DNA from: a virus
Virus record (IMG/VR): IMGVR_UViG_3300048587_001100
Coordinates: 1-52,940 of that record
Length of the DNA: 52,940 bases
Direction: 5' to 3' (one strand)
Position 1 is the first letter of the stretch; each line of letters opens with the position of its first letter. The notes under the pieces are model-generated. The model had not been told where the DNA came from. It ran no database searches and saw nothing but the letters and a program-made list of their open reading frames with translations. Shown here piece after piece: positions 1 through 52,940 of the stretch. Made by a program: the position numbers and the translations under genes.

Positions 1-2097
1 TCAGGCCTCAGTCGTCTTTGTCTGAGGCTCATCAGGGGTAGCCAAAAGAGAACGATCGACTTGACCCATGGAATCGCTCGGAGGGGTTGCGTCGGCCAAC
101 GACCCCATGACACACCCTGCGTCACCGTTCGCAGCAGCAATCTCGGATGTGGACGCCTTAACTGATTCGAGCCCAGCAAACATCACCGGGGCCTCAATGG
201 GCCTGCTCAATACCTCCGTGACTTCGGGGTCGGGCTGTGGCTCCACGGACGAGAGCTTGCGATGCAGATTGAACGTTCGTCCATGGGCACGACGTAGGAT
301 TGTGTTGTAATCGAGGGGTGTGATCTTTATGTTTGTGCCTATTGCCGTCTCAATGGCGGTGCGTCCAACGGTGCTGCCTAATACATACACCGCGAATTCA
401 GTGTCCTTCATCACCGCGTTGCCGGCTTGAAGCTCGAGCGGATAGCGTTGCCCCTGAACAACCTCGTCATGCGTCAATTGAGAGCCCCCGCGCTTTAGCT
501 CGATTACGAGGACTTTTCTGACTCCGATGACCTCTCCATCCTCGAACTGGTCGGCAGCGTAGACGCTCACTGAGCGATCAGGCAGGACCACGAAATCAGC
601 CCTACGAACACTCAGTTCGGCATCTGTTCCACCTAAAAGTTGGCCGACCGTTGTCGCCATCTGCCTGTTTGAGGTGAACTCGACGGAATCATACTCCGGG
701 CCGAAGATCCATAGTCCCCGCCCAAACAGCGGTTGAAGTTGGTGAAGCTCGTCCGTCTTCCTGTCGTTTACGAGTTCCTGGAGCTCAGCAATCAGATCAA
801 GGCGTCGTTTCAGTTCGGAAAGGACCACCTCCGCAGCGGAGGCAGTCCATTGTTCCATGATCTGGTTCCATGTATCGAGGTCTTCGGGTGACGCGGCGGC
901 GAGCTTGTGCAGGAGGTCGTAGCCGGTCCGAGCCTTCTCCATTTTCGTGAAGACGTCGACGGTCTTTGTCAACTCAGCATCAGTGAGTAGCGGGCAACTG
1001 CGCTGCACTTGGTCGACAAAATCACCGATGGCCCGTTGAGAAATGCGCGGGAGTTCCTCTAGGGCCTGCCGCTGCTGACTGAGGGCCTCAATCTTCCTCT
1101 CGCGTCTGGAGTCTGCGAGAATGCCATCGAGTTCCCTCGTTACGTGGTCGTGGACTGCATGTTGAACGGCTATGCTTCTGTGGCTCTCGTAGAAGCCCGT
1201 CCAATCGGGTTTCACATCTAGCTTTAGAACATCGGCCTCGACGATGAAACTGTATCGTTTTGCGGCTTGGGTGCGGCCATCGAGGATGGCACCGCGCTCG
1301 CTAAATCCTTCCCACGATGGCTGACCGACCATCTTTTTATTCACCCACCAAGTGACGCCACGCAACTTGATCGTCCGATCTTGGGATGGCGCATCAATGC
1401 GGTGGACGACAATGTTGCCAATATCCGGTACCGTCACCGCCTTCGAAGTTGCATAATGCAAGCCGATGAGTTGCAGCGGTTTCTTGTTGAAGGTCACTGA
1501 GAACGATGGGTCAACAATGAACTTTGAGCCTATCGCATCCACCAACGTCTCCTCTGCAAGGAGGTGACGTCGAACGGATCCAAAGACTCTGGTGCCGTGC
1601 CCGGGCTTGGCACTAGATTCGATCTGGGTAAAACGGAACGGAGCGTGGTGGTCACTGGTCAGATCAACGCGGGCAGTTATGCTCTTGCCCTCGCGCCACG
1701 TTTCTACATGGTACACGCTGTCGAAGCAGAAGGCAGAATGTCGACCCTTACCACTTTGGCCGAAGGCGGTGCGGGTTCCTTTGGCCCGATTGCCTTTCGG
1801 GATTTCGACCCGCGATCCTTGTTCGGCCAGCCGATTGTAAGAGAGGGTCCGCCAACGGCGTGCGAATTGATCTGGTGTCATGCCTTCGCCGTTGTCGCGG
1901 ACCTCGAAAGCTCCTCCATGTTCGGCTGGCCATTGAACGTGGACATCGGTGGCACCCGCGTCATAAGCATTGGCGACGAGCTCTACAATAGCGATTTTGG
2001 GATCACTGATCAGTTGGCCAGCGTGATCGGCCATGAAGTGCTGGCCGAACGCGAACGAGTCGTCTGAAAACAATCCCGTTTTCTGCTTCTCCGTCAC
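1..2097 (-). CDS. GHKL ATPase fused to Shedu-like PD-(D/E)xK nuclease domain, putative defence protein
   Basis: This is a 698-residue protein with a GTG start and its stop codon at the window edge. The N-terminus has GHKL (Hsp90/MutL/histidine kinase) ATP-binding boxes: E39/N43/D46 in ELVANAYDAGA, the DNGEG box at 68-72, and a glycine-rich lid GQSGKGRHS near 113-121. A charged helical middle (about 320-450) follows. Residues 450-590 read as a PD-(D/E)xK nuclease of DUF4263/Shedu type: a conserved LFGRGLWIFGPEYD entry, then D501, then E533-L-K535 with a nearby glutamine. The inferred role is an ATP-gated nuclease in anti-phage defence, acting in the cytoplasm. It has the same orientation as the phage tail genes upstream but is visibly lower in GC (about 55% against about 70% in sampled lines), which fits recently acquired cargo. 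The GHKL call is firm; the nuclease call is probable. Confidence 0.8.
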   Translation of the reverse strand: MTEKQKTGLFSDDSFAFGQHFMADHAGQLISDPKIAIVELVANAYDAGATDVHVQWPAEHGGAFEVRDNGEGMTPDQFARRWRTLSYNRLAEQGSRVEIPKGNRAKGTRTAFGQSGKGRHSAFCFDSVYHVETWREGKSITARVDLTSDHHAPFRFTQIESSAKPGHGTRVFGSVRRHLLAEETLVDAIGSKFIVDPSFSVTFNKKPLQLIGLHYATSKAVTVPDIGNIVVHRIDAPSQDRTIKLRGVTWWVNKKMVGQPSWEGFSERGAILDGRTQAAKRYSFIVEADVLKLDVKPDWTGFYESHRSIAVQHAVHDHVTRELDGILADSRRERKIEALSQQRQALEELPRISQRAIGDFVDQVQRSCPLLTDAELTKTVDVFTKMEKARTGYDLLHKLAAASPEDLDTWNQIMEQWTASAAEVVLSELKRRLDLIAELQELVNDRKTDELHQLQPLFGRGLWIFGPEYDSVEFTSNRQMATTVGQLLGGTDAELSVRRADFVVLPDRSVSVYAADQFEDGEVIGVRKVLVIELKRGGSQLTHDEVVQGQRYPLELQAGNAVMKDTEFAVYVLGSTVGRTAIETAIGTNIKITPLDYNTILRRAHGRTFNLHRKLSSVEPQPDPEVTEVLSRPIEAPVMFAGLESVKASTSEIAAANGDAGCVMGSLADATPPSDSMGQVDRSLLATPDEPQTKTTEA

Positions 2098-2203
2098 TGG
2101 CTGGTTCCCCCGACAATTGCATGAGATACGACCGAGGTTCAGCTAGTTTATCGTGTCAGCAGTAAGGAGCCAACTCTACCGGGGCGGTGGGTAACAGCTA
2201 CCT

Positions 2204-2665
2204 CTAGAGCGACCACGGCATCTGCGGCAGCGCCGTGCCAGGGTGCAGAACGGCGAACGCAAAACCACCATGGTGATTATCCCGGTGGTCGTGGACTCTG
2301 ATGCCCAAGTCATCATCCCCGCCCGCAGGCGACATGAACACATAGGCGGGCTCACCATCGGCACCACGGCCCATCAGGAACAGCCGGACGATGGTGCCCG
2401 GTCGAATGCCCACCCGCCCATTGGCTTCGTAGGCGTTGCCACCACGGGCCCTGTAGTCGGGCACGAACTCGCCCTTGCCGTCGGGATCGACGCGAATCCA
2501 ACTGTAAACGTGCCCGTTCAAGTCCATCCCCGTCAGCTTTGCCCACAGGGAGGGCTCCACCTGCTCAGCCCGTCGGCGCGGCGCGGTCAGGTCGTGCGAC
2601 AATGACTCGGTGACCCGCACTGAGCGGCGGATGCGTTCGACGGCGGCGGTGGTGAAGGTGGGCAT
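2204..2665 (-). CDS. hypothetical phage virion (tail-region) protein
   Basis: A 153-residue soluble protein of unrecognised family, with no signal peptide or membrane segment. A GGAG ribosome site lies about 9 bases before the ATG, within the end of the preceding gene. It follows the 313-residue tail-region protein by a few bases and is the last structural-type gene before the GHKL gene. Its compact beta-rich look (many G, V, R and D residues) and its place downstream of the tape measure suggest a small tail-tip or attachment component, but this rests on position only. Confidence 0.6.
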   Translation of the reverse strand: MPTFTTAAVERIRRSVRVTESLSHDLTAPRRRAEQVEPSLWAKLTGMDLNGHVYSWIRVDPDGKGEFVPDYRARGGNAYEANGRVGIRPGTIVRLFLMGRGADGEPAYVFMSPAGGDDDLGIRVHDHRDNHHGGFAFAVLHPGTALPQMPWSL

Positions 2666-2671
2666 GGTCGA

Positions 2672-3613
2672 TCACTCCAGGGCCAGCGGCGTCCAGTCCA
2701 CCAGCGGATCAATCTGGAACTGCAGGATGGCCGGCGGCTCATGGGCCTGTTCCTTGGCGTGCCCCTCCCCATCGAGCGGGTACGGATGGATGGGCAGGGT
2801 GCCGTCGGGCAGGACGATTTTGCGCTGCGCAAAAGTGCCAGGGGTGGTCGAGTTCTCTACCAGTTCATGCCGGCCCCGGTCCTCCAGCGACAGCTTCCAG
2901 CCCCGGATGTTCTTCTGGAGTTCATACGTCACACGCCAATAGCTGACGGTCACCACGCTGCCGGCTTCGGTGGTGTAGGTGGCTTCATGTGGGCCATCGG
3001 CGGTGATGTTCCCCATCCTGAGCGTACCGGGCACGTAGGTGATCCCTCGGATGGTCACGGGGGCGGCGCTGACGGTGCCCTTGTACGCCTCGGCCCCCAG
3101 GTCGTTGTAGTCGGTCTCGTTGCGGGTGATGGTAAGCGTGCCCAGTACCCGCTCACGCTGGGGCTGCTCGTCAAACAGTTCATCGGCGCTGTTGACGATG
3201 GGCTTGCCCTGCCACTCGCCCTGCGCCTCCTCATCCCAATCACCCGGCTGGGGTGAGGTGTCGAAGAACACGGGCTCCGTCACGGCGCTGCCGCCGTAGC
3301 TGTACGTAGGCGGGGCTTCCAGTGGGTTGGTGCCGCTGGCTTGGGTGGAGGTGCCGCCGCTGCTTTCGCTGTACTCGACGGTGACCAGGTAAGTGGTCAG
3401 GTCGTCCTGGTGGCTGGCCGCCTGGATGCTCTTGACCTTCATCGCCGACGCACCGGGGAAGCTGTCGCCGTAGCTGGGCAGGCCCGGTGCCAGGCGGGCG
3501 GTCTCGCTGTTGTCGCCGGCCTGGACCTCCACCACATAGACGCGGGTGGCGGTGAGCTTGCCGTCGGAGATGCCCGACTCCTGACTCTTGATGTTGACCG
3601 ACTGAACTGCCAT
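2672..3613 (-). CDS. hypothetical phage tail-region protein downstream of tape measure
   Basis: A 313-residue beta-rich protein with no recognised domain. It is cotranscribed with the tape measure gene and starts at the last base of that gene's stop (TGATG arrangement). It lacks catalytic motifs, signal peptide and membrane segments. In siphophages the gene after the tape measure usually encodes a distal tail or tail-tip protein, which is the inferred role. The C-terminus ends in a run ILQFQIDPLVDW that may mediate assembly. The family could not be named from sequence. Confidence 0.6.
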   Translation of the reverse strand: MAVQSVNIKSQESGISDGKLTATRVYVVEVQAGDNSETARLAPGLPSYGDSFPGASAMKVKSIQAASHQDDLTTYLVTVEYSESSGGTSTQASGTNPLEAPPTYSYGGSAVTEPVFFDTSPQPGDWDEEAQGEWQGKPIVNSADELFDEQPQRERVLGTLTITRNETDYNDLGAEAYKGTVSAAPVTIRGITYVPGTLRMGNITADGPHEATYTTEAGSVVTVSYWRVTYELQKNIRGWKLSLEDRGRHELVENSTTPGTFAQRKIVLPDGTLPIHPYPLDGEGHAKEQAHEPPAILQFQIDPLVDWTPLALE

Positions 3614-5388
3614 CAGATATCCACCTCCTCAGCCGCCGACGAGGCCGGGGCCTGGATCTTCCGTTCGATGACCTCCAGGGACTTGGCCATCCGCTCCTGG
3701 GTCTGCAGTTGCTTCCTGGGCGTGTCGTCCTTCCTGGGCTGGATGCCCCGTGTGGACGCGAAGGCGATCCGCTGGGCCTCGGCGCTGCCGGCGGTGATGA
3801 GCGAGGGCGCGTCGGCCTTGCCGGACTTTTCCAGTTCCTCACGTGCCTGCCGCACCGCCCGGCCGTAGGTGTCCCAGTCAAGCACACCCTCGTTGAGCAT
3901 CTCACCCAACCGCTCGATGGTGGTGTTGTACTTCTCCAGCGGAGTCCTGGTGCTGTCGAAGATGGACTTGGCCTCCGACTGCATGGCCTTCAGGGCCTCC
4001 TGCCGCTGCTGCAGTTGCTCGAGCTGGTCCAGCATGGCGTGGGCGTCGGCAAGCTGCTCAGGTGAGGCCCCCAGCGCCCGCAGGTCGATGAGCATCTTCT
4101 GTCCCTCGCCCATGCCGAAGGTGTCCACCTGCCGCCGCAGGTCGGTGAGGATGTCGCCGATCTTCTTGTGTGCCTCCTCGGCGGCCTTGAGCTTTTGCTC
4201 CCAGTCTTCGGTGGCGGCGGCCACGCCCTGGGTCTTGCTGACGCTGTCGGCTACGGCCTGGGCGGCGTCATGGGCGCCGGCCCGGATGTCGGCGAAGGTC
4301 TTGGCGATGGCGGCGGAGTTGGCACCACTGTTGAACCGGTCCCATGAGGCCTGGGCCTTGCCGGCGGATTCATCGATCGACCGCAGCAGTTCATCGCTCA
4401 TCATGCTGAACGTGTCGGTCCACTCGACGTGAACACCTGGCAGCAGGTTGAGCAGCTTGACCAGGCCCGTGCCGGCCATGTCGATGCTCTTCACCACGCC
4501 CCACACGGCGGCGGTGGCTCCGGACTGGAGCATGTAGAAGCCCGCCCGCAGCAACTCCAGCCAGTCGGCGGCGCTGCCGATCGCCCTGAGCACCCACTCG
4601 AACGCCCCGATGATGCGCGTGCCCACGCCTTCACCGCTGGTGGCCAGTTCCATGAACCTGGTCGATGCCGTGGTGATCCACGGCGCAAGCTGCACCGCGA
4701 TGGTGTTGGCCGCGCCCTGGAACACGGCCTTGGCGCGGCTCATGGCGTCGTTGGCTGCTTCGATCTTGGCGGCGTCCACCCGGCTGATCGACAGGCCCAG
4801 CTTGTCGGCTTCCTCACCTGCGGCGATCAGGCCGACCTTGCCCTGTGAGAGCACGTTGACCATCGCCACGCCTTCTTTTCCGAAGAGTTGGTAGGCCAGG
4901 CGGGCCCGGTCGGTGGCGCTGGGCACCTTGGTGATGGCGTCGGCGATGTCACGGAAGGCTGCATCGGGCGTGGACGACGCTAGGGCTGCGGCATCAAGGC
5001 CAAGCTCGGCAATGGCACCCCGAGCCGATCCGGTGCCCTGTGCGGCGTCGGCGAGGTTGAGGACCATCTTCTGGAGGCTCTTGTCGAATTGTTCGTTCCC
5101 CACGCCGGCCAAGTCGGCGGCGTAGCGCAGGCGGGCCAGGTTGTCGGTGGTGAGGCCCAGCTTGTCGGCCGTCTTGGCCAGGGCGTCGATGGTGCTGTAA
5201 GAGGATTGCACCAGCAGCGCCATGCCGCCCCCGGTCGCGGCGGCGGCGATGGCGGCGCTTAGCCCCACGACCTTGCTCTGAGCGCTCGACACGAACTCCC
5301 CCGTGGCCTTGCGGGCGCGGGCCAGGGCGGCCACATAGGTGGCGGTGTTCAGGGTGAGCTTCGAACTAATTGCCGCGATGGTCGCCAT
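3613..5388 (-). CDS. phage tail tape measure protein (short)
   Basis: A 591-residue protein placed directly after the G/GT chaperone frames, the position of tape measure proteins. The N-terminus is alanine-rich and helical, with a hydrophobic segment near residues 41-60 (AAIAAAATGGGMALL). Residues 70-210 match the usual tape-measure N-domain pattern (helical, with LAKTADKLGLTTDNLARL and LFGKEGVAMVN). A second hydrophobic stretch lies near 270-300, and a coiled coil with QLEQLQQRQEALKAMQSE lies around 400-470. At roughly 1.5 angstrom per residue the tail would be about 90 nm long. The protein acts as the ruler for tail polymerisation and probably contacts the host membrane during DNA entry. 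The start ATG has a GAGGCAGATAG leader. Confidence 0.88.
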   Translation of the reverse strand: MATIAAISSKLTLNTATYVAALARARKATGEFVSSAQSKVVGLSAAIAAAATGGGMALLVQSSYSTIDALAKTADKLGLTTDNLARLRYAADLAGVGNEQFDKSLQKMVLNLADAAQGTGSARGAIAELGLDAAALASSTPDAAFRDIADAITKVPSATDRARLAYQLFGKEGVAMVNVLSQGKVGLIAAGEEADKLGLSISRVDAAKIEAANDAMSRAKAVFQGAANTIAVQLAPWITTASTRFMELATSGEGVGTRIIGAFEWVLRAIGSAADWLELLRAGFYMLQSGATAAVWGVVKSIDMAGTGLVKLLNLLPGVHVEWTDTFSMMSDELLRSIDESAGKAQASWDRFNSGANSAAIAKTFADIRAGAHDAAQAVADSVSKTQGVAAATEDWEQKLKAAEEAHKKIGDILTDLRRQVDTFGMGEGQKMLIDLRALGASPEQLADAHAMLDQLEQLQQRQEALKAMQSEAKSIFDSTRTPLEKYNTTIERLGEMLNEGVLDWDTYGRAVRQAREELEKSGKADAPSLITAGSAEAQRIAFASTRGIQPRKDDTPRKQLQTQERMAKSLEVIERKIQAPASSAAEEVDI

Positions 5389-5727
5389 CTATCTGCCTCG
5401 TCGTTGTGCGCCCATGCCTTGGGCATACGCCTGGAACTTCGCCCGCGTTTCTTCTGCCGACAGCCTGCGTGACCCGCCGAACCGGGGGATGAAGTCCGCC
5501 GGCCTGGCCCCACCCTTCGACCCCAGGGCGCTGTTCGCCACCACGGTGCAGGCGATCCCGTGGCGAATGTCGGCCCGGTCCTCGCCGAAGGGCTCGACGT
5601 TGGCGTACGCGATCCACTCCGACAGCTCGCGCGAGTCGATCGACTCCAGCATCTGCCGGACGGTCATGCCGAGGGCGAGGGCGAGTCGGAAGTAGAAGCG
5701 CCGCTCTGGGCGGCTCCTGAGTTTCCC
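5389..5727 (-). CDS. tail assembly chaperone GT extension (T domain, made by -1 frameshift)
   Basis: This frame overlaps the end of the G-like gene and has no convincing start of its own. It becomes continuous with G if ribosomes slip -1 on the GGGAAAC heptamer at 5727-5721. The resulting join reads EGKLRSRPERRFYF and leads into RLALALGMTVRQML, a typical lambda-T-like domain. The extended chaperone binds tape measure protein and recruits tail tube subunits. It is not part of the finished virion in lambda. The frame ends one base before the tape measure start. Confidence 0.82.
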   Translation of the reverse strand, partial: GKLRSRPERRFYFRLALALGMTVRQMLESIDSRELSEWIAYANVEPFGEDRADIRHGIACTVVANSALGSKGGARPADFIPRFGGSRRLSAEETRAKFQAYAQGMGAQRRGR

Positions 5728-6053
5728 TCGAGTTCCTTGACATCCCTGGTACCGATGCCGTTCAACCGGGTGCCGACTTCCCACACGCGATCCAGGTCGG
5801 CGGCTGACAGGTTCCCCAGTGTGGCCGCGTCGGCGTCGGTGAACAGCCGCTTGCCCTGTTCGTCACACAAGACGCGGGCGGCGAAGGAACCCCGCACGTT
5901 GAGCCTGCCGGTCTTGCGGGTATCAAGCTGGGCTTGCTCCCAGCTATCACGCTCAGTGCCGCTCATGGTTCGAACGAACACGGTGCCGCCGAAGGCCTGC
6001 ACCGGCTCGACCGGCAGGCGGGTCTGTTTCAGGATGTCGTCACGGGTCAGCAT
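5664..6053 (-). CDS. tail assembly chaperone G-like protein
   Basis: A 129-residue small acidic protein lying between the tail tube and tape measure genes, the position of lambda G. It is the product made when no frameshift occurs and ends in a low-complexity Ser/Ala/Pro tail that is probably just the unshifted reading. Its body (residues 1-108) has the mixed alpha/beta look of this family. Like lambda gpG it would coat the tape measure before tail tube assembly. The family call rests on gene order and the slippery site more than on sequence match. Confidence 0.8.
   Translation of the reverse strand: MLTRDDILKQTRLPVEPVQAFGGTVFVRTMSGTERDSWEQAQLDTRKTGRLNVRGSFAARVLCDEQGKRLFTDADAATLGNLSAADLDRVWEVGTRLNGIGTRDVKELEGNSGAAQSGASTSDSPSPSA
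5721..5727 (-). promoter_or_regulatory. -1 ribosomal frameshift site GGGAAAC
   Basis: On the minus strand the G frame reads GAG GGA AAC, so the heptamer G GGA AAC fits the X XXY YYZ rule exactly. It differs from the lambda G/GT site (GGGAAAG) only in the last base. The -1 frame is open through to 5389 and encodes the T-like domain. Confidence 0.85.
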
Positions 6054-6081
6054 GTCATCACCTCCTCATCATTCAGACGGA

Positions 6082-6507
6082 TCAGGTGCCCACCCCCTCG
6101 CCGGCGGCGAAGGTGGGCACGCCTGAGAGCTTGACGGTCAACTCGACCGTCGTCAGGCCCTCGCGCTCCACCGGGGTGCCGATGGTCTTGACGTAGCCTT
6201 TGCTGGTGAAGCTGCTGCCATCCAGGAACTCGACCTTCCAGTCTTCCACCGTCCGGGCGGCACGAAGCCCGTACAGAGCGCCGACGATGGCCGGGTCAAA
6301 GTGCATCGTGACGGACATTTCGCCAGGCTCCAGCCAGCCGGGCTTGTAGGTTTTGGCCCGGCCGGGGCTGCCCATGTGCGAAGTCTCCACGTCGTCCATG
6401 TCGCCGTCGGGTGGCTCCACTTCGAGCACGCCCACCAGTTCGTCTTCTCCGTGGTAGACCCTGACGCCGTAGCCTTCCAATACGTTGACTTCAGTCTCTT
6501 CAGCCAT
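6082..6507 (-). CDS. phage tail tube (major tail) protein
   Basis: About 141 residues. The ATG at 6507 was chosen over an upstream TTG because AGGAGG sits about 7 bases before it. The protein is acidic and beta-rich with a strongly polar surface, and lies between the tail terminator and the G/GT genes as in lambda-like and HK97-like tails. Segments such as GEMSVTMHFDPAIVGALYGL and the closing VELTVKLSGVPTF resemble tail-tube subunits. It would polymerise around the tape measure to make the tail tube. The call combines position and sequence style. Confidence 0.78.
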   Translation of the reverse strand: MAEETEVNVLEGYGVRVYHGEDELVGVLEVEPPDGDMDDVETSHMGSPGRAKTYKPGWLEPGEMSVTMHFDPAIVGALYGLRAARTVEDWKVEFLDGSSFTSKGYVKTIGTPVEREGLTTVELTVKLSGVPTFAAGEGVGT

Positions 6508-6509
6508 AC

Positions 6510-6926
6510 TCAATCCTCCTGAGTTGTTTTGGTCATGAATCGAAGATCGACAAGAACTCCATGCACATCGGGGATGGCTTCTCCCTCCCGCACGTTGTGG
6601 GGGATGGTCTGCTCATCGCCTACGACGATGAACGCGAAGCTCACCGGCCCCGCCTGGCCCCGGAAGCCGTTGATGGTCTGTCGCACAGCCTGGGCCAGGT
6701 CGCTGGCACCGCCGGGCGTGGTGGCAAGGCAGTTGATGCGGGCGATGCCGGTGGCGTAGGGGGCTGGGCCCCGCATGGTGTGGCCGTGTTCGGCGCTGAT
6801 GAGCTGCAGCACGATGGCCGGCAGCGGCGAGCCCTGCGGCAGGTGGTCATAGTGGATGCGTCCTTGGACCGTCGTGGCGATGGCGGGGGCACCGGTCAGC
6901 AGGTTGTACATCCCCTCAGTAATCAC
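6510..6926 (-). CDS. tail terminator / completion protein, DUF3168-like
   Basis: A 138-residue protein starting at GTG, overlapping the previous stop as GTGA. The opening (short helix, then RIHYDHLPQGSPLPAIVLQL) is the hallmark of DUF3168 tail completion proteins, which cap the growing tail tube and join it to the head. It lies between the HK97-gp10-like gene and the tail tube gene, the expected order. Confidence 0.82.
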   Translation of the reverse strand: MITEGMYNLLTGAPAIATTVQGRIHYDHLPQGSPLPAIVLQLISAEHGHTMRGPAPYATGIARINCLATTPGGASDLAQAVRQTINGFRGQAGPVSFAFIVVGDEQTIPHNVREGEAIPDVHGVLVDLRFMTKTTQED

Positions 6927-7372
6927 AGCCGGTCCGCCTCTCGTTTGATTTCGCTCTCCAGCTTGGCCCTGACCGCCGCCTGAGCTTGCTCGCGCGTCGA
7001 TTCACTGGCACGCTTCACGAAGGGATTGCCCGGCGTGAAGCTGCCATCCGCGTTGATGTGGCCAAGCTCGATCAGGTGCAGGTAGTTGGCGGGCCGGCGG
7101 GTCTGGCCGTTGAACTCACCCACCACATCGCGCCGGGCACCGACGATCGCGTAAGCGTTCCCCGTGTCGCCGAAGGCCTTGATCTTGCGGCCGATCGACT
7201 TGGCCAGCAGGCCCGATTCCTGCGGGGCACCCGCGCGGGTGGCCTTCACGATCGGCGCTGACCCGGCGGTGACAGCCTTGCGGCTCACGCGCTTGGCCAC
7301 ACGTTCGCCCAGCAGCTTGAGTGCTCGGCGATGGTCTCGGGCGTCGATGTCAAAGCCAGGTCGCGGCATCAT
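6923..7372 (-). CDS. HK97 gp10-like head-tail protein
   Basis: A 149-residue basic protein. The start overlaps the preceding stop (ATGA). The pattern of a basic N-terminus, SRKAVTAGSAPIVKATRAGAP, a central beta region, and PGNPFVKRASESTREQA near the C-terminus is typical of the HK97 gp10 family of neck or minor tail proteins. It lies between the head closure and tail terminator genes as in HK97, and it probably takes part in tail completion and joining. Confidence 0.82.
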   Translation of the reverse strand: MMPRPGFDIDARDHRRALKLLGERVAKRVSRKAVTAGSAPIVKATRAGAPQESGLLAKSIGRKIKAFGDTGNAYAIVGARRDVVGEFNGQTRRPANYLHLIELGHINADGSFTPGNPFVKRASESTREQAQAAVRAKLESEIKREADRL

Positions 7373-7704
7373 TCGTGCTCCACGCAGGTGAGTTCCAGGG
7401 CCTCACGCTGCTGGTACTTGTCGATCAGGGCGACGATGGACAGCGTGTGGACGTGGTAGCCGTCGTCGTACTCGATGCGGTCCTTGGTGGTGATGTCGGG
7501 CCTCCAACGCAGCGTGACGGTCCAGGTGGTCTTGCTGGTCGTCTGCATGCTCTCCACCGCCTCGGTGCTACTCACCATCTCCACCTTGGCCCAAGGCCTG
7601 CCCACCGTCTGCCACTGGCGCCGGTCCTGCCCGCGCTCATCCTTGGTCAGCACGAGCCGCTGGAGCCTGACACGCTGCTTGAGGCTGCCGGCGGTCAACA
7701 TCAT
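7369..7704 (-). CDS. phage head closure protein (SPP1 gp16 / HK97 gp7 type)
   Basis: A 111-residue protein with the signature of head closure proteins: MLTAGSLKQRVRLQRL at the start and the WAKVEMVSSTEAVE segment in the middle. It forms the second ring of the neck beneath the connector and closes the DNA exit channel. It overlaps both neighbours by four bases, so it is translationally coupled to the connector gene. Confidence 0.85.
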   Translation of the reverse strand: MMLTAGSLKQRVRLQRLVLTKDERGQDRRQWQTVGRPWAKVEMVSSTEAVESMQTTSKTTWTVTLRWRPDITTKDRIEYDDGYHVHTLSIVALIDKYQQREALELTCVEHE

Positions 7705-7997
7705 GAAGGCTCCACGACGCGGAACTGGTCAATGATTCGCTGGACACCCATGGGCACCTCACGCAGTTGCAGCGGGCTGGTGGCTTCGCGGTTGGTGAAC
7801 CAATGCCCCACCAGCAGCAGCACCGCGGCGCGGATGAGCTTGGGCGTCGGCACGGTGTTCACCCAGTCGGTGCCTGTCTCGTTGCTCAGGTACTCGACAG
7901 CCGCCTCGATCAACTGGGTGATGAGGTGATTCTCATCGTCGTGTTCGACACGAAGATGGGATTTCAGCTCGTCAAGCGTGGCGATGACCTGCGGCAC
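7701..7997 (-). CDS. head-tail connector protein (HK97 gp6-like)
   Basis: A 98-residue, largely helical protein. The pattern LDELKSHLRVEHDDENHLI then AAVEYLSNETG is the well known gp6/gp15-like connector motif. The protein forms the ring docked onto the portal. It follows the major capsid gene and the small 72-residue gene, as in HK97-type late operons. Confidence 0.88.
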   Translation of the reverse strand: MPQVIATLDELKSHLRVEHDDENHLITQLIEAAVEYLSNETGTDWVNTVPTPKLIRAAVLLLVGHWFTNREATSPLQLREVPMGVQRIIDQFRVVEPS

Positions 7998-8000
7998 GAT

Positions 8001-8219
8001 TCAATCTCCTGCCCTGCGCCGCCGGCGTGGCTTGGTGGTGCGCGTCTCGACGGGCACCGCCGCCGGATCGGTGGCCCGCTCCAACTCTTCATTGAGGACG
8101 GGCAAGGCGTAGCCGGCGGCGATGAGCCGGTGTGCTTCGCCGTCGGGCTTGTCGATGATGTCGCCGGGGGACAACGAGAAGCCCTTGCCCGCCATGCCGA
8201 CTTTCAACCTGATACGCAT
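8001..8219 (-). CDS. small hypothetical protein after major capsid gene
   Basis: A 72-residue protein with a basic C-terminal tail (KPRRRRR). The body, GKGFSLSPGDIIDKPDGEAHRL, resembles the short beta-barrel-like proteins often found between capsid and connector genes. A head-associated role is inferred from position only. It is the first gene after the terminator-like hairpin that follows the capsid gene. Confidence 0.65.
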   Translation of the reverse strand: MRIRLKVGMAGKGFSLSPGDIIDKPDGEAHRLIAAGYALPVLNEELERATDPAAVPVETRTTKPRRRRRAGD

Positions 8220-8232
8220 TGACTTACCTCAG

Positions 8233-8269
8233 AAAAAAGGCCGGGCAGGGACGGAGCCCCTGCCCGGCC
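8233..8269 (-). terminator. intrinsic terminator or attenuator after major capsid gene
   Basis: On the minus strand a perfect 12-bp stem (GGCCGGGCAGGG arms, 7-base loop) is followed by six T residues. It lies inside the late operon between the capsid gene and the downstream connector genes. It probably sets capsid transcripts far above the rest and needs readthrough or antitermination for the tail genes. Confidence 0.85.
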
Positions 8270-8314
8270 CGGAGAGCCGCCCCCACTAGGAGCGACTAGA
8301 GAGAAAGACCTGGA

Positions 8315-9574
8315 TCAGGTGCCGGGGGCCATCTCCAGCACGGCGACGGCCTTGGCATCGGTGAGGCGACCATCGGCACGCTGGGCGATGTAGAAGCCCA
8401 CCTGACGCCGGGTGGCGTAGGCCTCCTCCAGACGACGGACGAACGGGTTGGCCACGAAGCGGACGCGGTAGCGGCTGAAGTCGCCGAAGGCGATGGGCTT
8501 CTTGCCCGCCGCGATGTCATCCATGGCGGGGTTGACCACGTAGTCGTAGCCCAGCACCTGGTTGGGTGACCCGGCACTTCCGGGGGTGAAGATGTAGCGG
8601 TTGTCGCCGTCCTTGAGCTTGCGGATGGCGGCCAAGGTCTGATCGTTGAACTGCCAGCGGCCACCCCGGCGACGGTACGGGGCCGGCACCGAGTGCAGCA
8701 GGTCCAGCAGTTCGTCGTAGGTGATGGCGGTGGCTGATGCGGCGTCCTTGCCGACCGTGGCACCGGTCACGAAGCCCTGGGGCTGGCCGGTGCCGCTGCC
8801 CAGGGTGGTCCGCTTGTTCAGCTTCGCGCCGATACGCTCAGACGCCAGCGCCAGAATCTCAGCGGCGAGATCCACCTCGCTGTCTTGGAGCAGCTCGATC
8901 GGCACGAGCACGACACCGCTGTCGTAGGTGAATGCGCCGAGTTCCTTGTTGCCGAAGTCGGGATCGACATCATCGTCAGCTGGGGCGTTCTCGGCCTGCT
9001 CGTCGCTGCCTTCGTTCGCGGTGTCATCCACGGTCAGCATGCTCATGGGGTTGCCGGTGGCGGTGGTGATGACCCGAGCGCCCGCATCGAGCACGCCCGT
9101 GAAATCACGCAGCGACTTCACCAACTCATTGGAGAAATCGCGGGTGCCGACGACACCGATGCCGGCGGTGGTCAGGGCCCGCTGTTCATCGCCTTCGATG
9201 GGCAGGTGTCCGGTGACCAGGAGACTGCGCTGCTCGGCGTCCAGGCCGGACATGCCGCCCCGCAGGTAGGCGTCAAAGGCCTGGTTGCGGCGCTCGTTCA
9301 GGCGCTGCCGATCGGTTTGCTGTCCGCTGCGGCCGTCCACATCTTCACGGCCGGGCTGCCGCTGGCGCTGCTCGCCCTCCAGCGCCACCATCTGCTCGTA
9401 GCGATCGACCTGGGCCTTGATCGCCTCGGCGCGGGTGTTCAGGTCGTCGAACTTGGCGGACTCTTCGGCGGTGAGGTCGCGCTTGTCGGTCTCCGCCGCC
9501 ACCAGGATGCCCCGCATCTCACGCAGCACGTCGCCGCGTTGCTCGTTCAGTCGCTTGATCTGTTGCCAACTCAT
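8315..9574 (-). CDS. HK97-fold major capsid protein
   Basis: About 419 residues from the ATG at 9574, which has an AAAGAG leader; an in-frame TTG at 9607 would add 11 residues. The first 100 residues form the delta-domain coiled coil (RGDVLREMRGILVAAETDKRDL, then DDLNTRAEAIKAQ), which the prohead protease removes. The rest is the HK97 fold, including FTGVLDAGARVITTATG, GVVLVPIELLQDSEVDL and the C-terminal FGDFSRYRVRF segment. It assembles the icosahedral shell. It follows the protease gene in the standard order. Confidence 0.93.
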   Translation of the reverse strand: MSWQQIKRLNEQRGDVLREMRGILVAAETDKRDLTAEESAKFDDLNTRAEAIKAQVDRYEQMVALEGEQRQRQPGREDVDGRSGQQTDRQRLNERRNQAFDAYLRGGMSGLDAEQRSLLVTGHLPIEGDEQRALTTAGIGVVGTRDFSNELVKSLRDFTGVLDAGARVITTATGNPMSMLTVDDTANEGSDEQAENAPADDDVDPDFGNKELGAFTYDSGVVLVPIELLQDSEVDLAAEILALASERIGAKLNKRTTLGSGTGQPQGFVTGATVGKDAASATAITYDELLDLLHSVPAPYRRRGGRWQFNDQTLAAIRKLKDGDNRYIFTPGSAGSPNQVLGYDYVVNPAMDDIAAGKKPIAFGDFSRYRVRFVANPFVRRLEEAYATRRQVGFYIAQRADGRLTDAKAVAVLEMAPGT

Positions 9575-9609
9575 TTGGTTGCTCTTTCGCTTGCTGTTGC
9601 TGTTCAAAG

Positions 9610-9628
9610 GACGCCAACACTTGGCGTC
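9610..9628 (-). promoter_or_regulatory. perfect hairpin in capsid gene leader
   Basis: GACGCCAA and TTGGCGTC form an 8-bp stem with a 3-base loop in the short gap before the major capsid gene. There is no T run, so it is not a terminator. It may stabilise or mark the 5' end of a processed capsid mRNA; that is inference. Confidence 0.5.
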
Positions 9629-9688
9629 TCACTCATGGCCCCCGACTGGTCCGCGACAGCGCCGCAGGTCGGATAGTGGCCGGTCTGT

Positions 9689-10285
9689 CTACATCGCCGC
9701 CTGGGCCTGCCGCAGCTTCTGCTGGGCGGTGTGCAGGCGGGTTTGGTCGGTCAGGGCTGCCGCTGCGGCGATCGCTTCGGGATCGACACGCAACGACAGG
9801 GATGTCTCGGCATAGGCCGGCACGCTGGTGACGGTGACCTCGCGCAGGTCAATCTCGCTCAGGGTCCGCAGTGTGCCGGCGGGTGTGCGGCTGAAGGCCT
9901 GACCATTCCGGGGGACCAAAAAGCCGAAGCTCATGCCCCGGATATCGCCGCGACGGACCAGGGCGATCGCGTCACGGCCATGGCTGGTGTCCGCGTTGAC
10001 GTCGATCTCCACACGCAGGCCTTTGGCATCTTCGGCAAGGCGAAGTGTGCCGTTGCCGCTGGTGCCCAGCAGCTTGGCCGGGTCGTGTTCGAAGAGAGCG
10101 CGGACCTGCCGACCACTCTGGAGCGAGCGGCCGAAGGCACCCGGGACGATCAGCTCACGGAACTTCCCAAGGTCCACCTCGGCATTGAAGACGGCGGCGT
10201 AACCGACAAGGGTGTTGCCCTGGCCGGCTTCACCGTCCCGAACCTCCAGAGCCTCAAATTGGACGTATCGTGTTTCCATGCTCAT
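9689..10285 (-). CDS. prohead serine protease (HK97 family, U35)
   Basis: A 198-residue protein with the family pattern: VGYAAVFNAEVDLG near the N-terminus, RALFEHDPAKLLG carrying the catalytic histidine, and GMSFGFLVPRNG carrying the catalytic serine. It cleaves the capsid delta domain during head maturation. It lies between portal and capsid genes as in HK97. Confidence 0.93.
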   Translation of the reverse strand: MSMETRYVQFEALEVRDGEAGQGNTLVGYAAVFNAEVDLGKFRELIVPGAFGRSLQSGRQVRALFEHDPAKLLGTSGNGTLRLAEDAKGLRVEIDVNADTSHGRDAIALVRRGDIRGMSFGFLVPRNGQAFSRTPAGTLRTLSEIDLREVTVTSVPAYAETSLSLRVDPEAIAAAAALTDQTRLHTAQQKLRQAQAAM

Positions 10286-10340
10286 CTGTTGATACTGTCA
10301 CGATGCTGATGACTTCACTCAGTCGTCATCAAAAAATCTT

Positions 10341-11861
10341 TCAGCAGGTCAGGGCGCGGACAATCTGCTCAGCCCGGCCCGACCCCCACTGGGCCAGCAG
10401 TGCATCCATGGTGCCAGTCTCAAAAGCCTCCACGACGGCGGCACGGGCGTCCTCGCAATGGATGGCTGGGTAATCGTGTCGGTTCAACGGGGCGGCCAGA
10501 ACCTGCTCCACGTGGCCGGCATGGTCGGTGAACCACTCATCCGCCCAGCGCCGGAACCCGGCGGCATCGCCTGCGTGCTTCCTGGCGGCGCGGGCGACGG
10601 CGTTGATTTCTTTCGTGGTGATGGTCCTGGCGGCGTTGAGCAGCAGGGCGCGGGCGGGCTCGTCGTTGCGCTGGGATGCGGGGGCGCTGTTGAGCGGGCT
10701 GAGCACCTCATCCCCGCCGGTGATTGGCGGCAAGCCCTCCAGCTTGCGGGCTTCGTTCACGGTCATGAAGGGCCCGCCGACGGCGGTCTGGTGGGCGGCG
10801 TACCGATCGCGCAGGCTGGCCCGCACCAGGGCGTCGAGGTTGAACCGGATTTGCAGACGCTGCCGCTCGTCCTCGCGCAACAGCTTGCGGTTCAACTCCT
10901 GCTCAATCTTGATCGCCCAGGGCTGGATGGTCTCGGTCCTGAACTCTTCCGTTGCGTGCTCGACATTGTTGTAATGCGCCTGGTCATACAGCCCCAGCTT
11001 GTGGGGTGGGCAGCGGTAGATACCGGCGATCTCCAGCGTCTGGTGCTTTCGACTTTCCAAGGCCTGGGCCTCTTCTGGCGACACACCCATGCGGTGGACC
11101 TTGAGACCCGGCGCGGCGGCGACCTTATGGGCGCCGCCCAGACCGGTGTATTCGGCGCGCCACTTTTCCATGAAGAGGTTGAATGACTCGCGGCTCATGG
11201 GTGGCAGTTCCACCACGGAGCCGATGTTGCAGCCATTTGCGAAGAACCTCGCTGAGAACTGCTCCAGGGCGACCGAGAGCCCGATGGTGTTTCGTGCGAC
11301 TTGGATCGGCGACAGGCCGACGATGCCGTCGAGGGTCACGTTGGGGGTGTGGATGATGTCCTGCGGCCTGAGCGCCTGCCCCGTGCCCGCCAGCCCGGTC
11401 TGGTAGAGCAGGTCGCCGTTGCGGCGCAGGGGTGCGGTAGAGCCGGCCCGGAGCGGGTACAGGCCGATGGGGGTGTAGGTGTCGTCACGCTCAATGAAGG
11501 CGTAGCCGTTGCCCCACAGCAGGAGGTTCATCGCGAAGGCCTCCACGAACACCGCCGGGGTCATGTACGGGTTGGGTGAATCGAGCAGCGCCCGCACCGG
11601 GTGGTCATAGACCTTGCCCCCGTCGCGGCGGTCGATGATGTGGATCGGCAACGAGGCCAGGGCGTTGGCGATGACCGTCACGCAGGAGTACACCGCACGA
11701 CAGGCGAGGGCTGACTCGTGCGTGATGTTGACGCCCGCATCCGAGGGGCCCGCGACGTAGGGCCCGAACAGGGTCAACGGCGACAGCAGCAGATCGCCGC
11801 TGCGGTGCTCGACCGGGGCGGGTGGTGCGGAGCGACGAAATAGACTGGCAATGAATCCCAT
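10341..11861 (-). CDS. phage portal protein (HK97 family)
   Basis: A 506-residue protein. It shows the HK97 portal signatures: an N-terminal region ending in ALACRAVYSCVTVIANALASL, PNPYMTPAVFVEAFAMNLLL, LSPIQVARNTIGL, and VEHATEEFRTETIQPWAIKIE. It forms the dodecameric DNA channel at the capsid vertex. The last 120 residues (from about 385) are an extra C-terminal extension rich in Ala and Arg, longer than the minimal family. It sits immediately after the large terminase gene. Confidence 0.93.
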   Translation of the reverse strand: MGFIASLFRRSAPPAPVEHRSGDLLLSPLTLFGPYVAGPSDAGVNITHESALACRAVYSCVTVIANALASLPIHIIDRRDGGKVYDHPVRALLDSPNPYMTPAVFVEAFAMNLLLWGNGYAFIERDDTYTPIGLYPLRAGSTAPLRRNGDLLYQTGLAGTGQALRPQDIIHTPNVTLDGIVGLSPIQVARNTIGLSVALEQFSARFFANGCNIGSVVELPPMSRESFNLFMEKWRAEYTGLGGAHKVAAAPGLKVHRMGVSPEEAQALESRKHQTLEIAGIYRCPPHKLGLYDQAHYNNVEHATEEFRTETIQPWAIKIEQELNRKLLREDERQRLQIRFNLDALVRASLRDRYAAHQTAVGGPFMTVNEARKLEGLPPITGGDEVLSPLNSAPASQRNDEPARALLLNAARTITTKEINAVARAARKHAGDAAGFRRWADEWFTDHAGHVEQVLAAPLNRHDYPAIHCEDARAAVVEAFETGTMDALLAQWGSGRAEQIVRALTC

Positions 11862-11882
11862 GGTGTTCCTAACTCCCCCCGA

Positions 11883-13565
11883 TCACACGAACGCGAACGG
11901 GAAATCTTGATAAAAGGTCGGCTCGTCATCCCTGGCCGCGCGGATGTCGTTGCCCAGGGCGAAGCTCAGGGCGTCGATTCCGTCAATCTTGCGTGTGTCC
12001 TTGGGTTTCACCGTCTTGATGAGCCCGTCCGCGTCCTCGTGGACCTCCACGTTGGAGGCCATCCAATTCAAGATTGGGTGATTGCCGTGCCGCAATCGAC
12101 GCTCCAGCACCAGCCGCTCCAGGTGCCGCAGGACTGGATTGGTCATCGTGCGGCGTTGCCAAAACTCAAAGACCGTGAAGCCGTCGCCCTGCAACTGACT
12201 GGCGATCTGCTGAGCAAATTTCGGGTCATAAGCCAGCTCCGTGATCCTGTAACGCTGGCCCAGTTCCACGATGCGCCGGCGGATGTGGTCATAGTCGATG
12301 TAGTCGCCGGGGGTGGTTTCGAGGTAACCATCCTGGACCCACTGGCGATAGGGCACGCCGGCTTTCTTCTCATGGTCCAGCACCGTGTCGGCAGGGATCC
12401 AAAAATACGGCAGCACATCGCGGGTGCCGTCCACGTTGGGGAAGACGAGCACCAGGGCGGTGACGTCGTTGGTGCCCGACAGGTCCAGCCCCGCCCAGCA
12501 CTCCCGCCCCTCGTAGTCGGCGGGGTCGATGTCGGCGGCACACTCGAGCCACCGATCGAAGGGCAGCCATTGCGAGATGCTGCCCACCCATTGGTTCAGG
12601 CGGAACCGGCGGAAGTTGTTTTGCAGGGTAGGTGAGTCTTTGGCCTTCATCGCTTCGGCGCGAACCTCATCCTCCATGATGGTCACGCCCAGTGACGGAT
12701 TCGCGGCACGCCATGCGGCGGGGTCGGTGATGTCGCAGCCGTCCGGTGCGGCGGCGATGCAGGCGAACGTGTAGGGGTCGTCAATGGCACCGCTGATGAT
12801 CTTGGCGGCCCGGTCGTGCAGTTCCCACCCGATGGAGTCGCGGTCCTCGCCGGCGGTCGTGATGGTCATGGTGAGCGGCTGACGACGGGCGGCACCAGCA
12901 TATTGGAGGGTGTTCCAAAGCTGGCGGCTCCGGCCCTTCAAGCGGTGGGCTTCGTCGATGACGATGCCGCTGGCGTTCACGCCGTCGGCGCTGTCACCGT
13001 CACTGGAAAGAGCCTGATAGAAGCCCGACGTGCGATGGACCACCAGGCGCTTGGTGTGCTCCTTGATGTCGATGAGTCGCTGGAGTGCCGGCGACTTGCG
13101 GACCATCTTGGCGGCTTCCTGGAAGATGATGCCCGCCTGGGTGCGGGTGGTGGCGGCGCTGTAGAGCTGGGGCTCGGGCTCACCATCGGCGATGAGCAGG
13201 TAGAGCGTGATCGCGGCGGCGAGGGTGGATTTGGAATTCTTTTTGGCCACCTCGATGTAAGCCTGCCTGAACCGACGCGAACCATCCGCCCGACGCCAGC
13301 CGAAGATGTGACCACACACCTCGCGTTGCCAGGGCATGAGCCTCATGGGGATGGTGCCCGCCGCGTCGGCCTCGGGCGTGGGATGGCTGGGTGCGATGCG
13401 GATGAACCGCTCGCAGAACTGGGCGAACCGATCGGCGGCGGCCTGGTCGAAGTAGCAGCCCGCCAGCAAGGCGCTGTGGTCGATGCGGCCACGCACCCAG
13501 TGCGCCCAGCCTTCGCGACGGGCGCGGGCGAGCGCGGCCTCGAGTTGTCCGGCAGGTGCGATCAT
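11883..13565 (-). CDS. phage terminase large subunit (HK97-type)
   Basis: A 560-residue protein. The ATPase domain carries a deviant Walker A AKKNSKST (about 107-114), as is usual for this family, and Walker B IVIDEAH (about 201-207). The C-terminal RNase H-like nuclease starts at WAGLDLSGTNDVTAL. It packages DNA into the prohead and cuts it. The start overlaps the small subunit stop (ATGA), so the two are coupled. Confidence 0.93.
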   Translation of the reverse strand: MIAPAGQLEAALARARREGWAHWVRGRIDHSALLAGCYFDQAAADRFAQFCERFIRIAPSHPTPEADAAGTIPMRLMPWQREVCGHIFGWRRADGSRRFRQAYIEVAKKNSKSTLAAAITLYLLIADGEPEPQLYSAATTRTQAGIIFQEAAKMVRKSPALQRLIDIKEHTKRLVVHRTSGFYQALSSDGDSADGVNASGIVIDEAHRLKGRSRQLWNTLQYAGAARRQPLTMTITTAGEDRDSIGWELHDRAAKIISGAIDDPYTFACIAAAPDGCDITDPAAWRAANPSLGVTIMEDEVRAEAMKAKDSPTLQNNFRRFRLNQWVGSISQWLPFDRWLECAADIDPADYEGRECWAGLDLSGTNDVTALVLVFPNVDGTRDVLPYFWIPADTVLDHEKKAGVPYRQWVQDGYLETTPGDYIDYDHIRRRIVELGQRYRITELAYDPKFAQQIASQLQGDGFTVFEFWQRRTMTNPVLRHLERLVLERRLRHGNHPILNWMASNVEVHEDADGLIKTVKPKDTRKIDGIDALSFALGNDIRAARDDEPTFYQDFPFAFV

Positions 13566-14035
13566 GATCGAAGAAACTGCTCCAACTCATCGTGTGCGGG
13601 TGTTGGTGCTACGTTGATCCGGCTGCGAGCGGACGGGCACATACCAAAGCCCTGCTCCAGGCGGTATAGCTGGTCGGCGAGTGAACGAGCGATGCTGACG
13701 TAGGGCGACGGCTGCAGGAATTTCACTTTGCCCGACTCGTCGCGGATGGGCACCACCTCGCCCGTGCGCTGGATCATCGCCTCCGCCTGACGCCACCTGA
13801 CCCACAACACGCAGTAGCGGGCCAGGGCGTTACGGTCGATGCGACCGGCCAGCCCGGCGGCGATGAGGCTGGGCACGATGCGCTGCCATTCCTGCTTGGC
13901 TTCCTTGGACATCCAGGTCGGACAGACCGGCTTGCCCTCGGCGGCGGCCTCGTTGATCGGGGCGCGGTCCGGGCGGTAAGTGCCCTCCAGCACCTTGGCC
14001 GCTGTCGGTTTGGGTTGTGGCCCCCGCAGGCCCAT
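13562..14035 (-). CDS. phage terminase small subunit, P27 family
   Basis: A 157-residue protein. MGLRGPQPKPTAAKVLEG at the N-terminus is diagnostic for the P27 family, and the body has the expected helical pattern (ALARYCVLWVRWRQAE, PYVSIARSLADQLYRLEQ, FGMCPSARSRI). It recognises the packaging site. It overlaps the methyltransferase gene upstream and the large terminase downstream. Confidence 0.93.
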   Translation of the reverse strand: MGLRGPQPKPTAAKVLEGTYRPDRAPINEAAAEGKPVCPTWMSKEAKQEWQRIVPSLIAAGLAGRIDRNALARYCVLWVRWRQAEAMIQRTGEVVPIRDESGKVKFLQPSPYVSIARSLADQLYRLEQGFGMCPSARSRINVAPTPAHDELEQFLRS

Positions 14036-15102
14036 CAGGCTGCCTCCTGTCGTGACGACATGCCCAGTAGGTTGTCGCGGATGTGTTGCGCGATCGACCG
14101 CATGAGCAGCGGCGGCACGCTGTTGCCGATGCGTCCGACCTGTTGCTCATACGTTCCTACGAACTTGAACTCATCGGGGAACGAGCCGAAGCGGGCGAAC
14201 TCACGCACGGTGAAGCGCCGGCGCTCAGCCCAGTGCATCGCCCCGTGCATGCCCAGCACGCCGTCGTTCTTCCTGATCGTGTTGGCGGGTCTGTCGGGGT
14301 GGAACTTGAGGCAGTTGAACCCAGCAAGTCCGAGGTAAGCGTGCCGGTTCTTGCCCACTGGCACAAGGTGCCAGTCCTTGAAGCTTCCATGCCTTTGACC
14401 TGCGGCCAGGAGCATCGCCACTTCCGCAGGATCATTCACCACATCGGCGATGGCCTCACGCGTCGGGATGACTCGTGACCATGGCTTGGGGTGTGATGGC
14501 TCCACGCCCAGGTCATCACGTACACCGATGAAGATCAAGCGCTCACGGGCCTGGGGGACGCCGAAGTATTTGGCGTTCAGGACGCGGGTGCGGACGCGGT
14601 AGCCGCTGGCCTTTAGCTCGCGAAGGCAGTCGGCGAACACCAGCTTCATCTTGCCGGCGACCATGCCCTTCACGTTTTCCATCACGAGTGCCCTGGGCTT
14701 GAGCCCCCGCAGCAGCCGCACGTAATCGCGGAACAACTGGTTCCGCTGGTCGGCAAAGTCGCGGCGTCCGGCGGTGGAGAAGCCCTGACAGGGTGGTGAG
14801 CCGTCGAAGACGTCAAGCTCACCTGGCTGCAGTCCCGTGCGTGCCAGCACTTCATCCACAGAGAGCTTGGTGATGTCACCAGCAACGTCCACGTCGGGGA
14901 AGTTCGCCTTGAAGGTGTTGATCGCTGCCTCGTCATACTCGACCGCGAACAACTCGCGAAAGCCCGCCATGCTGTACCCAAGAGAAGATCCACCGCACCC
15001 CGCAAAGGTGCTGATCACCGTCAGGGCATTGGCTGCGCGTGGGGCAAGATGAGCCTGCCAAGCTGCGGCAAGGGAGCGTGAGTAGGGAGTTGATTGGATC
15101 AC
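14035..15102 (-). CDS. DNA (cytosine-5) methyltransferase
   Basis: 355 residues from the GTG at 15102, which overlaps the ParB-like gene stop as GTGA. It shows the ordered C5 methyltransferase motifs: I STFAGCGGSSLG, IV GSPPCQGFSTAGR with the catalytic cysteine near residue 105, VI VMENVKG, VIII QARERLIFIG, and X GNSVPP. It transfers a methyl group from S-adenosylmethionine to cytosine. No cognate restriction enzyme is adjacent, so it is probably an orphan enzyme that protects phage DNA from host restriction. The recognition sequence cannot be read from the protein. Its position just upstream of the terminase genes suggests late expression. Confidence 0.93.
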   Translation of the reverse strand: MIQSTPYSRSLAAAWQAHLAPRAANALTVISTFAGCGGSSLGYSMAGFRELFAVEYDEAAINTFKANFPDVDVAGDITKLSVDEVLARTGLQPGELDVFDGSPPCQGFSTAGRRDFADQRNQLFRDYVRLLRGLKPRALVMENVKGMVAGKMKLVFADCLRELKASGYRVRTRVLNAKYFGVPQARERLIFIGVRDDLGVEPSHPKPWSRVIPTREAIADVVNDPAEVAMLLAAGQRHGSFKDWHLVPVGKNRHAYLGLAGFNCLKFHPDRPANTIRKNDGVLGMHGAMHWAERRRFTVREFARFGSFPDEFKFVGTYEQQVGRIGNSVPPLLMRSIAQHIRDNLLGMSSRQEAA

Positions 15103-15656
15103 AGCGGCACCACGCCTCCACAGTGTGGACAGGTCACCGTCTCGACATCGTCGGCGCACGACTCGTCAATCTCTTTGCCTGCCGCGTCGTCGGGCAGTGA
15201 TGGTCGCCCCCGCGCCTCACTGATCAGGGCGGCGATTTCGTCGGGGGTCCAGCCGGTGGCGAAGGCGGCCTCGGCGTTCTCCACCTGCAGTGACTCAAGC
15301 TGGCGGGCCAGGGCCTCACGATCCCACTCGGCCAGTTCCGCCGCGCGGTTATCCGCGATCGCGTAGGCCGTCGCCTCTGCGCCCACCAGGTCGGAGCGGC
15401 TGACGGCGATGTGGGTCCAGCCCAGTTCGCGGGCGGCGGCAAGTGTGCCGTTGCCTGCGATGATCACACCATTAGCGTCGGCAAGAATCGGCCGCTGCTG
15501 ACCGAAGCGCCGCAGGCTCCCCTTGATGGCCTCGAGGTTGCGCACGGGGTGAAGCCGCACGTTCGAAGGGTCAAGGGTCAACCCCTCGATTGGCTCGGCC
15601 AGGCTGCGCAGCGCTGGGCTGATGTGGTTCAGGTTGACGTTTGAGGTTTTGGACAT
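15099..15656 (-). CDS. ParB-like nuclease-domain protein with C-terminal zinc motif
   Basis: About 185 residues. The ATG at 15656 is chosen because GGAG lies 9 bases upstream and the ParB fold begins directly after it; the longer open frame is proline/arginine-rich and unlikely. The ParB/Srx motifs are visible: LRRFGQQRPILADANGVIIAGN and AYAIADNRAAELAEWD. The C-terminus ends in CPHCGGVV, half of a zinc ribbon. The domain is similar to the N-terminus of the ParB-methyltransferase fusion in the right element. In phages such proteins sit beside methyltransferases and may guide or regulate them. It is coupled to the C5 methyltransferase gene. Confidence 0.82.
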   Translation of the reverse strand: MSKTSNVNLNHISPALRSLAEPIEGLTLDPSNVRLHPVRNLEAIKGSLRRFGQQRPILADANGVIIAGNGTLAAARELGWTHIAVSRSDLVGAEATAYAIADNRAAELAEWDREALARQLESLQVENAEAAFATGWTPDEIAALISEARGRPSLPDDAAGKEIDESCADDVETVTCPHCGGVVPL

Positions 15657-15850
15657 TGGCATGGGCTCCATGGACGACTTCTGGGGCGTCGGATACGGGG
15701 GACTACCGCTCGGAAGGGCTTCGGCCTGGCGGCTCCATGTGGGGCGTACTGGCGGGGTTTCTGCTGGTTCTGGTGGATCAGGCCAGCCGAACCCCCACCC
15801 CCCGAAACCTGCCGGCGCGCGCAAAAGGCGGGGCGATGGGTCTCCAGCGG

Positions 15851-16192
15851 CTACCCTCCCATCCTCGGATGCCCCCTCCCCCTGCGCCTCATCCATCGCC
15901 CTGTCATGCGTCCGACCAAGGCACGCACCAGCGCCAGCGGCCAGCCTCGAACGCGATGGATGATGATGTGGCGGTTGGGTAGTGGCGCGAACTCGCAGCG
16001 CCCGCCCTCCAGCGGCTGATAGAGCGTGACCGGGCCGAACTGCAATGCGATCACCCAGTCTGTTGGCCTGGACTGATGGCTCTCGGTGGTCAGGAAGTGA
16101 AGACGATCGAGCAGTCGCACGGGCTCCATCGCAGCGCACGCTGCGGCGAACTCCTGGAGAGCGGCGGCGTAGTGGTCGCTTGTGTGATTCAT
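15851..16192 (-). CDS. hypothetical protein
   Basis: A 113-residue protein of unknown family. Its ATG overlaps the upstream stop (ATGA). The N-terminal half is helical (YAAALQEFAAACAAME), and the C-terminus is very basic (MTGRWMRRRGRG), which could bind nucleic acid. It belongs to the HNH-to-ParB cluster of short phage genes with overlapping ends. Confidence 0.55.
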   Translation of the reverse strand: MNHTSDHYAAALQEFAAACAAMEPVRLLDRLHFLTTESHQSRPTDWVIALQFGPVTLYQPLEGGRCEFAPLPNRHIIIHRVRGWPLALVRALVGRMTGRWMRRRGRGHPRMGG

Positions 16193-16407
16193 TGTTTTGC
16201 CCCCCGCGCCGGCGAGGGCACGCCGTTGAGATCGAACGTTGCCTCCATCTCATCCAGGCGCTTTGCGGGGAGGAGGATCAACTCCTCGATGCGGCGGTCG
16301 ATGAGCTCGATGAGGGTCCGCTCGGCGTCGGCTTCGTCCGTGTCAAGATAGAACCGCTTGTTGATGTGGTGCGCCAAATCGATGGCCAATGGGCTGGGCA
16401 TAGTCAT
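16189..16407 (-). CDS. hypothetical small protein
   Basis: A 72-residue, mostly helical acidic protein (DEADAERTLIELIDRRIEEL). It overlaps both neighbours by four bases. No domain is recognised. The tight coupling on both sides supports it as a real gene of the operon. Confidence 0.6.
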   Translation of the reverse strand: MTMPSPLAIDLAHHINKRFYLDTDEADAERTLIELIDRRIEELILLPAKRLDEMEATFDLNGVPSPARGAKQ

Positions 16408-17018
16408 TCTCCTGTATGGTCAGTGATGTCAGCTACGACGCTGACGAAAGATCGGATGAGTGTGCACCTGGCCCCGCCCGCCAGAGTCGCCTGCACGTCG
16501 AAACGCATGGACCGACGGCCGGCGGGTAGCGTGCCGGTCAACACGCTGGACAATTCAAACGCGATTGAGGCCGGACCAGTGCTGGTGGTCGTGGGTTTGA
16601 TCACCTGGCCCGCGTTGCCGTCGATGATGCGATCACCCGTCGCTGTCGATGCGGCGCTGAGGCGAATGGTTGCGCTGGTGAGGTCGGGCCAGTGGTCGCT
16701 GGCGAATGTCAACTGACGGCCGACGGCGAACAGGTAGTCGTCGCCTCGGATCAGTGTGATTTCGCCTGCCTCCACCTCGGGGGTAATCACACGCACGATG
16801 CCCGCGCCGATGGCGTTCAGGCGGGTGGTGATGGTCGCCAGGCTCTCCACGAGGTTGGAGGGGATGCCGCCGCTGTCGAAGTTCTCCAGGGCGGTCGTCA
16901 ATGCGTTGATGGCGTCGAGCAGGCCCTCTGGCACCTGACCCCCGCCCATGCCCTGCACCTCGGCGGCGACAGCGGCATGGATGTCCTGCATTGAAATCAG
17001 CAGAATGGGACCGCTCAT
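16404..17018 (-). CDS. hypothetical protein with beta-rich C-terminal domain (virion-like)
   Basis: A 204-residue protein. Residues 1-75 are a helical stretch with heptad spacing (LLDAINALTTALENF, LVESLATITTRLNAI). Residues 80-200 are beta-rich and contain ITLIRGDDYLFAVG and SATIRLSAAS, a pattern seen in baseplate-upper or fibre-associated domains. A trimeric coiled coil with a beta cap is a reasonable picture. It is odd to find it upstream of the terminase genes. Function is unknown. Confidence 0.6.
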   Translation of the reverse strand: MSGPILLISMQDIHAAVAAEVQGMGGGQVPEGLLDAINALTTALENFDSGGIPSNLVESLATITTRLNAIGAGIVRVITPEVEAGEITLIRGDDYLFAVGRQLTFASDHWPDLTSATIRLSAASTATGDRIIDGNAGQVIKPTTTSTGPASIAFELSSVLTGTLPAGRRSMRFDVQATLAGGARCTLIRSFVSVVADITDHTGE

Positions 17019-17320
17019 TCACCACCCCCGGCATGAAGCTCATGATGGCAGCCGACGCACACGGCCATGAGGTTGGCAGGGTCGAGCCGGCGCTCAGGTG
17101 CTTGGCTGATGGGGACACGATGATGAACATCGATGGCGGGTGTGGTCCGGCCTTGCCCGTCGCATCGCTCGCACAGGGGGTGCAGTGCCAGGTGCTCGAC
17201 CCGCAGCCGACGCCAGGCACCGTCATACCCTCGCGCTGCCGATGATGGCTTGCGAGTGAGCTCGCGGCGGCGTGGGCGGCGAAGGATCAGGTGTGGGGGT
17301 TTCGTCGGCATATTGAGCAT
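17015..17320 (-). CDS. HNH endonuclease
   Basis: A 101-residue protein. The HNH core reads CERC, DVHHRVPI, ANLMAVCVGCHHELH, giving two zinc CxxC pairs and the His/Asn/His catalytic set. Small HNH proteins next to terminases in HK97-like phages support DNA packaging cleavage. Its start overlaps the next gene in the four-base style of this operon. The basic N-terminus (LILRRPRRREL) probably contacts DNA. Confidence 0.9.
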   Translation of the reverse strand: MLNMPTKPPHLILRRPRRRELTRKPSSAARGYDGAWRRLRVEHLALHPLCERCDGQGRTTPAIDVHHRVPISQAPERRLDPANLMAVCVGCHHELHAGGGE

Positions 17321-17374
17321 TTGGAGAATCGGCGCCCGTCACCATGAGGGGCTCGATAGTTGATACTGCGAAGC

Positions 17375-18154
17375 TCAGGTCGGATTCACGAGCCGCACCC
17401 GAGAAAATGTGAATCCTTTGGTCGGCCGCCGGCGGCTCATGGCCTCGCTGATCGACGCAGCAGATACGCCCGTGGCCTTGCTGGCCTGCTTCGCCGTAGG
17501 CCACCGTCCGACCTCTTGGCCATCGCGATGGGCGATGATGATGGTGGTGGTGGACCGTCTCGCTGTTGACCGCCTGCGCAGGCGCTTCATCGCTCCGTGA
17601 ATGGTGGTGGGTGTGATGCCTGCCATGGTGGACGCCTCGTCGTGCGTCAGGCCCAGCAGCAGCAGCGGGACGATCGCCCTGACGTGGCCGCTGTATCCGG
17701 GGCGTGGCTCGGATGCGTCGAAGACCTGACCCGCCGCAAGCTCCACATCCTCCCGACGGATGACCTCCTGCAGCGGGGTGGTGGTGAATTGGAGCCGACG
17801 ATCGGCGGGCTGATCATGGTCATGCTGATCGACATGGCGCATGAGCAAATGGAGCCCCGCCCGGCGGCGGAACCGCGTTATCAGGGTTGACCAGCGGCGA
17901 CGACATACGACGCGGGCCAGCGCCCCGAAGTCACCCACGCACCCGCCCCGCACCCACGCCCGCAGTGCCGTCACCAGCAGCGCCGCCCGCAGCTCCTGCA
18001 GGAGGTCATCGCGGGGCAGGTCAGGGACATCACGCCGGCTGGCATCGCTCAGGATGTGGCGGCACTGATCAAGCAGCAGCGCCGCGGCGTCCTTGTCACC
18101 GGCGGCGGCGCGCTGAGCGGTGGTGTTGATTTCGGCGTCGGATGGCCAGCGCAT
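17375..18154 (-). CDS. sigma-like regulator with C-terminal NUMOD1-like DNA-binding repeat
   Basis: About 259 residues from the ATG at 18154; a longer frame reaches 18286 but its first 44 residues are low-complexity Pro/Ser/Ala. The N-terminal half resembles sigma region 2 (DDLLQELRAALLVTALRAW). LGLTHDEASTMAGITPTTIHGAMKRL is a region-4-like helix-turn-helix. The last 50 residues (HRDGQEVGRWPTAKQASKAT then GVSAASISEAM) match the NUMOD1 repeat usually found in homing endonucleases. The probable role is control of phage late transcription. The joint occurrence of the two modules is unusual. Confidence 0.65.
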   Translation of the reverse strand: MRWPSDAEINTTAQRAAAGDKDAAALLLDQCRHILSDASRRDVPDLPRDDLLQELRAALLVTALRAWVRGGCVGDFGALARVVCRRRWSTLITRFRRRAGLHLLMRHVDQHDHDQPADRRLQFTTTPLQEVIRREDVELAAGQVFDASEPRPGYSGHVRAIVPLLLLGLTHDEASTMAGITPTTIHGAMKRLRRRSTARRSTTTIIIAHRDGQEVGRWPTAKQASKATGVSAASISEAMSRRRPTKGFTFSRVRLVNPT

Positions 18155-18293
18155 AGCGCCGCTGGAACTCGGCGCTGTCGGGGTCGAGTTCGCCGGCGAG
18201 GGCTGCCCAGCAGGCCCACACGAAAAACTCCCGGTCCTGGCTCCAGGCGCGGATGTGCTCGGAGGTGAGTCGATCAAGGGCTGCACTGGTCAT
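18096..18293 (-). CDS. small hypothetical protein overlapping two sigma-like genes
   Basis: A 65-residue frame (EHIRAWSQDREFFVWACWAALAG) with natural amino acid composition. It overlaps the end of the upstream sigma-like gene by 20 bases and the start of the next gene by about 60. Such short acidic/helical proteins are common next to small phage regulators. The composition supports coding, but the overlap lowers confidence. Confidence 0.5.
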   Translation of the reverse strand: MTSAALDRLTSEHIRAWSQDREFFVWACWAALAGELDPDSAEFQRRYALAIRRRNQHHRSARRRR

Positions 18294-19494
18294 GTCCTAT
18301 CACCTCGATGATCTTGCGCCGCAGCCTGCGCAGGGTGATCGACACGCTCGGCGATACCACGCCCCATTGCCGTGCCAGCGCCGCTGTCGTCAGACCACGG
18401 TTGTTGAGCGCGGCCTCGAACAGCTCTCGCTCCCGCCGGCTCAGCCTGGCGACGATGCGGCGGGTAAGGTCGAACGACAGGATGGCTGGATCGATGCCCA
18501 GCTTGTCGATCAGCGGGCGCAATGATGATGGTGGGCGGGTGCGCCGTGCCGGCACCTTACGCCGGCTGTCTAACTCCATGATCCGGTCGCGGATGCTGAC
18601 CAGGGTCTCGTGCATCGCGCCAGAGGTAAGGCCCAGAGGCCGGCCGACGGTCACCAGTTCGGCGATGGGTTGCCGCAGCACGGCGCGGAATACCTCGATC
18701 TGTCGCCCCGAAATCACCCGCTCGATCTGCCGACGCCTGACCATCGCTTCGGCCATGGTGATGCCCAGCGTCCGCTGGAATGCGGCGGCATCGCGGGGGC
18801 GGCGGTATGAGCGGGCGAACGGCTGGAAATTCTCGATGTCGATCTGTGCCACCGTCACCCTGGCCCGCCGCATGGCCTCGCTCAGCGAACTGAGCCGTTC
18901 ATACCCGACCAGGTGGGCAACCTCGGTCCTGCTCTGGTCGCTTGATCGAGTGGCCTTGATGGCCTTGGCCGCCGCCTGGCCAAGGTATCGCTCAGGCTCC
19001 TGGATGATGTGCTGGGCGATCTGCTCGACCCTGGCGTCCAGGTAGTGCGGCGGGGCTGGGTCGATGACATCCTGACCCACCAGGGCCTCGTGGCGGTGCC
19101 GTTCCGCGCGGATGGCCTGACGTGTGTGGCTCTTGACGACTTCGCCGATGAGCCGGGCAATGGACGCATACAGGAGCGTCGTCAACTTACAGCCTCGAAA
19201 CGCATCAAATCGGGGCAAGACATAGACCCACAAACGCAACGCCACATGCTGGTAGGCGTCCTCCAGGTCATGCCGTTGCGCCCTGGGCAGCCGGCGATGG
19301 AGCTGCTGCCAGATCATCCGGTCCACACCACGCAGGATTACATCGGCCTCAGCCCTGATCAGCGGGACATCTTCCGTTTCGTGCCCCGGGCGGGGCCGAT
19401 AGGGGTACTGCTCATGGGCCCGGGCGCTGTAGGCGGCGGGGCCGATGCGGGCGGCGTGGCGGGGCAGGTCGGTCGGGGGGCTGGCGGTGGTCAT
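18274..19494 (-). CDS. RNA polymerase sigma-70-like factor (phage encoded)
   Basis: A 406-residue protein. Residues 35-110 resemble sigma region 2 (RAQRHDLEDAYQHVALRLWVYVLPRF, shown here split as RAQRHDLEDAYQHVALR and LWVYVLPRF). The C-terminus has a region-4-like helix-turn-helix (LSRRERELFEAALN, then TTAALARQWGVVSPSVS). The 150-residue middle is unlike standard ECF factors. It may direct host polymerase to phage promoters. The dyad-repeat array lies about 100 bases upstream of its start, so it is probably the regulated first gene of the leftward operon. Confidence 0.7.
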   Translation of the reverse strand: MTTASPPTDLPRHAARIGPAAYSARAHEQYPYRPRPGHETEDVPLIRAEADVILRGVDRMIWQQLHRRLPRAQRHDLEDAYQHVALRLWVYVLPRFDAFRGCKLTTLLYASIARLIGEVVKSHTRQAIRAERHRHEALVGQDVIDPAPPHYLDARVEQIAQHIIQEPERYLGQAAAKAIKATRSSDQSRTEVAHLVGYERLSSLSEAMRRARVTVAQIDIENFQPFARSYRRPRDAAAFQRTLGITMAEAMVRRRQIERVISGRQIEVFRAVLRQPIAELVTVGRPLGLTSGAMHETLVSIRDRIMELDSRRKVPARRTRPPSSLRPLIDKLGIDPAILSFDLTRRIVARLSRRERELFEAALNNRGLTTAALARQWGVVSPSVSITLRRLRRKIIEVIGHDQCSP

Positions 19495-19593
19495 CTCAGA
19501 GGATGATTGGCCGCCGCCGCATCGGCTTAGCCATTTCCGAGGGGGGTCTCGGTCATCAGCCCCAGCCCACCGCTCACGACGGACGCATGCCTA

Positions 19594-19769
19594 GTTTCCT
19601 GTGGGACATGTCCTGTAGGAAACTAGTGTCCTGTAGGAAACGAGTAGTTGTATTTAGTTTCCTGTAGGAAACTAGTGTTCTGTGGGAAACTATAGGAGTT
19701 GCCGGGCGGTCGTGACGATCTGATCTAGGATACTTCCGATGGAGTCCTAAAGGATGTCCCAAAGGACAT
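19594..19769. promoter_or_regulatory. array of seven dyad repeats (operator-like), consensus GTTTCCTGTAGGAAAC
   Basis: Five 15-16-bp copies occur at 19594, 19608, 19626, 19657 and 19675, with dyad centres spaced about 14, 18, 31 and 18 bp. Arms are GTTTCC/GGAAAC around TGTA, with small variations (GTGTCC, GTGTTC, GGGAAAC). Two related dyads follow near 19745 (TCCTAAAGGA) and 19756 (TGTCCCAAAGGACA). The array fills the 323-base gap between the sigma-like gene and the putative replication gene, and the DNA here is AT-richer than its surroundings. It is most likely a repressor or activator binding array; a replication iteron role is the alternative. Confidence 0.75.
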
Positions 19770-19817
19770 TAAGCGAAGTTGGTGCATTCGGTCGGCGCGG
19801 ACCTTCCCCACAGAGAT

Positions 19818-21470
19818 TCAGGCAGAATCTCGCACGAAATGCCGATCAAGTGGGTTGAACTGCGGCTTCATAGATACAACTGAGCTTTGGAGGTTGCCCA
19901 CGGGAAGTGTGAACAAAGAGGCATGTCCTCTATACTCTTCAGTAAGAGAATTGATGTGTGCTGTGGATGTGGCCCCGCCCCGGTCAACGGTAGCGTCTCG
20001 ATCTTCCCCCATATTGTCTTGATCCTCGCTTCTGCCACTCAAGAAGGGCAAGCGGCTGAGCATCCTGCCCAGGCTGAACTTGCGGCATTGACCCTTGACC
20101 CACGTGGCGACCGTGGCGGTGATCGCGCCAACCTGCTGTAGCAACTGCATTGCCAGACGGACGCTGGTGCCATTCGCGCGGATGCCGAACCAGTTCAGCA
20201 TCCGCCTGACGGACATGGCCGGAACCTGGCCGTCGCTGGTGGCGACGTTCTTTGCGATCGTGCAGGCGGTGATCGCAAGGGTGTGGTAGCTGAGGCGGCA
20301 CCCGCTGAGAGCTTTGCGGTGTTGCTCGTTTAGGGTCCGTATCGCATTGGCGGGGATGGTTCCCCGAAGGCGCCGCTCTGCCAGTTGGAGGTCGGCTTCG
20401 TCGAACCAGACACGCTGTGATCCTGCCCTAGATGGATCGCGCGAGGTGATGTACCACTTGGCGATGTTCCTCATGGCCCGATCGCGGGCGGCGTCGCGTT
20501 CACCACCGTTCAGGCCTGCGGCTTCGTAAAGTTTGTTGGCGTGGTCGACGATGTGGGTATGGTCGGCATCATCGCCCAACTCACGGACTGCGGCGATGAC
20601 GCACTGCACGCGGTTACGGTGCTTGTCGCCCGTATCTTTGATCTTGCGCGGTGTGCGGCGTGGGGATCGCTTCTGTGGTTTGGCGGGTACGGGCGCTGCG
20701 GGGGTAGGCTGAGGAATTGCGGGTGGGGAGCCTTCAATGATCGCCGAGACCTGCGACCCATTAAAACTCGACGCTAGTAGCGCGTCTACATCCTCATCCC
20801 TAGGGCAGCGGGGGAGCTTACCCATGGTGCCGCGCCGCACTACCTCACGGCGTGTGCCGTCGATGGAACGGCCTGTGATGGTGTGCTTTCCCTGCACCTC
20901 CACCGTAACGTTAAATCGCTGCTCCAAGTGTGATCTCAGTGCTACCTGCAGCGTCTCGATGGACCGGTTTGTGTTCCATTTCGACGGATAGACGGGCTGC
21001 CCCTGCGGGTCGATGCCAATCTGTGGCAACTCAATGGTGAGCCATGCAGCAGCGCCGCGTGTCGTGGACTCGATGTAGAGGCGGCCAGCGAGGTAGGTGT
21101 TGCTCAACCATTGCAGCGCCGCCAGCGTGTCAGCCTGCTGCTGGCCGTCCTGGTGAGCGTCCGCGTCGATGCGCAGGGTCGCGTACTGCTTCTCGCCAGG
21201 CCGCTGTCGCCGAGGGACGGCATGGTATGTTGCTGCGCTGTGACGATGAAGGGCCAACTCCGTCGATGAAAGGTGGCGGGCCTTACTCGCCCAATCTTTG
21301 GGGTCTGCCTGCAGGTGCCGGTCTAGTGCAGCCGTTGAGGTTCGGGAAATGTCACCGCCGCTGCGAGTGGTGCCAAAGTCGGCAAGATCGTAATGGTGCC
21401 TCACCCACGCGACGTATCGTCGGTGGGCGGCCGTGCGGGTCTTGATGCCCAACCTCTTGGCCAACGCCAT
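19818..21470 (-). CDS. putative phage replication protein, possibly AEP primase-like
   Basis: About 550 residues from the ATG at 21470, which has GGAGAGAGG upstream. In-frame ATGs at 21665 and 21692 would add a proline-rich segment but lack ribosome sites, and the latter lies in a hairpin. ATLRIDADAH looks like the hhhDxD motif of archaeo-eukaryotic primases, and RLYIESTTRGAAAWLTIELP resembles the following S-x-x-G-x-H strand with His replaced. GTMGKLPRCP follows. A basic linker (KRSPRRTPRKIK, about 275) leads to helical C-terminal winged-helix-like segments. It is the only replication candidate in the left element. The primase reading is a hypothesis. Confidence 0.6.
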   Translation of the reverse strand: MALAKRLGIKTRTAAHRRYVAWVRHHYDLADFGTTRSGGDISRTSTAALDRHLQADPKDWASKARHLSSTELALHRHSAATYHAVPRRQRPGEKQYATLRIDADAHQDGQQQADTLAALQWLSNTYLAGRLYIESTTRGAAAWLTIELPQIGIDPQGQPVYPSKWNTNRSIETLQVALRSHLEQRFNVTVEVQGKHTITGRSIDGTRREVVRRGTMGKLPRCPRDEDVDALLASSFNGSQVSAIIEGSPPAIPQPTPAAPVPAKPQKRSPRRTPRKIKDTGDKHRNRVQCVIAAVRELGDDADHTHIVDHANKLYEAAGLNGGERDAARDRAMRNIAKWYITSRDPSRAGSQRVWFDEADLQLAERRLRGTIPANAIRTLNEQHRKALSGCRLSYHTLAITACTIAKNVATSDGQVPAMSVRRMLNWFGIRANGTSVRLAMQLLQQVGAITATVATWVKGQCRKFSLGRMLSRLPFLSGRSEDQDNMGEDRDATVDRGGATSTAHINSLTEEYRGHASLFTLPVGNLQSSVVSMKPQFNPLDRHFVRDSA

Positions 21471-21666
21471 TGGCCTCTCTCCGAAGGGGGAACCCGGTGG
21501 CGTTGGTGTGGTGAATGATGGTGTGGGTGGTGGTGTTGCCGGCGGCGGGGCGTAGGTGACAGCCGGGCCTTCCGGGAAGACGGTGCCGTCAAGAAAGACG
21601 CCGCCGAAGCTGATTAGCCTCGACAGTGCGTCGCTGGTCCTTGCTGGCTCCTGACCCCTCGCCATA

Positions 21667-21699
21667 AAAAACCCTGGGTGTCTCGCACACACCCAGGGC
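21667..21699 (-). terminator. intrinsic terminator-like hairpin
   Basis: CCCTGGGTGT and ACACCCAGGG form a perfect 10-bp stem with a 7-base loop, followed on the minus strand by six T. It lies just before the replication gene in that gene's own direction, so it either insulates it from upstream transcription or acts as an attenuator. Confidence 0.75.
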
Positions 21700-22056
21700 T
21701 TAAATGCCCTTCACCGGGCAGATGGCTATGTTGGGCGGGTGCGAGCCGCAATGTCTGCCAGATAATACGGCCCTACCGCCGCACTATTCGCCAGACCGAT
21801 CGCCAGCCAAATTTCCATTCAATTTTTGGAACTGACGTTGTGAGTGGGTAATGTACCAGATGACAATCGTGGATGCAAGCGCAATCCCCTGTTTTTGCTG
21901 AACTTGTGAACATGGTTGTGTGCCGGCGATCGCCAAGCCGCAACTGTAGGAATCTCAAAGGATTGCTAGTATTGGTGCCACTATGTACGCGCTCCCTGAT
22001 GGGCAAATAGAAGACCCCGCCGGCGTCTCTGCCGGACCTCCGCCAGAGGTCTCGCA

Positions 22057-22083
22057 TGAAAAACCCCGCCGGTGGGGCGGGGT
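22057..22083 (-). terminator. intrinsic terminator
   Basis: ACCCCGCC and GGCGGGGT make an 8-bp stem with a 5-base loop followed on the minus strand by TTTTT. It would end leftward transcripts from the small membrane protein genes. Confidence 0.75.
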
Positions 22084-22445
22084 CTGGGTGGTGGTGCTGC
22101 CGGGTGGTTATCGTCGCCGGCGGTGCCGCTGGCCGTAGGCCTCCATCTCCAGGGCCAGCCGCTCCACCTCACCCGCCCACACACGGACCTCGGCGAGGTT
22201 CGACTTCAGGCCTGCTGATGCGCAAGCTGGTGGGCATAGGCAAGCCCGGAATTCTAAGGCTACGGCGCGACTCTGGCGAGGCCGCTGGGCGCTCTTTGCG
22301 CCGCCGTGGGCAAGTTGCTGGAGCTAGCCCCGTGGTCAACAGAATGCCCACAGACCGTGGCCGTCGACCGCCATGAGTTTTGAGGGAATTGCCTCGTTGT
22401 CATGCCGCGTGAAGGAGGAGCGGGGGTTCTACACGGGCTGCCAGT

Positions 22446-22622
22446 CTATTTGGAGCATCCAATGCAAAGGGAGAACAGGACAAGTATCACGCCGATAATA
22501 ATGGCAGCAATATTGCCCTGTGCAACACCGTCGACAATTTTATCAAGCGATGCACCTGGACCGTCTGCTCGTACCTCAGTTGAGGCAATTGCTAACACAA
22601 GAAGCAAGGTTAAGACTCGCAT
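22446..22622 (-). CDS. small exported single-span membrane protein
   Basis: 58 residues from the ATG at 22622, which has a strong AAGGAGA ribosome site 6 bases upstream. MRVLTLLLVLAIASTEVRA looks like a cleavable signal peptide (cleavage after VRA). The mature part is short and ends in one transmembrane helix (IAAIIIGVILVLFSLCIGC). The region is about 48% GC, well below its neighbours. A role in superinfection exclusion or host envelope change would fit the lysogeny region, but no family is recognised. Confidence 0.6.
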   Translation of the reverse strand: MRVLTLLLVLAIASTEVRADGPGASLDKIVDGVAQGNIAAIIIGVILVLFSLCIGCSK

Positions 22623-22924
22623 GGGCGTCTCCTTATTCGCTGTACCAGTACTCGCACCAATCGATTCAGGAAGCACCTGCCGGTCGCCATTGTTCCGGCG
22701 GCAGACGGCAAAAATGACGCAGTGGCTTTTACTGCTAGAAGCGGATCATTTGCTGCAAGTGAAAAAAGCAGGCACGTAGTGAGCGTTATGCCGAACATCA
22801 CAACCAAGATCTGAAACAGGTTGTGGGTTGCAGATCCTCTGTCTCGGATGACGTGGGCAACGCTCACAATTGCTATGGAACCAGCTAAGGAGATCGGTAC
22901 CAGCCACAGCAAAAATGAGGCCAT
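22610..22924 (-). CDS. hypothetical two-span membrane protein
   Basis: Two hydrophobic helices are seen (FLLWLVPISLAGSIAIVSV and LFQILVVMFGITLTTCLLF), followed by a basic tail. The ATG at 22924 starts directly at the first helix; a GTG at 23014 would add 30 residues, and neither has a clear ribosome site. It overlaps the small exported protein by 13 bases, so the two are probably coupled. It shares the low GC of this patch. Function unknown. Confidence 0.45.
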   Translation of the reverse strand: MASFLLWLVPISLAGSIAIVSVAHVIRDRGSATHNLFQILVVMFGITLTTCLLFSLAANDPLLAVKATASFLPSAAGTMATGRCFLNRLVRVLVQRIRRRPCES

Positions 22925-23218
22925 TGCCACTGCATTCTGAGATGATTTGACGTATCGCCGAATGGCTTGAGCGCCCGGAGACCGTCCCCAGGCCGGTCGG
23001 AAGCAATATCTCACAACTGGTACGGCGTGTCAATGAATAAAACACAAAACGCTCGTGTTAACGCGAGTAAGTTCTGCCGCGAACTCTTCTCAAATGCCCA
23101 AGTCCATCCAGTGTTAGCGATGCATCCTGACGATAAGGCTTGATGCGGCCTCAATTAGCAACGTGCATCGGAGTGCCGGCGGGGGATATGAAGCACGGCG
23201 GCTGCGGAGTCGGCATCG

Positions 23219-24577
23219 TCATCTGAACTGCTGGCCCAGCCACGCCACCGCCTTGTCGAGAAGGCCCTGATCACCCCTCGTGTAGTGCCGTTCGGCGATT
23301 GTGGTTGGTGCGTGGCCGAGATAGAGCGTCACCACGGCCTTGAAGCCATTCTCTTGCTCCAGCAGGTTGGCCCCTGTCGCGCGCAAGAGTTTGAAGCTCC
23401 CATCGATCCGCACATGCTTATGTTCGGCCTCGCCATTCACCAATTTGTTGACCTTTTCCAGGAGCCGGCGGAAGGCTAGCCGTACCGTGTCCACCTTGGC
23501 AGGGGAGCCATCATCACCAGTCCATTCCCGCACCAGTGGCTCACCATTCTCGGTCAGCAGCGCCAAGTCGCCGCTCGTCTGGGCAAACGTTTTCAATAGC
23601 TTCTTTGTGGCGGGCCAAAGCTGATACGTGACAACCGGCACGCCGGCATGCTTGTGCGTCTTGGATCTCTTCCGGGTGATGGTGCCCGCCTTAATGTCCA
23701 CCTCATCACGCCGGAGGTCTGCCAGATCGCGCTGTGTCATGCCGCAATTCAGAGCGAGCAGGAGATAGAGCCGCATCCGATCCGAGGCGGCATCGAGTAG
23801 CCGCTGAACCTCGTCAATCTCCCAGACGTCGACAGTCTTGGCTGGGACGGTAAAGGTCAGATTGCGGCTGTCGATGTTCCGAGGCAAGCCACACAACTCG
23901 CGCTCCCAAGCCCAGCGGATGAACTGCCGCACCGCACCCAGGGCATCACGAGCGGTGTAGGCACTGATTGCCTTGTCAGCGAGTTGATTTGAAAGCCCGT
24001 CATGGAACTCGGCCAACATGGCGGCGCATATCTCGCTGATGGGGCGGTCGCCCGTGGTACTGCCCTGATCAGGTCGCCAATCACGGAAGCGGTAGAGGTG
24101 TGCCCGCAATGCCGAGCGGCGGGCATGGCTGCGGTCGTCAAGTTTGACCTTCGTGTCGAATCCCGACAGAAACCGCTCGATGTGGGCCTTGATCGTCTGT
24201 GGGCCATCGCTACCCGGCAGCCGGAAGTCAGGATGGTCCTGTACGCCGTGGCTGATCACGATCGCTTCGGCCAGGAGGCGTTGCACCCTGTTGGTCGGGT
24301 CTTGACGAGCACCTTCGACGGCTTCGAGAGCGTCGGCATGCTCATCGCGAATCTTGTCCAGCCGGTTACGCTCGGCTTGTTGATCCTGTTTCGCTTGGCG
24401 GGTGACAAGCTGTCCCTCAATCCGTTCCCAGTCCCGCAGGGCTTCTTCATATGCCTCTCTGTCGGTCTTGTTGACACCGCTGCGGCCGAGGTAAAAGTAG
24501 CGGTCTTTGCCGTCAATCTTCCTTTTCTTGCGCCACTGTCGGCGGGCCTTGTGGTAGGTGAGTTGGACTTGGGTCAT
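23219..24577 (-). CDS. int: tyrosine recombinase, prophage integrase
   Basis: A 452-residue protein with an AGGAGG ribosome site before the ATG. The N-terminal domain (residues 1-60, with KDRYFYLGRSG) should bind arm-type sites, and the coiled region 60-100 links to the core-binding domain (125-235). Catalytic domain: Arg I at R283 (CGMTQRDLADL), the beta-hairpin lysine near 306, Arg II in KLLR (396-399) where the usual His is Lys, H422 (LGH) and nucleophile Y432 (RHYTR). It integrates and excises the left prophage at the tRNA-Pro site 150 bases upstream. The box II His-to-Lys change is a lineage feature, not obviously inactivating. Confidence 0.92.
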   Translation of the reverse strand: MTQVQLTYHKARRQWRKKRKIDGKDRYFYLGRSGVNKTDREAYEEALRDWERIEGQLVTRQAKQDQQAERNRLDKIRDEHADALEAVEGARQDPTNRVQRLLAEAIVISHGVQDHPDFRLPGSDGPQTIKAHIERFLSGFDTKVKLDDRSHARRSALRAHLYRFRDWRPDQGSTTGDRPISEICAAMLAEFHDGLSNQLADKAISAYTARDALGAVRQFIRWAWERELCGLPRNIDSRNLTFTVPAKTVDVWEIDEVQRLLDAASDRMRLYLLLALNCGMTQRDLADLRRDEVDIKAGTITRKRSKTHKHAGVPVVTYQLWPATKKLLKTFAQTSGDLALLTENGEPLVREWTGDDGSPAKVDTVRLAFRRLLEKVNKLVNGEAEHKHVRIDGSFKLLRATGANLLEQENGFKAVVTLYLGHAPTTIAERHYTRGDQGLLDKAVAWLGQQFR

Positions 24578-24588
24578 GTGAGACCTCC

Positions 24589-24700
24589 TGTACCCCCTCC
24601 AGCAGGCGGCTTTTCTGTACCCCCTGCGGGACGAAGAGGTCTATCTTGTACCCCCTCGTGTACCCCCGGTAAAGCGGAAAGTCGGCAAAAAAGGGGTACA
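24589..24700. repeat. integrase arm-type sites, TGTACCCCCT repeats
   Basis: Direct copies of TGTACCCCCT lie at 24589, 24616 and 24647, a TGTACCCCCG copy at 24659, and an inverted partial copy (AGGGGTACA) at 24692. They lie between the integrase start and the tRNA-derived core, where arm sites of lambda-type integrases are expected. Confidence 0.75.
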
Positions 24701-24734
24701 AAACCTCGTTTTTGGCTCAAAAAACGGGGTTGCA

Positions 24735-24780
24735 TTCGTTCGGGACGAAGAGGCCGCAGGTTCAAATCCTGTCACCCCGA
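24735..24780 (+). tRNA. 3' half of tRNA-Pro(CGG): prophage attachment site core
   Basis: The sequence contains the anticodon arm (TTCG, loop TTCGGGA with anticodon CGG, CGAA), variable loop AGGCC, a T arm (GCAGG, TTCAAAT, CCTGT) and the 3' acceptor strand CACCCCG with discriminator A. CCA is not encoded. The 5' half is absent: no D arm is present and the base pairing partner at position 27 is wrong. The intact gene should be at the other prophage end, left of this window. It is therefore a displaced tRNA fragment marking the right attachment site, not a working tRNA. Confidence 0.82.
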
Positions 24781-26267
24781 CTTTGCTTCAAAATAGGCCC
24801 TTCGGCGAGCACGTCGAAGGGCTTTCTCTTTTCAGTGACAAGACTTGTGGCGAACAATGTCTTGTTCAATAAAATCGCGTCCAATAGCGCACGGCGATCG
24901 TCTTTGTTTGAAACGCGCCATCGATCTGCCGCTTCCTGGGCCAAATCGAACGCCTTTACTGCCTGTTCAATTCCAGCCAGTGGCTTGGCCTTGCTGGTCT
25001 GCAACTCGGCGTCCACTCGCTCCATCTCCTGCTTGTGGAGCGTCGTCTTGGCCGTGAGCGTGTTTTTATCCACAGCCCCGGCCAGGTAGGCGTCCAACAG
25101 CCGCTGCTGCATCGACTCCAGGTCGGCCCGTCGCCGGCGGAGGTTCTTGATCCGGTCTTCTCGCAGCCGGACGTCGTCCTTGCAGGAGTCCACCAGCTTG
25201 CTGCGGAACCAAGCCCGGTCCTCTTCGTTGCTGATCCGCAGCGACTGCAGGTCGGTCAGGATGGCCTCTTCCAGTTGTTCTTCGCGCCAGCGGACCGTTG
25301 GGTGGTCCTTGTCGGGGTAGACGCTGGCACAGCGGTAGTAGACGTATTGGCGTTGGACGCCCCTCTTGTTGGCCCGGCGAACGCGTTCGGCGGTGATGCC
25401 GAAGCCACAGTGGCCGCAGACGAACATGTTGGCCGCCAGGTAGTGGTTGACCTTGTTGGTGCGGCGGTTCTTGCGTTTCAGGAGGCGCTGGCAGTGCTCG
25501 TAGGTGGCCTTGTCGACGATTGGCTCGTGCTTGCCCACGAAGTACTCGCCGCGGAACTGGACCAGGCCGGTGTAGTACGGGTTGTTGAGGATGTACGAGA
25601 CGGCGTTGCGGTGGAACCGGGGCTGGCTGGAGCGGTAGACGAAGCCTTCTCGCTCCATCTGGTCGCCGACCTGCTCGAAGGTCATGGTACCCGTGGCGTA
25701 CAACTCGAAGATGCGCCGCACCGCCGTTGTCTTCTCCGGGTGCGGCTGGACCGGTTGGTCGCGGTCGCTGGGCACGTTCATGTAGCCGTAGGCGGCCAGC
25801 CCGGGTGTCCAGCCCTGGCGGACGCGCTCCTCGATGCCCTTGAGCACCTCCTGGCGGAGGTTGTCCGAGTAGTACTGGGCGACGGCGGCCATGATGTTGA
25901 ACGACAGGGCGCCGGCGGCACCGGGCCCGAACTGGTTCTCCACGAAGGCCAGCTTGATGCCGTGGTTGTCCTCGAGCTCCTGCATGCGGACGGCGTCGCG
26001 CATGTTGCGGCAGATGCGGTCGAGCTTGTGGGCCAGGATGATGGCGATCTTGTGCTTGCGGGCGTTGGCGACGACCCACTTGAGCATCTGATTGAACACG
26101 ACGCGTTCAGCGCCGCGCTTAGCCGACTCGGCCACCACGAACTCGCGGACGACGTCCCATTGCTCGCGCTGGGCTTTCTCGCGAGTGATGCGGAGCTGGG
26201 CGTCGATCGAGTAGCCTTCCCGCTGCTCGCGCGACGATACCCGTGCCCAGATGACGCAGTTGGTCAT
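24762..26267 (-). CDS. large serine recombinase (site-specific integrase)
   Basis: 501 residues from the ATG at 26267 with AAAGGAGG upstream. The resolvase domain has the nucleophile in WARVSSREQREGYS (S11) and the HKLDRICRN motif. The recombinase domain follows (from about 150, AYGYMNVPSDRD, then NPYYTGLVQFRG). A zinc-ribbon region with CGHCG lies near 300 and a coiled coil (KNLRRRRADLESMQQRLLD) near 390. Its last codons and TGA stop lie inside the tRNA-Pro fragment. It probably integrates the right element. It overlaps the small upstream gene as ATGA. Confidence 0.92.
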   Translation of the reverse strand: MTNCVIWARVSSREQREGYSIDAQLRITREKAQREQWDVVREFVVAESAKRGAERVVFNQMLKWVVANARKHKIAIILAHKLDRICRNMRDAVRMQELEDNHGIKLAFVENQFGPGAAGALSFNIMAAVAQYYSDNLRQEVLKGIEERVRQGWTPGLAAYGYMNVPSDRDQPVQPHPEKTTAVRRIFELYATGTMTFEQVGDQMEREGFVYRSSQPRFHRNAVSYILNNPYYTGLVQFRGEYFVGKHEPIVDKATYEHCQRLLKRKNRRTNKVNHYLAANMFVCGHCGFGITAERVRRANKRGVQRQYVYYRCASVYPDKDHPTVRWREEQLEEAILTDLQSLRISNEEDRAWFRSKLVDSCKDDVRLREDRIKNLRRRRADLESMQQRLLDAYLAGAVDKNTLTAKTTLHKQEMERVDAELQTSKAKPLAGIEQAVKAFDLAQEAADRWRVSNKDDRRALLDAILLNKTLFATSLVTEKRKPFDVLAEGPILKQSRGDRI

Positions 26268-26530
26268 GGGTTCTGGCCTCCTTTCCAAAGCACCTGTGCC
26301 AATCGCTTGACGTTCATGAGAATCTCCACGGCCTCGGCGTCGGACAGGTCGCGTCCGTAGCGTGGCGACCAGTGTCGCCGCGTGTCCTGGACCATCGCCT
26401 CGGTGATCCATGCCGCCCCGGGCACGTTGCGGGCGGCTGCGGCGGTGGCGGACGGGACCGGCACCGGGGGCCGGTCACACCCTTGCTCATTCACCAACAC
26501 ATGTCCAGTCGAATCTTGGCCCGTTCGCAT
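26264..26530 (-). CDS. small protein coupled to serine recombinase
   Basis: 88 residues from the ATG at 26530 with AAGGAGA upstream. The C-terminal half looks folded (WITEAMVQDTRRHWSPRYG, then LSDAEAVEILMNVKRLAQVL), and the N-terminal 40 residues are disordered. It overlaps the recombinase start by four bases, so the two are made together. A partner such as a recombination directionality factor is possible but unproven. Confidence 0.65.
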   Translation of the reverse strand: MRTGQDSTGHVLVNEQGCDRPPVPVPSATAAAARNVPGAAWITEAMVQDTRRHWSPRYGRDLSDAEAVEILMNVKRLAQVLWKGGQNP

Positions 26531-26546
26531 GGGGTTCTCCTTGGAT

Positions 26547-27101
26547 TCAGGCGTGGTCCCGCTCATCGAAGTTGGGGTCGATCCAGGCCTCGAGGCCGGC
26601 ATCGGCGAAGACGCGTCGGATGCGCAAGATGGCCCGCGAGACGGTGTCGCGGCAGCAGCCCAGCTTGGCGGCGATGTCCTTGACGGTCAGGCCATGGCTC
26701 AGGCCGTCGCAGATGGCGCGGTCGCGTTCCGACAGCCGCTGCATGGCCGCGGCCAGGTCCATGCGCAGATCGACCGGCTCGGGCTGAGAGACGTGGTCGG
26801 GCCAGTTGTGACGGGCTGTGGCGGGCCGGCGCATCTGCTGCAGGTGCTCGATGTGGTTTTCGTATCGGCCCTTGGCTCGGAGGTAGGCGCAGATCTGGCG
26901 ATCGACCACGCTGGTGAGCACGGTGTTGCGTGAGGCGCCGTTGGAGCGGGCGGCGTCGAACTGGAACGCCGCGAGCTTGGGCACGATCTCCTGCTGCAGG
27001 TCATGAATCTCGTCGCTGCTGACGCGAAGCCGGCGAGCACGGCTCACGACGAGTCGCGACACGTTCTGGTCCACGATTCCGGCGTAGCTGTTCACGAGCA
27101 T
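26547..27101 (-). CDS. sigma-70-like transcription factor
   Basis: 184 residues from the ATG at 27101, preceded by a weak AAAGG. Residues 10-85 resemble region 2 (VVSRARRLRVSSDEIHDLQQ, FDAARSNGASRNTVLTSV). The C-terminus is a clear region-4 helix-turn-helix (LSERDRAICDGLSHGLTVKD, AAKLGCCRDTVSRAILRI). It is the first gene of the minus-strand lysogeny cluster with the recombinase, divergent from the replication operon. It probably controls this switch. Confidence 0.75.
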   Translation of the reverse strand: MLVNSYAGIVDQNVSRLVVSRARRLRVSSDEIHDLQQEIVPKLAAFQFDAARSNGASRNTVLTSVVDRQICAYLRAKGRYENHIEHLQQMRRPATARHNWPDHVSQPEPVDLRMDLAAAMQRLSERDRAICDGLSHGLTVKDIAAKLGCCRDTVSRAILRIRRVFADAGLEAWIDPNFDERDHA

Positions 27102-27230
27102 GGCAGAGCCTTTCGAGTAAAGGGCCGCTGTTCCGTCGAGGCGCACATGCGGACTCGACGTGATGGCGGCCATGCTCTGCGCGGTACTGGGTCATGTATG
27201 TAGGCTCGGCGCTGCGCCGCGAACTTCATC

Positions 27231-27293
27231 TGCGCCACAGATGCGCCGCATTAGTGGGTCACGCTGCGCAGCGCCCAGCCCATATGTGGCGCA
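27231..27293. promoter_or_regulatory. dyad elements in divergent promoter region
   Basis: The 320-base gap between divergent genes contains TGCGCCACA at 27231 with its inverse TGTGGCGCA at 27285, a second TGCGCC at 27243, and the perfect palindrome CGCTGCGCAGCG at 27262-27273. These are candidate operator sites for the lysogeny switch. No confident -35/-10 pair was found. Confidence 0.5.
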
Positions 27294-27421
27294 TGTGTGT
27301 TTTCGGGGTCACATCTTTCTGACCGAGCAACTTCCGGGGGCAGCGGCAAACAACGGGGCAACCGCGTCGCGATCACGCCTGATCGGCGTCGCCGTGACAC
27401 ACACCCGTTGGAGAGCCACTG

Positions 27422-27748
27422 ATGCACGCCCCGTCCCAACCCGACGATCCAGCCCAACTCGATCAGGTCACAGACGAAGCCGACGACGCCAGCCAGGCCG
27501 TGTCGCAACGGCAGGTCTGTCTGCTGGAGGTGTGGAAGGCGCCGGGCCGCACCGCGGCCGAGATCGCTGTGACCGCAGGCCTGAAGCGTCACGTGCCGTC
27601 GCGGCGACTGCCTGAACTGCGGAAGGCGCGGCAGGTGAAGACCGGTCCGATTCGACTCTGCAGCGTCACCGGCAATCCCAGCATGACCTGGCTGCCCGTC
27701 GCCGGCGCTAGCGCCCACCTTGACCCGGAAATGGAGGTGGCGAAGTGA
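27422..27748 (+). CDS. winged-helix DNA-binding protein
   Basis: A 108-residue protein. The acidic N-terminus (about 30 residues) is followed by QRQVCLLEVWKAPGRTAAEI, LKRHVPSRRLPELRKARQV and SMTWLPV, the pattern of a winged helix domain. It is the first gene of the rightward recombination operon, and its stop overlaps the GTG start of the exonuclease gene. It may regulate the early operon. Confidence 0.65.
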   Translation: MHAPSQPDDPAQLDQVTDEADDASQAVSQRQVCLLEVWKAPGRTAAEIAVTAGLKRHVPSRRLPELRKARQVKTGPIRLCSVTGNPSMTWLPVAGASAHLDPEMEVAK

Positions 27749-28569
27749 TTCCCACCAACCTCCCCATGCAGTTCATCTTCGAACCGGCCGAGACGTACCA
27801 CGCGGCGGCCGCGGACCACCTCAGCAGCCATCGCCTGGCCGACTTCCGGCGCTCGCCTCGGCTCTACCAGTGGAAGCAGATGGGTTGGGCCAAGGATCAG
27901 GACTGCAAGGCCTTCCAGTTGGGCCGCGCCACGCACACGCTGATCCTGGAGGGGCGCGAGAAATTCCTGGCTGAGTACGCCATCGGCGACGGTCCCATCA
28001 ACAAGACCACGGGCAAGCCGTTCAAGAGCGATTCCCAGGCGTATCAGCAGTGGGCGGAGGCGCAGGGCAAGCCGGTGCTCAGTGAGAAGGAAGCGCAGCA
28101 GATTGAGCAGCTCGCGGCCGGCGTGCTGTCGCACGATCTGGCCCGGGAGCTTCTGGTGCTCGGCGTTGCCGAAGCGGTACTGCGAGCGCGCTGGCACCAG
28201 GTGGATTGCCAGATCCGCGTCGATTGGTTCACGCACATGCCAGGGGCTTGCATCGTCGATCTGAAGACGACCGACCATCTGGACTACTTCGAGGTCGACG
28301 CCCGCAAGTTCGGCTACGTGCATCAGCTCGCCTTCTACCGCTCGATCGCAGCGACCGCGGCGGCCGTTGACCCGCGTGATCTGCCCGTGCACCTGATCGC
28401 CGTCGAGAAGCAGGTGCCTTACCGCTGCGGCGTGTGGCGCATGGGCGAGGACGTCCTGGCAGTGGCCCAAAAGGAAAACGAGGAGGCCGTCAAGCGGTTG
28501 CGCGATTGCCGCGCCCGCGACGTGTGGCCGACCGGCTACGAGGAGCTGCGCACCTTCGATTGGCTGTGA
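27745..28569 (+). CDS. RecE-like exonuclease (PD-(D/E)xK, DUF3799)
   Basis: 274 residues with a GTG start overlapping the previous stop. The fold matches RecE/exonuclease VIII C-terminal domains: SSHRLADFRRSPRLYQWK near the N-terminus, FQLGRATHTLILEG, then D160, D172-L-K174 and Q194-x-x-x-Y198. It degrades one strand of double-stranded ends to give single-stranded DNA for annealing by the Sak4-like protein downstream. Confidence 0.88.
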   Translation: MIPTNLPMQFIFEPAETYHAAAADHLSSHRLADFRRSPRLYQWKQMGWAKDQDCKAFQLGRATHTLILEGREKFLAEYAIGDGPINKTTGKPFKSDSQAYQQWAEAQGKPVLSEKEAQQIEQLAAGVLSHDLARELLVLGVAEAVLRARWHQVDCQIRVDWFTHMPGACIVDLKTTDHLDYFEVDARKFGYVHQLAFYRSIAATAAAVDPRDLPVHLIAVEKQVPYRCGVWRMGEDVLAVAQKENEEAVKRLRDCRARDVWPTGYEELRTFDWL

Positions 28570-28580
28570 CTGCCTCTCCC

Positions 28581-28650
28581 GGGGGCTGGGGCCGGTGAAC
28601 GGCGTAAGCCCATGAACTGGTCCGCCGAGCTTCGCTTAGCCCCAGCCCCC
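28581..28650 (+). repeat. long-range inverted repeat in leader of Sak4-like gene
   Basis: GGGGGCTGGGGC (28581-28592) and GCCCCAGCCCCC (28639-28650) are perfect inverted copies around 46 bases. The element occupies most of the 122-base gap before the next gene. There is no T run, so a structured leader or a processing site is more likely than a terminator. Confidence 0.55.
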
Positions 28651-28691
28651 ATTCATGCACGACACACCACGATTTCAAGGAGCACACGAAC

Positions 28692-29492
28692 ATGAGCCTG
28701 CTATCGCAACTGCAAGTCGGTAAGCGCCCGGCCCCGCGACGCTGCATGGTCCACGGCGTCCAGGGGGTGGGCAAGAGCACCTTCGGCGCCAGCGCCCGCA
28801 ACCCTGTCTTCGTCCAGACCGAGGACGGACTGGGTGAGATCGACTGCATCAAGTTCCCCGTAGCCCAGTCGTTCAGCGACGTGATGAACGCGCTGACCGA
28901 GTTGCGGGCGCAGCCCCACGACTTTGAGACCGTGGTGCTCGATTCGCTGGACTGGCTCGAGCGGCTGATCTGGCAGGACGTCTGCGTCCGCAAGAACGTC
29001 AAGAACATCGAGGACATCGGGTTCCAGAAGGGCTACGTGTTCGCTCTGGACGAATGGCGGCAGTTCATCGCGGGGCTCGATGCCCTGCGCCGCGAACGCG
29101 GCATGGCCATCATCCTGATCGCCCACACCAAGATCGAGAAGTTCCAGACGCCCGAGGACTCGGCCTTCGACCGCTTCACCCCACGACTGCACAAGCTGGC
29201 CGCGGCCGTGGTGATGGAGTGGTGCGACGAGGTCTTGTTCGCCACCTACACCACCACCACCGATCCCAAGAAGGTGCGGAACATCACCGCGCCCGAGCGG
29301 GTGATGCGGACCTGCGAGGGTCCGACCCACGTGGCCAAGAACCGATTGGGCATGCCGTACGAGCTGCCGCTGGAGTGGGCGGCGTACGACTACTTCACCC
29401 GCCAAGCCCACCCCCGCCCCCGGGATCAGGGCAGCGAGCCCAGTGACACCGCGCCGTCGATGCCCGGGTCCGACACCCACCCTTCGAACTGA
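28692..29492 (+). CDS. Sak4-like single-strand annealing ATPase (RecA-core)
   Basis: A 266-residue protein. Walker A GVQGVGKST is at 22-30 and Walker B ETVVLDSLDWLE at 79-90, followed by MAIILIAHTKIEKFQ (sensor-like strand). This is the short RecA-like NTPase type used as a phage recombinase, with the exonuclease upstream and the DUF669 SSB-like protein downstream. It probably anneals single strands during replication-linked recombination. Confidence 0.85.
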   Translation: MSLLSQLQVGKRPAPRRCMVHGVQGVGKSTFGASARNPVFVQTEDGLGEIDCIKFPVAQSFSDVMNALTELRAQPHDFETVVLDSLDWLERLIWQDVCVRKNVKNIEDIGFQKGYVFALDEWRQFIAGLDALRRERGMAIILIAHTKIEKFQTPEDSAFDRFTPRLHKLAAAVVMEWCDEVLFATYTTTTDPKKVRNITAPERVMRTCEGPTHVAKNRLGMPYELPLEWAAYDYFTRQAHPRPRDQGSEPSDTAPSMPGSDTHPSN

Positions 29493-29522
29493 CACACGCC
29501 TTTTGAACAAGGAGATTCGTTC

Positions 29523-29981
29523 ATGGCCAATCTCGATGGATTCAACGCAGCCCAGGTCGAACCGTCTCAGGATTTCGAGCCGATCCCCGCGGGCAAGTAC
29601 CTGGCGGTGATCACCGAGTCGGAGAAGAAGCCCACCAAGAGCGGCGATGGTCAGTACCTGCAGTTCACCTTCCAGGTGCTCGAGGGCCCGTACAAGGGTC
29701 GCCTGGTGTGGGCCCGGTTGAATCTCAACCACCCCAACCCCACCACGGTGCAGATCTCCCGCCAGCAGTTGTCGGCGATCTGCCGCGCCGTCGGCGTCAT
29801 GCAGCCCGGGGACAGCGTCGACCTGCACAACATCCCGTTGGTCATCACAGTCAAGCTCAAGCAGCGCAAAGACACCGGTGACCTGACCAACGAGATCCGT
29901 GGCTTCGCCAAGCGCGAGGGTGCGCCCAGCAGCGCCCAGCCCGCGCAGGCCACGAATCCCACGCCGCCCTGGCGGCGCTGA
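29523..29981 (+). CDS. DUF669 protein, putative single-stranded DNA-binding protein
   Basis: A 152-residue protein. The N-terminal PIPAGKYLAVITESEKKPTK and YLQFTFQVLEGPYKGRLVW are the signature of DUF669, commonly found next to Sak4-type recombinases and thought to act as SSB. A disordered Ser/Ala/Pro C-terminus ends in PPWRR. An AAGGAGA site lies before the ATG. It would protect exonuclease-made single strands and load the annealing ATPase. Confidence 0.85.
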   Translation: MANLDGFNAAQVEPSQDFEPIPAGKYLAVITESEKKPTKSGDGQYLQFTFQVLEGPYKGRLVWARLNLNHPNPTTVQISRQQLSAICRAVGVMQPGDSVDLHNIPLVITVKLKQRKDTGDLTNEIRGFAKREGAPSSAQPAQATNPTPPWRR

Positions 29982-30002
29982 TCGTGACGGTCCGATTCTG
30001 CG

Positions 30003-30038
30003 GGCCTCCCGCCGGCGCTTGCCGTCCGGCGGGAGGCC
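30003..30038 (+). repeat. perfect 13-bp hairpin before RusA gene
   Basis: GGCCTCCCGCCGG and CCGGCGGGAGGCC pair perfectly around a 10-base loop in the 73-base gap between DUF669 and RusA. No T run follows. It is very stable and may tune expression of the downstream genes by blocking RNA decay or translation. Confidence 0.6.
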
Positions 30039-30054
30039 TTGCCGGACACAGCTG

Positions 30055-30402
30055 ATGCTGCAGGTCGAGCTGCCATTCCCGCCGTCGGTGAACCACTACT
30101 GGCGTTTGTGGCGCGGGCGGATCGTCATCAGCAATGAGGGCCGGGAGTACCGCAAGACCGTGGCCAGGCTGCTGCGTGACCGAAACGTCAAGCCCATGAC
30201 CGGGCAACTCGCCGTGGCTATCGCGGTCTTTCCGCCGGATCGGCGAAGGCGCGATCTCGACAACCTTTTGAAGAGCGTGAACGACTCGCTTCAGCACGGC
30301 GGCGCCTTTCCGGACGACAGCCAGATCGTCTGGCTGCTCATCAAGAAGGCCACTGTCGTTCCGGGCGGCATGGTCGTGATACGCATCAGGGAGAGACGAT
30401 GA
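30055..30402 (+). CDS. rusA: RusA-family Holliday junction resolvase
   Basis: 115 residues from the ATG at 30055; the longer upstream frame reads through the DUF669 gene. It has the RusA pattern: FPPSVNHYWR at the start, then PPDRRRRDLDNLLKSVNDSL with the metal-binding aspartates, and DDSQIVWLLIKK. It cuts four-way junctions formed by the recombination genes upstream. Confidence 0.92.
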   Translation: MLQVELPFPPSVNHYWRLWRGRIVISNEGREYRKTVARLLRDRNVKPMTGQLAVAIAVFPPDRRRRDLDNLLKSVNDSLQHGGAFPDDSQIVWLLIKKATVVPGGMVVIRIRERR

Positions 30403-30656
30403 TTCAGGCCACGCAAGACAACTCGAAGGTTTCGCAGGCGGATCTGCTTGGCGCTGCCCTGCGGTACTGCGCGGTCGCCGATTGGTTTGAGTCACATCCT
30501 GCGGCGTGGCAGCGGCACATGACCCTGGCCGAGGCCATGGACGTGTTCAACCAGGCAGAAGCGGAGCTTCGCGCTCTGGGCTCGAAGGCCATGCGCCAGC
30601 ACGGGCACCGTGACCTGGTCCTGCAGGCGGTGGGTATCGCCGAGGAGGCGCGGTGA
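30399..30656 (+). CDS. hypothetical protein
   Basis: An 85-residue helical protein overlapping both neighbours (ATGA at each end). No domain is recognised. The coupling to RusA and the helicase suggests a minor role in the same replication operon. Confidence 0.6.
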   Translation: MIQATQDNSKVSQADLLGAALRYCAVADWFESHPAAWQRHMTLAEAMDVFNQAEAELRALGSKAMRQHGHRDLVLQAVGIAEEAR

Positions 30657-32437
30657 ACCTGTTCGCTCCCGAAGCGCCTGCCCAGAAACCGCTGACCCTG
30701 CGTCCGTACCAGGTGGCGGCGGTGGAGTCGGTCTACCGTCATCTGCGCGAACGGGATGACAACCCGTGCGTGGTGCTGCCCACGGCGGCGGGCAAGACCC
30801 CGGTCATGGCCACCATCTGCCGGGACACGGTCGCGCAATGGGGCGGTCGCATTCTCATCCTCGCGCACGTGAAGGAACTGCTCGAACAGGCGGTGGACAA
30901 GCTCCAACTCATGGCGCCGGACCTGTGCACTCCCCGAAACCAGATCGGCGTCTACTCGGCCGGGTTGCGCAGCCGCGACACCGAGCACCCCATCATCGTG
31001 GCCGGCATCCAGTCGGTGTATCGCCGCGCAGCCGAGCTCGACCGCTTCGATCTGATCTTGATCGACGAAGCGCACATGATCCCGCCCGACGGCGACGGGA
31101 TGTACCAGACCTTTCTGCGCGACGCCAAGGTCATCAATCCCCATCTCCGGGTGATTGGGCTGACGGCGACCCCGTTCCGCATGGCGTCGGGCCCGATCTG
31201 CGCGCCGCCCCCGCATGGCATTCTCAACAGCATCTGCTACGAGATCGGCGTCCGCGAACTAATCCGTGAGGGCTACCTGTCGCCCCTCAAATCCAAGAGC
31301 GGCCGGTACAAGCCCGACTTCCAAAACCTGCATGTGCGCGCCGGCGAATTTGTTCCGGGCGAAGTTGAGCAGCTGATGGATCAAGACCTGCTGGTCCAAT
31401 CGGCCTGCCGCGAGATTGTGGATGCCGTCCAGGGTGGTGGCCGGCGCTCATGCCTGGTCTTCGCCTCCGGCGTCGAACACGGCAAGCATGTCACTCGCGT
31501 CATTGAGCAGATGGCCAGGGCCGGCGCCGGAGGCACGGGCGAATGTGGCTTCATCGACGGCCAGACGCCCACGCTCTACCGCGACCATCTGATCCGGCGC
31601 TTCCGCGAGCGCGACCTGACCTATCTGGTCAATGTCAACGTGCTGACCACGGGCTTCGATGCCCCCAACGTGGACTGCGTGGCGTTGCTGCGGCCGACCA
31701 TGTCGCCCGGGCTGTATTACCAGATGGTGGGACGTGGCTTTCGGCTGTGCGAAGGCAAGACCGATTGCCTGGTGCTCGACTTCGGCGGCAACGTGCTGCG
31801 GCACGGCCCCGTCGATGCCATTCGCATCACGGAAGCGCCCGACCGGGGCAGCGGTGAAGCGCCGGCCAAGGAATGTCCCGAGTGCCAGGCCCTGATCGCC
31901 ACCGGGTACGCCACGTGTCCAGAGTGCGGCCACGTGTTCCCGCCACCCGATCGGCGCCGGCACGAGCCCAGCGCTGACACCACCGGCGTTCTTAGCGGAC
32001 AGGTCACCATCAGCGAGTACGAAGTGCGCCGCGTCTACTACAGCGTCCACGTGAAGCGCAACGCGCCCCCGGACGCGCCGCGGTCGATGCGCGTCGATTA
32101 CCAGATCGGATTCCACCAGACGCGCTCCGAGTGGGTATGCATCGAACACGGCGGTTACGCCCGGCAGAAGGCCGAAGCGTGGTGGCGCCTTCGATCGTGC
32201 CTGCCGCTGCCCGACAACGTGGAAGAGGCGGTGGAGTTGGCCAACGCCGGCGCCCTGGCCGAGACGCTGTCGATCAAGGTGCGCTCAGTCGCCGGCGAGA
32301 AGTACGACCGGATCGTGGACTGCGAGCTGGGTGCCAAGCCCGACCCGGCGGACCTAGCCCTGCCCGAGCCGCGGCATGTGGCCGCCGATGCCGATCTCGA
32401 GCCCTTGACCCTAGCGGACGACGAAATCCCGTTTTAG
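30653..32437 (+). CDS. superfamily 2 DEAH-type helicase with C-terminal zinc ribbon
   Basis: 594 residues with a GTG start. Visible motifs are Walker A TAAGKT (44-49), DEAH at 138-141, GLTATPFR, TTGFDAPNVD and QMVGRGFR. A four-cysteine zinc ribbon (CPEC, then CPECGHVF) sits near 405-430. The C-terminal 170 residues are a separate domain (DYQIGFHQTRSEWVCIEHGG). It is a replication or recombination helicase of the phage DEAD/DEAH type, next to the primase. Confidence 0.9.
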   Translation: MNLFAPEAPAQKPLTLRPYQVAAVESVYRHLRERDDNPCVVLPTAAGKTPVMATICRDTVAQWGGRILILAHVKELLEQAVDKLQLMAPDLCTPRNQIGVYSAGLRSRDTEHPIIVAGIQSVYRRAAELDRFDLILIDEAHMIPPDGDGMYQTFLRDAKVINPHLRVIGLTATPFRMASGPICAPPPHGILNSICYEIGVRELIREGYLSPLKSKSGRYKPDFQNLHVRAGEFVPGEVEQLMDQDLLVQSACREIVDAVQGGGRRSCLVFASGVEHGKHVTRVIEQMARAGAGGTGECGFIDGQTPTLYRDHLIRRFRERDLTYLVNVNVLTTGFDAPNVDCVALLRPTMSPGLYYQMVGRGFRLCEGKTDCLVLDFGGNVLRHGPVDAIRITEAPDRGSGEAPAKECPECQALIATGYATCPECGHVFPPPDRRRHEPSADTTGVLSGQVTISEYEVRRVYYSVHVKRNAPPDAPRSMRVDYQIGFHQTRSEWVCIEHGGYARQKAEAWWRLRSCLPLPDNVEEAVELANAGALAETLSIKVRSVAGEKYDRIVDCELGAKPDPADLALPEPRHVAADADLEPLTLADDEIPF

Positions 32438-32451
32438 CAGGAGACGAACGG

Positions 32452-32781
32452 ATGAACCAAAGATCGAGTCGAGCCATCAACCGCTCGTTGGCTGCCGCGA
32501 TCAAAACGTGCGCTGCGTGCGGACGTCTGATCAAGCAAGCGCAAGCACTGTCCCGAAAGGACGGCAATGCCGGCGCTTGGTTTGAAACGTGGCTGCAATG
32601 TTCGAAAGAGTACCGCGAGAAGCGGCTGCTGTTCCTGCTCATCTACGCCGAGGACATCGCGCGTGTGGCGCGGCAGGTGGGAATCAAGTGTGACGCGGAC
32701 CAGGTGACCCGCGAGCCATTCGACATCGCTATCAAGATCGACAAGGTGCTTCGGCGTCTCTCGATCTACTACCTCGCATGA
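32452..32781 (+). CDS. hypothetical protein
   Basis: 109 residues from the ATG at 32452, after a GGAGACGAACGG leader. It is largely helical with one cysteine pair (TCAACGRLIK). It overlaps the primase start by four bases. Function unknown; the position suggests a helicase or primase accessory factor. Confidence 0.6.
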   Translation: MNQRSSRAINRSLAAAIKTCAACGRLIKQAQALSRKDGNAGAWFETWLQCSKEYREKRLLFLLIYAEDIARVARQVGIKCDADQVTREPFDIAIKIDKVLRRLSIYYLA

Positions 32782-34871
32782 GCAGTGACGTTGTCAAAGG
32801 TCAGTCCATGCGCGACGCGGCTACGCAATACCTGAGCAGCGGCTTGTGCGTGCTGCCGGCTGTCCTGCAGGAGAAGCGGCCGGCTTTGCCCGCGTGGCGA
32901 TCCTTTCAGAATACTCGGCCCTCCGCCGAGCAGGTTCGCCTGTGGTTCGAGTCGGGTGCCCAGGCCCTGTGCCTGGTCTGTGGCGCAGTATCGGGCCATC
33001 TAGAGACCATCGACTTCGACGGCGGTGGCGATCGGTTCGACGCGTGGTGCAAGCGGATTCCACCGTCGCTATTGAGCCGGGTGGTCATCGAGCGAACGCC
33101 GTCCCGCGGATTTCACGTCAGCTACCAGTCCGAGGTGCCTGTCTGCGGCAACCTGAAGCTGGCCCAGCGCCAGCACTTCGTCGCGCCTGAGGACATTCAG
33201 GTCGATGCCGCCGGGGCGGCAACGGTGCAACTGCATGGGAAGCGCTACCTGGTCCGCACGGACGCGGCAGGTCGCAGGTACGTCATCCTGACCCTGATCG
33301 AGACCCGTGGCGAAGGCGGACTGTTCCTATGCGCGCCCACGCCCGGTTACGAGTTGATCCAGGGCGACTATTCCCATCTGCCCGTGCTGACCGAGGCCGA
33401 ACGCGACACGCTGCTGCAGGCGGCATGGGAACTCAATGAGTACGTCCCGCCGGTCATCGACGGTGCCAAGGCTCCACCTGCCCATGACACGACCGAGCGG
33501 CCCGGCGATCAGTTCAACCGGCGCGGCGACCCCCGGAAGATTCTCGAGCAGCACGGGTGGACACGGGTCAAGGGTGGCCAGAACGAATACTGGCGCCGGC
33601 CCGGGAAGGACCATGGCTGGTCCGCCACGCTCAAGGACGGCGTGTTCTACGTCTTCAGCGTCAATGCCGCGCCGTTCGAGTCGGACCGTGCCTATTCGCC
33701 CTTCGCGGTCTACAGCCTGCTGGAGCACGGCGGCGATTGGTCCAGAGCCGCGGCGGCACTGCGGCTGCAGGGCTACGGTCCGCCGCCCAACTCCATGGCT
33801 CACACGCCCGCAGGCACCACGAACCCGCCTGAAACGCCCGTGGCAGCGATGCAGCCGCTGACGGTGCGCGACTTGATGGTCAAGTACCCCGACCTGCGCA
33901 AGCCGGTCATCCATGGGCTGCTGCGTGAGGGCGAGACGATGAACGTCATCGCTCCGCCCAAGTACCGCAAGAGCTGGCTTGTGATGGACCTTGCCCTGTC
34001 CGTTGCCACCGGCCGGGAGTGGCTGGGGCACTTCATGTGCGAGCGCGGTGAAGTGCTGATCCTCGACAACGAACTGCACGGCGAGACCAGCGCCAACCGA
34101 ATCCCCAAGGTCGCCCATGCCCGCAGTGTGCCGACCGACGCCTACGCCGACCACGTCTGGGTCATGAACCTGCGCGGCTACCTGCAGGACGTGTTCTCGC
34201 TGGGCGAGTTCTTCCGCGGTCTGCAGCCGGGGCGATTCAAGGTGGTGATCCTCGACGCCTTCTACCGCTTCATGCCGCGCGATATGGACGAGAACGACAA
34301 CGGCACCATGGCGTCGCTCTACAACCACATCGATCGGTACGCGGATTTGCTGGGCTGCTGCTTCGTGCTGATCCACCACACGACCAAGGGCAGCCAATCG
34401 GGCAAGAGTGTCACCGATGTCGGGGCCGGCGCCGGCAGCCAGAGCCGGGCCACCGACACGCACATGATCCTCCGCGCCCATGAGGAAGACGACACCGTCG
34501 TCCTGGACGCGGCGGTTCGCTCGTGGCCGCCGGTGGCGCCTCGCTGCCTGCGCTGGTCGTACCCGGTCTGGTCGCCGGCAGATGACCTCGATCCAGCCCA
34601 ACTGCGAACCGAGAGCGGCAAGAAGCGCGGCGAGAAGAAGGACGAGTGGACGGTCGAGACCTTCGTGCAGGCGTTCGTGGGACCACGGCCAGCCACGCGT
34701 TCCAGCATCCTCGACAAGGCGATCGAGGCGGGACTGTCGCATTGGCTGGCTGACCGGCTGCTGCGGTCGGCAGACGATGACGGTCTGGTGACACGTCAAG
34801 GCGAGGGCAAGCGCAACGACCCCTACACCTATCAGCTGGCGGTCACCACCCACGAGGAGAACGGCCAATGA
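32778..34871 (+). CDS. primase-polymerase / helicase fusion (Prim-Pol plus RecA-like ATPase)
   Basis: A 697-residue protein. Residues 1-230 look like a bifunctional primase-polymerase domain, with LETIDFDGGGDRFDAW holding the acidic motif and RTPSRGFHVSY the His strand. Residues 395-600 form a RecA-like ATPase: the P loop reads APPKYRKS, with both glycines of GxxxxGKS replaced, and FKVVILDAFYRF is Walker B. HHTTKGSQSGKS and AGSQSRATD follow. The C-terminus is a winged-helix region. It probably primes and unwinds at the adjacent origin. Confidence 0.87.
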   Translation: MSSDVVKGQSMRDAATQYLSSGLCVLPAVLQEKRPALPAWRSFQNTRPSAEQVRLWFESGAQALCLVCGAVSGHLETIDFDGGGDRFDAWCKRIPPSLLSRVVIERTPSRGFHVSYQSEVPVCGNLKLAQRQHFVAPEDIQVDAAGAATVQLHGKRYLVRTDAAGRRYVILTLIETRGEGGLFLCAPTPGYELIQGDYSHLPVLTEAERDTLLQAAWELNEYVPPVIDGAKAPPAHDTTERPGDQFNRRGDPRKILEQHGWTRVKGGQNEYWRRPGKDHGWSATLKDGVFYVFSVNAAPFESDRAYSPFAVYSLLEHGGDWSRAAAALRLQGYGPPPNSMAHTPAGTTNPPETPVAAMQPLTVRDLMVKYPDLRKPVIHGLLREGETMNVIAPPKYRKSWLVMDLALSVATGREWLGHFMCERGEVLILDNELHGETSANRIPKVAHARSVPTDAYADHVWVMNLRGYLQDVFSLGEFFRGLQPGRFKVVILDAFYRFMPRDMDENDNGTMASLYNHIDRYADLLGCCFVLIHHTTKGSQSGKSVTDVGAGAGSQSRATDTHMILRAHEEDDTVVLDAAVRSWPPVAPRCLRWSYPVWSPADDLDPAQLRTESGKKRGEKKDEWTVETFVQAFVGPRPATRSSILDKAIEAGLSHWLADRLLRSADDDGLVTRQGEGKRNDPYTYQLAVTTHEENGQ

Positions 34872-35345
34872 GGTTTCGTTTTGTGATTCATTTTGTGCGC
34901 ACAAAACAAGTGCTCTGGCATTTCGTTTGGCGTTTCGTTTTGTGCGCACAAAACAATAGCCGCACGCCGGGTCTCGTTTCGTTTTGTGCGCCCCTAAAGG
35001 GGCGCACACAAAACGAAACGGACCCAGCCCGGCGTGCCCCGCGATCAGAACAAGACCAAACACAACACAAAACGAATCGCCCCCCGGCCCCCGGGTCGCC
35101 CACGGTCGCGCCTGTCGCGTCCGGCAAGAACGGTTGGAGGGCGAGCCGTCCGATCGCCCCGACGCGACACGGGCCAACGTGGGCCAACCGGGGCGAGGCT
35201 CGGAGTTATCCACAAGCCGCCAGGTTGGCAGTGGGGAACTGGGGCCACGGCGGTCAAGGCCATGGTTCCCCCCTGGCCAAAGCGGCAGGAGATGGCCGTG
35301 GGAACGCCAACGCTACATGACTGACCTTCGTTCGTGAGAAAATCC
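34872..35345 (+). other. putative phage replication origin: iterons, DnaA box and hairpins
   Basis: No believable gene lies in this stretch. GTTTCGTTTTGTG occurs at 34873, 34932 and 34976, inverted at 35007, with a 12-base inverted copy at 35066. Two copies of the perfect palindrome TTTTGTGCGCACAAAA lie at 34891-34906 and 34938-34953. A hairpin spanning 34976-35019 has a TAAA loop and one 2-base bulge. A consensus DnaA box TTATCCACA is at 35206-35214. The repeat zone is visibly AT-richer than the genes. It lies directly after the primase-helicase. Confidence 0.72.
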
Positions 35346-35975
35346 ATGGAACCCGAAACCTACGAACGAGTCTGCAGGGTCTGCGGTCGTGTGTTCCTGG
35401 CATCACACGGCTCCATGCGACTCTGCGGCGAGGCCTGCAGACGCGAGCGTAATCGCTACCACCTGGCCAAGTGCCTGGCCACGCTGAGACCCGGTCCGGC
35501 GCGAAAGCAGTGCGTGATCTGTGGTACGGCCTTCTTGGCTGGCAAGACCGAGGCTCGACCCCGCCAATCCAAGACCTGCTCGGCGAAGTGCCAAGTCGCC
35601 CTGGTGGCACGTCATGCGGCCCAGAGATGGCTGAAGACCAAGGCCGGTCGCACGCGCATCTGCGTCGAATGCGGTGCGCCATTCCGGGCGACTGATCGCC
35701 CTCAACTGAAGACATGCTCAGAGAGCTGCGCGCAGCACCGCCGCCGCGATCAGATCTGGCGACACCAACAAGTGCAGAAACACAACGGCCAGAGGGCCAT
35801 GTATGAGGCTCGCCGTCGCGCCAGCGGCTACATGAAGCAGTACAAGCGGCAATGGCGAATACGGTGTGCTGAAGACCAGCTTCAGTCGGAGTTCGCGGTT
35901 CTGAAACTCACGCTGGCGACCGTGCCAGACTCATGGAAAGGAGACCTTCATGGTGACCGCAGTGGAACGAGTTGA
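35346..35975 (+). CDS. triple zinc-finger protein
   Basis: About 209 residues from the ATG at 35346. Three treble-clef-like units follow one another: CRVCG with LCGEAC (about 10-35), CVICG with TCSAKC (about 54-80), and CVECG with TCSESC (about 100-122). The C-terminal third is very basic (QRAMYEARRRASGYMKQYKR). Internal triplication of one module is clear. It is likely a nucleic-acid-binding protein. It overlaps the next gene by 26 bases. Confidence 0.75.
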   Translation: MEPETYERVCRVCGRVFLASHGSMRLCGEACRRERNRYHLAKCLATLRPGPARKQCVICGTAFLAGKTEARPRQSKTCSAKCQVALVARHAAQRWLKTKAGRTRICVECGAPFRATDRPQLKTCSESCAQHRRRDQIWRHQQVQKHNGQRAMYEARRRASGYMKQYKRQWRIRCAEDQLQSEFAVLKLTLATVPDSWKGDLHGDRSGTS

Positions 35976-36573
35976 GTATGTCCCGTCCAAGTGGCATTCG
36001 TTGCAGCGCCAGCTCAAGACGATGTCGGAAGCTGAACTCCGGTCGTATCTGGCCGAGCGGCTCCAGTTCACGGCCGAGAACCTGATGCAAATGGCCCTGG
36101 TGATCCGGGAGTTTGACGAACGCAGCATCGACCTGTCGGACCTTCGGTTCTCCCTGTTGGTGTACCTGAGGCGGATTGCCTATGGGCAGACGCTACCGCA
36201 GGTCGTGGCGCTGCTCGCCGGTCGTCGAGATCTGCTGCAGCGGGTGGCATTCCTGCCCTTGCCCGAGCAGGAGCGGTGTATCAGCGACAGGGGCCTGTCC
36301 GTGGTGACCGGTGAATCCGCCAATGGTGAGCTGGATACGCGTCGTCGGCAGTTGCTTGATCTGGAGCACTGGGAGGTGCGTCAGGTCTTCGGTCCCAACG
36401 GCCTGCGAAACGAAATGCAACAGGCCGTGTGGCTCAAGGGGCAGGCCGTGCGGGCGGCGCAGCAGCCCAAGATTGAGCGTCCCACCTACGTGATCGAGAA
36501 GAACGCACTGATCATTCATCGTCCCACCCGGCTCACCAAGCGGGAACTGGCCAAGATTCTCGCCGCCATGTGA
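35950..36573 (+). CDS. hypothetical helical protein
   Basis: 207 residues with AAAGGAGA 5 bases before the ATG, inside the end of the zinc-finger gene. The N-terminal half is helical (SKWHSLQRQLKTMSEAELRS, LSDLRFSLLVYLRRIA). The C-terminus has VIEKNALIIHRPTRLTKREL. No family is recognised. Its position just before the ParB-methyltransferase gene suggests a related regulatory or adaptor role. Confidence 0.6.
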   Translation: MVTAVERVEYVPSKWHSLQRQLKTMSEAELRSYLAERLQFTAENLMQMALVIREFDERSIDLSDLRFSLLVYLRRIAYGQTLPQVVALLAGRRDLLQRVAFLPLPEQERCISDRGLSVVTGESANGELDTRRRQLLDLEHWEVRQVFGPNGLRNEMQQAVWLKGQAVRAAQQPKIERPTYVIEKNALIIHRPTRLTKRELAKILAAM

Positions 36574-36595
36574 GGCCAACTGAAAGGAGACTGCC

Positions 36596-37990
36596 TTGAA
36601 GATTGAGCTTTTGCCCATCGACCAGGTCAAGCCTTACCCAGGGAACCCGCGTCAGAACGACGATGCGGTGGCCGCGGTGGCGGCGAGCCTGAAGGAGTTC
36701 GGGTTCCGCCAGCCGATCGTGGTGGACCCTGATGGTGTCATCATCGTCGGCCACACCCGTTGGAAGGCAGCCAAGAAGCTGGCCCTGGCCAAGGTGCCCG
36801 TTCACGTCGCCACCGATCTGTCCGAAGCGCAGGTCAAGGCGTATCGACTCGCTGACAACCAGACGGCGACCATTGCCGAGTGGGACTACGAGCTGCTGCC
36901 CATCGAGCTGTCGGCCCTGCGCGAGATGAACTACGACCTGGATCTGCTGGGCTTCGACCAGGAGGAACTGACCCGCCTGATGAGCGGCGATGTGCAGCAG
37001 GGCCTGACCGATCCCGACGAGGTGCCGGCGCCGCCGGACGAGGCGACCACGCAGCCCGGCGACATTTGGCTGCTGGGCAACCATCGACTGATGTGCGGCG
37101 ATAGCGCGAACCCGCTCGACGTGGACCGACTGCTGGACGGTACCCCAATCCACCTGGTCAATACCGACCCGCCGTACAACGTGAAGGTCGAACCGCGCAG
37201 CAACAACGCCATCGCCGCCGGCTTGTCGTCGTTTCAGGCGACCAACACCAAGCCGCAGAATCACCACCAGTCATTCGATGCCGCGCGTGGTGCCTTCAAT
37301 CCGAACAAGGTGAGCAAGAAGCTGCGCCCCAAGGACCGGCCGCTGGCCAACGACTTCGTGAGCGACGAAGCGTTCGATCAGATGCTCGACGCGTGGTTCG
37401 GCAATATGGCCCGCGTGCTGCTGCCCGGTCACGGGTTCTACATTTGGGGCGGGTACGCCAACCTGGGCAATTACCCGCCGTATCTCAAGAAGCACGAACT
37501 GTACTTCAGCCAGGGCATCGTGTGGGACAAGCAGCACCCGGTGCTCACGCGGAAGGATTTCATGGGCGCGTTTGAGATTGCGTTCTACGGGTGGCGTGAA
37601 GGCGCGGCGCACCGCTATTTCGGCCCGAACAACGCGACCGACCTGTGGCACGTCAAGAAGGTGAACCCGCAGTCGATGGTTCACTTGACGGAGAAGCCGG
37701 TGGAGCTGGCGCTGCGGGCGATGCAGTACTCATCGCTGGTCGGCGAGAACGTGCTGGACCTGTTCGGCGGCAGCGGCTCCACGCTCATCGCTGCCGAGCA
37801 GACGGGGCGCCACGCGTACCTGATGGAACTGGACCCGCTCTACTGCGACGTGATCGTGCAGCGATGGGAGAAGTTTTCCGGGCGGAAGGCTGAACGCCAG
37901 ACTGAGAAAGCCCTCGCGCCCGCTTCCGGGTGCGGGGGCGAGGGCGTGGGCGACGGCGAGGGTGGAAAGCCCAAGCGAGGTGTGGCGTGA
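36596..37990 (+). CDS. ParB domain fused to DNA N4/N6 methyltransferase (beta class)
   Basis: 464 residues with a TTG start after AAAGGAGA. Residues 1-125 are a ParB/Srx-like nuclease domain (FRQPIVVDPDGVIIVGHTRW, YRLADNQTATIAEWD). The methyltransferase follows: DPPY at 191-194, then later ENVLDLFGGSGSTLIAAEQ, an order that marks the beta class. It methylates adenine N6 or cytosine N4 with S-adenosylmethionine. The C-terminal 40 residues are a low-complexity Gly/Glu tail whose DNA folds into a GC-rich hairpin (37910-37945). It is an orphan enzyme, probably anti-restriction. Confidence 0.92.
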   Translation: MKIELLPIDQVKPYPGNPRQNDDAVAAVAASLKEFGFRQPIVVDPDGVIIVGHTRWKAAKKLALAKVPVHVATDLSEAQVKAYRLADNQTATIAEWDYELLPIELSALREMNYDLDLLGFDQEELTRLMSGDVQQGLTDPDEVPAPPDEATTQPGDIWLLGNHRLMCGDSANPLDVDRLLDGTPIHLVNTDPPYNVKVEPRSNNAIAAGLSSFQATNTKPQNHHQSFDAARGAFNPNKVSKKLRPKDRPLANDFVSDEAFDQMLDAWFGNMARVLLPGHGFYIWGGYANLGNYPPYLKKHELYFSQGIVWDKQHPVLTRKDFMGAFEIAFYGWREGAAHRYFGPNNATDLWHVKKVNPQSMVHLTEKPVELALRAMQYSSLVGENVLDLFGGSGSTLIAAEQTGRHAYLMELDPLYCDVIVQRWEKFSGRKAERQTEKALAPASGCGGEGVGDGEGGKPKRGVA

Positions 37991-38001
37991 TCGAAGGCGA
38001 G

Positions 38002-38532
38002 TCACTCAACCTTGGCGGCGGTGAAGCGGCCGCGGTCGACCTTGACGAAGCGGGCGCTCTGCCCCTTGGTCTGGATCTCGCGGATCATCGCCGCGTAGAT
38101 GGTGGCATGCGGCGTGGCACCGCTGGTCTTCCAGAGGTTCTCGTCGAGCATCTTCTGGACGATCTCGCGGCAGGACATGGGCTGCGAGGATTGGGTGAGC
38201 ACCTTGAAGGCGACGTCCAGGCCGCTGGCCTTCTTGGCTTTCTCGGGCTTGGCGACGGCGGCTGTCGAAGCCTTGGGCTTGGGCTGCTTGGTCTTGGGCT
38301 CTCTGGGTTCCGGCGAGTCCGCCTTCAGGGGCGCGGTGGACTGGCTCTTAGTACCGGCGTTGACTTCGCCTCGGAGTCGTTGCGGGCTCTTGATGCGGAG
38401 CCGCTTGTTCGTCGCCAGGTTGGTGGCGTCCCACCCACCATGTCGGCTCTCGGCCTCGATGCGAATGGGCACGACCCGCTCGCTGACCTTGGCCAGATAG
38501 GTCCCGCCGATCTTGACTTCGTTCTTCTTCAT
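38002..38532 (-). CDS. HARE-HTH (HB1/ASXL) domain protein
   Basis: 176 residues with AGGAGAT before the ATG. The N-terminal 50 residues form a small beta domain (VKIGGTYLAKVSERVVPIR). A Lys/Pro/Ala linker (65-105) follows. The C-terminal 75 residues (LDVAFKVLTQSSQPMSCREI, then TPHATIYAAMIREI) match the HARE-HTH winged helix found in restriction and RNA polymerase proteins. It probably binds DNA. It is the last gene of a minus-strand cassette facing the methyltransferase. Confidence 0.78.
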   Translation of the reverse strand: MKKNEVKIGGTYLAKVSERVVPIRIEAESRHGGWDATNLATNKRLRIKSPQRLRGEVNAGTKSQSTAPLKADSPEPREPKTKQPKPKASTAAVAKPEKAKKASGLDVAFKVLTQSSQPMSCREIVQKMLDENLWKTSGATPHATIYAAMIREIQTKGQSARFVKVDRGRFTAAKVE

Positions 38533-38598
38533 GACGCGATCTCCTGTGGCCGTATTGGGTTCCGGGCACTCCGGGGGGCTGGCCAGGCCTCTTGGGTC

Positions 38599-38880
38599 TC
38601 ACTCGGTGAAGCGGTAGAGCTCTTGGGCGTACGCGTGGATGTCGCTGTTGGTCCCGCGGAAGCCTTCAGTGCGCTGGTGGAGGATTTCCGCCAGGTCGAT
38701 GATGGTGGCATCGTCGCTGCGGGCCTCGATCTCCCAGGTCTTCCAGGCGAGCTGGTCTCGATTGGGATCTCGGATGATCGAGTCGATGCGAATGACGCTG
38801 CTGCGTTTCGCGTCACGGCGGTCGCGCTCGATGGTGAGCGTGCCGGCCTGGCCTTCGATCTCGATGCGCTTCGTCTGCAT
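38599..38880 (-). CDS. hypothetical protein in minus-strand cassette
   Basis: 93 residues with GGGAGC before the ATG. It is beta-rich at the N-terminus (KRIEIEGQAGTLTIERD) and helical at the C-terminus (TNSDIHAYAQELYRF). No recognised domain. Its leader is shared in form with the other genes of the cassette. Confidence 0.65.
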   Translation of the reverse strand: MQTKRIEIEGQAGTLTIERDRRDAKRSSVIRIDSIIRDPNRDQLAWKTWEIEARSDDATIIDLAEILHQRTEGFRGTNSDIHAYAQELYRFTE

Positions 38881-38910
38881 GGTGTGCTCCCTGTAGGTGG
38901 TGGGCGCTGG

Positions 38911-39234
38911 TCAGCGTGCAGCCTTGATGGCGCGGCGCAGGCGTCGCCACTCGACGCTGGTGACCATCTGGTTGTCATGGGCTTCGAGCAGGGCCTGGGC
39001 GGCGGCGAGGACCTCGTCCATGGCGGCGCTGCGCTTGGCAGCCCGGCGCTGGGCGTGGTCCTGGCCCGCGTCGAAGGCGGCGGTCAAGGCGTCGCAGACG
39101 CCCCACACCGACACCTCGTGGAAGTCCAGTCCGTCCATCCGGCGCGTCTCGAGCGTCTCAATGTGCAGGTGTTTGCTGGCGATCTCGGCGAGCGTCTCGC
39201 CGGTGGTCTTGGCTGTGGGCTTCTGGCTGCTCAT
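38911..39234 (-). CDS. DUF6900-like small protein
   Basis: 107 residues. The segment ETLAEIASKHLHIETLETRR with DFHEVSVWGVCDALTAAFDAG looks like the DUF6900 module found in mobile elements. A helical C-terminus follows. The ribosome site is GGAGCACGCC. Function is unknown. Confidence 0.65.
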   Translation of the reverse strand: MSSQKPTAKTTGETLAEIASKHLHIETLETRRMDGLDFHEVSVWGVCDALTAAFDAGQDHAQRRAAKRSAAMDEVLAAAQALLEAHDNQMVTSVEWRRLRRAIKAAR

Positions 39235-39264
39235 GGCGTGCTCCTGGGATTGGGTGCAGCGTCC

Positions 39265-39465
39265 TCAGCGAAGGTCGATGATTTCGTCAGCCTTCGTGGG
39301 GACGGTGTAGCGCAACTGTTCCATGGTGAGGTCGCCGTTGTAGTAGCGCATGGCGGCGATGGCCTCATCGAGCGTCCAACCATGGACCCGCTGCAGGTAA
39401 GCGACGTGCTGGAAGATTTCTCGCGCTCGCTGGCTCTCGTTGGCGTTCTTCGGGAAGCGGCTCAT
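39265..39465 (-). CDS. hypothetical small protein
   Basis: 66 residues from the ATG at 39465, with GGAGATCGCC directly before it; an in-frame TTG lies further upstream. It is helical (ESQRAREIFQHVAYLQRVHG, LDEAIAAMRYYNG). No domain is recognised. It belongs to the minus-strand cassette. Confidence 0.65.
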   Translation of the reverse strand: MSRFPKNANESQRAREIFQHVAYLQRVHGWTLDEAIAAMRYYNGDLTMEQLRYTVPTKADEIIDLR

Positions 39466-39495
39466 GGCGATCTCCTTCAAGGTGGTGCGTGGTGT

Positions 39496-39726
39496 TCAGG
39501 CCTGGCCGGGGGCGGGGGCGGCGGCGGGCACGAACAGGTCGCCGGCGTGCCAGACCTCCTGGCCCGTGGCGGTTTCGATCAGGTAGGACCAGGCGGCGGT
39601 GCCGTTGCGGCGAAAGGTGTTGACCTCCACCACCCGGCCCGGCTCGCCGTCGGTCTTGGAAACCACCAGGGTGCCGGGCTTGAGGTTCTGGCCTCCCGGG
39701 TTGGCGTTGGTCTTGGTCGTCGTCAT
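39496..39726 (-). CDS. small beta-barrel-like protein
   Basis: 76 residues from the ATG at 39726 with AAGGAGATG upstream. LKPGTLVVSKTDGEPGRVVE and WSYLIETATGQEVWHAGDLF look like a compact KOW/SH3-like barrel. It is the first gene of the minus-strand cassette, divergent from the late operon, so the 133-base gap to 39860 should hold divergent promoters. Confidence 0.65.
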   Translation of the reverse strand: MTTTKTNANPGGQNLKPGTLVVSKTDGEPGRVVEVNTFRRNGTAAWSYLIETATGQEVWHAGDLFVPAAAPAPGQA

Positions 39727-39859
39727 TTCGCATCTCCTTGTGGTGGCCTGCGTTACATGCACATTGAGCCGGGACGGGCCAAAGACATCAAGGCGATCCG
39801 GCGAGATGTGGGGAACTTTCCGGCGGTCACATCTGGCGATGACGTTGGAGGTTGCGGCG

Positions 39860-40111
39860 ATGTCTGAGAAGACCCCCAAGATTCCGGCCAACCCAGGCGC
39901 TCAGAGCGCGGGTGTCACGCCGCCGGTGGTCAATCCCATGTCGCTTTCCGTAGAGGAAGTGTCACGGATGCTGTCGGCCGCTGGCGGCAAGCGGATCACG
40001 CCACAGCAGGTCCAGGCGGACCTTGATGCCGGGGCGCCCGTGGGACCTGACGGTCGCATCAACTTGGTGAACTACACGGCATGGCTGGTGAGGGAGGTCC
40101 AGGCCCGTTGA
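39860..40111 (+). CDS. small protein sharing the terminase N-terminal domain; terminase small-subunit candidate
   Basis: 83 residues from the ATG at 39860, with GGAGG 8 bases upstream. Residues 28-80 (LSVEEVSRMLSAAG, QVQADLDAGAPVG, GRINLVNYTAWLV) align well with the first 55 residues of the terminase downstream (LRVAELVRLLNA, VVYRHLNRAAYKIGDGRRID, LVRYAAWLF). This DNA-binding-like module therefore exists both alone and fused. Its position suggests a small terminase function. Confidence 0.7.
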   Translation: MSEKTPKIPANPGAQSAGVTPPVVNPMSLSVEEVSRMLSAAGGKRITPQQVQADLDAGAPVGPDGRINLVNYTAWLVREVQAR

Positions 40112-42408
40112 AGTTTGACCCACGCCAACTTCGTGTCGCTGAACTCGTGCGGCTCCTGAACGCCACGCCGCTGGGCGAGGTGGTGCAGCCGCATGTGGTC
40201 TACCGGCATCTGAACCGTGCCGCCTACAAGATCGGTGACGGCCGTCGCATCGACCTGGTGCGGTACGCCGCGTGGCTGTTCCACGCTCGCCAGGAGCTGT
40301 TCGAGCCGGGTTGGACGGAGGGCGATCCGGCCAACTACGCCCGGCACAAGGAATCGGTCAATGCACGTGGCCGCGCGATGAGCGAATCGTCGCGCGACAT
40401 CTCTGCTGAAGGCTGGGTCCACGCGCCGGTCAATCCAGCCCGCAAGGACTCCTGCCGCCAGAGTTTCCGGGGGTTCTGTGAGCAGTACTTTCCGCAGACG
40501 TTTCATTTGCCCTGGTCGCAAGACCACCTGACGGTCATCGCGAAGATCGAGCATGCGGTGCTGGAAGGCGGACTCTTCGCCATGGCCATGCCTCGTGGCA
40601 GCGGCAAGACAAGCCTCTGCGAGACAGCATGCCTGTGGGCATTGCTTTACGGCCATCGTGAGTTCGTGGCGCTCATCGGCAGCGACGAAGAACACGCCGC
40701 CGACATGCTCGATTCGATCAAGAGCGAGCTTGAGAACAACGACCTGCTCGATGAGGACTTCGCGGAAGTGACGGGCCCGATCCGCGCCTTGGAGGGGATT
40801 CATCAACGTGCTACGGGTCAGCTCTACCGCGGCGCTCGCACCCATGTGGGCTGGACGGCGCGGGAGATCATCTTGCCCACGATCGAAGCATCGGCCGCGG
40901 CAGGCGGGATCATCAAGGTCGCGGGCATCACTGGTCGCATCCGCGGCATGAAGCACAAACGCGCCGATGGCAAGACGACGCGTCCGTCGTTGGTGCTACT
41001 CGATGATCCGCAGACCGACGAATCAGCGCGGTCGCCGGCCCAGTGCGCCACGCGCGAGCAGATCCTCTCCGGCGCGATTCTGGGTCTTGCCGGACCTGGT
41101 CGCAAGATCGCGGGGCTGATGACGCTCACCGTGGTTCGGCCCGATGACATGGCGGACCGCATCCTGGACCGGGAGAAACACCCGCAGTGGCAGGGGCAGC
41201 GCACCAAGATGGTCTACCAGTTCCCGGCCGCGGGAAGTGACGGTGAAAAACTGTGGGCTCGCTACGCCCAACTGCGGGCCGAAGGCCAGCGGAACGATCG
41301 CGGCACCCAAGAGGCGACCAACTTCTACCGTGATCATCGGGTCGAGATGGACACCGGCGTCGTGGTGGCCTGGCCGCAGCGCTACAACCCCGATGAACTG
41401 AGCGCCATCCAGCACGCGATGAACCTCAAGCTCGACCACGGCGAAGCCGCCTTTTGGGCCGAATACCAGAACGAGCCCCCGGAAGTGGACCAGGGCGACG
41501 ACGTTCTCGATCCGCAGGTCATCGCCGCCAAGACCAACGGGATGAAGCGGGGCGAGGTGCCCATGGGCGTCAATCACCTGACGATGTTCATCGACGTTCA
41601 GGGAACGGCATTGTTCTGGATGACCTGCGGCTGGGAAGAGGATTTCACGGGCTACGTGCTGGACTACGGGACCTACCCCGATCAGAAGCGGGGGTACTTC
41701 ACGCTGCGCGACATTCGCCGCACGTTGCTTTCGGTTCACCCGGGCAGCGGTGCCGAGGGCAGCATCTACGCCGGGCTGCAGACGCTGCTCGAGCAACGTC
41801 TCACGCGGCGATGGCGACGTGACGACGGGGCGGAGATGGCGATCGATCGCTGCCTGATCGACGCCAACTGGGGCAACTCCACGGACGTGGTGTACCAGTT
41901 CTGCCGGCAGAGCCCACACGTCGCGGTTCTCATGCCCAGCCATGGCCGCTACGTGGGCGCGTCGAGCGTTCCGTTCGCCGACTACAAGCCCAAGCGGGGC
42001 GATCGTGTCGGCCTGCATTGGCGCGTGCCCAACGTCCAGGGACGCCGGGCGGTGCGCTATGCCCTCATCGATACGAACTACTGGAAGAGTTTTGTGCACG
42101 CCCGGCTGAGCGTCCCTATGGGCGATACGGGTTGTTTGTCGCTGTTCATGCCGGGCAGTGGAAGCGATCACCGTTTGTTGTCGGAGCACCTGACCGCGGA
42201 GTACCGGGTGCGGACGGAGGGCCGGGGTCGGCAGATCGATGAGTGGAAGCTTCGCACCCCCGGCAGAGACAACCACTGGCTGGACTGCCTGGTGGGCTGT
42301 GCGGTGGGCGCCAGCATGCAGGGCTGCGTGGTGTTCGGGACCGACACCAAGCGCGACCTGCACCGGCCACGCCTCAAGCTCTCGGCTCTGCAGAGGAGGA
42401 AGCGATGA
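40108..42408 (+). CDS. phage terminase large subunit, GpA-like
   Basis: About 766 residues from the TTG at 40108 (GGGAGG 10 bases upstream, overlapping the previous stop); an ATG at 40081 has no ribosome site. The N-terminal 60 residues duplicate the upstream small protein. The ATPase has Walker A PRGSGKTS (about 162-169) and Walker B SLVLLDDPQ. The nuclease begins near LTMFIDVQGTALFW. The C-terminus ends with DNHWLDCLVGCAVGA, a common GpA feature. It packages DNA. It differs completely from the left prophage terminase. Confidence 0.9.
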   Translation: MKFDPRQLRVAELVRLLNATPLGEVVQPHVVYRHLNRAAYKIGDGRRIDLVRYAAWLFHARQELFEPGWTEGDPANYARHKESVNARGRAMSESSRDISAEGWVHAPVNPARKDSCRQSFRGFCEQYFPQTFHLPWSQDHLTVIAKIEHAVLEGGLFAMAMPRGSGKTSLCETACLWALLYGHREFVALIGSDEEHAADMLDSIKSELENNDLLDEDFAEVTGPIRALEGIHQRATGQLYRGARTHVGWTAREIILPTIEASAAAGGIIKVAGITGRIRGMKHKRADGKTTRPSLVLLDDPQTDESARSPAQCATREQILSGAILGLAGPGRKIAGLMTLTVVRPDDMADRILDREKHPQWQGQRTKMVYQFPAAGSDGEKLWARYAQLRAEGQRNDRGTQEATNFYRDHRVEMDTGVVVAWPQRYNPDELSAIQHAMNLKLDHGEAAFWAEYQNEPPEVDQGDDVLDPQVIAAKTNGMKRGEVPMGVNHLTMFIDVQGTALFWMTCGWEEDFTGYVLDYGTYPDQKRGYFTLRDIRRTLLSVHPGSGAEGSIYAGLQTLLEQRLTRRWRRDDGAEMAIDRCLIDANWGNSTDVVYQFCRQSPHVAVLMPSHGRYVGASSVPFADYKPKRGDRVGLHWRVPNVQGRRAVRYALIDTNYWKSFVHARLSVPMGDTGCLSLFMPGSGSDHRLLSEHLTAEYRVRTEGRGRQIDEWKLRTPGRDNHWLDCLVGCAVGASMQGCVVFGTDTKRDLHRPRLKLSALQRRKR

Positions 42409-42638
42409 CCCCCGCCCCCGGAAGCCCCACCCCCGCCCCCGGAACCTCCGGAAGCCCCGGTGAGCAATCGGCTGGCTTTGAGTGCCGCCGCTGTGGCTGT
42501 TGTCACTTCCACGTGGTTTACACACGACCGCTGGAGCGCGGCATCACGCGCGTGAGGGCCTGCCGTCATTGCGGGATGCGGATCGTCACCCGCGAAACCC
42601 TGCTCGGCGAGCCGTCACGGGGTCAGTACCGGCGCTGA
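42405..42638 (+). CDS. small zinc-ribbon protein
   Basis: 77 residues, coupled to the terminase (ATGA). A Pro/Gly/Ser N-terminus is followed by CRRCGCCHFHVVYTR and VRACRHCGMRIVTRE, a four-cysteine zinc ribbon resembling those of transcription or Com-like regulators. Small zinc ribbons near terminase genes are common; this one may bind packaging DNA or late mRNA. Confidence 0.7.
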   Translation: MTPAPGSPTPAPGTSGSPGEQSAGFECRRCGCCHFHVVYTRPLERGITRVRACRHCGMRIVTRETLLGEPSRGQYRR

Positions 42639-42640
42639 AG

Positions 42641-42652
42641 TACACCGGTGTA
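42641..42652. promoter_or_regulatory. perfect palindrome TACACCGGTGTA
   Basis: A 12-bp perfect palindrome lies right after the zinc-ribbon stop and 66 bases before the next gene. It is a candidate operator for the head gene block. Confidence 0.4.
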
Positions 42653-42717
42653 ACAAACCTCTTCATTCCGTTGTGCCCGCGCGGCATGAACCGCTCGGTG
42701 CTGACACATCTTCAGTG

Positions 42718-42933
42718 ATGCCGCTGCCACTACCCATCGTGCCGAAGACGGGTCCTCTGCTCACGGAGTTGCGCTTCGTGAAGCCGCAGGACCGTGACGA
42801 TGCCGTCCAGGAAGCCTGGCTGGCCCACTTGGAAGGGCGGAACCCTGCCCGCGCTGTGGCCACGTATGCCCAGCGCTTACGACGGGACCGTCAGCGCACG
42901 GTGGTGAGTTCGGCAGTGACGGACCTGATCTGA
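42718..42933 (+). CDS. small sigma-region-2-like protein
   Basis: 71 residues. The motif FVKPQDRDDAVQEAWLAHLE resembles sigma region 2 and the rest is basic and helical (AQRLRRDRQRT). No region 4 is present, so it is not a full sigma factor. The start ATG lacks a strong ribosome site. Its stop overlaps the next gene. Confidence 0.55.
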   Translation: MPLPLPIVPKTGPLLTELRFVKPQDRDDAVQEAWLAHLEGRNPARAVATYAQRLRRDRQRTVVSSAVTDLI

Positions 42934-43130
42934 TGTCCGAACCACTGGACGAGGCGATCAAGCAGAACGCTCAGGGCCCCAAGCGGGCCAAGGGCGATAG
43001 CTCCGAGATGGAGCAGCACTCGCTGCAGGACCAGATCGCCGCTGACCGCTACCTCGCCAGCAAGGGCGCCACCAAGCGCAAGGGCTTGGGGGCCATCTTC
43101 AAGAAGCTCATCCCGCCGGGAACCGTTTGA
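42933..43130 (+). CDS. hypothetical small protein before portal gene
   Basis: 65 residues, hydrophilic and helical (EMEQHSLQDQIAADRYLASK), with a basic C-terminus. Its stop overlaps the portal start (TGATG). By position it resembles the small head-joining genes of lambda, but no sequence signature was seen. Confidence 0.65.
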   Translation: MSEPLDEAIKQNAQGPKRAKGDSSEMEQHSLQDQIAADRYLASKGATKRKGLGAIFKKLIPPGTV

Positions 43131-44638
43131 TGTTTCGTTGGCTGCGCAACCTCGCTTCGACCACTCAACCCCAGCGGGCCCCGCGCCCGTCGGGTGTTGC
43201 GGGATTGCGGATTGTGCGTGCCGGTTCCACTCGGTCGCTCAAGGCGCGTTACGACGCGGCCGTGACCAACAGCGACAACCGCCGTCACTGGTCCAACGCC
43301 GACGGCCTTTCCGCCAACGCCGCCAACAGCCCCGAGGTGCGGCGCGTGCTGCGCAACCGGGCGCGATACGAGGTGGCGAACAACTCGTATGCCCGCGGCA
43401 TCGTGCTGACCCTGGCCAACGATGTGATCGGCACCGGGCCGCGGCTGCAGATGCTGACCCCCGACCCCACGGCGAATCGCACCGTTGAACTGGCATTTGC
43501 CGAATGGTCCGACGCCGTGGGGCTTGCCTCCAAACTCCGGACGATGCGCATGGCTCGCGCTGACTCCGGTGAAGCATTCGGCATCCTGACCAGCAACCCC
43601 GGTGTGTCATCGCCTGTGCAACTGGACCTGCGGCTGGTCGAGGCGGACCAAGTCGCCTCGCCGCTGGGATTGGCACGTCTGGGACAGCCGGTAGACGGCA
43701 TCGTGTTCGATCGCTTCGGCAACCCGGTCGAGTACCACGTCCTGCGTCAGCACCCCGGTGACGGCGCCTCGCTGTCCCGATCGGCCGCCGACTTCGACCG
43801 CATCCCCGCACCGGGGGTGCTGCACTATTTCCGGGGGGATCGGCCTGGGCAGGCGCGGGGCATCCCCGACATCACGCCTGCTCTACCCCTGTTCGCGCAA
43901 CTGCGGCGCTACACGCTGGCGGTGATCGCCGCGGCCGAGACTGCCGCCGACTTCGCGGCTGTGCTCTACACCGACGCGCCGGCCAACGGCGAAGCCGACC
44001 CCGTCGAGCCGATGGACCTGGTCGAACTCGAGCACCGCATGGCCACCGTGCTGCCCGGCGGTTGGAAGCTGGGCCAGGTGACGGCCGAGCAGCCGGCGAC
44101 CACGTATGGGGAGTTCAAGCGCGAGATCCTCAACGAGATCGCCCGCTGCCTGAACATGCCCTACAACATCGCCGCAGGCAATTCCTCGGGCTACAACTAC
44201 GCCTCCGGACGGCTCGATCACCAGACCTACTACAAAGCCATTCGCGTCGAGCAGCACCACCTGCAGACCACGGTGCTGGACCGCCTCCTGCGGGCCTGGC
44301 TGGACGAGGCCACGCTGGTGGAGGGCCTGCTGCCGCAGTCGATGCGGACCCGCGACGCCGGCGCCCTGCACTTCGCCCACACCTGGTTCTGGGACGGCCA
44401 CGAGCATGTGGACCCGGCCAAGGAGGCCAGCGCTCAGGCCACGCGCCTGTCGAACCACACCACGACCCTGGCCGTCGAGTACGCCCGCCAAGGACGTGAC
44501 TGGGAAGAGCAGTTGCGTCAGCGTGCCGCCGAGGTGGCGCTCATGCGCGAGCTCGGCCTGAGCCTGGCCGATGCGCAACCCCAAGTCGATCCCAATGAGG
44601 AGGAGGACTCCGATGTCCCGACCCGTCAAGCCGCTTGA
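43130..44638 (+). CDS. phage portal protein (lambda gpB family)
   Basis: 502 residues from the ATG at 43130. Family features are RYDAAVTNSDNRRHWSNADG, RYEVANNSYARGIVLTLAND, and near the C-terminus NMPYNIAAGNSSGYNYASGR and HQTYYKAIRVEQHHLQ. It forms the DNA channel. It lies after the terminase and overlaps the protease-capsid gene by 26 bases. Confidence 0.92.
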   Translation: MFRWLRNLASTTQPQRAPRPSGVAGLRIVRAGSTRSLKARYDAAVTNSDNRRHWSNADGLSANAANSPEVRRVLRNRARYEVANNSYARGIVLTLANDVIGTGPRLQMLTPDPTANRTVELAFAEWSDAVGLASKLRTMRMARADSGEAFGILTSNPGVSSPVQLDLRLVEADQVASPLGLARLGQPVDGIVFDRFGNPVEYHVLRQHPGDGASLSRSAADFDRIPAPGVLHYFRGDRPGQARGIPDITPALPLFAQLRRYTLAVIAAAETAADFAAVLYTDAPANGEADPVEPMDLVELEHRMATVLPGGWKLGQVTAEQPATTYGEFKREILNEIARCLNMPYNIAAGNSSGYNYASGRLDHQTYYKAIRVEQHHLQTTVLDRLLRAWLDEATLVEGLLPQSMRTRDAGALHFAHTWFWDGHEHVDPAKEASAQATRLSNHTTTLAVEYARQGRDWEEQLRQRAAEVALMRELGLSLADAQPQVDPNEEEDSDVPTRQAA

Positions 44639-46631
44639 TGATGCCCAGCGCACCCTGGCCTTGTCGGCCGAAGCTCGCATCGAGTTGGAAGCCGGCGGCG
44701 ATGGTGCCGATGCCCAGCCCCGCATCCCGCGCTTCCGCATGGTGGCGTACACCGGCGTGCCCATGCGCATTGCCGCCTGGCGATACCCGGTGATCGTGGA
44801 TTTGGCGGGCCTGCACATCCCGTCGCAGGCCCGGCCGATCCGGTTCAGCCACGACCCCGGCGCCGGCATCGGCCATACCGACAGCATCCGCATCGAGTCC
44901 GGCCAGCTCGTCGCCACCGGCCTGGTCTCGCGTGACACGGCCATTGCCCGCGAGATCGTCGCCTCGGCCAAGAACGGATTCCCGTGGCAGGCCTCCATCG
45001 GCAGCAGCGTGGAAGAGTTCGAGTTCGTCAAGGACGGGCAGAACGTCCTGGTCAACGGCCAGAGCTTCAAGGGTCCGCTCAACGTGGTGCGGAAGGCCAC
45101 GCTGGGCGAGATCAGCTTCGTGGACCTGGGCGCCGACGGCGCCACCACCGCCAGCATCGCCGCGCAACAGCGGCAGGAGTCTACTGACATGAGCGTTGCC
45201 AACGACAACAGCAAGGTTCAGGACCAAGTTACCGCTGCCGCGGCTGACCCTGCAAGGGTGGAGGCCGCCGCCCCTGTGACCGCCACGACTGACGATCCCG
45301 TTGCCCAGATGCGTACCCAAGCGGCTGCCGAGTCGGCCCGCATCGCCGCGGTGCGGAAGCTGTGCGTCAAGCACCCCGACGTGGAAGCCACGGCCATCGC
45401 CGAAGGCTGGGACATCAACCGCACCGAACTGGAGGTGCTGCGTGCGTCGCGTCCGGCGGTGCCGCACATGATCACCGGCGCCTCGACCGCCAGCGCGATG
45501 AACGGCGGCGCCACCAGCCAGATGCTGGAGGCGGCCTGCATGCTCACGGCCGGCCTGGGCAACCTCGACAAGCTGTTCGACGAGCAGACGCTGGACGCCG
45601 CGTCGAAGCGGTTCCGCGGCGGGATCGGGCTGCAGGAACTGCTGCTCGAAGCGGCCTGGGCCAACGGCTACAGCGGCCGCAACTTCCGCGATAACCGATC
45701 CGTGCTGCGCTTCGCCTTCGGCCACGACATTGCCGCTGCTGCGTCCACCATCGACATCGGCGGCATCCTGTCCAACGTGGCCAACAAATTCCTGCTGGAG
45801 GGTTTCTTCAGCGTCGAGCGCACCTGGCGGAACATCACCGCCGTCCGCAATGTGTCCGACTTCAAGACCGTGACCAGCTACCGGCTGATCGGCAAGGACC
45901 AGTACGAGAAGGTGCTGCCCGGCGGCGAGCTCAAGCACGGCACGCTGGGCGAGCAGAGCTACAGCAACAAGGCCGACACCTACGGCCTGCTGCTGAGCAT
46001 CGACCGCCGCGACGTGATCAACGATGACCTCGGAGCCATCACCACCGGGCCCCGGAAGCTGGGGCGGGGTTCGGGCCTGAAGATCAACGACGTCTTCTGG
46101 GCCGAGTTTCTCGCGAACTCGAACTTCTTCAAGACCGCCAACAAGAACTACCTCGAGGGCGCCGACACTGCCCTGGGCATCGACGGCCTGACCAAGGCAG
46201 AGGTGGCGTTCCTGGACCAGGTCGATCCCGACGGCAAGCCGATCGGCGTCATGCCCGCGATCGTCTTGGTGCCCACGGCGCTCAGCGCCATCGGCACGCA
46301 GCTCTACAAGTCGTTGGAGCTGCGAGAGACCACCAGCAACGCCAAGTACCCGGTGGCCAACCCGCACCAGGGCAAGTTCCGCGTCGAGGTCAGCCGCTAC
46401 CTGGCCAACGCGCTCTACACCGGCAACTCGGCGAAGGCCTGGTACCTGCTGGCCGACCCCAACGACCTGCCCGTGATCGAGGTGGCGTTCCTCAATGGCC
46501 AGGAGTCGCCCACCATCGAAACCGCCGAGGCGGATTTCAATGTGCTGGGCGTGCAGATGCGGGGCTACCACGACTTCGGTGTGGCCCTGCAGGAACCCCG
46601 AGGTGGCGTGAAGGCCAAGGGCGAAGCGTAA
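44613..46631 (+). CDS. prohead protease - major capsid protein fusion
   Basis: 672 residues from the ATG at 44613, after AGGAGGAGGA. Residues 30-190 are a U35-type protease (ARPIRFSHDPGAGIG with His, NGFPWQASIGSSVEE with Ser, LGEISFVDLGADG). A disordered linker with Ala/Thr/Asp follows. Residues 300-670 are an HK97-fold capsid (GLQELLLEAAWANGYSG, FFSVERTWRNITAVRNVSDF, VALQEPRGGVKAKG at the end). Self-cleavage would separate the two. The left element encodes them as two genes. Confidence 0.9.
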   Translation: MSRPVKPLDDAQRTLALSAEARIELEAGGDGADAQPRIPRFRMVAYTGVPMRIAAWRYPVIVDLAGLHIPSQARPIRFSHDPGAGIGHTDSIRIESGQLVATGLVSRDTAIAREIVASAKNGFPWQASIGSSVEEFEFVKDGQNVLVNGQSFKGPLNVVRKATLGEISFVDLGADGATTASIAAQQRQESTDMSVANDNSKVQDQVTAAAADPARVEAAAPVTATTDDPVAQMRTQAAAESARIAAVRKLCVKHPDVEATAIAEGWDINRTELEVLRASRPAVPHMITGASTASAMNGGATSQMLEAACMLTAGLGNLDKLFDEQTLDAASKRFRGGIGLQELLLEAAWANGYSGRNFRDNRSVLRFAFGHDIAAAASTIDIGGILSNVANKFLLEGFFSVERTWRNITAVRNVSDFKTVTSYRLIGKDQYEKVLPGGELKHGTLGEQSYSNKADTYGLLLSIDRRDVINDDLGAITTGPRKLGRGSGLKINDVFWAEFLANSNFFKTANKNYLEGADTALGIDGLTKAEVAFLDQVDPDGKPIGVMPAIVLVPTALSAIGTQLYKSLELRETTSNAKYPVANPHQGKFRVEVSRYLANALYTGNSAKAWYLLADPNDLPVIEVAFLNGQESPTIETAEADFNVLGVQMRGYHDFGVALQEPRGGVKAKGEA

Positions 46632-46694
46632 TCGCCCTCGCCTGATACGACGCGTTCGCATCTCCCACACTGGCATTCACGAAGGATTCTTCCC

Positions 46695-47027
46695 ATGCCC
46701 GCAATGTTTGTTCAAGACGGCCGCTTCATCGACCACACCCCCGACACCGATCTGATGGCCGGTGCCGTTGTCGTGCAAGGCGATCTGGTTGGCGTCACCG
46801 TGCGCCCAATCCCGGCCAACACCGGTGGCAGCCTAGTCCTTGAGGGAATCTTCGACTTCCCCAAGGCGGCCGGCGCCGGCTCGGCGATCGCCAAGGGCGT
46901 CAACGTCTACTGGCACGCCGACACCCAAACCGCCAACACCACCGCGTCCGGCGGCAAGCTGATCGGCAAGTCCGTTCAGCCGACAACCGATGCCGACACC
47001 ACTGTTCGTGCCCGGCTCTCGCAGTAA
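46695..47027 (+). CDS. capsid decoration protein, DUF2190-like
   Basis: 110 residues with an AAGGA leader. FVQDGRFIDHTPDTDLMAGA and VNVYWHADTQTANTTASGGK are the pattern of DUF2190, which forms trimeric capsid cement spikes. It lies directly after the capsid gene, as expected. Confidence 0.87.
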   Translation: MPAMFVQDGRFIDHTPDTDLMAGAVVVQGDLVGVTVRPIPANTGGSLVLEGIFDFPKAAGAGSAIAKGVNVYWHADTQTANTTASGGKLIGKSVQPTTDADTTVRARLSQ

Positions 47028-47043
47028 TCAAGGATGCGCTGTC

Positions 47044-47430
47044 GTGGCCGATCTGCTCGCCCAAGGCAATGCCTGGCTCGAGGACCAGCGGCATCGCTAC
47101 CTCACCCTGACGGTGACGTACCGCCGCGGCGACCAGAGCGTGCAAGTGCAGGCCACGATCGGGCGCACCATCTTCCGACTCGATGCACCCAGTGACGGGT
47201 TCGGCGTCACGACCCGGTACGTCAGTCGCGACTACCTGGTCCGGGCCACGGACCTGGTGCTCAACGGTGAGCAGACGCTGCCGCAACGTGGTGACCAGAT
47301 CGTGGAGGCTTCCGGGGGCGGAACAGTGCATGAGGTGATGGGCCCGGGCGGCGGCGAGCCGGACTGGCGCTTCAGCGACCCGCAGCGATTGACGCTGCGG
47401 ATTCACACCAAGGAGATCCCAGGGCCATGA
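47044..47430 (+). CDS. head-tail joining protein (lambda FII-like position)
   Basis: 128 residues from the GTG at 47044 with AAGGA upstream. It is beta-rich (YLTLTVTYRRGDQSVQVQAT, QRLTLRIHTKE). Its position and size fit the head-tail attachment protein. The stop overlaps the next gene. The call rests mostly on gene order. Confidence 0.65.
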   Translation: MADLLAQGNAWLEDQRHRYLTLTVTYRRGDQSVQVQATIGRTIFRLDAPSDGFGVTTRYVSRDYLVRATDLVLNGEQTLPQRGDQIVEASGGGTVHEVMGPGGGEPDWRFSDPQRLTLRIHTKEIPGP

Positions 47431-47678
47431 GCGACGACGAGAAGAAGCGCTGGAGCGTGGCCCTGGTGGGTCTGCTGCTGACCTGGTCGGCCACGATCGT
47501 CGGGGCGGTATGGGCCGCGTCCGCTGATCGCACCAGCCTGGTGCGGCAGGTCGATGCCACTGCCGCGCGGGTCGATGACCACGAGGCCCGGCTCCGCGCC
47601 ATTGAGAAGCAGACCTCCGAGATCGCGGCCGATGTCCGGTGGATTCGCAACAACCTGCCTGGCCGGAGCAACCCGTGA
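47427..47678 (+). CDS. small single-span membrane protein with coiled coil
   Basis: 83 residues. One transmembrane helix (WSVALVGLLLTWSATIVGAV, residues 9-28) is followed by a coiled coil (VDDHEARLRAIEKQTSEIAA). It overlaps both neighbours by four bases. Its position within the neck genes is odd for a membrane protein. It could be a holin-like or membrane-anchoring factor. Confidence 0.65.
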   Translation: MSDDEKKRWSVALVGLLLTWSATIVGAVWAASADRTSLVRQVDATAARVDDHEARLRAIEKQTSEIAADVRWIRNNLPGRSNP

Positions 47679-48118
47679 GCGTGATCACGGACATCGCCGA
47701 CGCGGTGGTGGCGGATTTGAACGTCGCCGCCCCCACACTGATCCCGGGCGGTTTCGTGGCCGAGCGCCACTACCGACCGGTGGTGGACCTGCGGGAGTTG
47801 GCGGAACTCAAGGTCACGGTCGTCCCACGCGGGGTGACCATCACGCCGGCGAATCGAGCAGGCAATCAGCACGACGTGCAGATCGACGTGGCGGTGCAGC
47901 AGAAGGTCAACGACGCGGATCAGGCGAGCTTGGATGCGTTAATGACGCTGGTCGAGCGGATCGGGCAGTTCTTCTCGCGCCGGCGACTGAGCGGCGTCCA
48001 GGCTGTCTGGACGAAGACGGAGAACAAGCCCATCTACTCGGCTGAGCACTTGGAGCAGTTCCGCACGTTCACCAGTGTCATCACCCTCACCTGGAGGACC
48101 CCCGGGGTAGCCCAATGA
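47675..48118 (+). CDS. tail terminator-like protein
   Basis: 147 residues from the GTG at 47675, overlapping the previous stop. The layout (helical opening ITDIADAVVADLNVAAP, central beta strands DVQIDVAVQQKV, C-terminal FTSVITLTWRTP) fits small tail completion proteins. The call depends on position. Confidence 0.62.
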   Translation: MSVITDIADAVVADLNVAAPTLIPGGFVAERHYRPVVDLRELAELKVTVVPRGVTITPANRAGNQHDVQIDVAVQQKVNDADQASLDALMTLVERIGQFFSRRRLSGVQAVWTKTENKPIYSAEHLEQFRTFTSVITLTWRTPGVAQ

Positions 48119-48375
48119 ACAACGTCATTCTTCGCAAGGTGGTGGTGACCACGGCGTGGCAGCCGCTCTCGGCGAGCAAGCTGGTGGCCTCGGTGACGAT
48201 CAGCACGCCGCCGACGAATGCGGCCACCGTGCTGTTCCGCACCAAGGCGGAACCGGCGCATGAGGTGCCGTGGGTGCCCGGCGAGTGGCACGATTTTCAA
48301 CGGGTGAACCTCGCGAACATCGAGGTCAAGGGCGCGGCGAACGATCTGGTCACGCTCACGGGTGGAACTTGGTGA
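48115..48375 (+). CDS. hypothetical virion-associated protein
   Basis: 86 residues, overlapping the previous stop. A short beta-sandwich-like sequence (SKLVASVTISTPPTNAATVL, WHDFQRVNLANIEVKG). No domain is recognised. It lies within the neck-tail gene run. Confidence 0.6.
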   Translation: MNNVILRKVVVTTAWQPLSASKLVASVTISTPPTNAATVLFRTKAEPAHEVPWVPGEWHDFQRVNLANIEVKGAANDLVTLTGGTW

Positions 48376-48378
48376 ACC

Positions 48379-48630
48379 ATGGGCTACTACGGCAGTGGAT
48401 CGACAGGCGGTGGCACTGACCACACGCACCCCAACAAGGCGGTGCTGGACCAGTTGACCAGTGCCGGCAGCGGCCAGGTGATCACCGAAATTGAGCGGCA
48501 GGCCATCGGGCGCTTCGCCGCAGGCGAGACAAACACCTGGTCCGGCACGGTGCCGACCACCACGGATGAGGCGATCGAGCGGATCGCCCGGTTACTGAAG
48601 CAACACCTCGGGATGCAGATCCCCGAGTAA
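48379..48630 (+). CDS. hypothetical protein with fibre-like C-terminal motif
   Basis: 83 residues with HTHPNKAVLDQLTSAGSGQV and a C-terminal EAIERIARLLKQHLGMQIPE. The closing motif matches the end of the 526-residue fibre-like protein that follows (AAIDRLATQLAAHLGGAIPA). The shared end is probably a trimerisation or docking helix. It begins with a Gly/Ser/Thr-rich stretch. Confidence 0.65.
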   Translation: MGYYGSGSTGGGTDHTHPNKAVLDQLTSAGSGQVITEIERQAIGRFAAGETNTWSGTVPTTTDEAIERIARLLKQHLGMQIPE

Positions 48631-48648
48631 CGAACGGAGTGAAAAGTC

Positions 48649-50229
48649 ATGGCGGATCGCAAGGCACTCATCGGCGAAGTTCTGGATGGCGTCGTCCTGC
48701 ACGAACAGGACCAGTGGACCCCCGGCAGTGATCGGCTGGCCGACCCCGAGGGTCGCGTGCTGGCGCTGCTGACGGAGATCCCGGCGGAAGGCGGCGGTTC
48801 GGGGGGCGGCATTCCCGCGACCCGCACCATCCATGTCGATCCCGATCGCACCGACACCTACACCGCCGACGGGTCGGTCAGCCTGCCGTTCAAGACCGCC
48901 CAGGCCGGCCTCGACGCCCTCATGGCACTGACCGCCGTCAGCAGCGAAGTCAACGGCGTGCTGCGCTTCGCTCCGTCTCGGGCCTATGTCACCGAGACCA
49001 GCCAACTGGTCATGACGCTGCCGACCGACGCCTCGGCCGCCCGTCGCCTGGCCATCGTGGGCGACTCGGTCAGCGCGGCGAACACCGTCATCCTGCCGCC
49101 GCTGCGGATCGACGCCCCCGGCAACGGGTCTGTCAACTTCATCGCCATGCGCGGCCTGTGCTTCGCCGGTATCACCGGCGGCGCGGCCCAGGTGCTGCAC
49201 GTGCAGGGCCACGCCAGCTTCACCGGCCAGATCCGGATGTATCTCAGCGACATGCAGTTCCACACCAACAGCAAGGCGACCGACGCCTTCTACGTGGACG
49301 CGGTGGGCGGCGGCTCGTTTGGCCTGTACGGCGTGGGCCACACCAATTTCGTCGTGCACTCTTCCGGGACGGGCCACGCCATACGCATGGAGCGCGGCTG
49401 GATGAACCTCCGCGGTGCCAACGTCTGGGGCGGCTCGGCGGCGGCCATCAACCTGTCCGGCAGCGCGTCCGTCACGCTCTGGAGCGGCGAACTCACCGTC
49501 GCCGGCGGCACCGACACGAACCTGGTCACCCTGGCCGGCACCGCCGGTCTGCACCTGAACACGGTCTACGCCAACCCGCGCGGCAATGGCCACATCGTGA
49601 CGCACAGCGGCACGGGCGTGATCAGCCTGCGCGACGTGAACACGGGCCAGCTCCCTGGCGGAGGTACCGGCGGCATTGACGCCGCGGCGGGTGCAACGGC
49701 GCTGCTGGGCGTGGTGACCAAGGCGGACGGCTCGCCGGTGCCGGTCACCGTGGCCAGCGCCGCGTTGCTGGGCCGCGTTGTGCCCTCGGCCCAAGTGGGT
49801 TACGTCAACACGACCTCGGGCTTGACCGCGGTCACGGCGCAGGCGGCCATCGATGAACTGGCGGCCGACCTCAGCGCCATGGCTGCGGATGGCGTCAGCT
49901 TCGACAACACCGCCAGCGGCCTGACCGCCACGGATGTGCAGGCCGCGATTGATGAGTTGAAGGGTCAGATCGCGGCGCAGCCTGCGTTCGAAGTGGTCGC
50001 CGGCGCTGGTTTGGCCGCCGATGGCTCGACCTGGAGCGTGGCGGTCGATGACACCACGATCGAGATCAACGGTTCGGGCCTCGTGGCGCTCAAGCCCTAC
50101 CTGGATGGCTCCAGCGACGGTGCCTCGGGCAGCGCCTGGGCCACCTCGGCACCCGCGAGCCTAAAGGCCGCCATCGACCGGTTGGCCACTCAGCTTGCCG
50201 CGCACCTGGGCGGCGCGATCCCCGCGTAA
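48649..50229 (+). CDS. beta-helix tail fibre or spike protein
   Basis: A 526-residue protein. The N-terminal 60 residues may attach it to the virion. Residues 60-330 have the repetitive beta strands and Gly/Asn/Ser turns of a right-handed beta-helix. Residues 385-450 contain two tandem copies of a fibre repeat (YVNTTSGLTAVTAQAAIDEL and SFDNTASGLTATDVQAAIDE). The C-terminus ends in the motif shared with the upstream gene. It probably binds host surface polysaccharide. It lies before the tail tube, which is unusual for a fibre gene. Confidence 0.75.
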   Translation: MADRKALIGEVLDGVVLHEQDQWTPGSDRLADPEGRVLALLTEIPAEGGGSGGGIPATRTIHVDPDRTDTYTADGSVSLPFKTAQAGLDALMALTAVSSEVNGVLRFAPSRAYVTETSQLVMTLPTDASAARRLAIVGDSVSAANTVILPPLRIDAPGNGSVNFIAMRGLCFAGITGGAAQVLHVQGHASFTGQIRMYLSDMQFHTNSKATDAFYVDAVGGGSFGLYGVGHTNFVVHSSGTGHAIRMERGWMNLRGANVWGGSAAAINLSGSASVTLWSGELTVAGGTDTNLVTLAGTAGLHLNTVYANPRGNGHIVTHSGTGVISLRDVNTGQLPGGGTGGIDAAAGATALLGVVTKADGSPVPVTVASAALLGRVVPSAQVGYVNTTSGLTAVTAQAAIDELAADLSAMAADGVSFDNTASGLTATDVQAAIDELKGQIAAQPAFEVVAGAGLAADGSTWSVAVDDTTIEINGSGLVALKPYLDGSSDGASGSAWATSAPASLKAAIDRLATQLAAHLGGAIPA

Positions 50230-50243
50230 TCGAGGTAGCGGTC

Positions 50244-50648
50244 ATGGTCGAAATGAAGGTCAAGCTGAAGCCGCGTGAGGGTCTGAACGCCAAGCGCGTG
50301 AAATGGTCGGCGGACCGCTCCACCTTCAAGAACCTCGGCCACGCCGGTGCCGCGATCCGGCTCACCGCCAAACGCAGCATACGTAAGAGCAAAAAGGCGT
50401 CAACACCGGGGGCACCGCCGCACACGAGGCAGGGTCAGCTCAAGCGGGCGGTGGTCTACGCGGTGGAGAAGAGCAAGCAGAAGGTCGTCATCGGCCCCAC
50501 GCACGAGTTGGTCGGGCCGTCGGCCATGGCCCACGAGTTCGGCGGACGGTTCCGGGGCGACCAGTACCCCAAGCGCCCACTGATGGGGCCGGCACTGGAA
50601 AAGAACCTCGACCGATTGCCCAAGTTCTGGGCGGGGTCGGTTCGCTGA
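50244..50648 (+). CDS. minor tail / neck protein, HK97 gp10 or lambda Z-like
   Basis: 134 residues with GAGGTAG before the ATG. Basic N-terminus, AAIRLTAKRSIRKSKKAS, PPHTRQGQLKRAVVYAV and the closing PKRPLMGPALEKNLDRLPKF are the typical layout of this family. It lies just before the tail tube gene, as expected. Confidence 0.75.
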   Translation: MVEMKVKLKPREGLNAKRVKWSADRSTFKNLGHAGAAIRLTAKRSIRKSKKASTPGAPPHTRQGQLKRAVVYAVEKSKQKVVIGPTHELVGPSAMAHEFGGRFRGDQYPKRPLMGPALEKNLDRLPKFWAGSVR

Positions 50649-50680
50649 CCTCAATCTTCCGGGGGAAGGAGTAGATCGTC

Positions 50681-51109
50681 ATGGGCATCAAGCTCGGTTC
50701 GGAATGCAAGCTCTACCACGGTCCGGCAGGCACGACCGCCGACACCGTGATGGGCAACGTCAGGGACCTGACGCTCAACCTGGAAAAGGGCGAGGCGGAT
50801 GTGACCACCCGCGCCAACCAGGGCTGGCGCGCCATCGTGGCCACGCTCAAGAGCGGCACCGTCGAGTTCGAGATGGTCTGGGATACGGATGACGCCGGCT
50901 TCACGGCCCTGAAGAACGCGTACTTCAACAACACCGCCATCGCTCTGGCCATCCTCGACGGCGAGAACGGCGAGGGTTTGGACGCTGACTTCAGCGTGAC
51001 CAACTTCAGCCGCAGCGAGCCGCTGGAGGAAGCGGTGACCGTCAGCGTGACGGTGAAACCCACGTACTCAACCCGCGCTCCGGCCTGGATTGAAGGAGGT
51101 ACGCCCTGA
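50681..51109 (+). CDS. phage tail tube protein
   Basis: 142 residues with AAGGAG upstream. The pattern GNVRDLTLNLEKGEADVTTR, TVEFEMVWDTDDAGFTAL and AIALAILDG, with a beta-rich C-terminus, is that of TP901-like tail tube proteins. The stop overlaps the chaperone gene (TGATG). Confidence 0.87.
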   Translation: MGIKLGSECKLYHGPAGTTADTVMGNVRDLTLNLEKGEADVTTRANQGWRAIVATLKSGTVEFEMVWDTDDAGFTALKNAYFNNTAIALAILDGENGEGLDADFSVTNFSRSEPLEEAVTVSVTVKPTYSTRAPAWIEGGTP

Positions 51110-51654
51110 TGAAGACGTTCATTGACAACGCCGGCCGCACCTGGACCGTGGCCATCAACGTCAACGCCATCAAGCGGGTCAAGGGCCTCACGGGCGTGAA
51201 CCTGCTGGACGTGGTGAACGGTGATGCCGACCCGCGCGATGGCGGCCTCCTGGGCAAGCTGAGCAGCGACCCCATTCTGCTCTGCGACATTCTGTACGCA
51301 GTGTGCAAGCCCGAAGCCGACCCCCGGAACGTGAGCGATGAGGATTTCGGGCGGGCCATGGCCGGTGACGCCATCGACGCGGGCACGACCGCGCTGCTGG
51401 AGGAGCTGGTGGATTTTTTCCCGCAGGCGAAGCGCCGCGTGCTCGACAAGGCGCTTCGCAAACTGCGGTCGCTGGAGGCCCGGGTGATCGACCTGGCGGA
51501 GCGCCGGATGGACAGCCCGCAGATCGATCGGGCGATGGATCAAGCCATGGCCGACCTCGACCCCCCGGAAGCAGGGGCAGAACTTCCAGGGTCGACGCCG
51601 CCAGACTCATCGCCGAGCTCGCCGGGATCGCCGCGGTTGACCCTGGTCCGCTGA
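51109..51654 (+). CDS. tail assembly chaperone (G-like, unshifted product)
   Basis: 181 residues with AAGGAGG upstream. Small and helical after a beta start (TFIDNAGRTWTVAINVNAIK, VKGLTGVNLLDVV). The last 30 residues (Pro/Ser-rich) are beyond the frameshift heptamer and look like unshifted reading. It is placed between tail tube and, presumably, tape measure genes, as for lambda G. It would chaperone the tape measure. Confidence 0.78.
   Translation: MKTFIDNAGRTWTVAINVNAIKRVKGLTGVNLLDVVNGDADPRDGGLLGKLSSDPILLCDILYAVCKPEADPRNVSDEDFGRAMAGDAIDAGTTALLEELVDFFPQAKRRVLDKALRKLRSLEARVIDLAERRMDSPQIDRAMDQAMADLDPPEAGAELPGSTPPDSSPSSPGSPRLTLVR
51561..51567 (+). promoter_or_regulatory. putative -1 ribosomal frameshift site CCCCCCG
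   Basis: In the chaperone frame the codons read GAC CCC CCG, so the heptamer is C CCC CCG. A -1 slip leads into an open frame that includes VDAARLIAELAGIAAVDPGP and continues to 51923. The heptamer is unusual but consistent with slippery C runs. Confidence 0.65.
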
Positions 51655-51923
51655 CCCTCCGCGAGTTGGTCTGGATGGCCGAGGCCCGCCAGCGCGAAGC
51701 GTGGAGCCGGACCTCCACACTGTTGGCCATGATCGCCAACGTCGCCCGCGCGATGGGCGGCAAGTCCAGTTCGACTTCAACCAAGACGTTTAAGCCATCG
51801 GATTTCGACCCGTTCGAGCAGCGGAAGCAGGCCGAGGCGGAAGCGCTGCCGGGCAGCATTCGCCTGCTCAAGGACGTGTTCGTCAAGCCCAATCCGGGTG
51901 TTCCCAAAGGGAGCAAGCCATGA
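51567..51923 (+). CDS. tail assembly chaperone extension (T-like, -1 frame)
   Basis: The -1 frame is open from the heptamer and is clearly coding: LIAELAGIAAVDPGPLTLRE and LVWMAEARQREAWSRTSTLL are typical of the GT extension of tail chaperones. A TTG at 51666 and ATG at 51675 could start it independently, but conserved sequence begins well upstream of them, supporting a frameshift fusion. It should recruit tail tube subunits. Confidence 0.75.
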   Translation, partial: GSRGRTSRVDAARLIAELAGIAAVDPGPLTLRELVWMAEARQREAWSRTSTLLAMIANVARAMGGKSSSTSTKTFKPSDFDPFEQRKQAEAEALPGSIRLLKDVFVKPNPGVPKGSKP

Positions 51924-52480
51924 AGCTGAGCACGTGGTTCATCATCGCGGCGGTGGTGGTGGCACTGGTGAGTTGCTCAGGCTGTGTTCAAGCCGGCCGC
52001 ATCGTCACCGAAACCTATGACCCCGCCCCCGGACGGGGCCTGATCCGTCGCGTGATCGTCGAGCAGCCGGGTAAGGCGGTCGAGCCCGCGACGCTGCAGC
52101 AGGTGGATCGCACTGAGCCGATGGTGCCGATCATCCACGCCTCCACCGGCGCTCGTCAGCCGATCGATCACGCCGCGGTGAAGCGGTCCGGCATCATTAC
52201 GTGGTCGGGCGTGGCGCTGTGCGTGCTCGGGGCCGGCCTGTTGGTGGTGCGCTCGTGGGTGCCGGTGGTCCCGATCGGCGCGAGTCTGGCGGCCATGGGC
52301 GTGGGCCTGGTGCTGCTGTGGCTGCCCACGTTGTTTGAGCAGTACAGCTGGTTGTTCCTGGCCCTGATCGGCGGCGTGGCGCTCCTGTACCTCACCAGCG
52401 GCATCGACAACATCGTGAAGCTGCGGGCCAACAAGCCGAGTGGTGCGGACTCGCGAGCGCCGCCTGTCATCCAGTCTTGA
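51920..52480 (+). CDS. lipoprotein-like membrane protein with three further membrane spans
   Basis: 186 residues, overlapping the previous stop. MKLSTWFIIAAVVVALVSC is a signal peptide with a lipobox (LVSC, Cys 19). A 75-residue soluble part follows, then three hydrophobic helices (about 93-165, with SGVALCVLGAGLLVV, VGLVLLWLPTLF, LFLALIGGVALLYL). It sits between the chaperone and the last gene. Roles in lysis or superinfection exclusion are possible. Location is the envelope. Confidence 0.7.
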   Translation: MKLSTWFIIAAVVVALVSCSGCVQAGRIVTETYDPAPGRGLIRRVIVEQPGKAVEPATLQQVDRTEPMVPIIHASTGARQPIDHAAVKRSGIITWSGVALCVLGAGLLVVRSWVPVVPIGASLAAMGVGLVLLWLPTLFEQYSWLFLALIGGVALLYLTSGIDNIVKLRANKPSGADSRAPPVIQS

Positions 52481-52538
52481 GCCGCGCGTGACGTCGTGTT
52501 CCCTGCCCAATCACCTTCCTTTTCTGGAGGATTTCAAC

Positions 52539-52940
52539 ATGACCGACGCTGTTCTGGACCACCCCGTGATCGAATCCCTGCCTTCGGGCAAGCACATGGT
52601 CGTGGTCGGGCTGTACTGCGGTGACGCCCAGCACACCGACCTGACCGACGCCGGCAGCGCCGAGGGCGAAGCCCTCATCCTGGCCGAGCTGACCAAAGCC
52701 ATCGAAGCGACCAAGCCGATCGTATCCAATCGCCCCGGCAGCCTGATCGCCACCGTCAGTGTCGGTGAGCACGACCAGACCATCGATGTGCACGACTGGA
52801 TCGGCTACGCCGACCTGCAGGTGCAACTCTTCGCCGCCTGGCAGCGCATCGCCCGCACCGCCGCGGTGGCCAACGCCATCGGCGACAAGGCGACGGTCGC
52901 CCCTCACGCGCAGAAGGTGGCCGAGTTCTTTCGCCGCTGA
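52539..52940 (+). CDS. hypothetical phage protein
   Basis: 133 residues from the ATG at 52539, ending exactly at the window edge. A CTGGAGGA leader lies upstream. It is mixed alpha/beta (GKHMVVVGLYCGDAQHTDLT, WIGYADLQVQLFAAWQRIAR). No family is recognised. It lies in the tail region before the expected tape measure gene. Confidence 0.7.
   Translation: MTDAVLDHPVIESLPSGKHMVVVGLYCGDAQHTDLTDAGSAEGEALILAELTKAIEATKPIVSNRPGSLIATVSVGEHDQTIDVHDWIGYADLQVQLFAAWQRIARTAAVANAIGDKATVAPHAQKVAEFFRR

Follow-up and report, generated by a model that had tools for sequence, protein, structure and literature searches.

A GHKL ATPase gene with a Shedu-related nuclease domain at the edge of a prophage record: a divergent representative of a described architecture

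The window analysed here is the whole 52,940-nt stretch of the IMG/VR record IMGVR_UViG_3300048587_001100, and the gene at its very beginning raises the question of what a GHKL ATPase joined to a nuclease does at the edge of a prophage. The gene is a single ORF of 698 aa occupying positions 1-2097 of the minus strand, with a GTG start at 2097 and a TGA stop at 1-3, and its frame runs uninterrupted over 713 codons from stop to stop. The initial annotation gave no strand, and every motif position that it had assigned to the GHKL boxes and to the C-terminal D501 / E533-L-K535 core was found to be exact. The features of the gene are listed in Table 1.

Table 1. Features of the GHKL-nuclease gene in the window
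Feature	Position	Strand	Basis or remark
Whole GHKL ATPase-PD-(D/E)xK (predicted) nuclease gene	1..2097	-	ORF and full-length homologues
Coding part of the gene	4-2097	-	698 aa; stop codon 1-3
GHKL ATPase domain, residues ~20-205	1483..2040	-	Pfam HATPase_c_3; MORC/TRAP1/Hsp90 structural matches
N-box E39-LVANAYDA47	1957..1983	-	E39 and N43 both 67/67
G1 box D68-N-G-E-G72	1882..1896	-	D68, G70, G72 each 67/67
G2 box G113-QSGKGR119	1741..1761	-	G113, G116, G118 each 67/67
S5-like transducer domain, residues ~206-305	1183..1482	-	Model; structural match spans MORC ATPase cassettes
K280 in the S5-like domain	1258-1260	-	K in 62/67, R in the other 5
Helical linker/middle region, residues ~306-442	772..1182	-	Secondary structure of model
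Shedu-related PD-(D/E)xK (predicted) nuclease domain, residues ~445-620	238..765	-	hhalign to GHKL-Shedu relative; predicted topology
E450, first acidic residue of the E-D-ExK motif	748..750	-	67/67
D501, catalytic aspartate	595..597	-	67/67
Lengthened D-to-ExK hairpin, clade-specific, residues 502-532	502..594	-	Spacing comparison
E533-L-K535, catalytic ExK	493..501	-	E533 66/67, K535 67/67
Q548, after the ExK strand, invariant	454..456	-	67/67
C-terminal tail, residues 654-698, probably disordered	4..138	-	pLDDT < 50

Relatives of the window protein were found by more than one kind of search. In Rhizobium, Agrobacterium, Azospirillum and Tritonibacter, tblastn on plasmids gave full-length relatives (34-38% identity), together with more distant plasmid relatives at about 21-24%. 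Scans of the genome and viral collections with single-sequence patterns recovered no relative; the alignment-based scan recovered those that had been missed, at least 160 in bacterial genomes, 80 of which were kept, and two full-length ones in IMG/VR. Tblastn of 50,697 GenBank phages gave no relative. Four weak matches on viral contigs (L094-L097) were dropped because their similarity was confined to the ATPase; two of them, L094 and L095, have Pfam HATPase domains at both ends. The full-length homologues are 28-39% identical to the window protein and keep the ATPase and nuclease residues. When 67 full-length sequences (the window protein and 66 homologues) were aligned, E39, N43, D68, G70, G72, G113, G116, G118, E450, D501, K535 and Q548 were identical in all 67, and E533 was kept in 66. 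Since these residues are invariant across so many full-length sequences, the motifs are not due to chance, and the ATPase and nuclease sites are jointly under strong selection. A decayed nuclease was ruled out, as every catalytic residue is intact.

The clade, with at least 160 loci, reaches across Proteobacteria, Bacteroidota, Bacillota, Verrucomicrobiota and Cyanobacteria, and the gene is rare and patchy: an even sample of the class returned, besides the seed genome, one partial match among 288 other alphaproteobacterial-class genomes. The window protein forms a long branch (1.52) without a close relative, and its nearest relatives are phylogenetically mixed and located on plasmids and islands.

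The N-terminal part, residues ~20-300, forms a GHKL ATPase of the MutL/Hsp90/MORC type together with its S5 (transducer) domain. Pfam HATPase_c_3 matched residues 34-147 with an E value of 7e-14, scoring 52 bits where the cut-off is 25, and both the NCBIfam and the PDB sequence searches pointed to MutL, which among solved proteins is nearest to the ATPase in sequence. When the full-length protein was modelled (pLDDT 77.9, pTM 0.51), it was composed of GHKL and S5 domains, a helical linker and a mixed alpha/beta domain, and its top PDB matches, TRAP1, HtpG and the ATPase cassettes of MORC2/3/4, cover the N-terminal half. From general knowledge of GHKL enzymes we take E39 to be the catalytic residue and N43 to be the Mg-binding one, and by analogy with MutL and MORC it is probable that K280 is the ATP-contacting lysine.

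For the C-terminal half, in which the initial annotation had expected a PD-(D/E)xK fold at residues 450-600, the segment of residues 415-640 was modelled alone (pLDDT 82.5). The order of its elements is helix, three strands, helix and strands, a predicted alpha-beta-beta-beta-alpha-beta arrangement with D on the first strand and ExK closing the third, which is the order expected of PD-(D/E)xK enzymes. Foldseek with this model against the PDB gave nothing significant (best E 0.04), so that the expected fold is only weakly borne out, by its topology; the sub-significant list includes EcoO109I, McrC, MspJI, EndoMS, AspBHI and BspD6I fragments. The fold search against BFVD likewise gave no significant match, and the sequence profile of the nuclease retrieved only chance matches (Lsm3) from the PDB. 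We concluded that a PD-(D/E)xK fold is likely for this domain, short of proof.

Whether this nuclease is related to Shedu is not answered by the existing family models. Pfam SduA_C (PF14082/DUF4263) matched none of the 67 clade members at E <= 0.01, and a six-frame PF14082 search of 30 clade-carrying genomes gave a match in only 3 of them, at other loci, and none in the other 27. The PADLOC SduA model matched only 10 of the 67, weakly (best 2e-4), the match on the window protein lying at residues 338-469 (E 2e-4). The relation was found through an intermediate. By hhalign, the nuclease profile of the clade matched the distant GHKL proteins L008, L009 and L011 with a probability of 99% and an E value of 5.5e-18, and L008 itself scores 27.9 bits with PF14082, above the cut-off of 27; because of these two links, the profile-profile evidence supports the view that the window nuclease domain is related to Shedu nucleases. 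Matched directly to five stand-alone SduA sequences, the profile gave only a moderate result (probability 48%, E 1.9e-4). PHROG 6203 is common to the window protein, L008 and L093, and in the first of these it matches best over residues 318-581. The claim that one gene joins a GHKL ATPase to a Shedu-like nuclease is thus borne out by Pfam, by the structural matches and by hhalign.

The spacing between the catalytic D and ExK is 31-40 residues in the clade versus 14-15 in L008, L011 and the distant relative L172, and this lengthening is the likely reason why the Pfam Shedu model fails on the clade. The LFGRGLWIFGPEYD motif of the window protein lies at residues 457-470. Judged from the sequences, what is new here is a widespread clade with lengthened D-ExK spacing that Pfam's Shedu model misses. 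Since the clade is invisible to that model and mostly missed by PADLOC's, surveys will undercount ATPase-Shedu systems.

The surroundings of the homologues were then considered. On annotated plasmids the gene was found beside MmeI and Cas9 (L002), beside a HepT-like RNase (L003), adjoining an OLD-like ATPase and UvrD-helicase pair and a restriction endonuclease (L005), and beside AbiEii (L006). The plasmid of L003 is a nopaline-type Ti plasmid, on which the homologue has the gene for nopaline dehydrogenase about 1 kb away. In the genome loci, 121 direct-neighbour proteins matched 533 PADLOC models at 1e-5, against 29 models for a comparison set of 122 proteins with the same summed length, taken from other parts of 12 carrier genomes, a ratio that exaggerates the enrichment because the totals count models rather than genes and one gene can match many models. 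Independent of this ratio are the kinds of system represented, which comprise Gabija, a DISARM-type methylase, type IIG, BREX-like and PARIS, the matched models including GajA, DrmMI, type IIG RM, PglX and AriA. One homologue, 39% identical, lies inside a phage contig (L092) between the integrase and endolysin/tail genes. The homologues are therefore found in defence and mobile neighbourhoods, as the initial annotation had anticipated. No neighbour family occurs in more than 6 of the 76 loci, from which we concluded that the gene stands alone.

Two further observations were made at these loci. A stand-alone Shedu gene lies 11-12 bases downstream of the GHKL-nuclease gene in L004:9995-13400 (11 bases) and L015:3704-7110, so that two Shedu-type nucleases stand in tandem; the copies at the two loci are 72% identical to each other, and the L004 copy matches SduA_C at 3e-20. 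A protein of about 300 aa and of unknown family is encoded near the gene in 5 of the 76 loci (L053, L054, L025, L038 and L007; for example L054:4662-5573), 34 bases upstream of it in L053 and L054.

The solitary state of the gene bears on the possibility that the protein serves as the restriction enzyme of a type II restriction-modification pair such as HgiDII/BbrUII, which would cut unmethylated sites and need a cognate methyltransferase. The top NCBIfam match is indeed the BbrUII/HgiDII restriction enzyme (NF050001, E 1.9e-18), but at 66.3 bits it is far below the cut-off of 550 and its best stretch, residues 37-209, is the ATPase. PADLOC REase_II models match 66 of the 67 clade members, and in L172 the gene overlaps that of a C5 cytosine methyltransferase, to which a C5 methyltransferase of the prophage adjoining our gene is 31% identical; the gene for this prophage enzyme, however, is 12 kb off, beside packaging genes. 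Tblastn found no C5 methyltransferase, nor one of the N6/N4 type present in the window, at 88 homologue loci, and no partner gene is conserved. A type II enzyme with a partner methyltransferase was rejected on account of these 88 loci, and we regard a restriction-modification role as scarcely probable.

A MutL/MORC-like enzyme of DNA repair or topology, serving housekeeping rather than defence, would agree with the kinship of the ATPase to MutL; moreover, some paraMORC3 genes occur alone, without a conserved neighbourhood, which Iyer et al. read as pointing to possible distinct functions (PMC2292703). Such a role is nevertheless extremely unlikely, given the very patchy occurrence of the gene, the mixed phylogeny of its close relatives on plasmids and islands, the defence genes in which its neighbours are rich, and VcSduA, a protein of the same architecture that is proven in defence.

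We consider it quite probable that the window gene encodes an anti-phage nuclease that acts as a stand-alone, single-gene system of the paraMORC3 / Shedu type I-D kind, with a prophage or island as its probable carrier. The Shedu-like single-gene defence proposed in the initial annotation holds as to the domains with their conserved active sites, the nuclease homology, the solitary gene and its defence-rich and mobile surroundings, and for the window protein and its clade we infer defence activity itself by analogy.

Whether the gene belongs to the prophage was judged from its position and composition. It lies 107 bases downstream of the prophage tail operon on the same strand, and its GC content is 56% versus 65-67% in the structural genes, with a GC3 of 0.62 versus 0.75-0.88 (mostly >0.78). 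The record starts exactly at its stop codon, as trimming at a gene boundary would give, and no phage relative was found with the gene at the same place: L098, the only near-identical virus contig, shares 6.5 kb of identical sequence but stops at 2215, immediately before the gene. These points, with the low GC3, would fit a gene of the host chromosome that the provirus caller included at the edge, in which case it might still function in defence. The low GC, however, suits recent acquisition either way, and the shared strand and short distance to the tail operon, the homologue at the integrase end of the phage contig L092, and the phage relatives in PHROG 6203 argue against a host gene, which we hold to be a serious possibility, somewhat short of an even chance. 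Around the gene, attachment-site-type direct repeats and tRNA genes were absent, and no promoter-like site was found on its strand. For the tail neighbours at 2204-2665 and 2672-3613, relatives were too scarce to reveal which genes come next in sister phages. Taken as a whole, the gene is likely to be prophage cargo, short of proof.

The rest of the record showed several features of its own. Two unrelated structural modules lie back to back, a minus-strand one at 8315-26411 with HK97-type terminase, portal and capsid, and a plus-strand one at 30653-52940 with lambda-type terminase (GpA nuclease), portal and head protease-capsid. Between the two come genes for a tyrosine integrase (23219-24577) and a serine recombinase (24762-26411), and the record is either two adjacent prophages or a joined assembly. 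The C5 cytosine methyltransferase gene mentioned above is at 14035-15159 on the minus strand (Pfam 1.6e-66), and the second prophage encodes, at 36596-37990 on the plus strand, a fusion of a ParB-N domain with an N6/N4 DNA methyltransferase. A 624-aa protein encoded at 19818-21692 on the minus strand, with a lower GC3 (0.70), is matched by neither Pfam nor PHROG. Three near-palindromic direct repeats, TTTCGTTTTGTG...GCGCACAAAACAA, spaced by 47 and 56 bases at 34874-35012, lie inside or beside the ORF 34868-35320 and are possible operator or iteron sites, and TCCTGTAGGAAAC-type tandem repeats occur at 19611-19690, just upstream of the gene at 18274-19494.

ATP-driven N-terminal dimerisation is established for GHKL enzymes, and a mechanism may be proposed for the window protein on this basis. 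The GHKL ATPase would mediate dimerisation, and ATP binding would shut the N-terminal clamp, which hydrolysis would reopen. The clamp might close on incoming phage DNA or on a DNA state specific to the phage, such as free ends or replication intermediates, and the closed clamp would carry the C-terminal PD-(D/E)xK domains to the DNA, which would then be cut or nicked. That an ATP-closed clamp licenses the nuclease, as the initial annotation suggested, is also the hypothesis of the VcSduA study (PMC12137116), and is plausible for the window clade as a proposal by analogy. A more speculative and rather unlikely extension is that the clade forms a lineage of its own, made up of ATP-gated clamp nucleases that current Shedu models overlook. 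Its lengthened D-to-ExK hairpin would couple clamp closure to cutting, and the proteins would respond not to a sequence but to the physical condition of phage DNA (ends, crossings, replication forks). The 67-sequence alignment is a ready basis for testing clamp control of the nuclease.

The initial annotation knew of no described system with this architecture, a claim that does not stand, as the window protein is a divergent representative of an architecture already described both as paraMORC3 (PMC2292703) and as VcSduA, Shedu type I-D (PMC12137116). Among the more remote systems, MutL, MORC and Hsp90 share the ATPase and S5 fold and the ATP-driven clamp chemistry, whereas the C-terminal domain of the window protein is probably a PD-(D/E)xK nuclease and not a MutL endonuclease or a CW/coiled-coil module. 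BbrUII/HgiDII (NF050001) also combines a GHKL-type ATPase with a restriction domain, but the match is ATPase-confined and the clade has no methyltransferase partner. The nuclease of Shedu SduA proper (PF14082/DUF4263; PDB 8ti8, 8ps4) appears related at the profile-profile level, with common E...WxFG...D...ExK landmarks; unlike the window protein, the stand-alone SduA proteins examined have no GHKL domain, and the SduA_C-positive GHKL relative L008 has a far shorter D-ExK spacing than the clade. For stand-alone EcSduA, DNA-end sensing and cutting have been reported (reviewed in PMC12904381).

The architecture of a GHKL ATPase with a restriction fold was described as paraMORC3 by Iyer, Abhiman and Aravind in 2008 (PMC2292703), and the window protein has its features, namely GHKL motifs with S5 followed by a C-terminal restriction-fold domain (here predicted) with E-D-ExK. 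According to that paper, a subset of paraMORC3 genes has no conserved neighbours and the family is prevalent in proteobacteria and Bacteroidetes, like the window clade; its accessible text contains neither the lengthened D-ExK hairpin nor an explicit placing of the clade. Shedu type I-D is defined by an enzymatic (GHKL ATPase) N-terminal domain fused to a Shedu nuclease (PMC12137116), and the window protein likewise has a GHKL ATPase N-terminal to a Shedu-related nuclease. VcSduA, from the V. cholerae VSP-II WASA and composed of GHKL and DUF4263, was shown in 2025 to block phage by means of both domains; defence was lost with E27A (GHKL glutamate) or K557A (nuclease lysine), and cells with VcSduA survive (PMC12137116). 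The authors of that study modelled VcSduA as a dimer whose middle domain resembles a clamp, and hypothesised that the ATPase controls the nuclease (PMC12137116). A gene at a prophage edge is thereby tied to a type of defence that was not validated until 2025. Compared by description, VcSduA differs in the spacing from the ATPase E to the nuclease K (530, E27-K557, versus 494-512 in the clade) and in its recognisable DUF4263, which Pfam does not recognise in the clade. It is like the window protein in being the product of a single gene, with an N-terminal GHKL domain bearing motifs I-IV and a C-terminal Shedu-type PD-(D/E)xK nuclease, and the two active sites that VcSduA needs for defence are both intact, by sequence, in the window protein.
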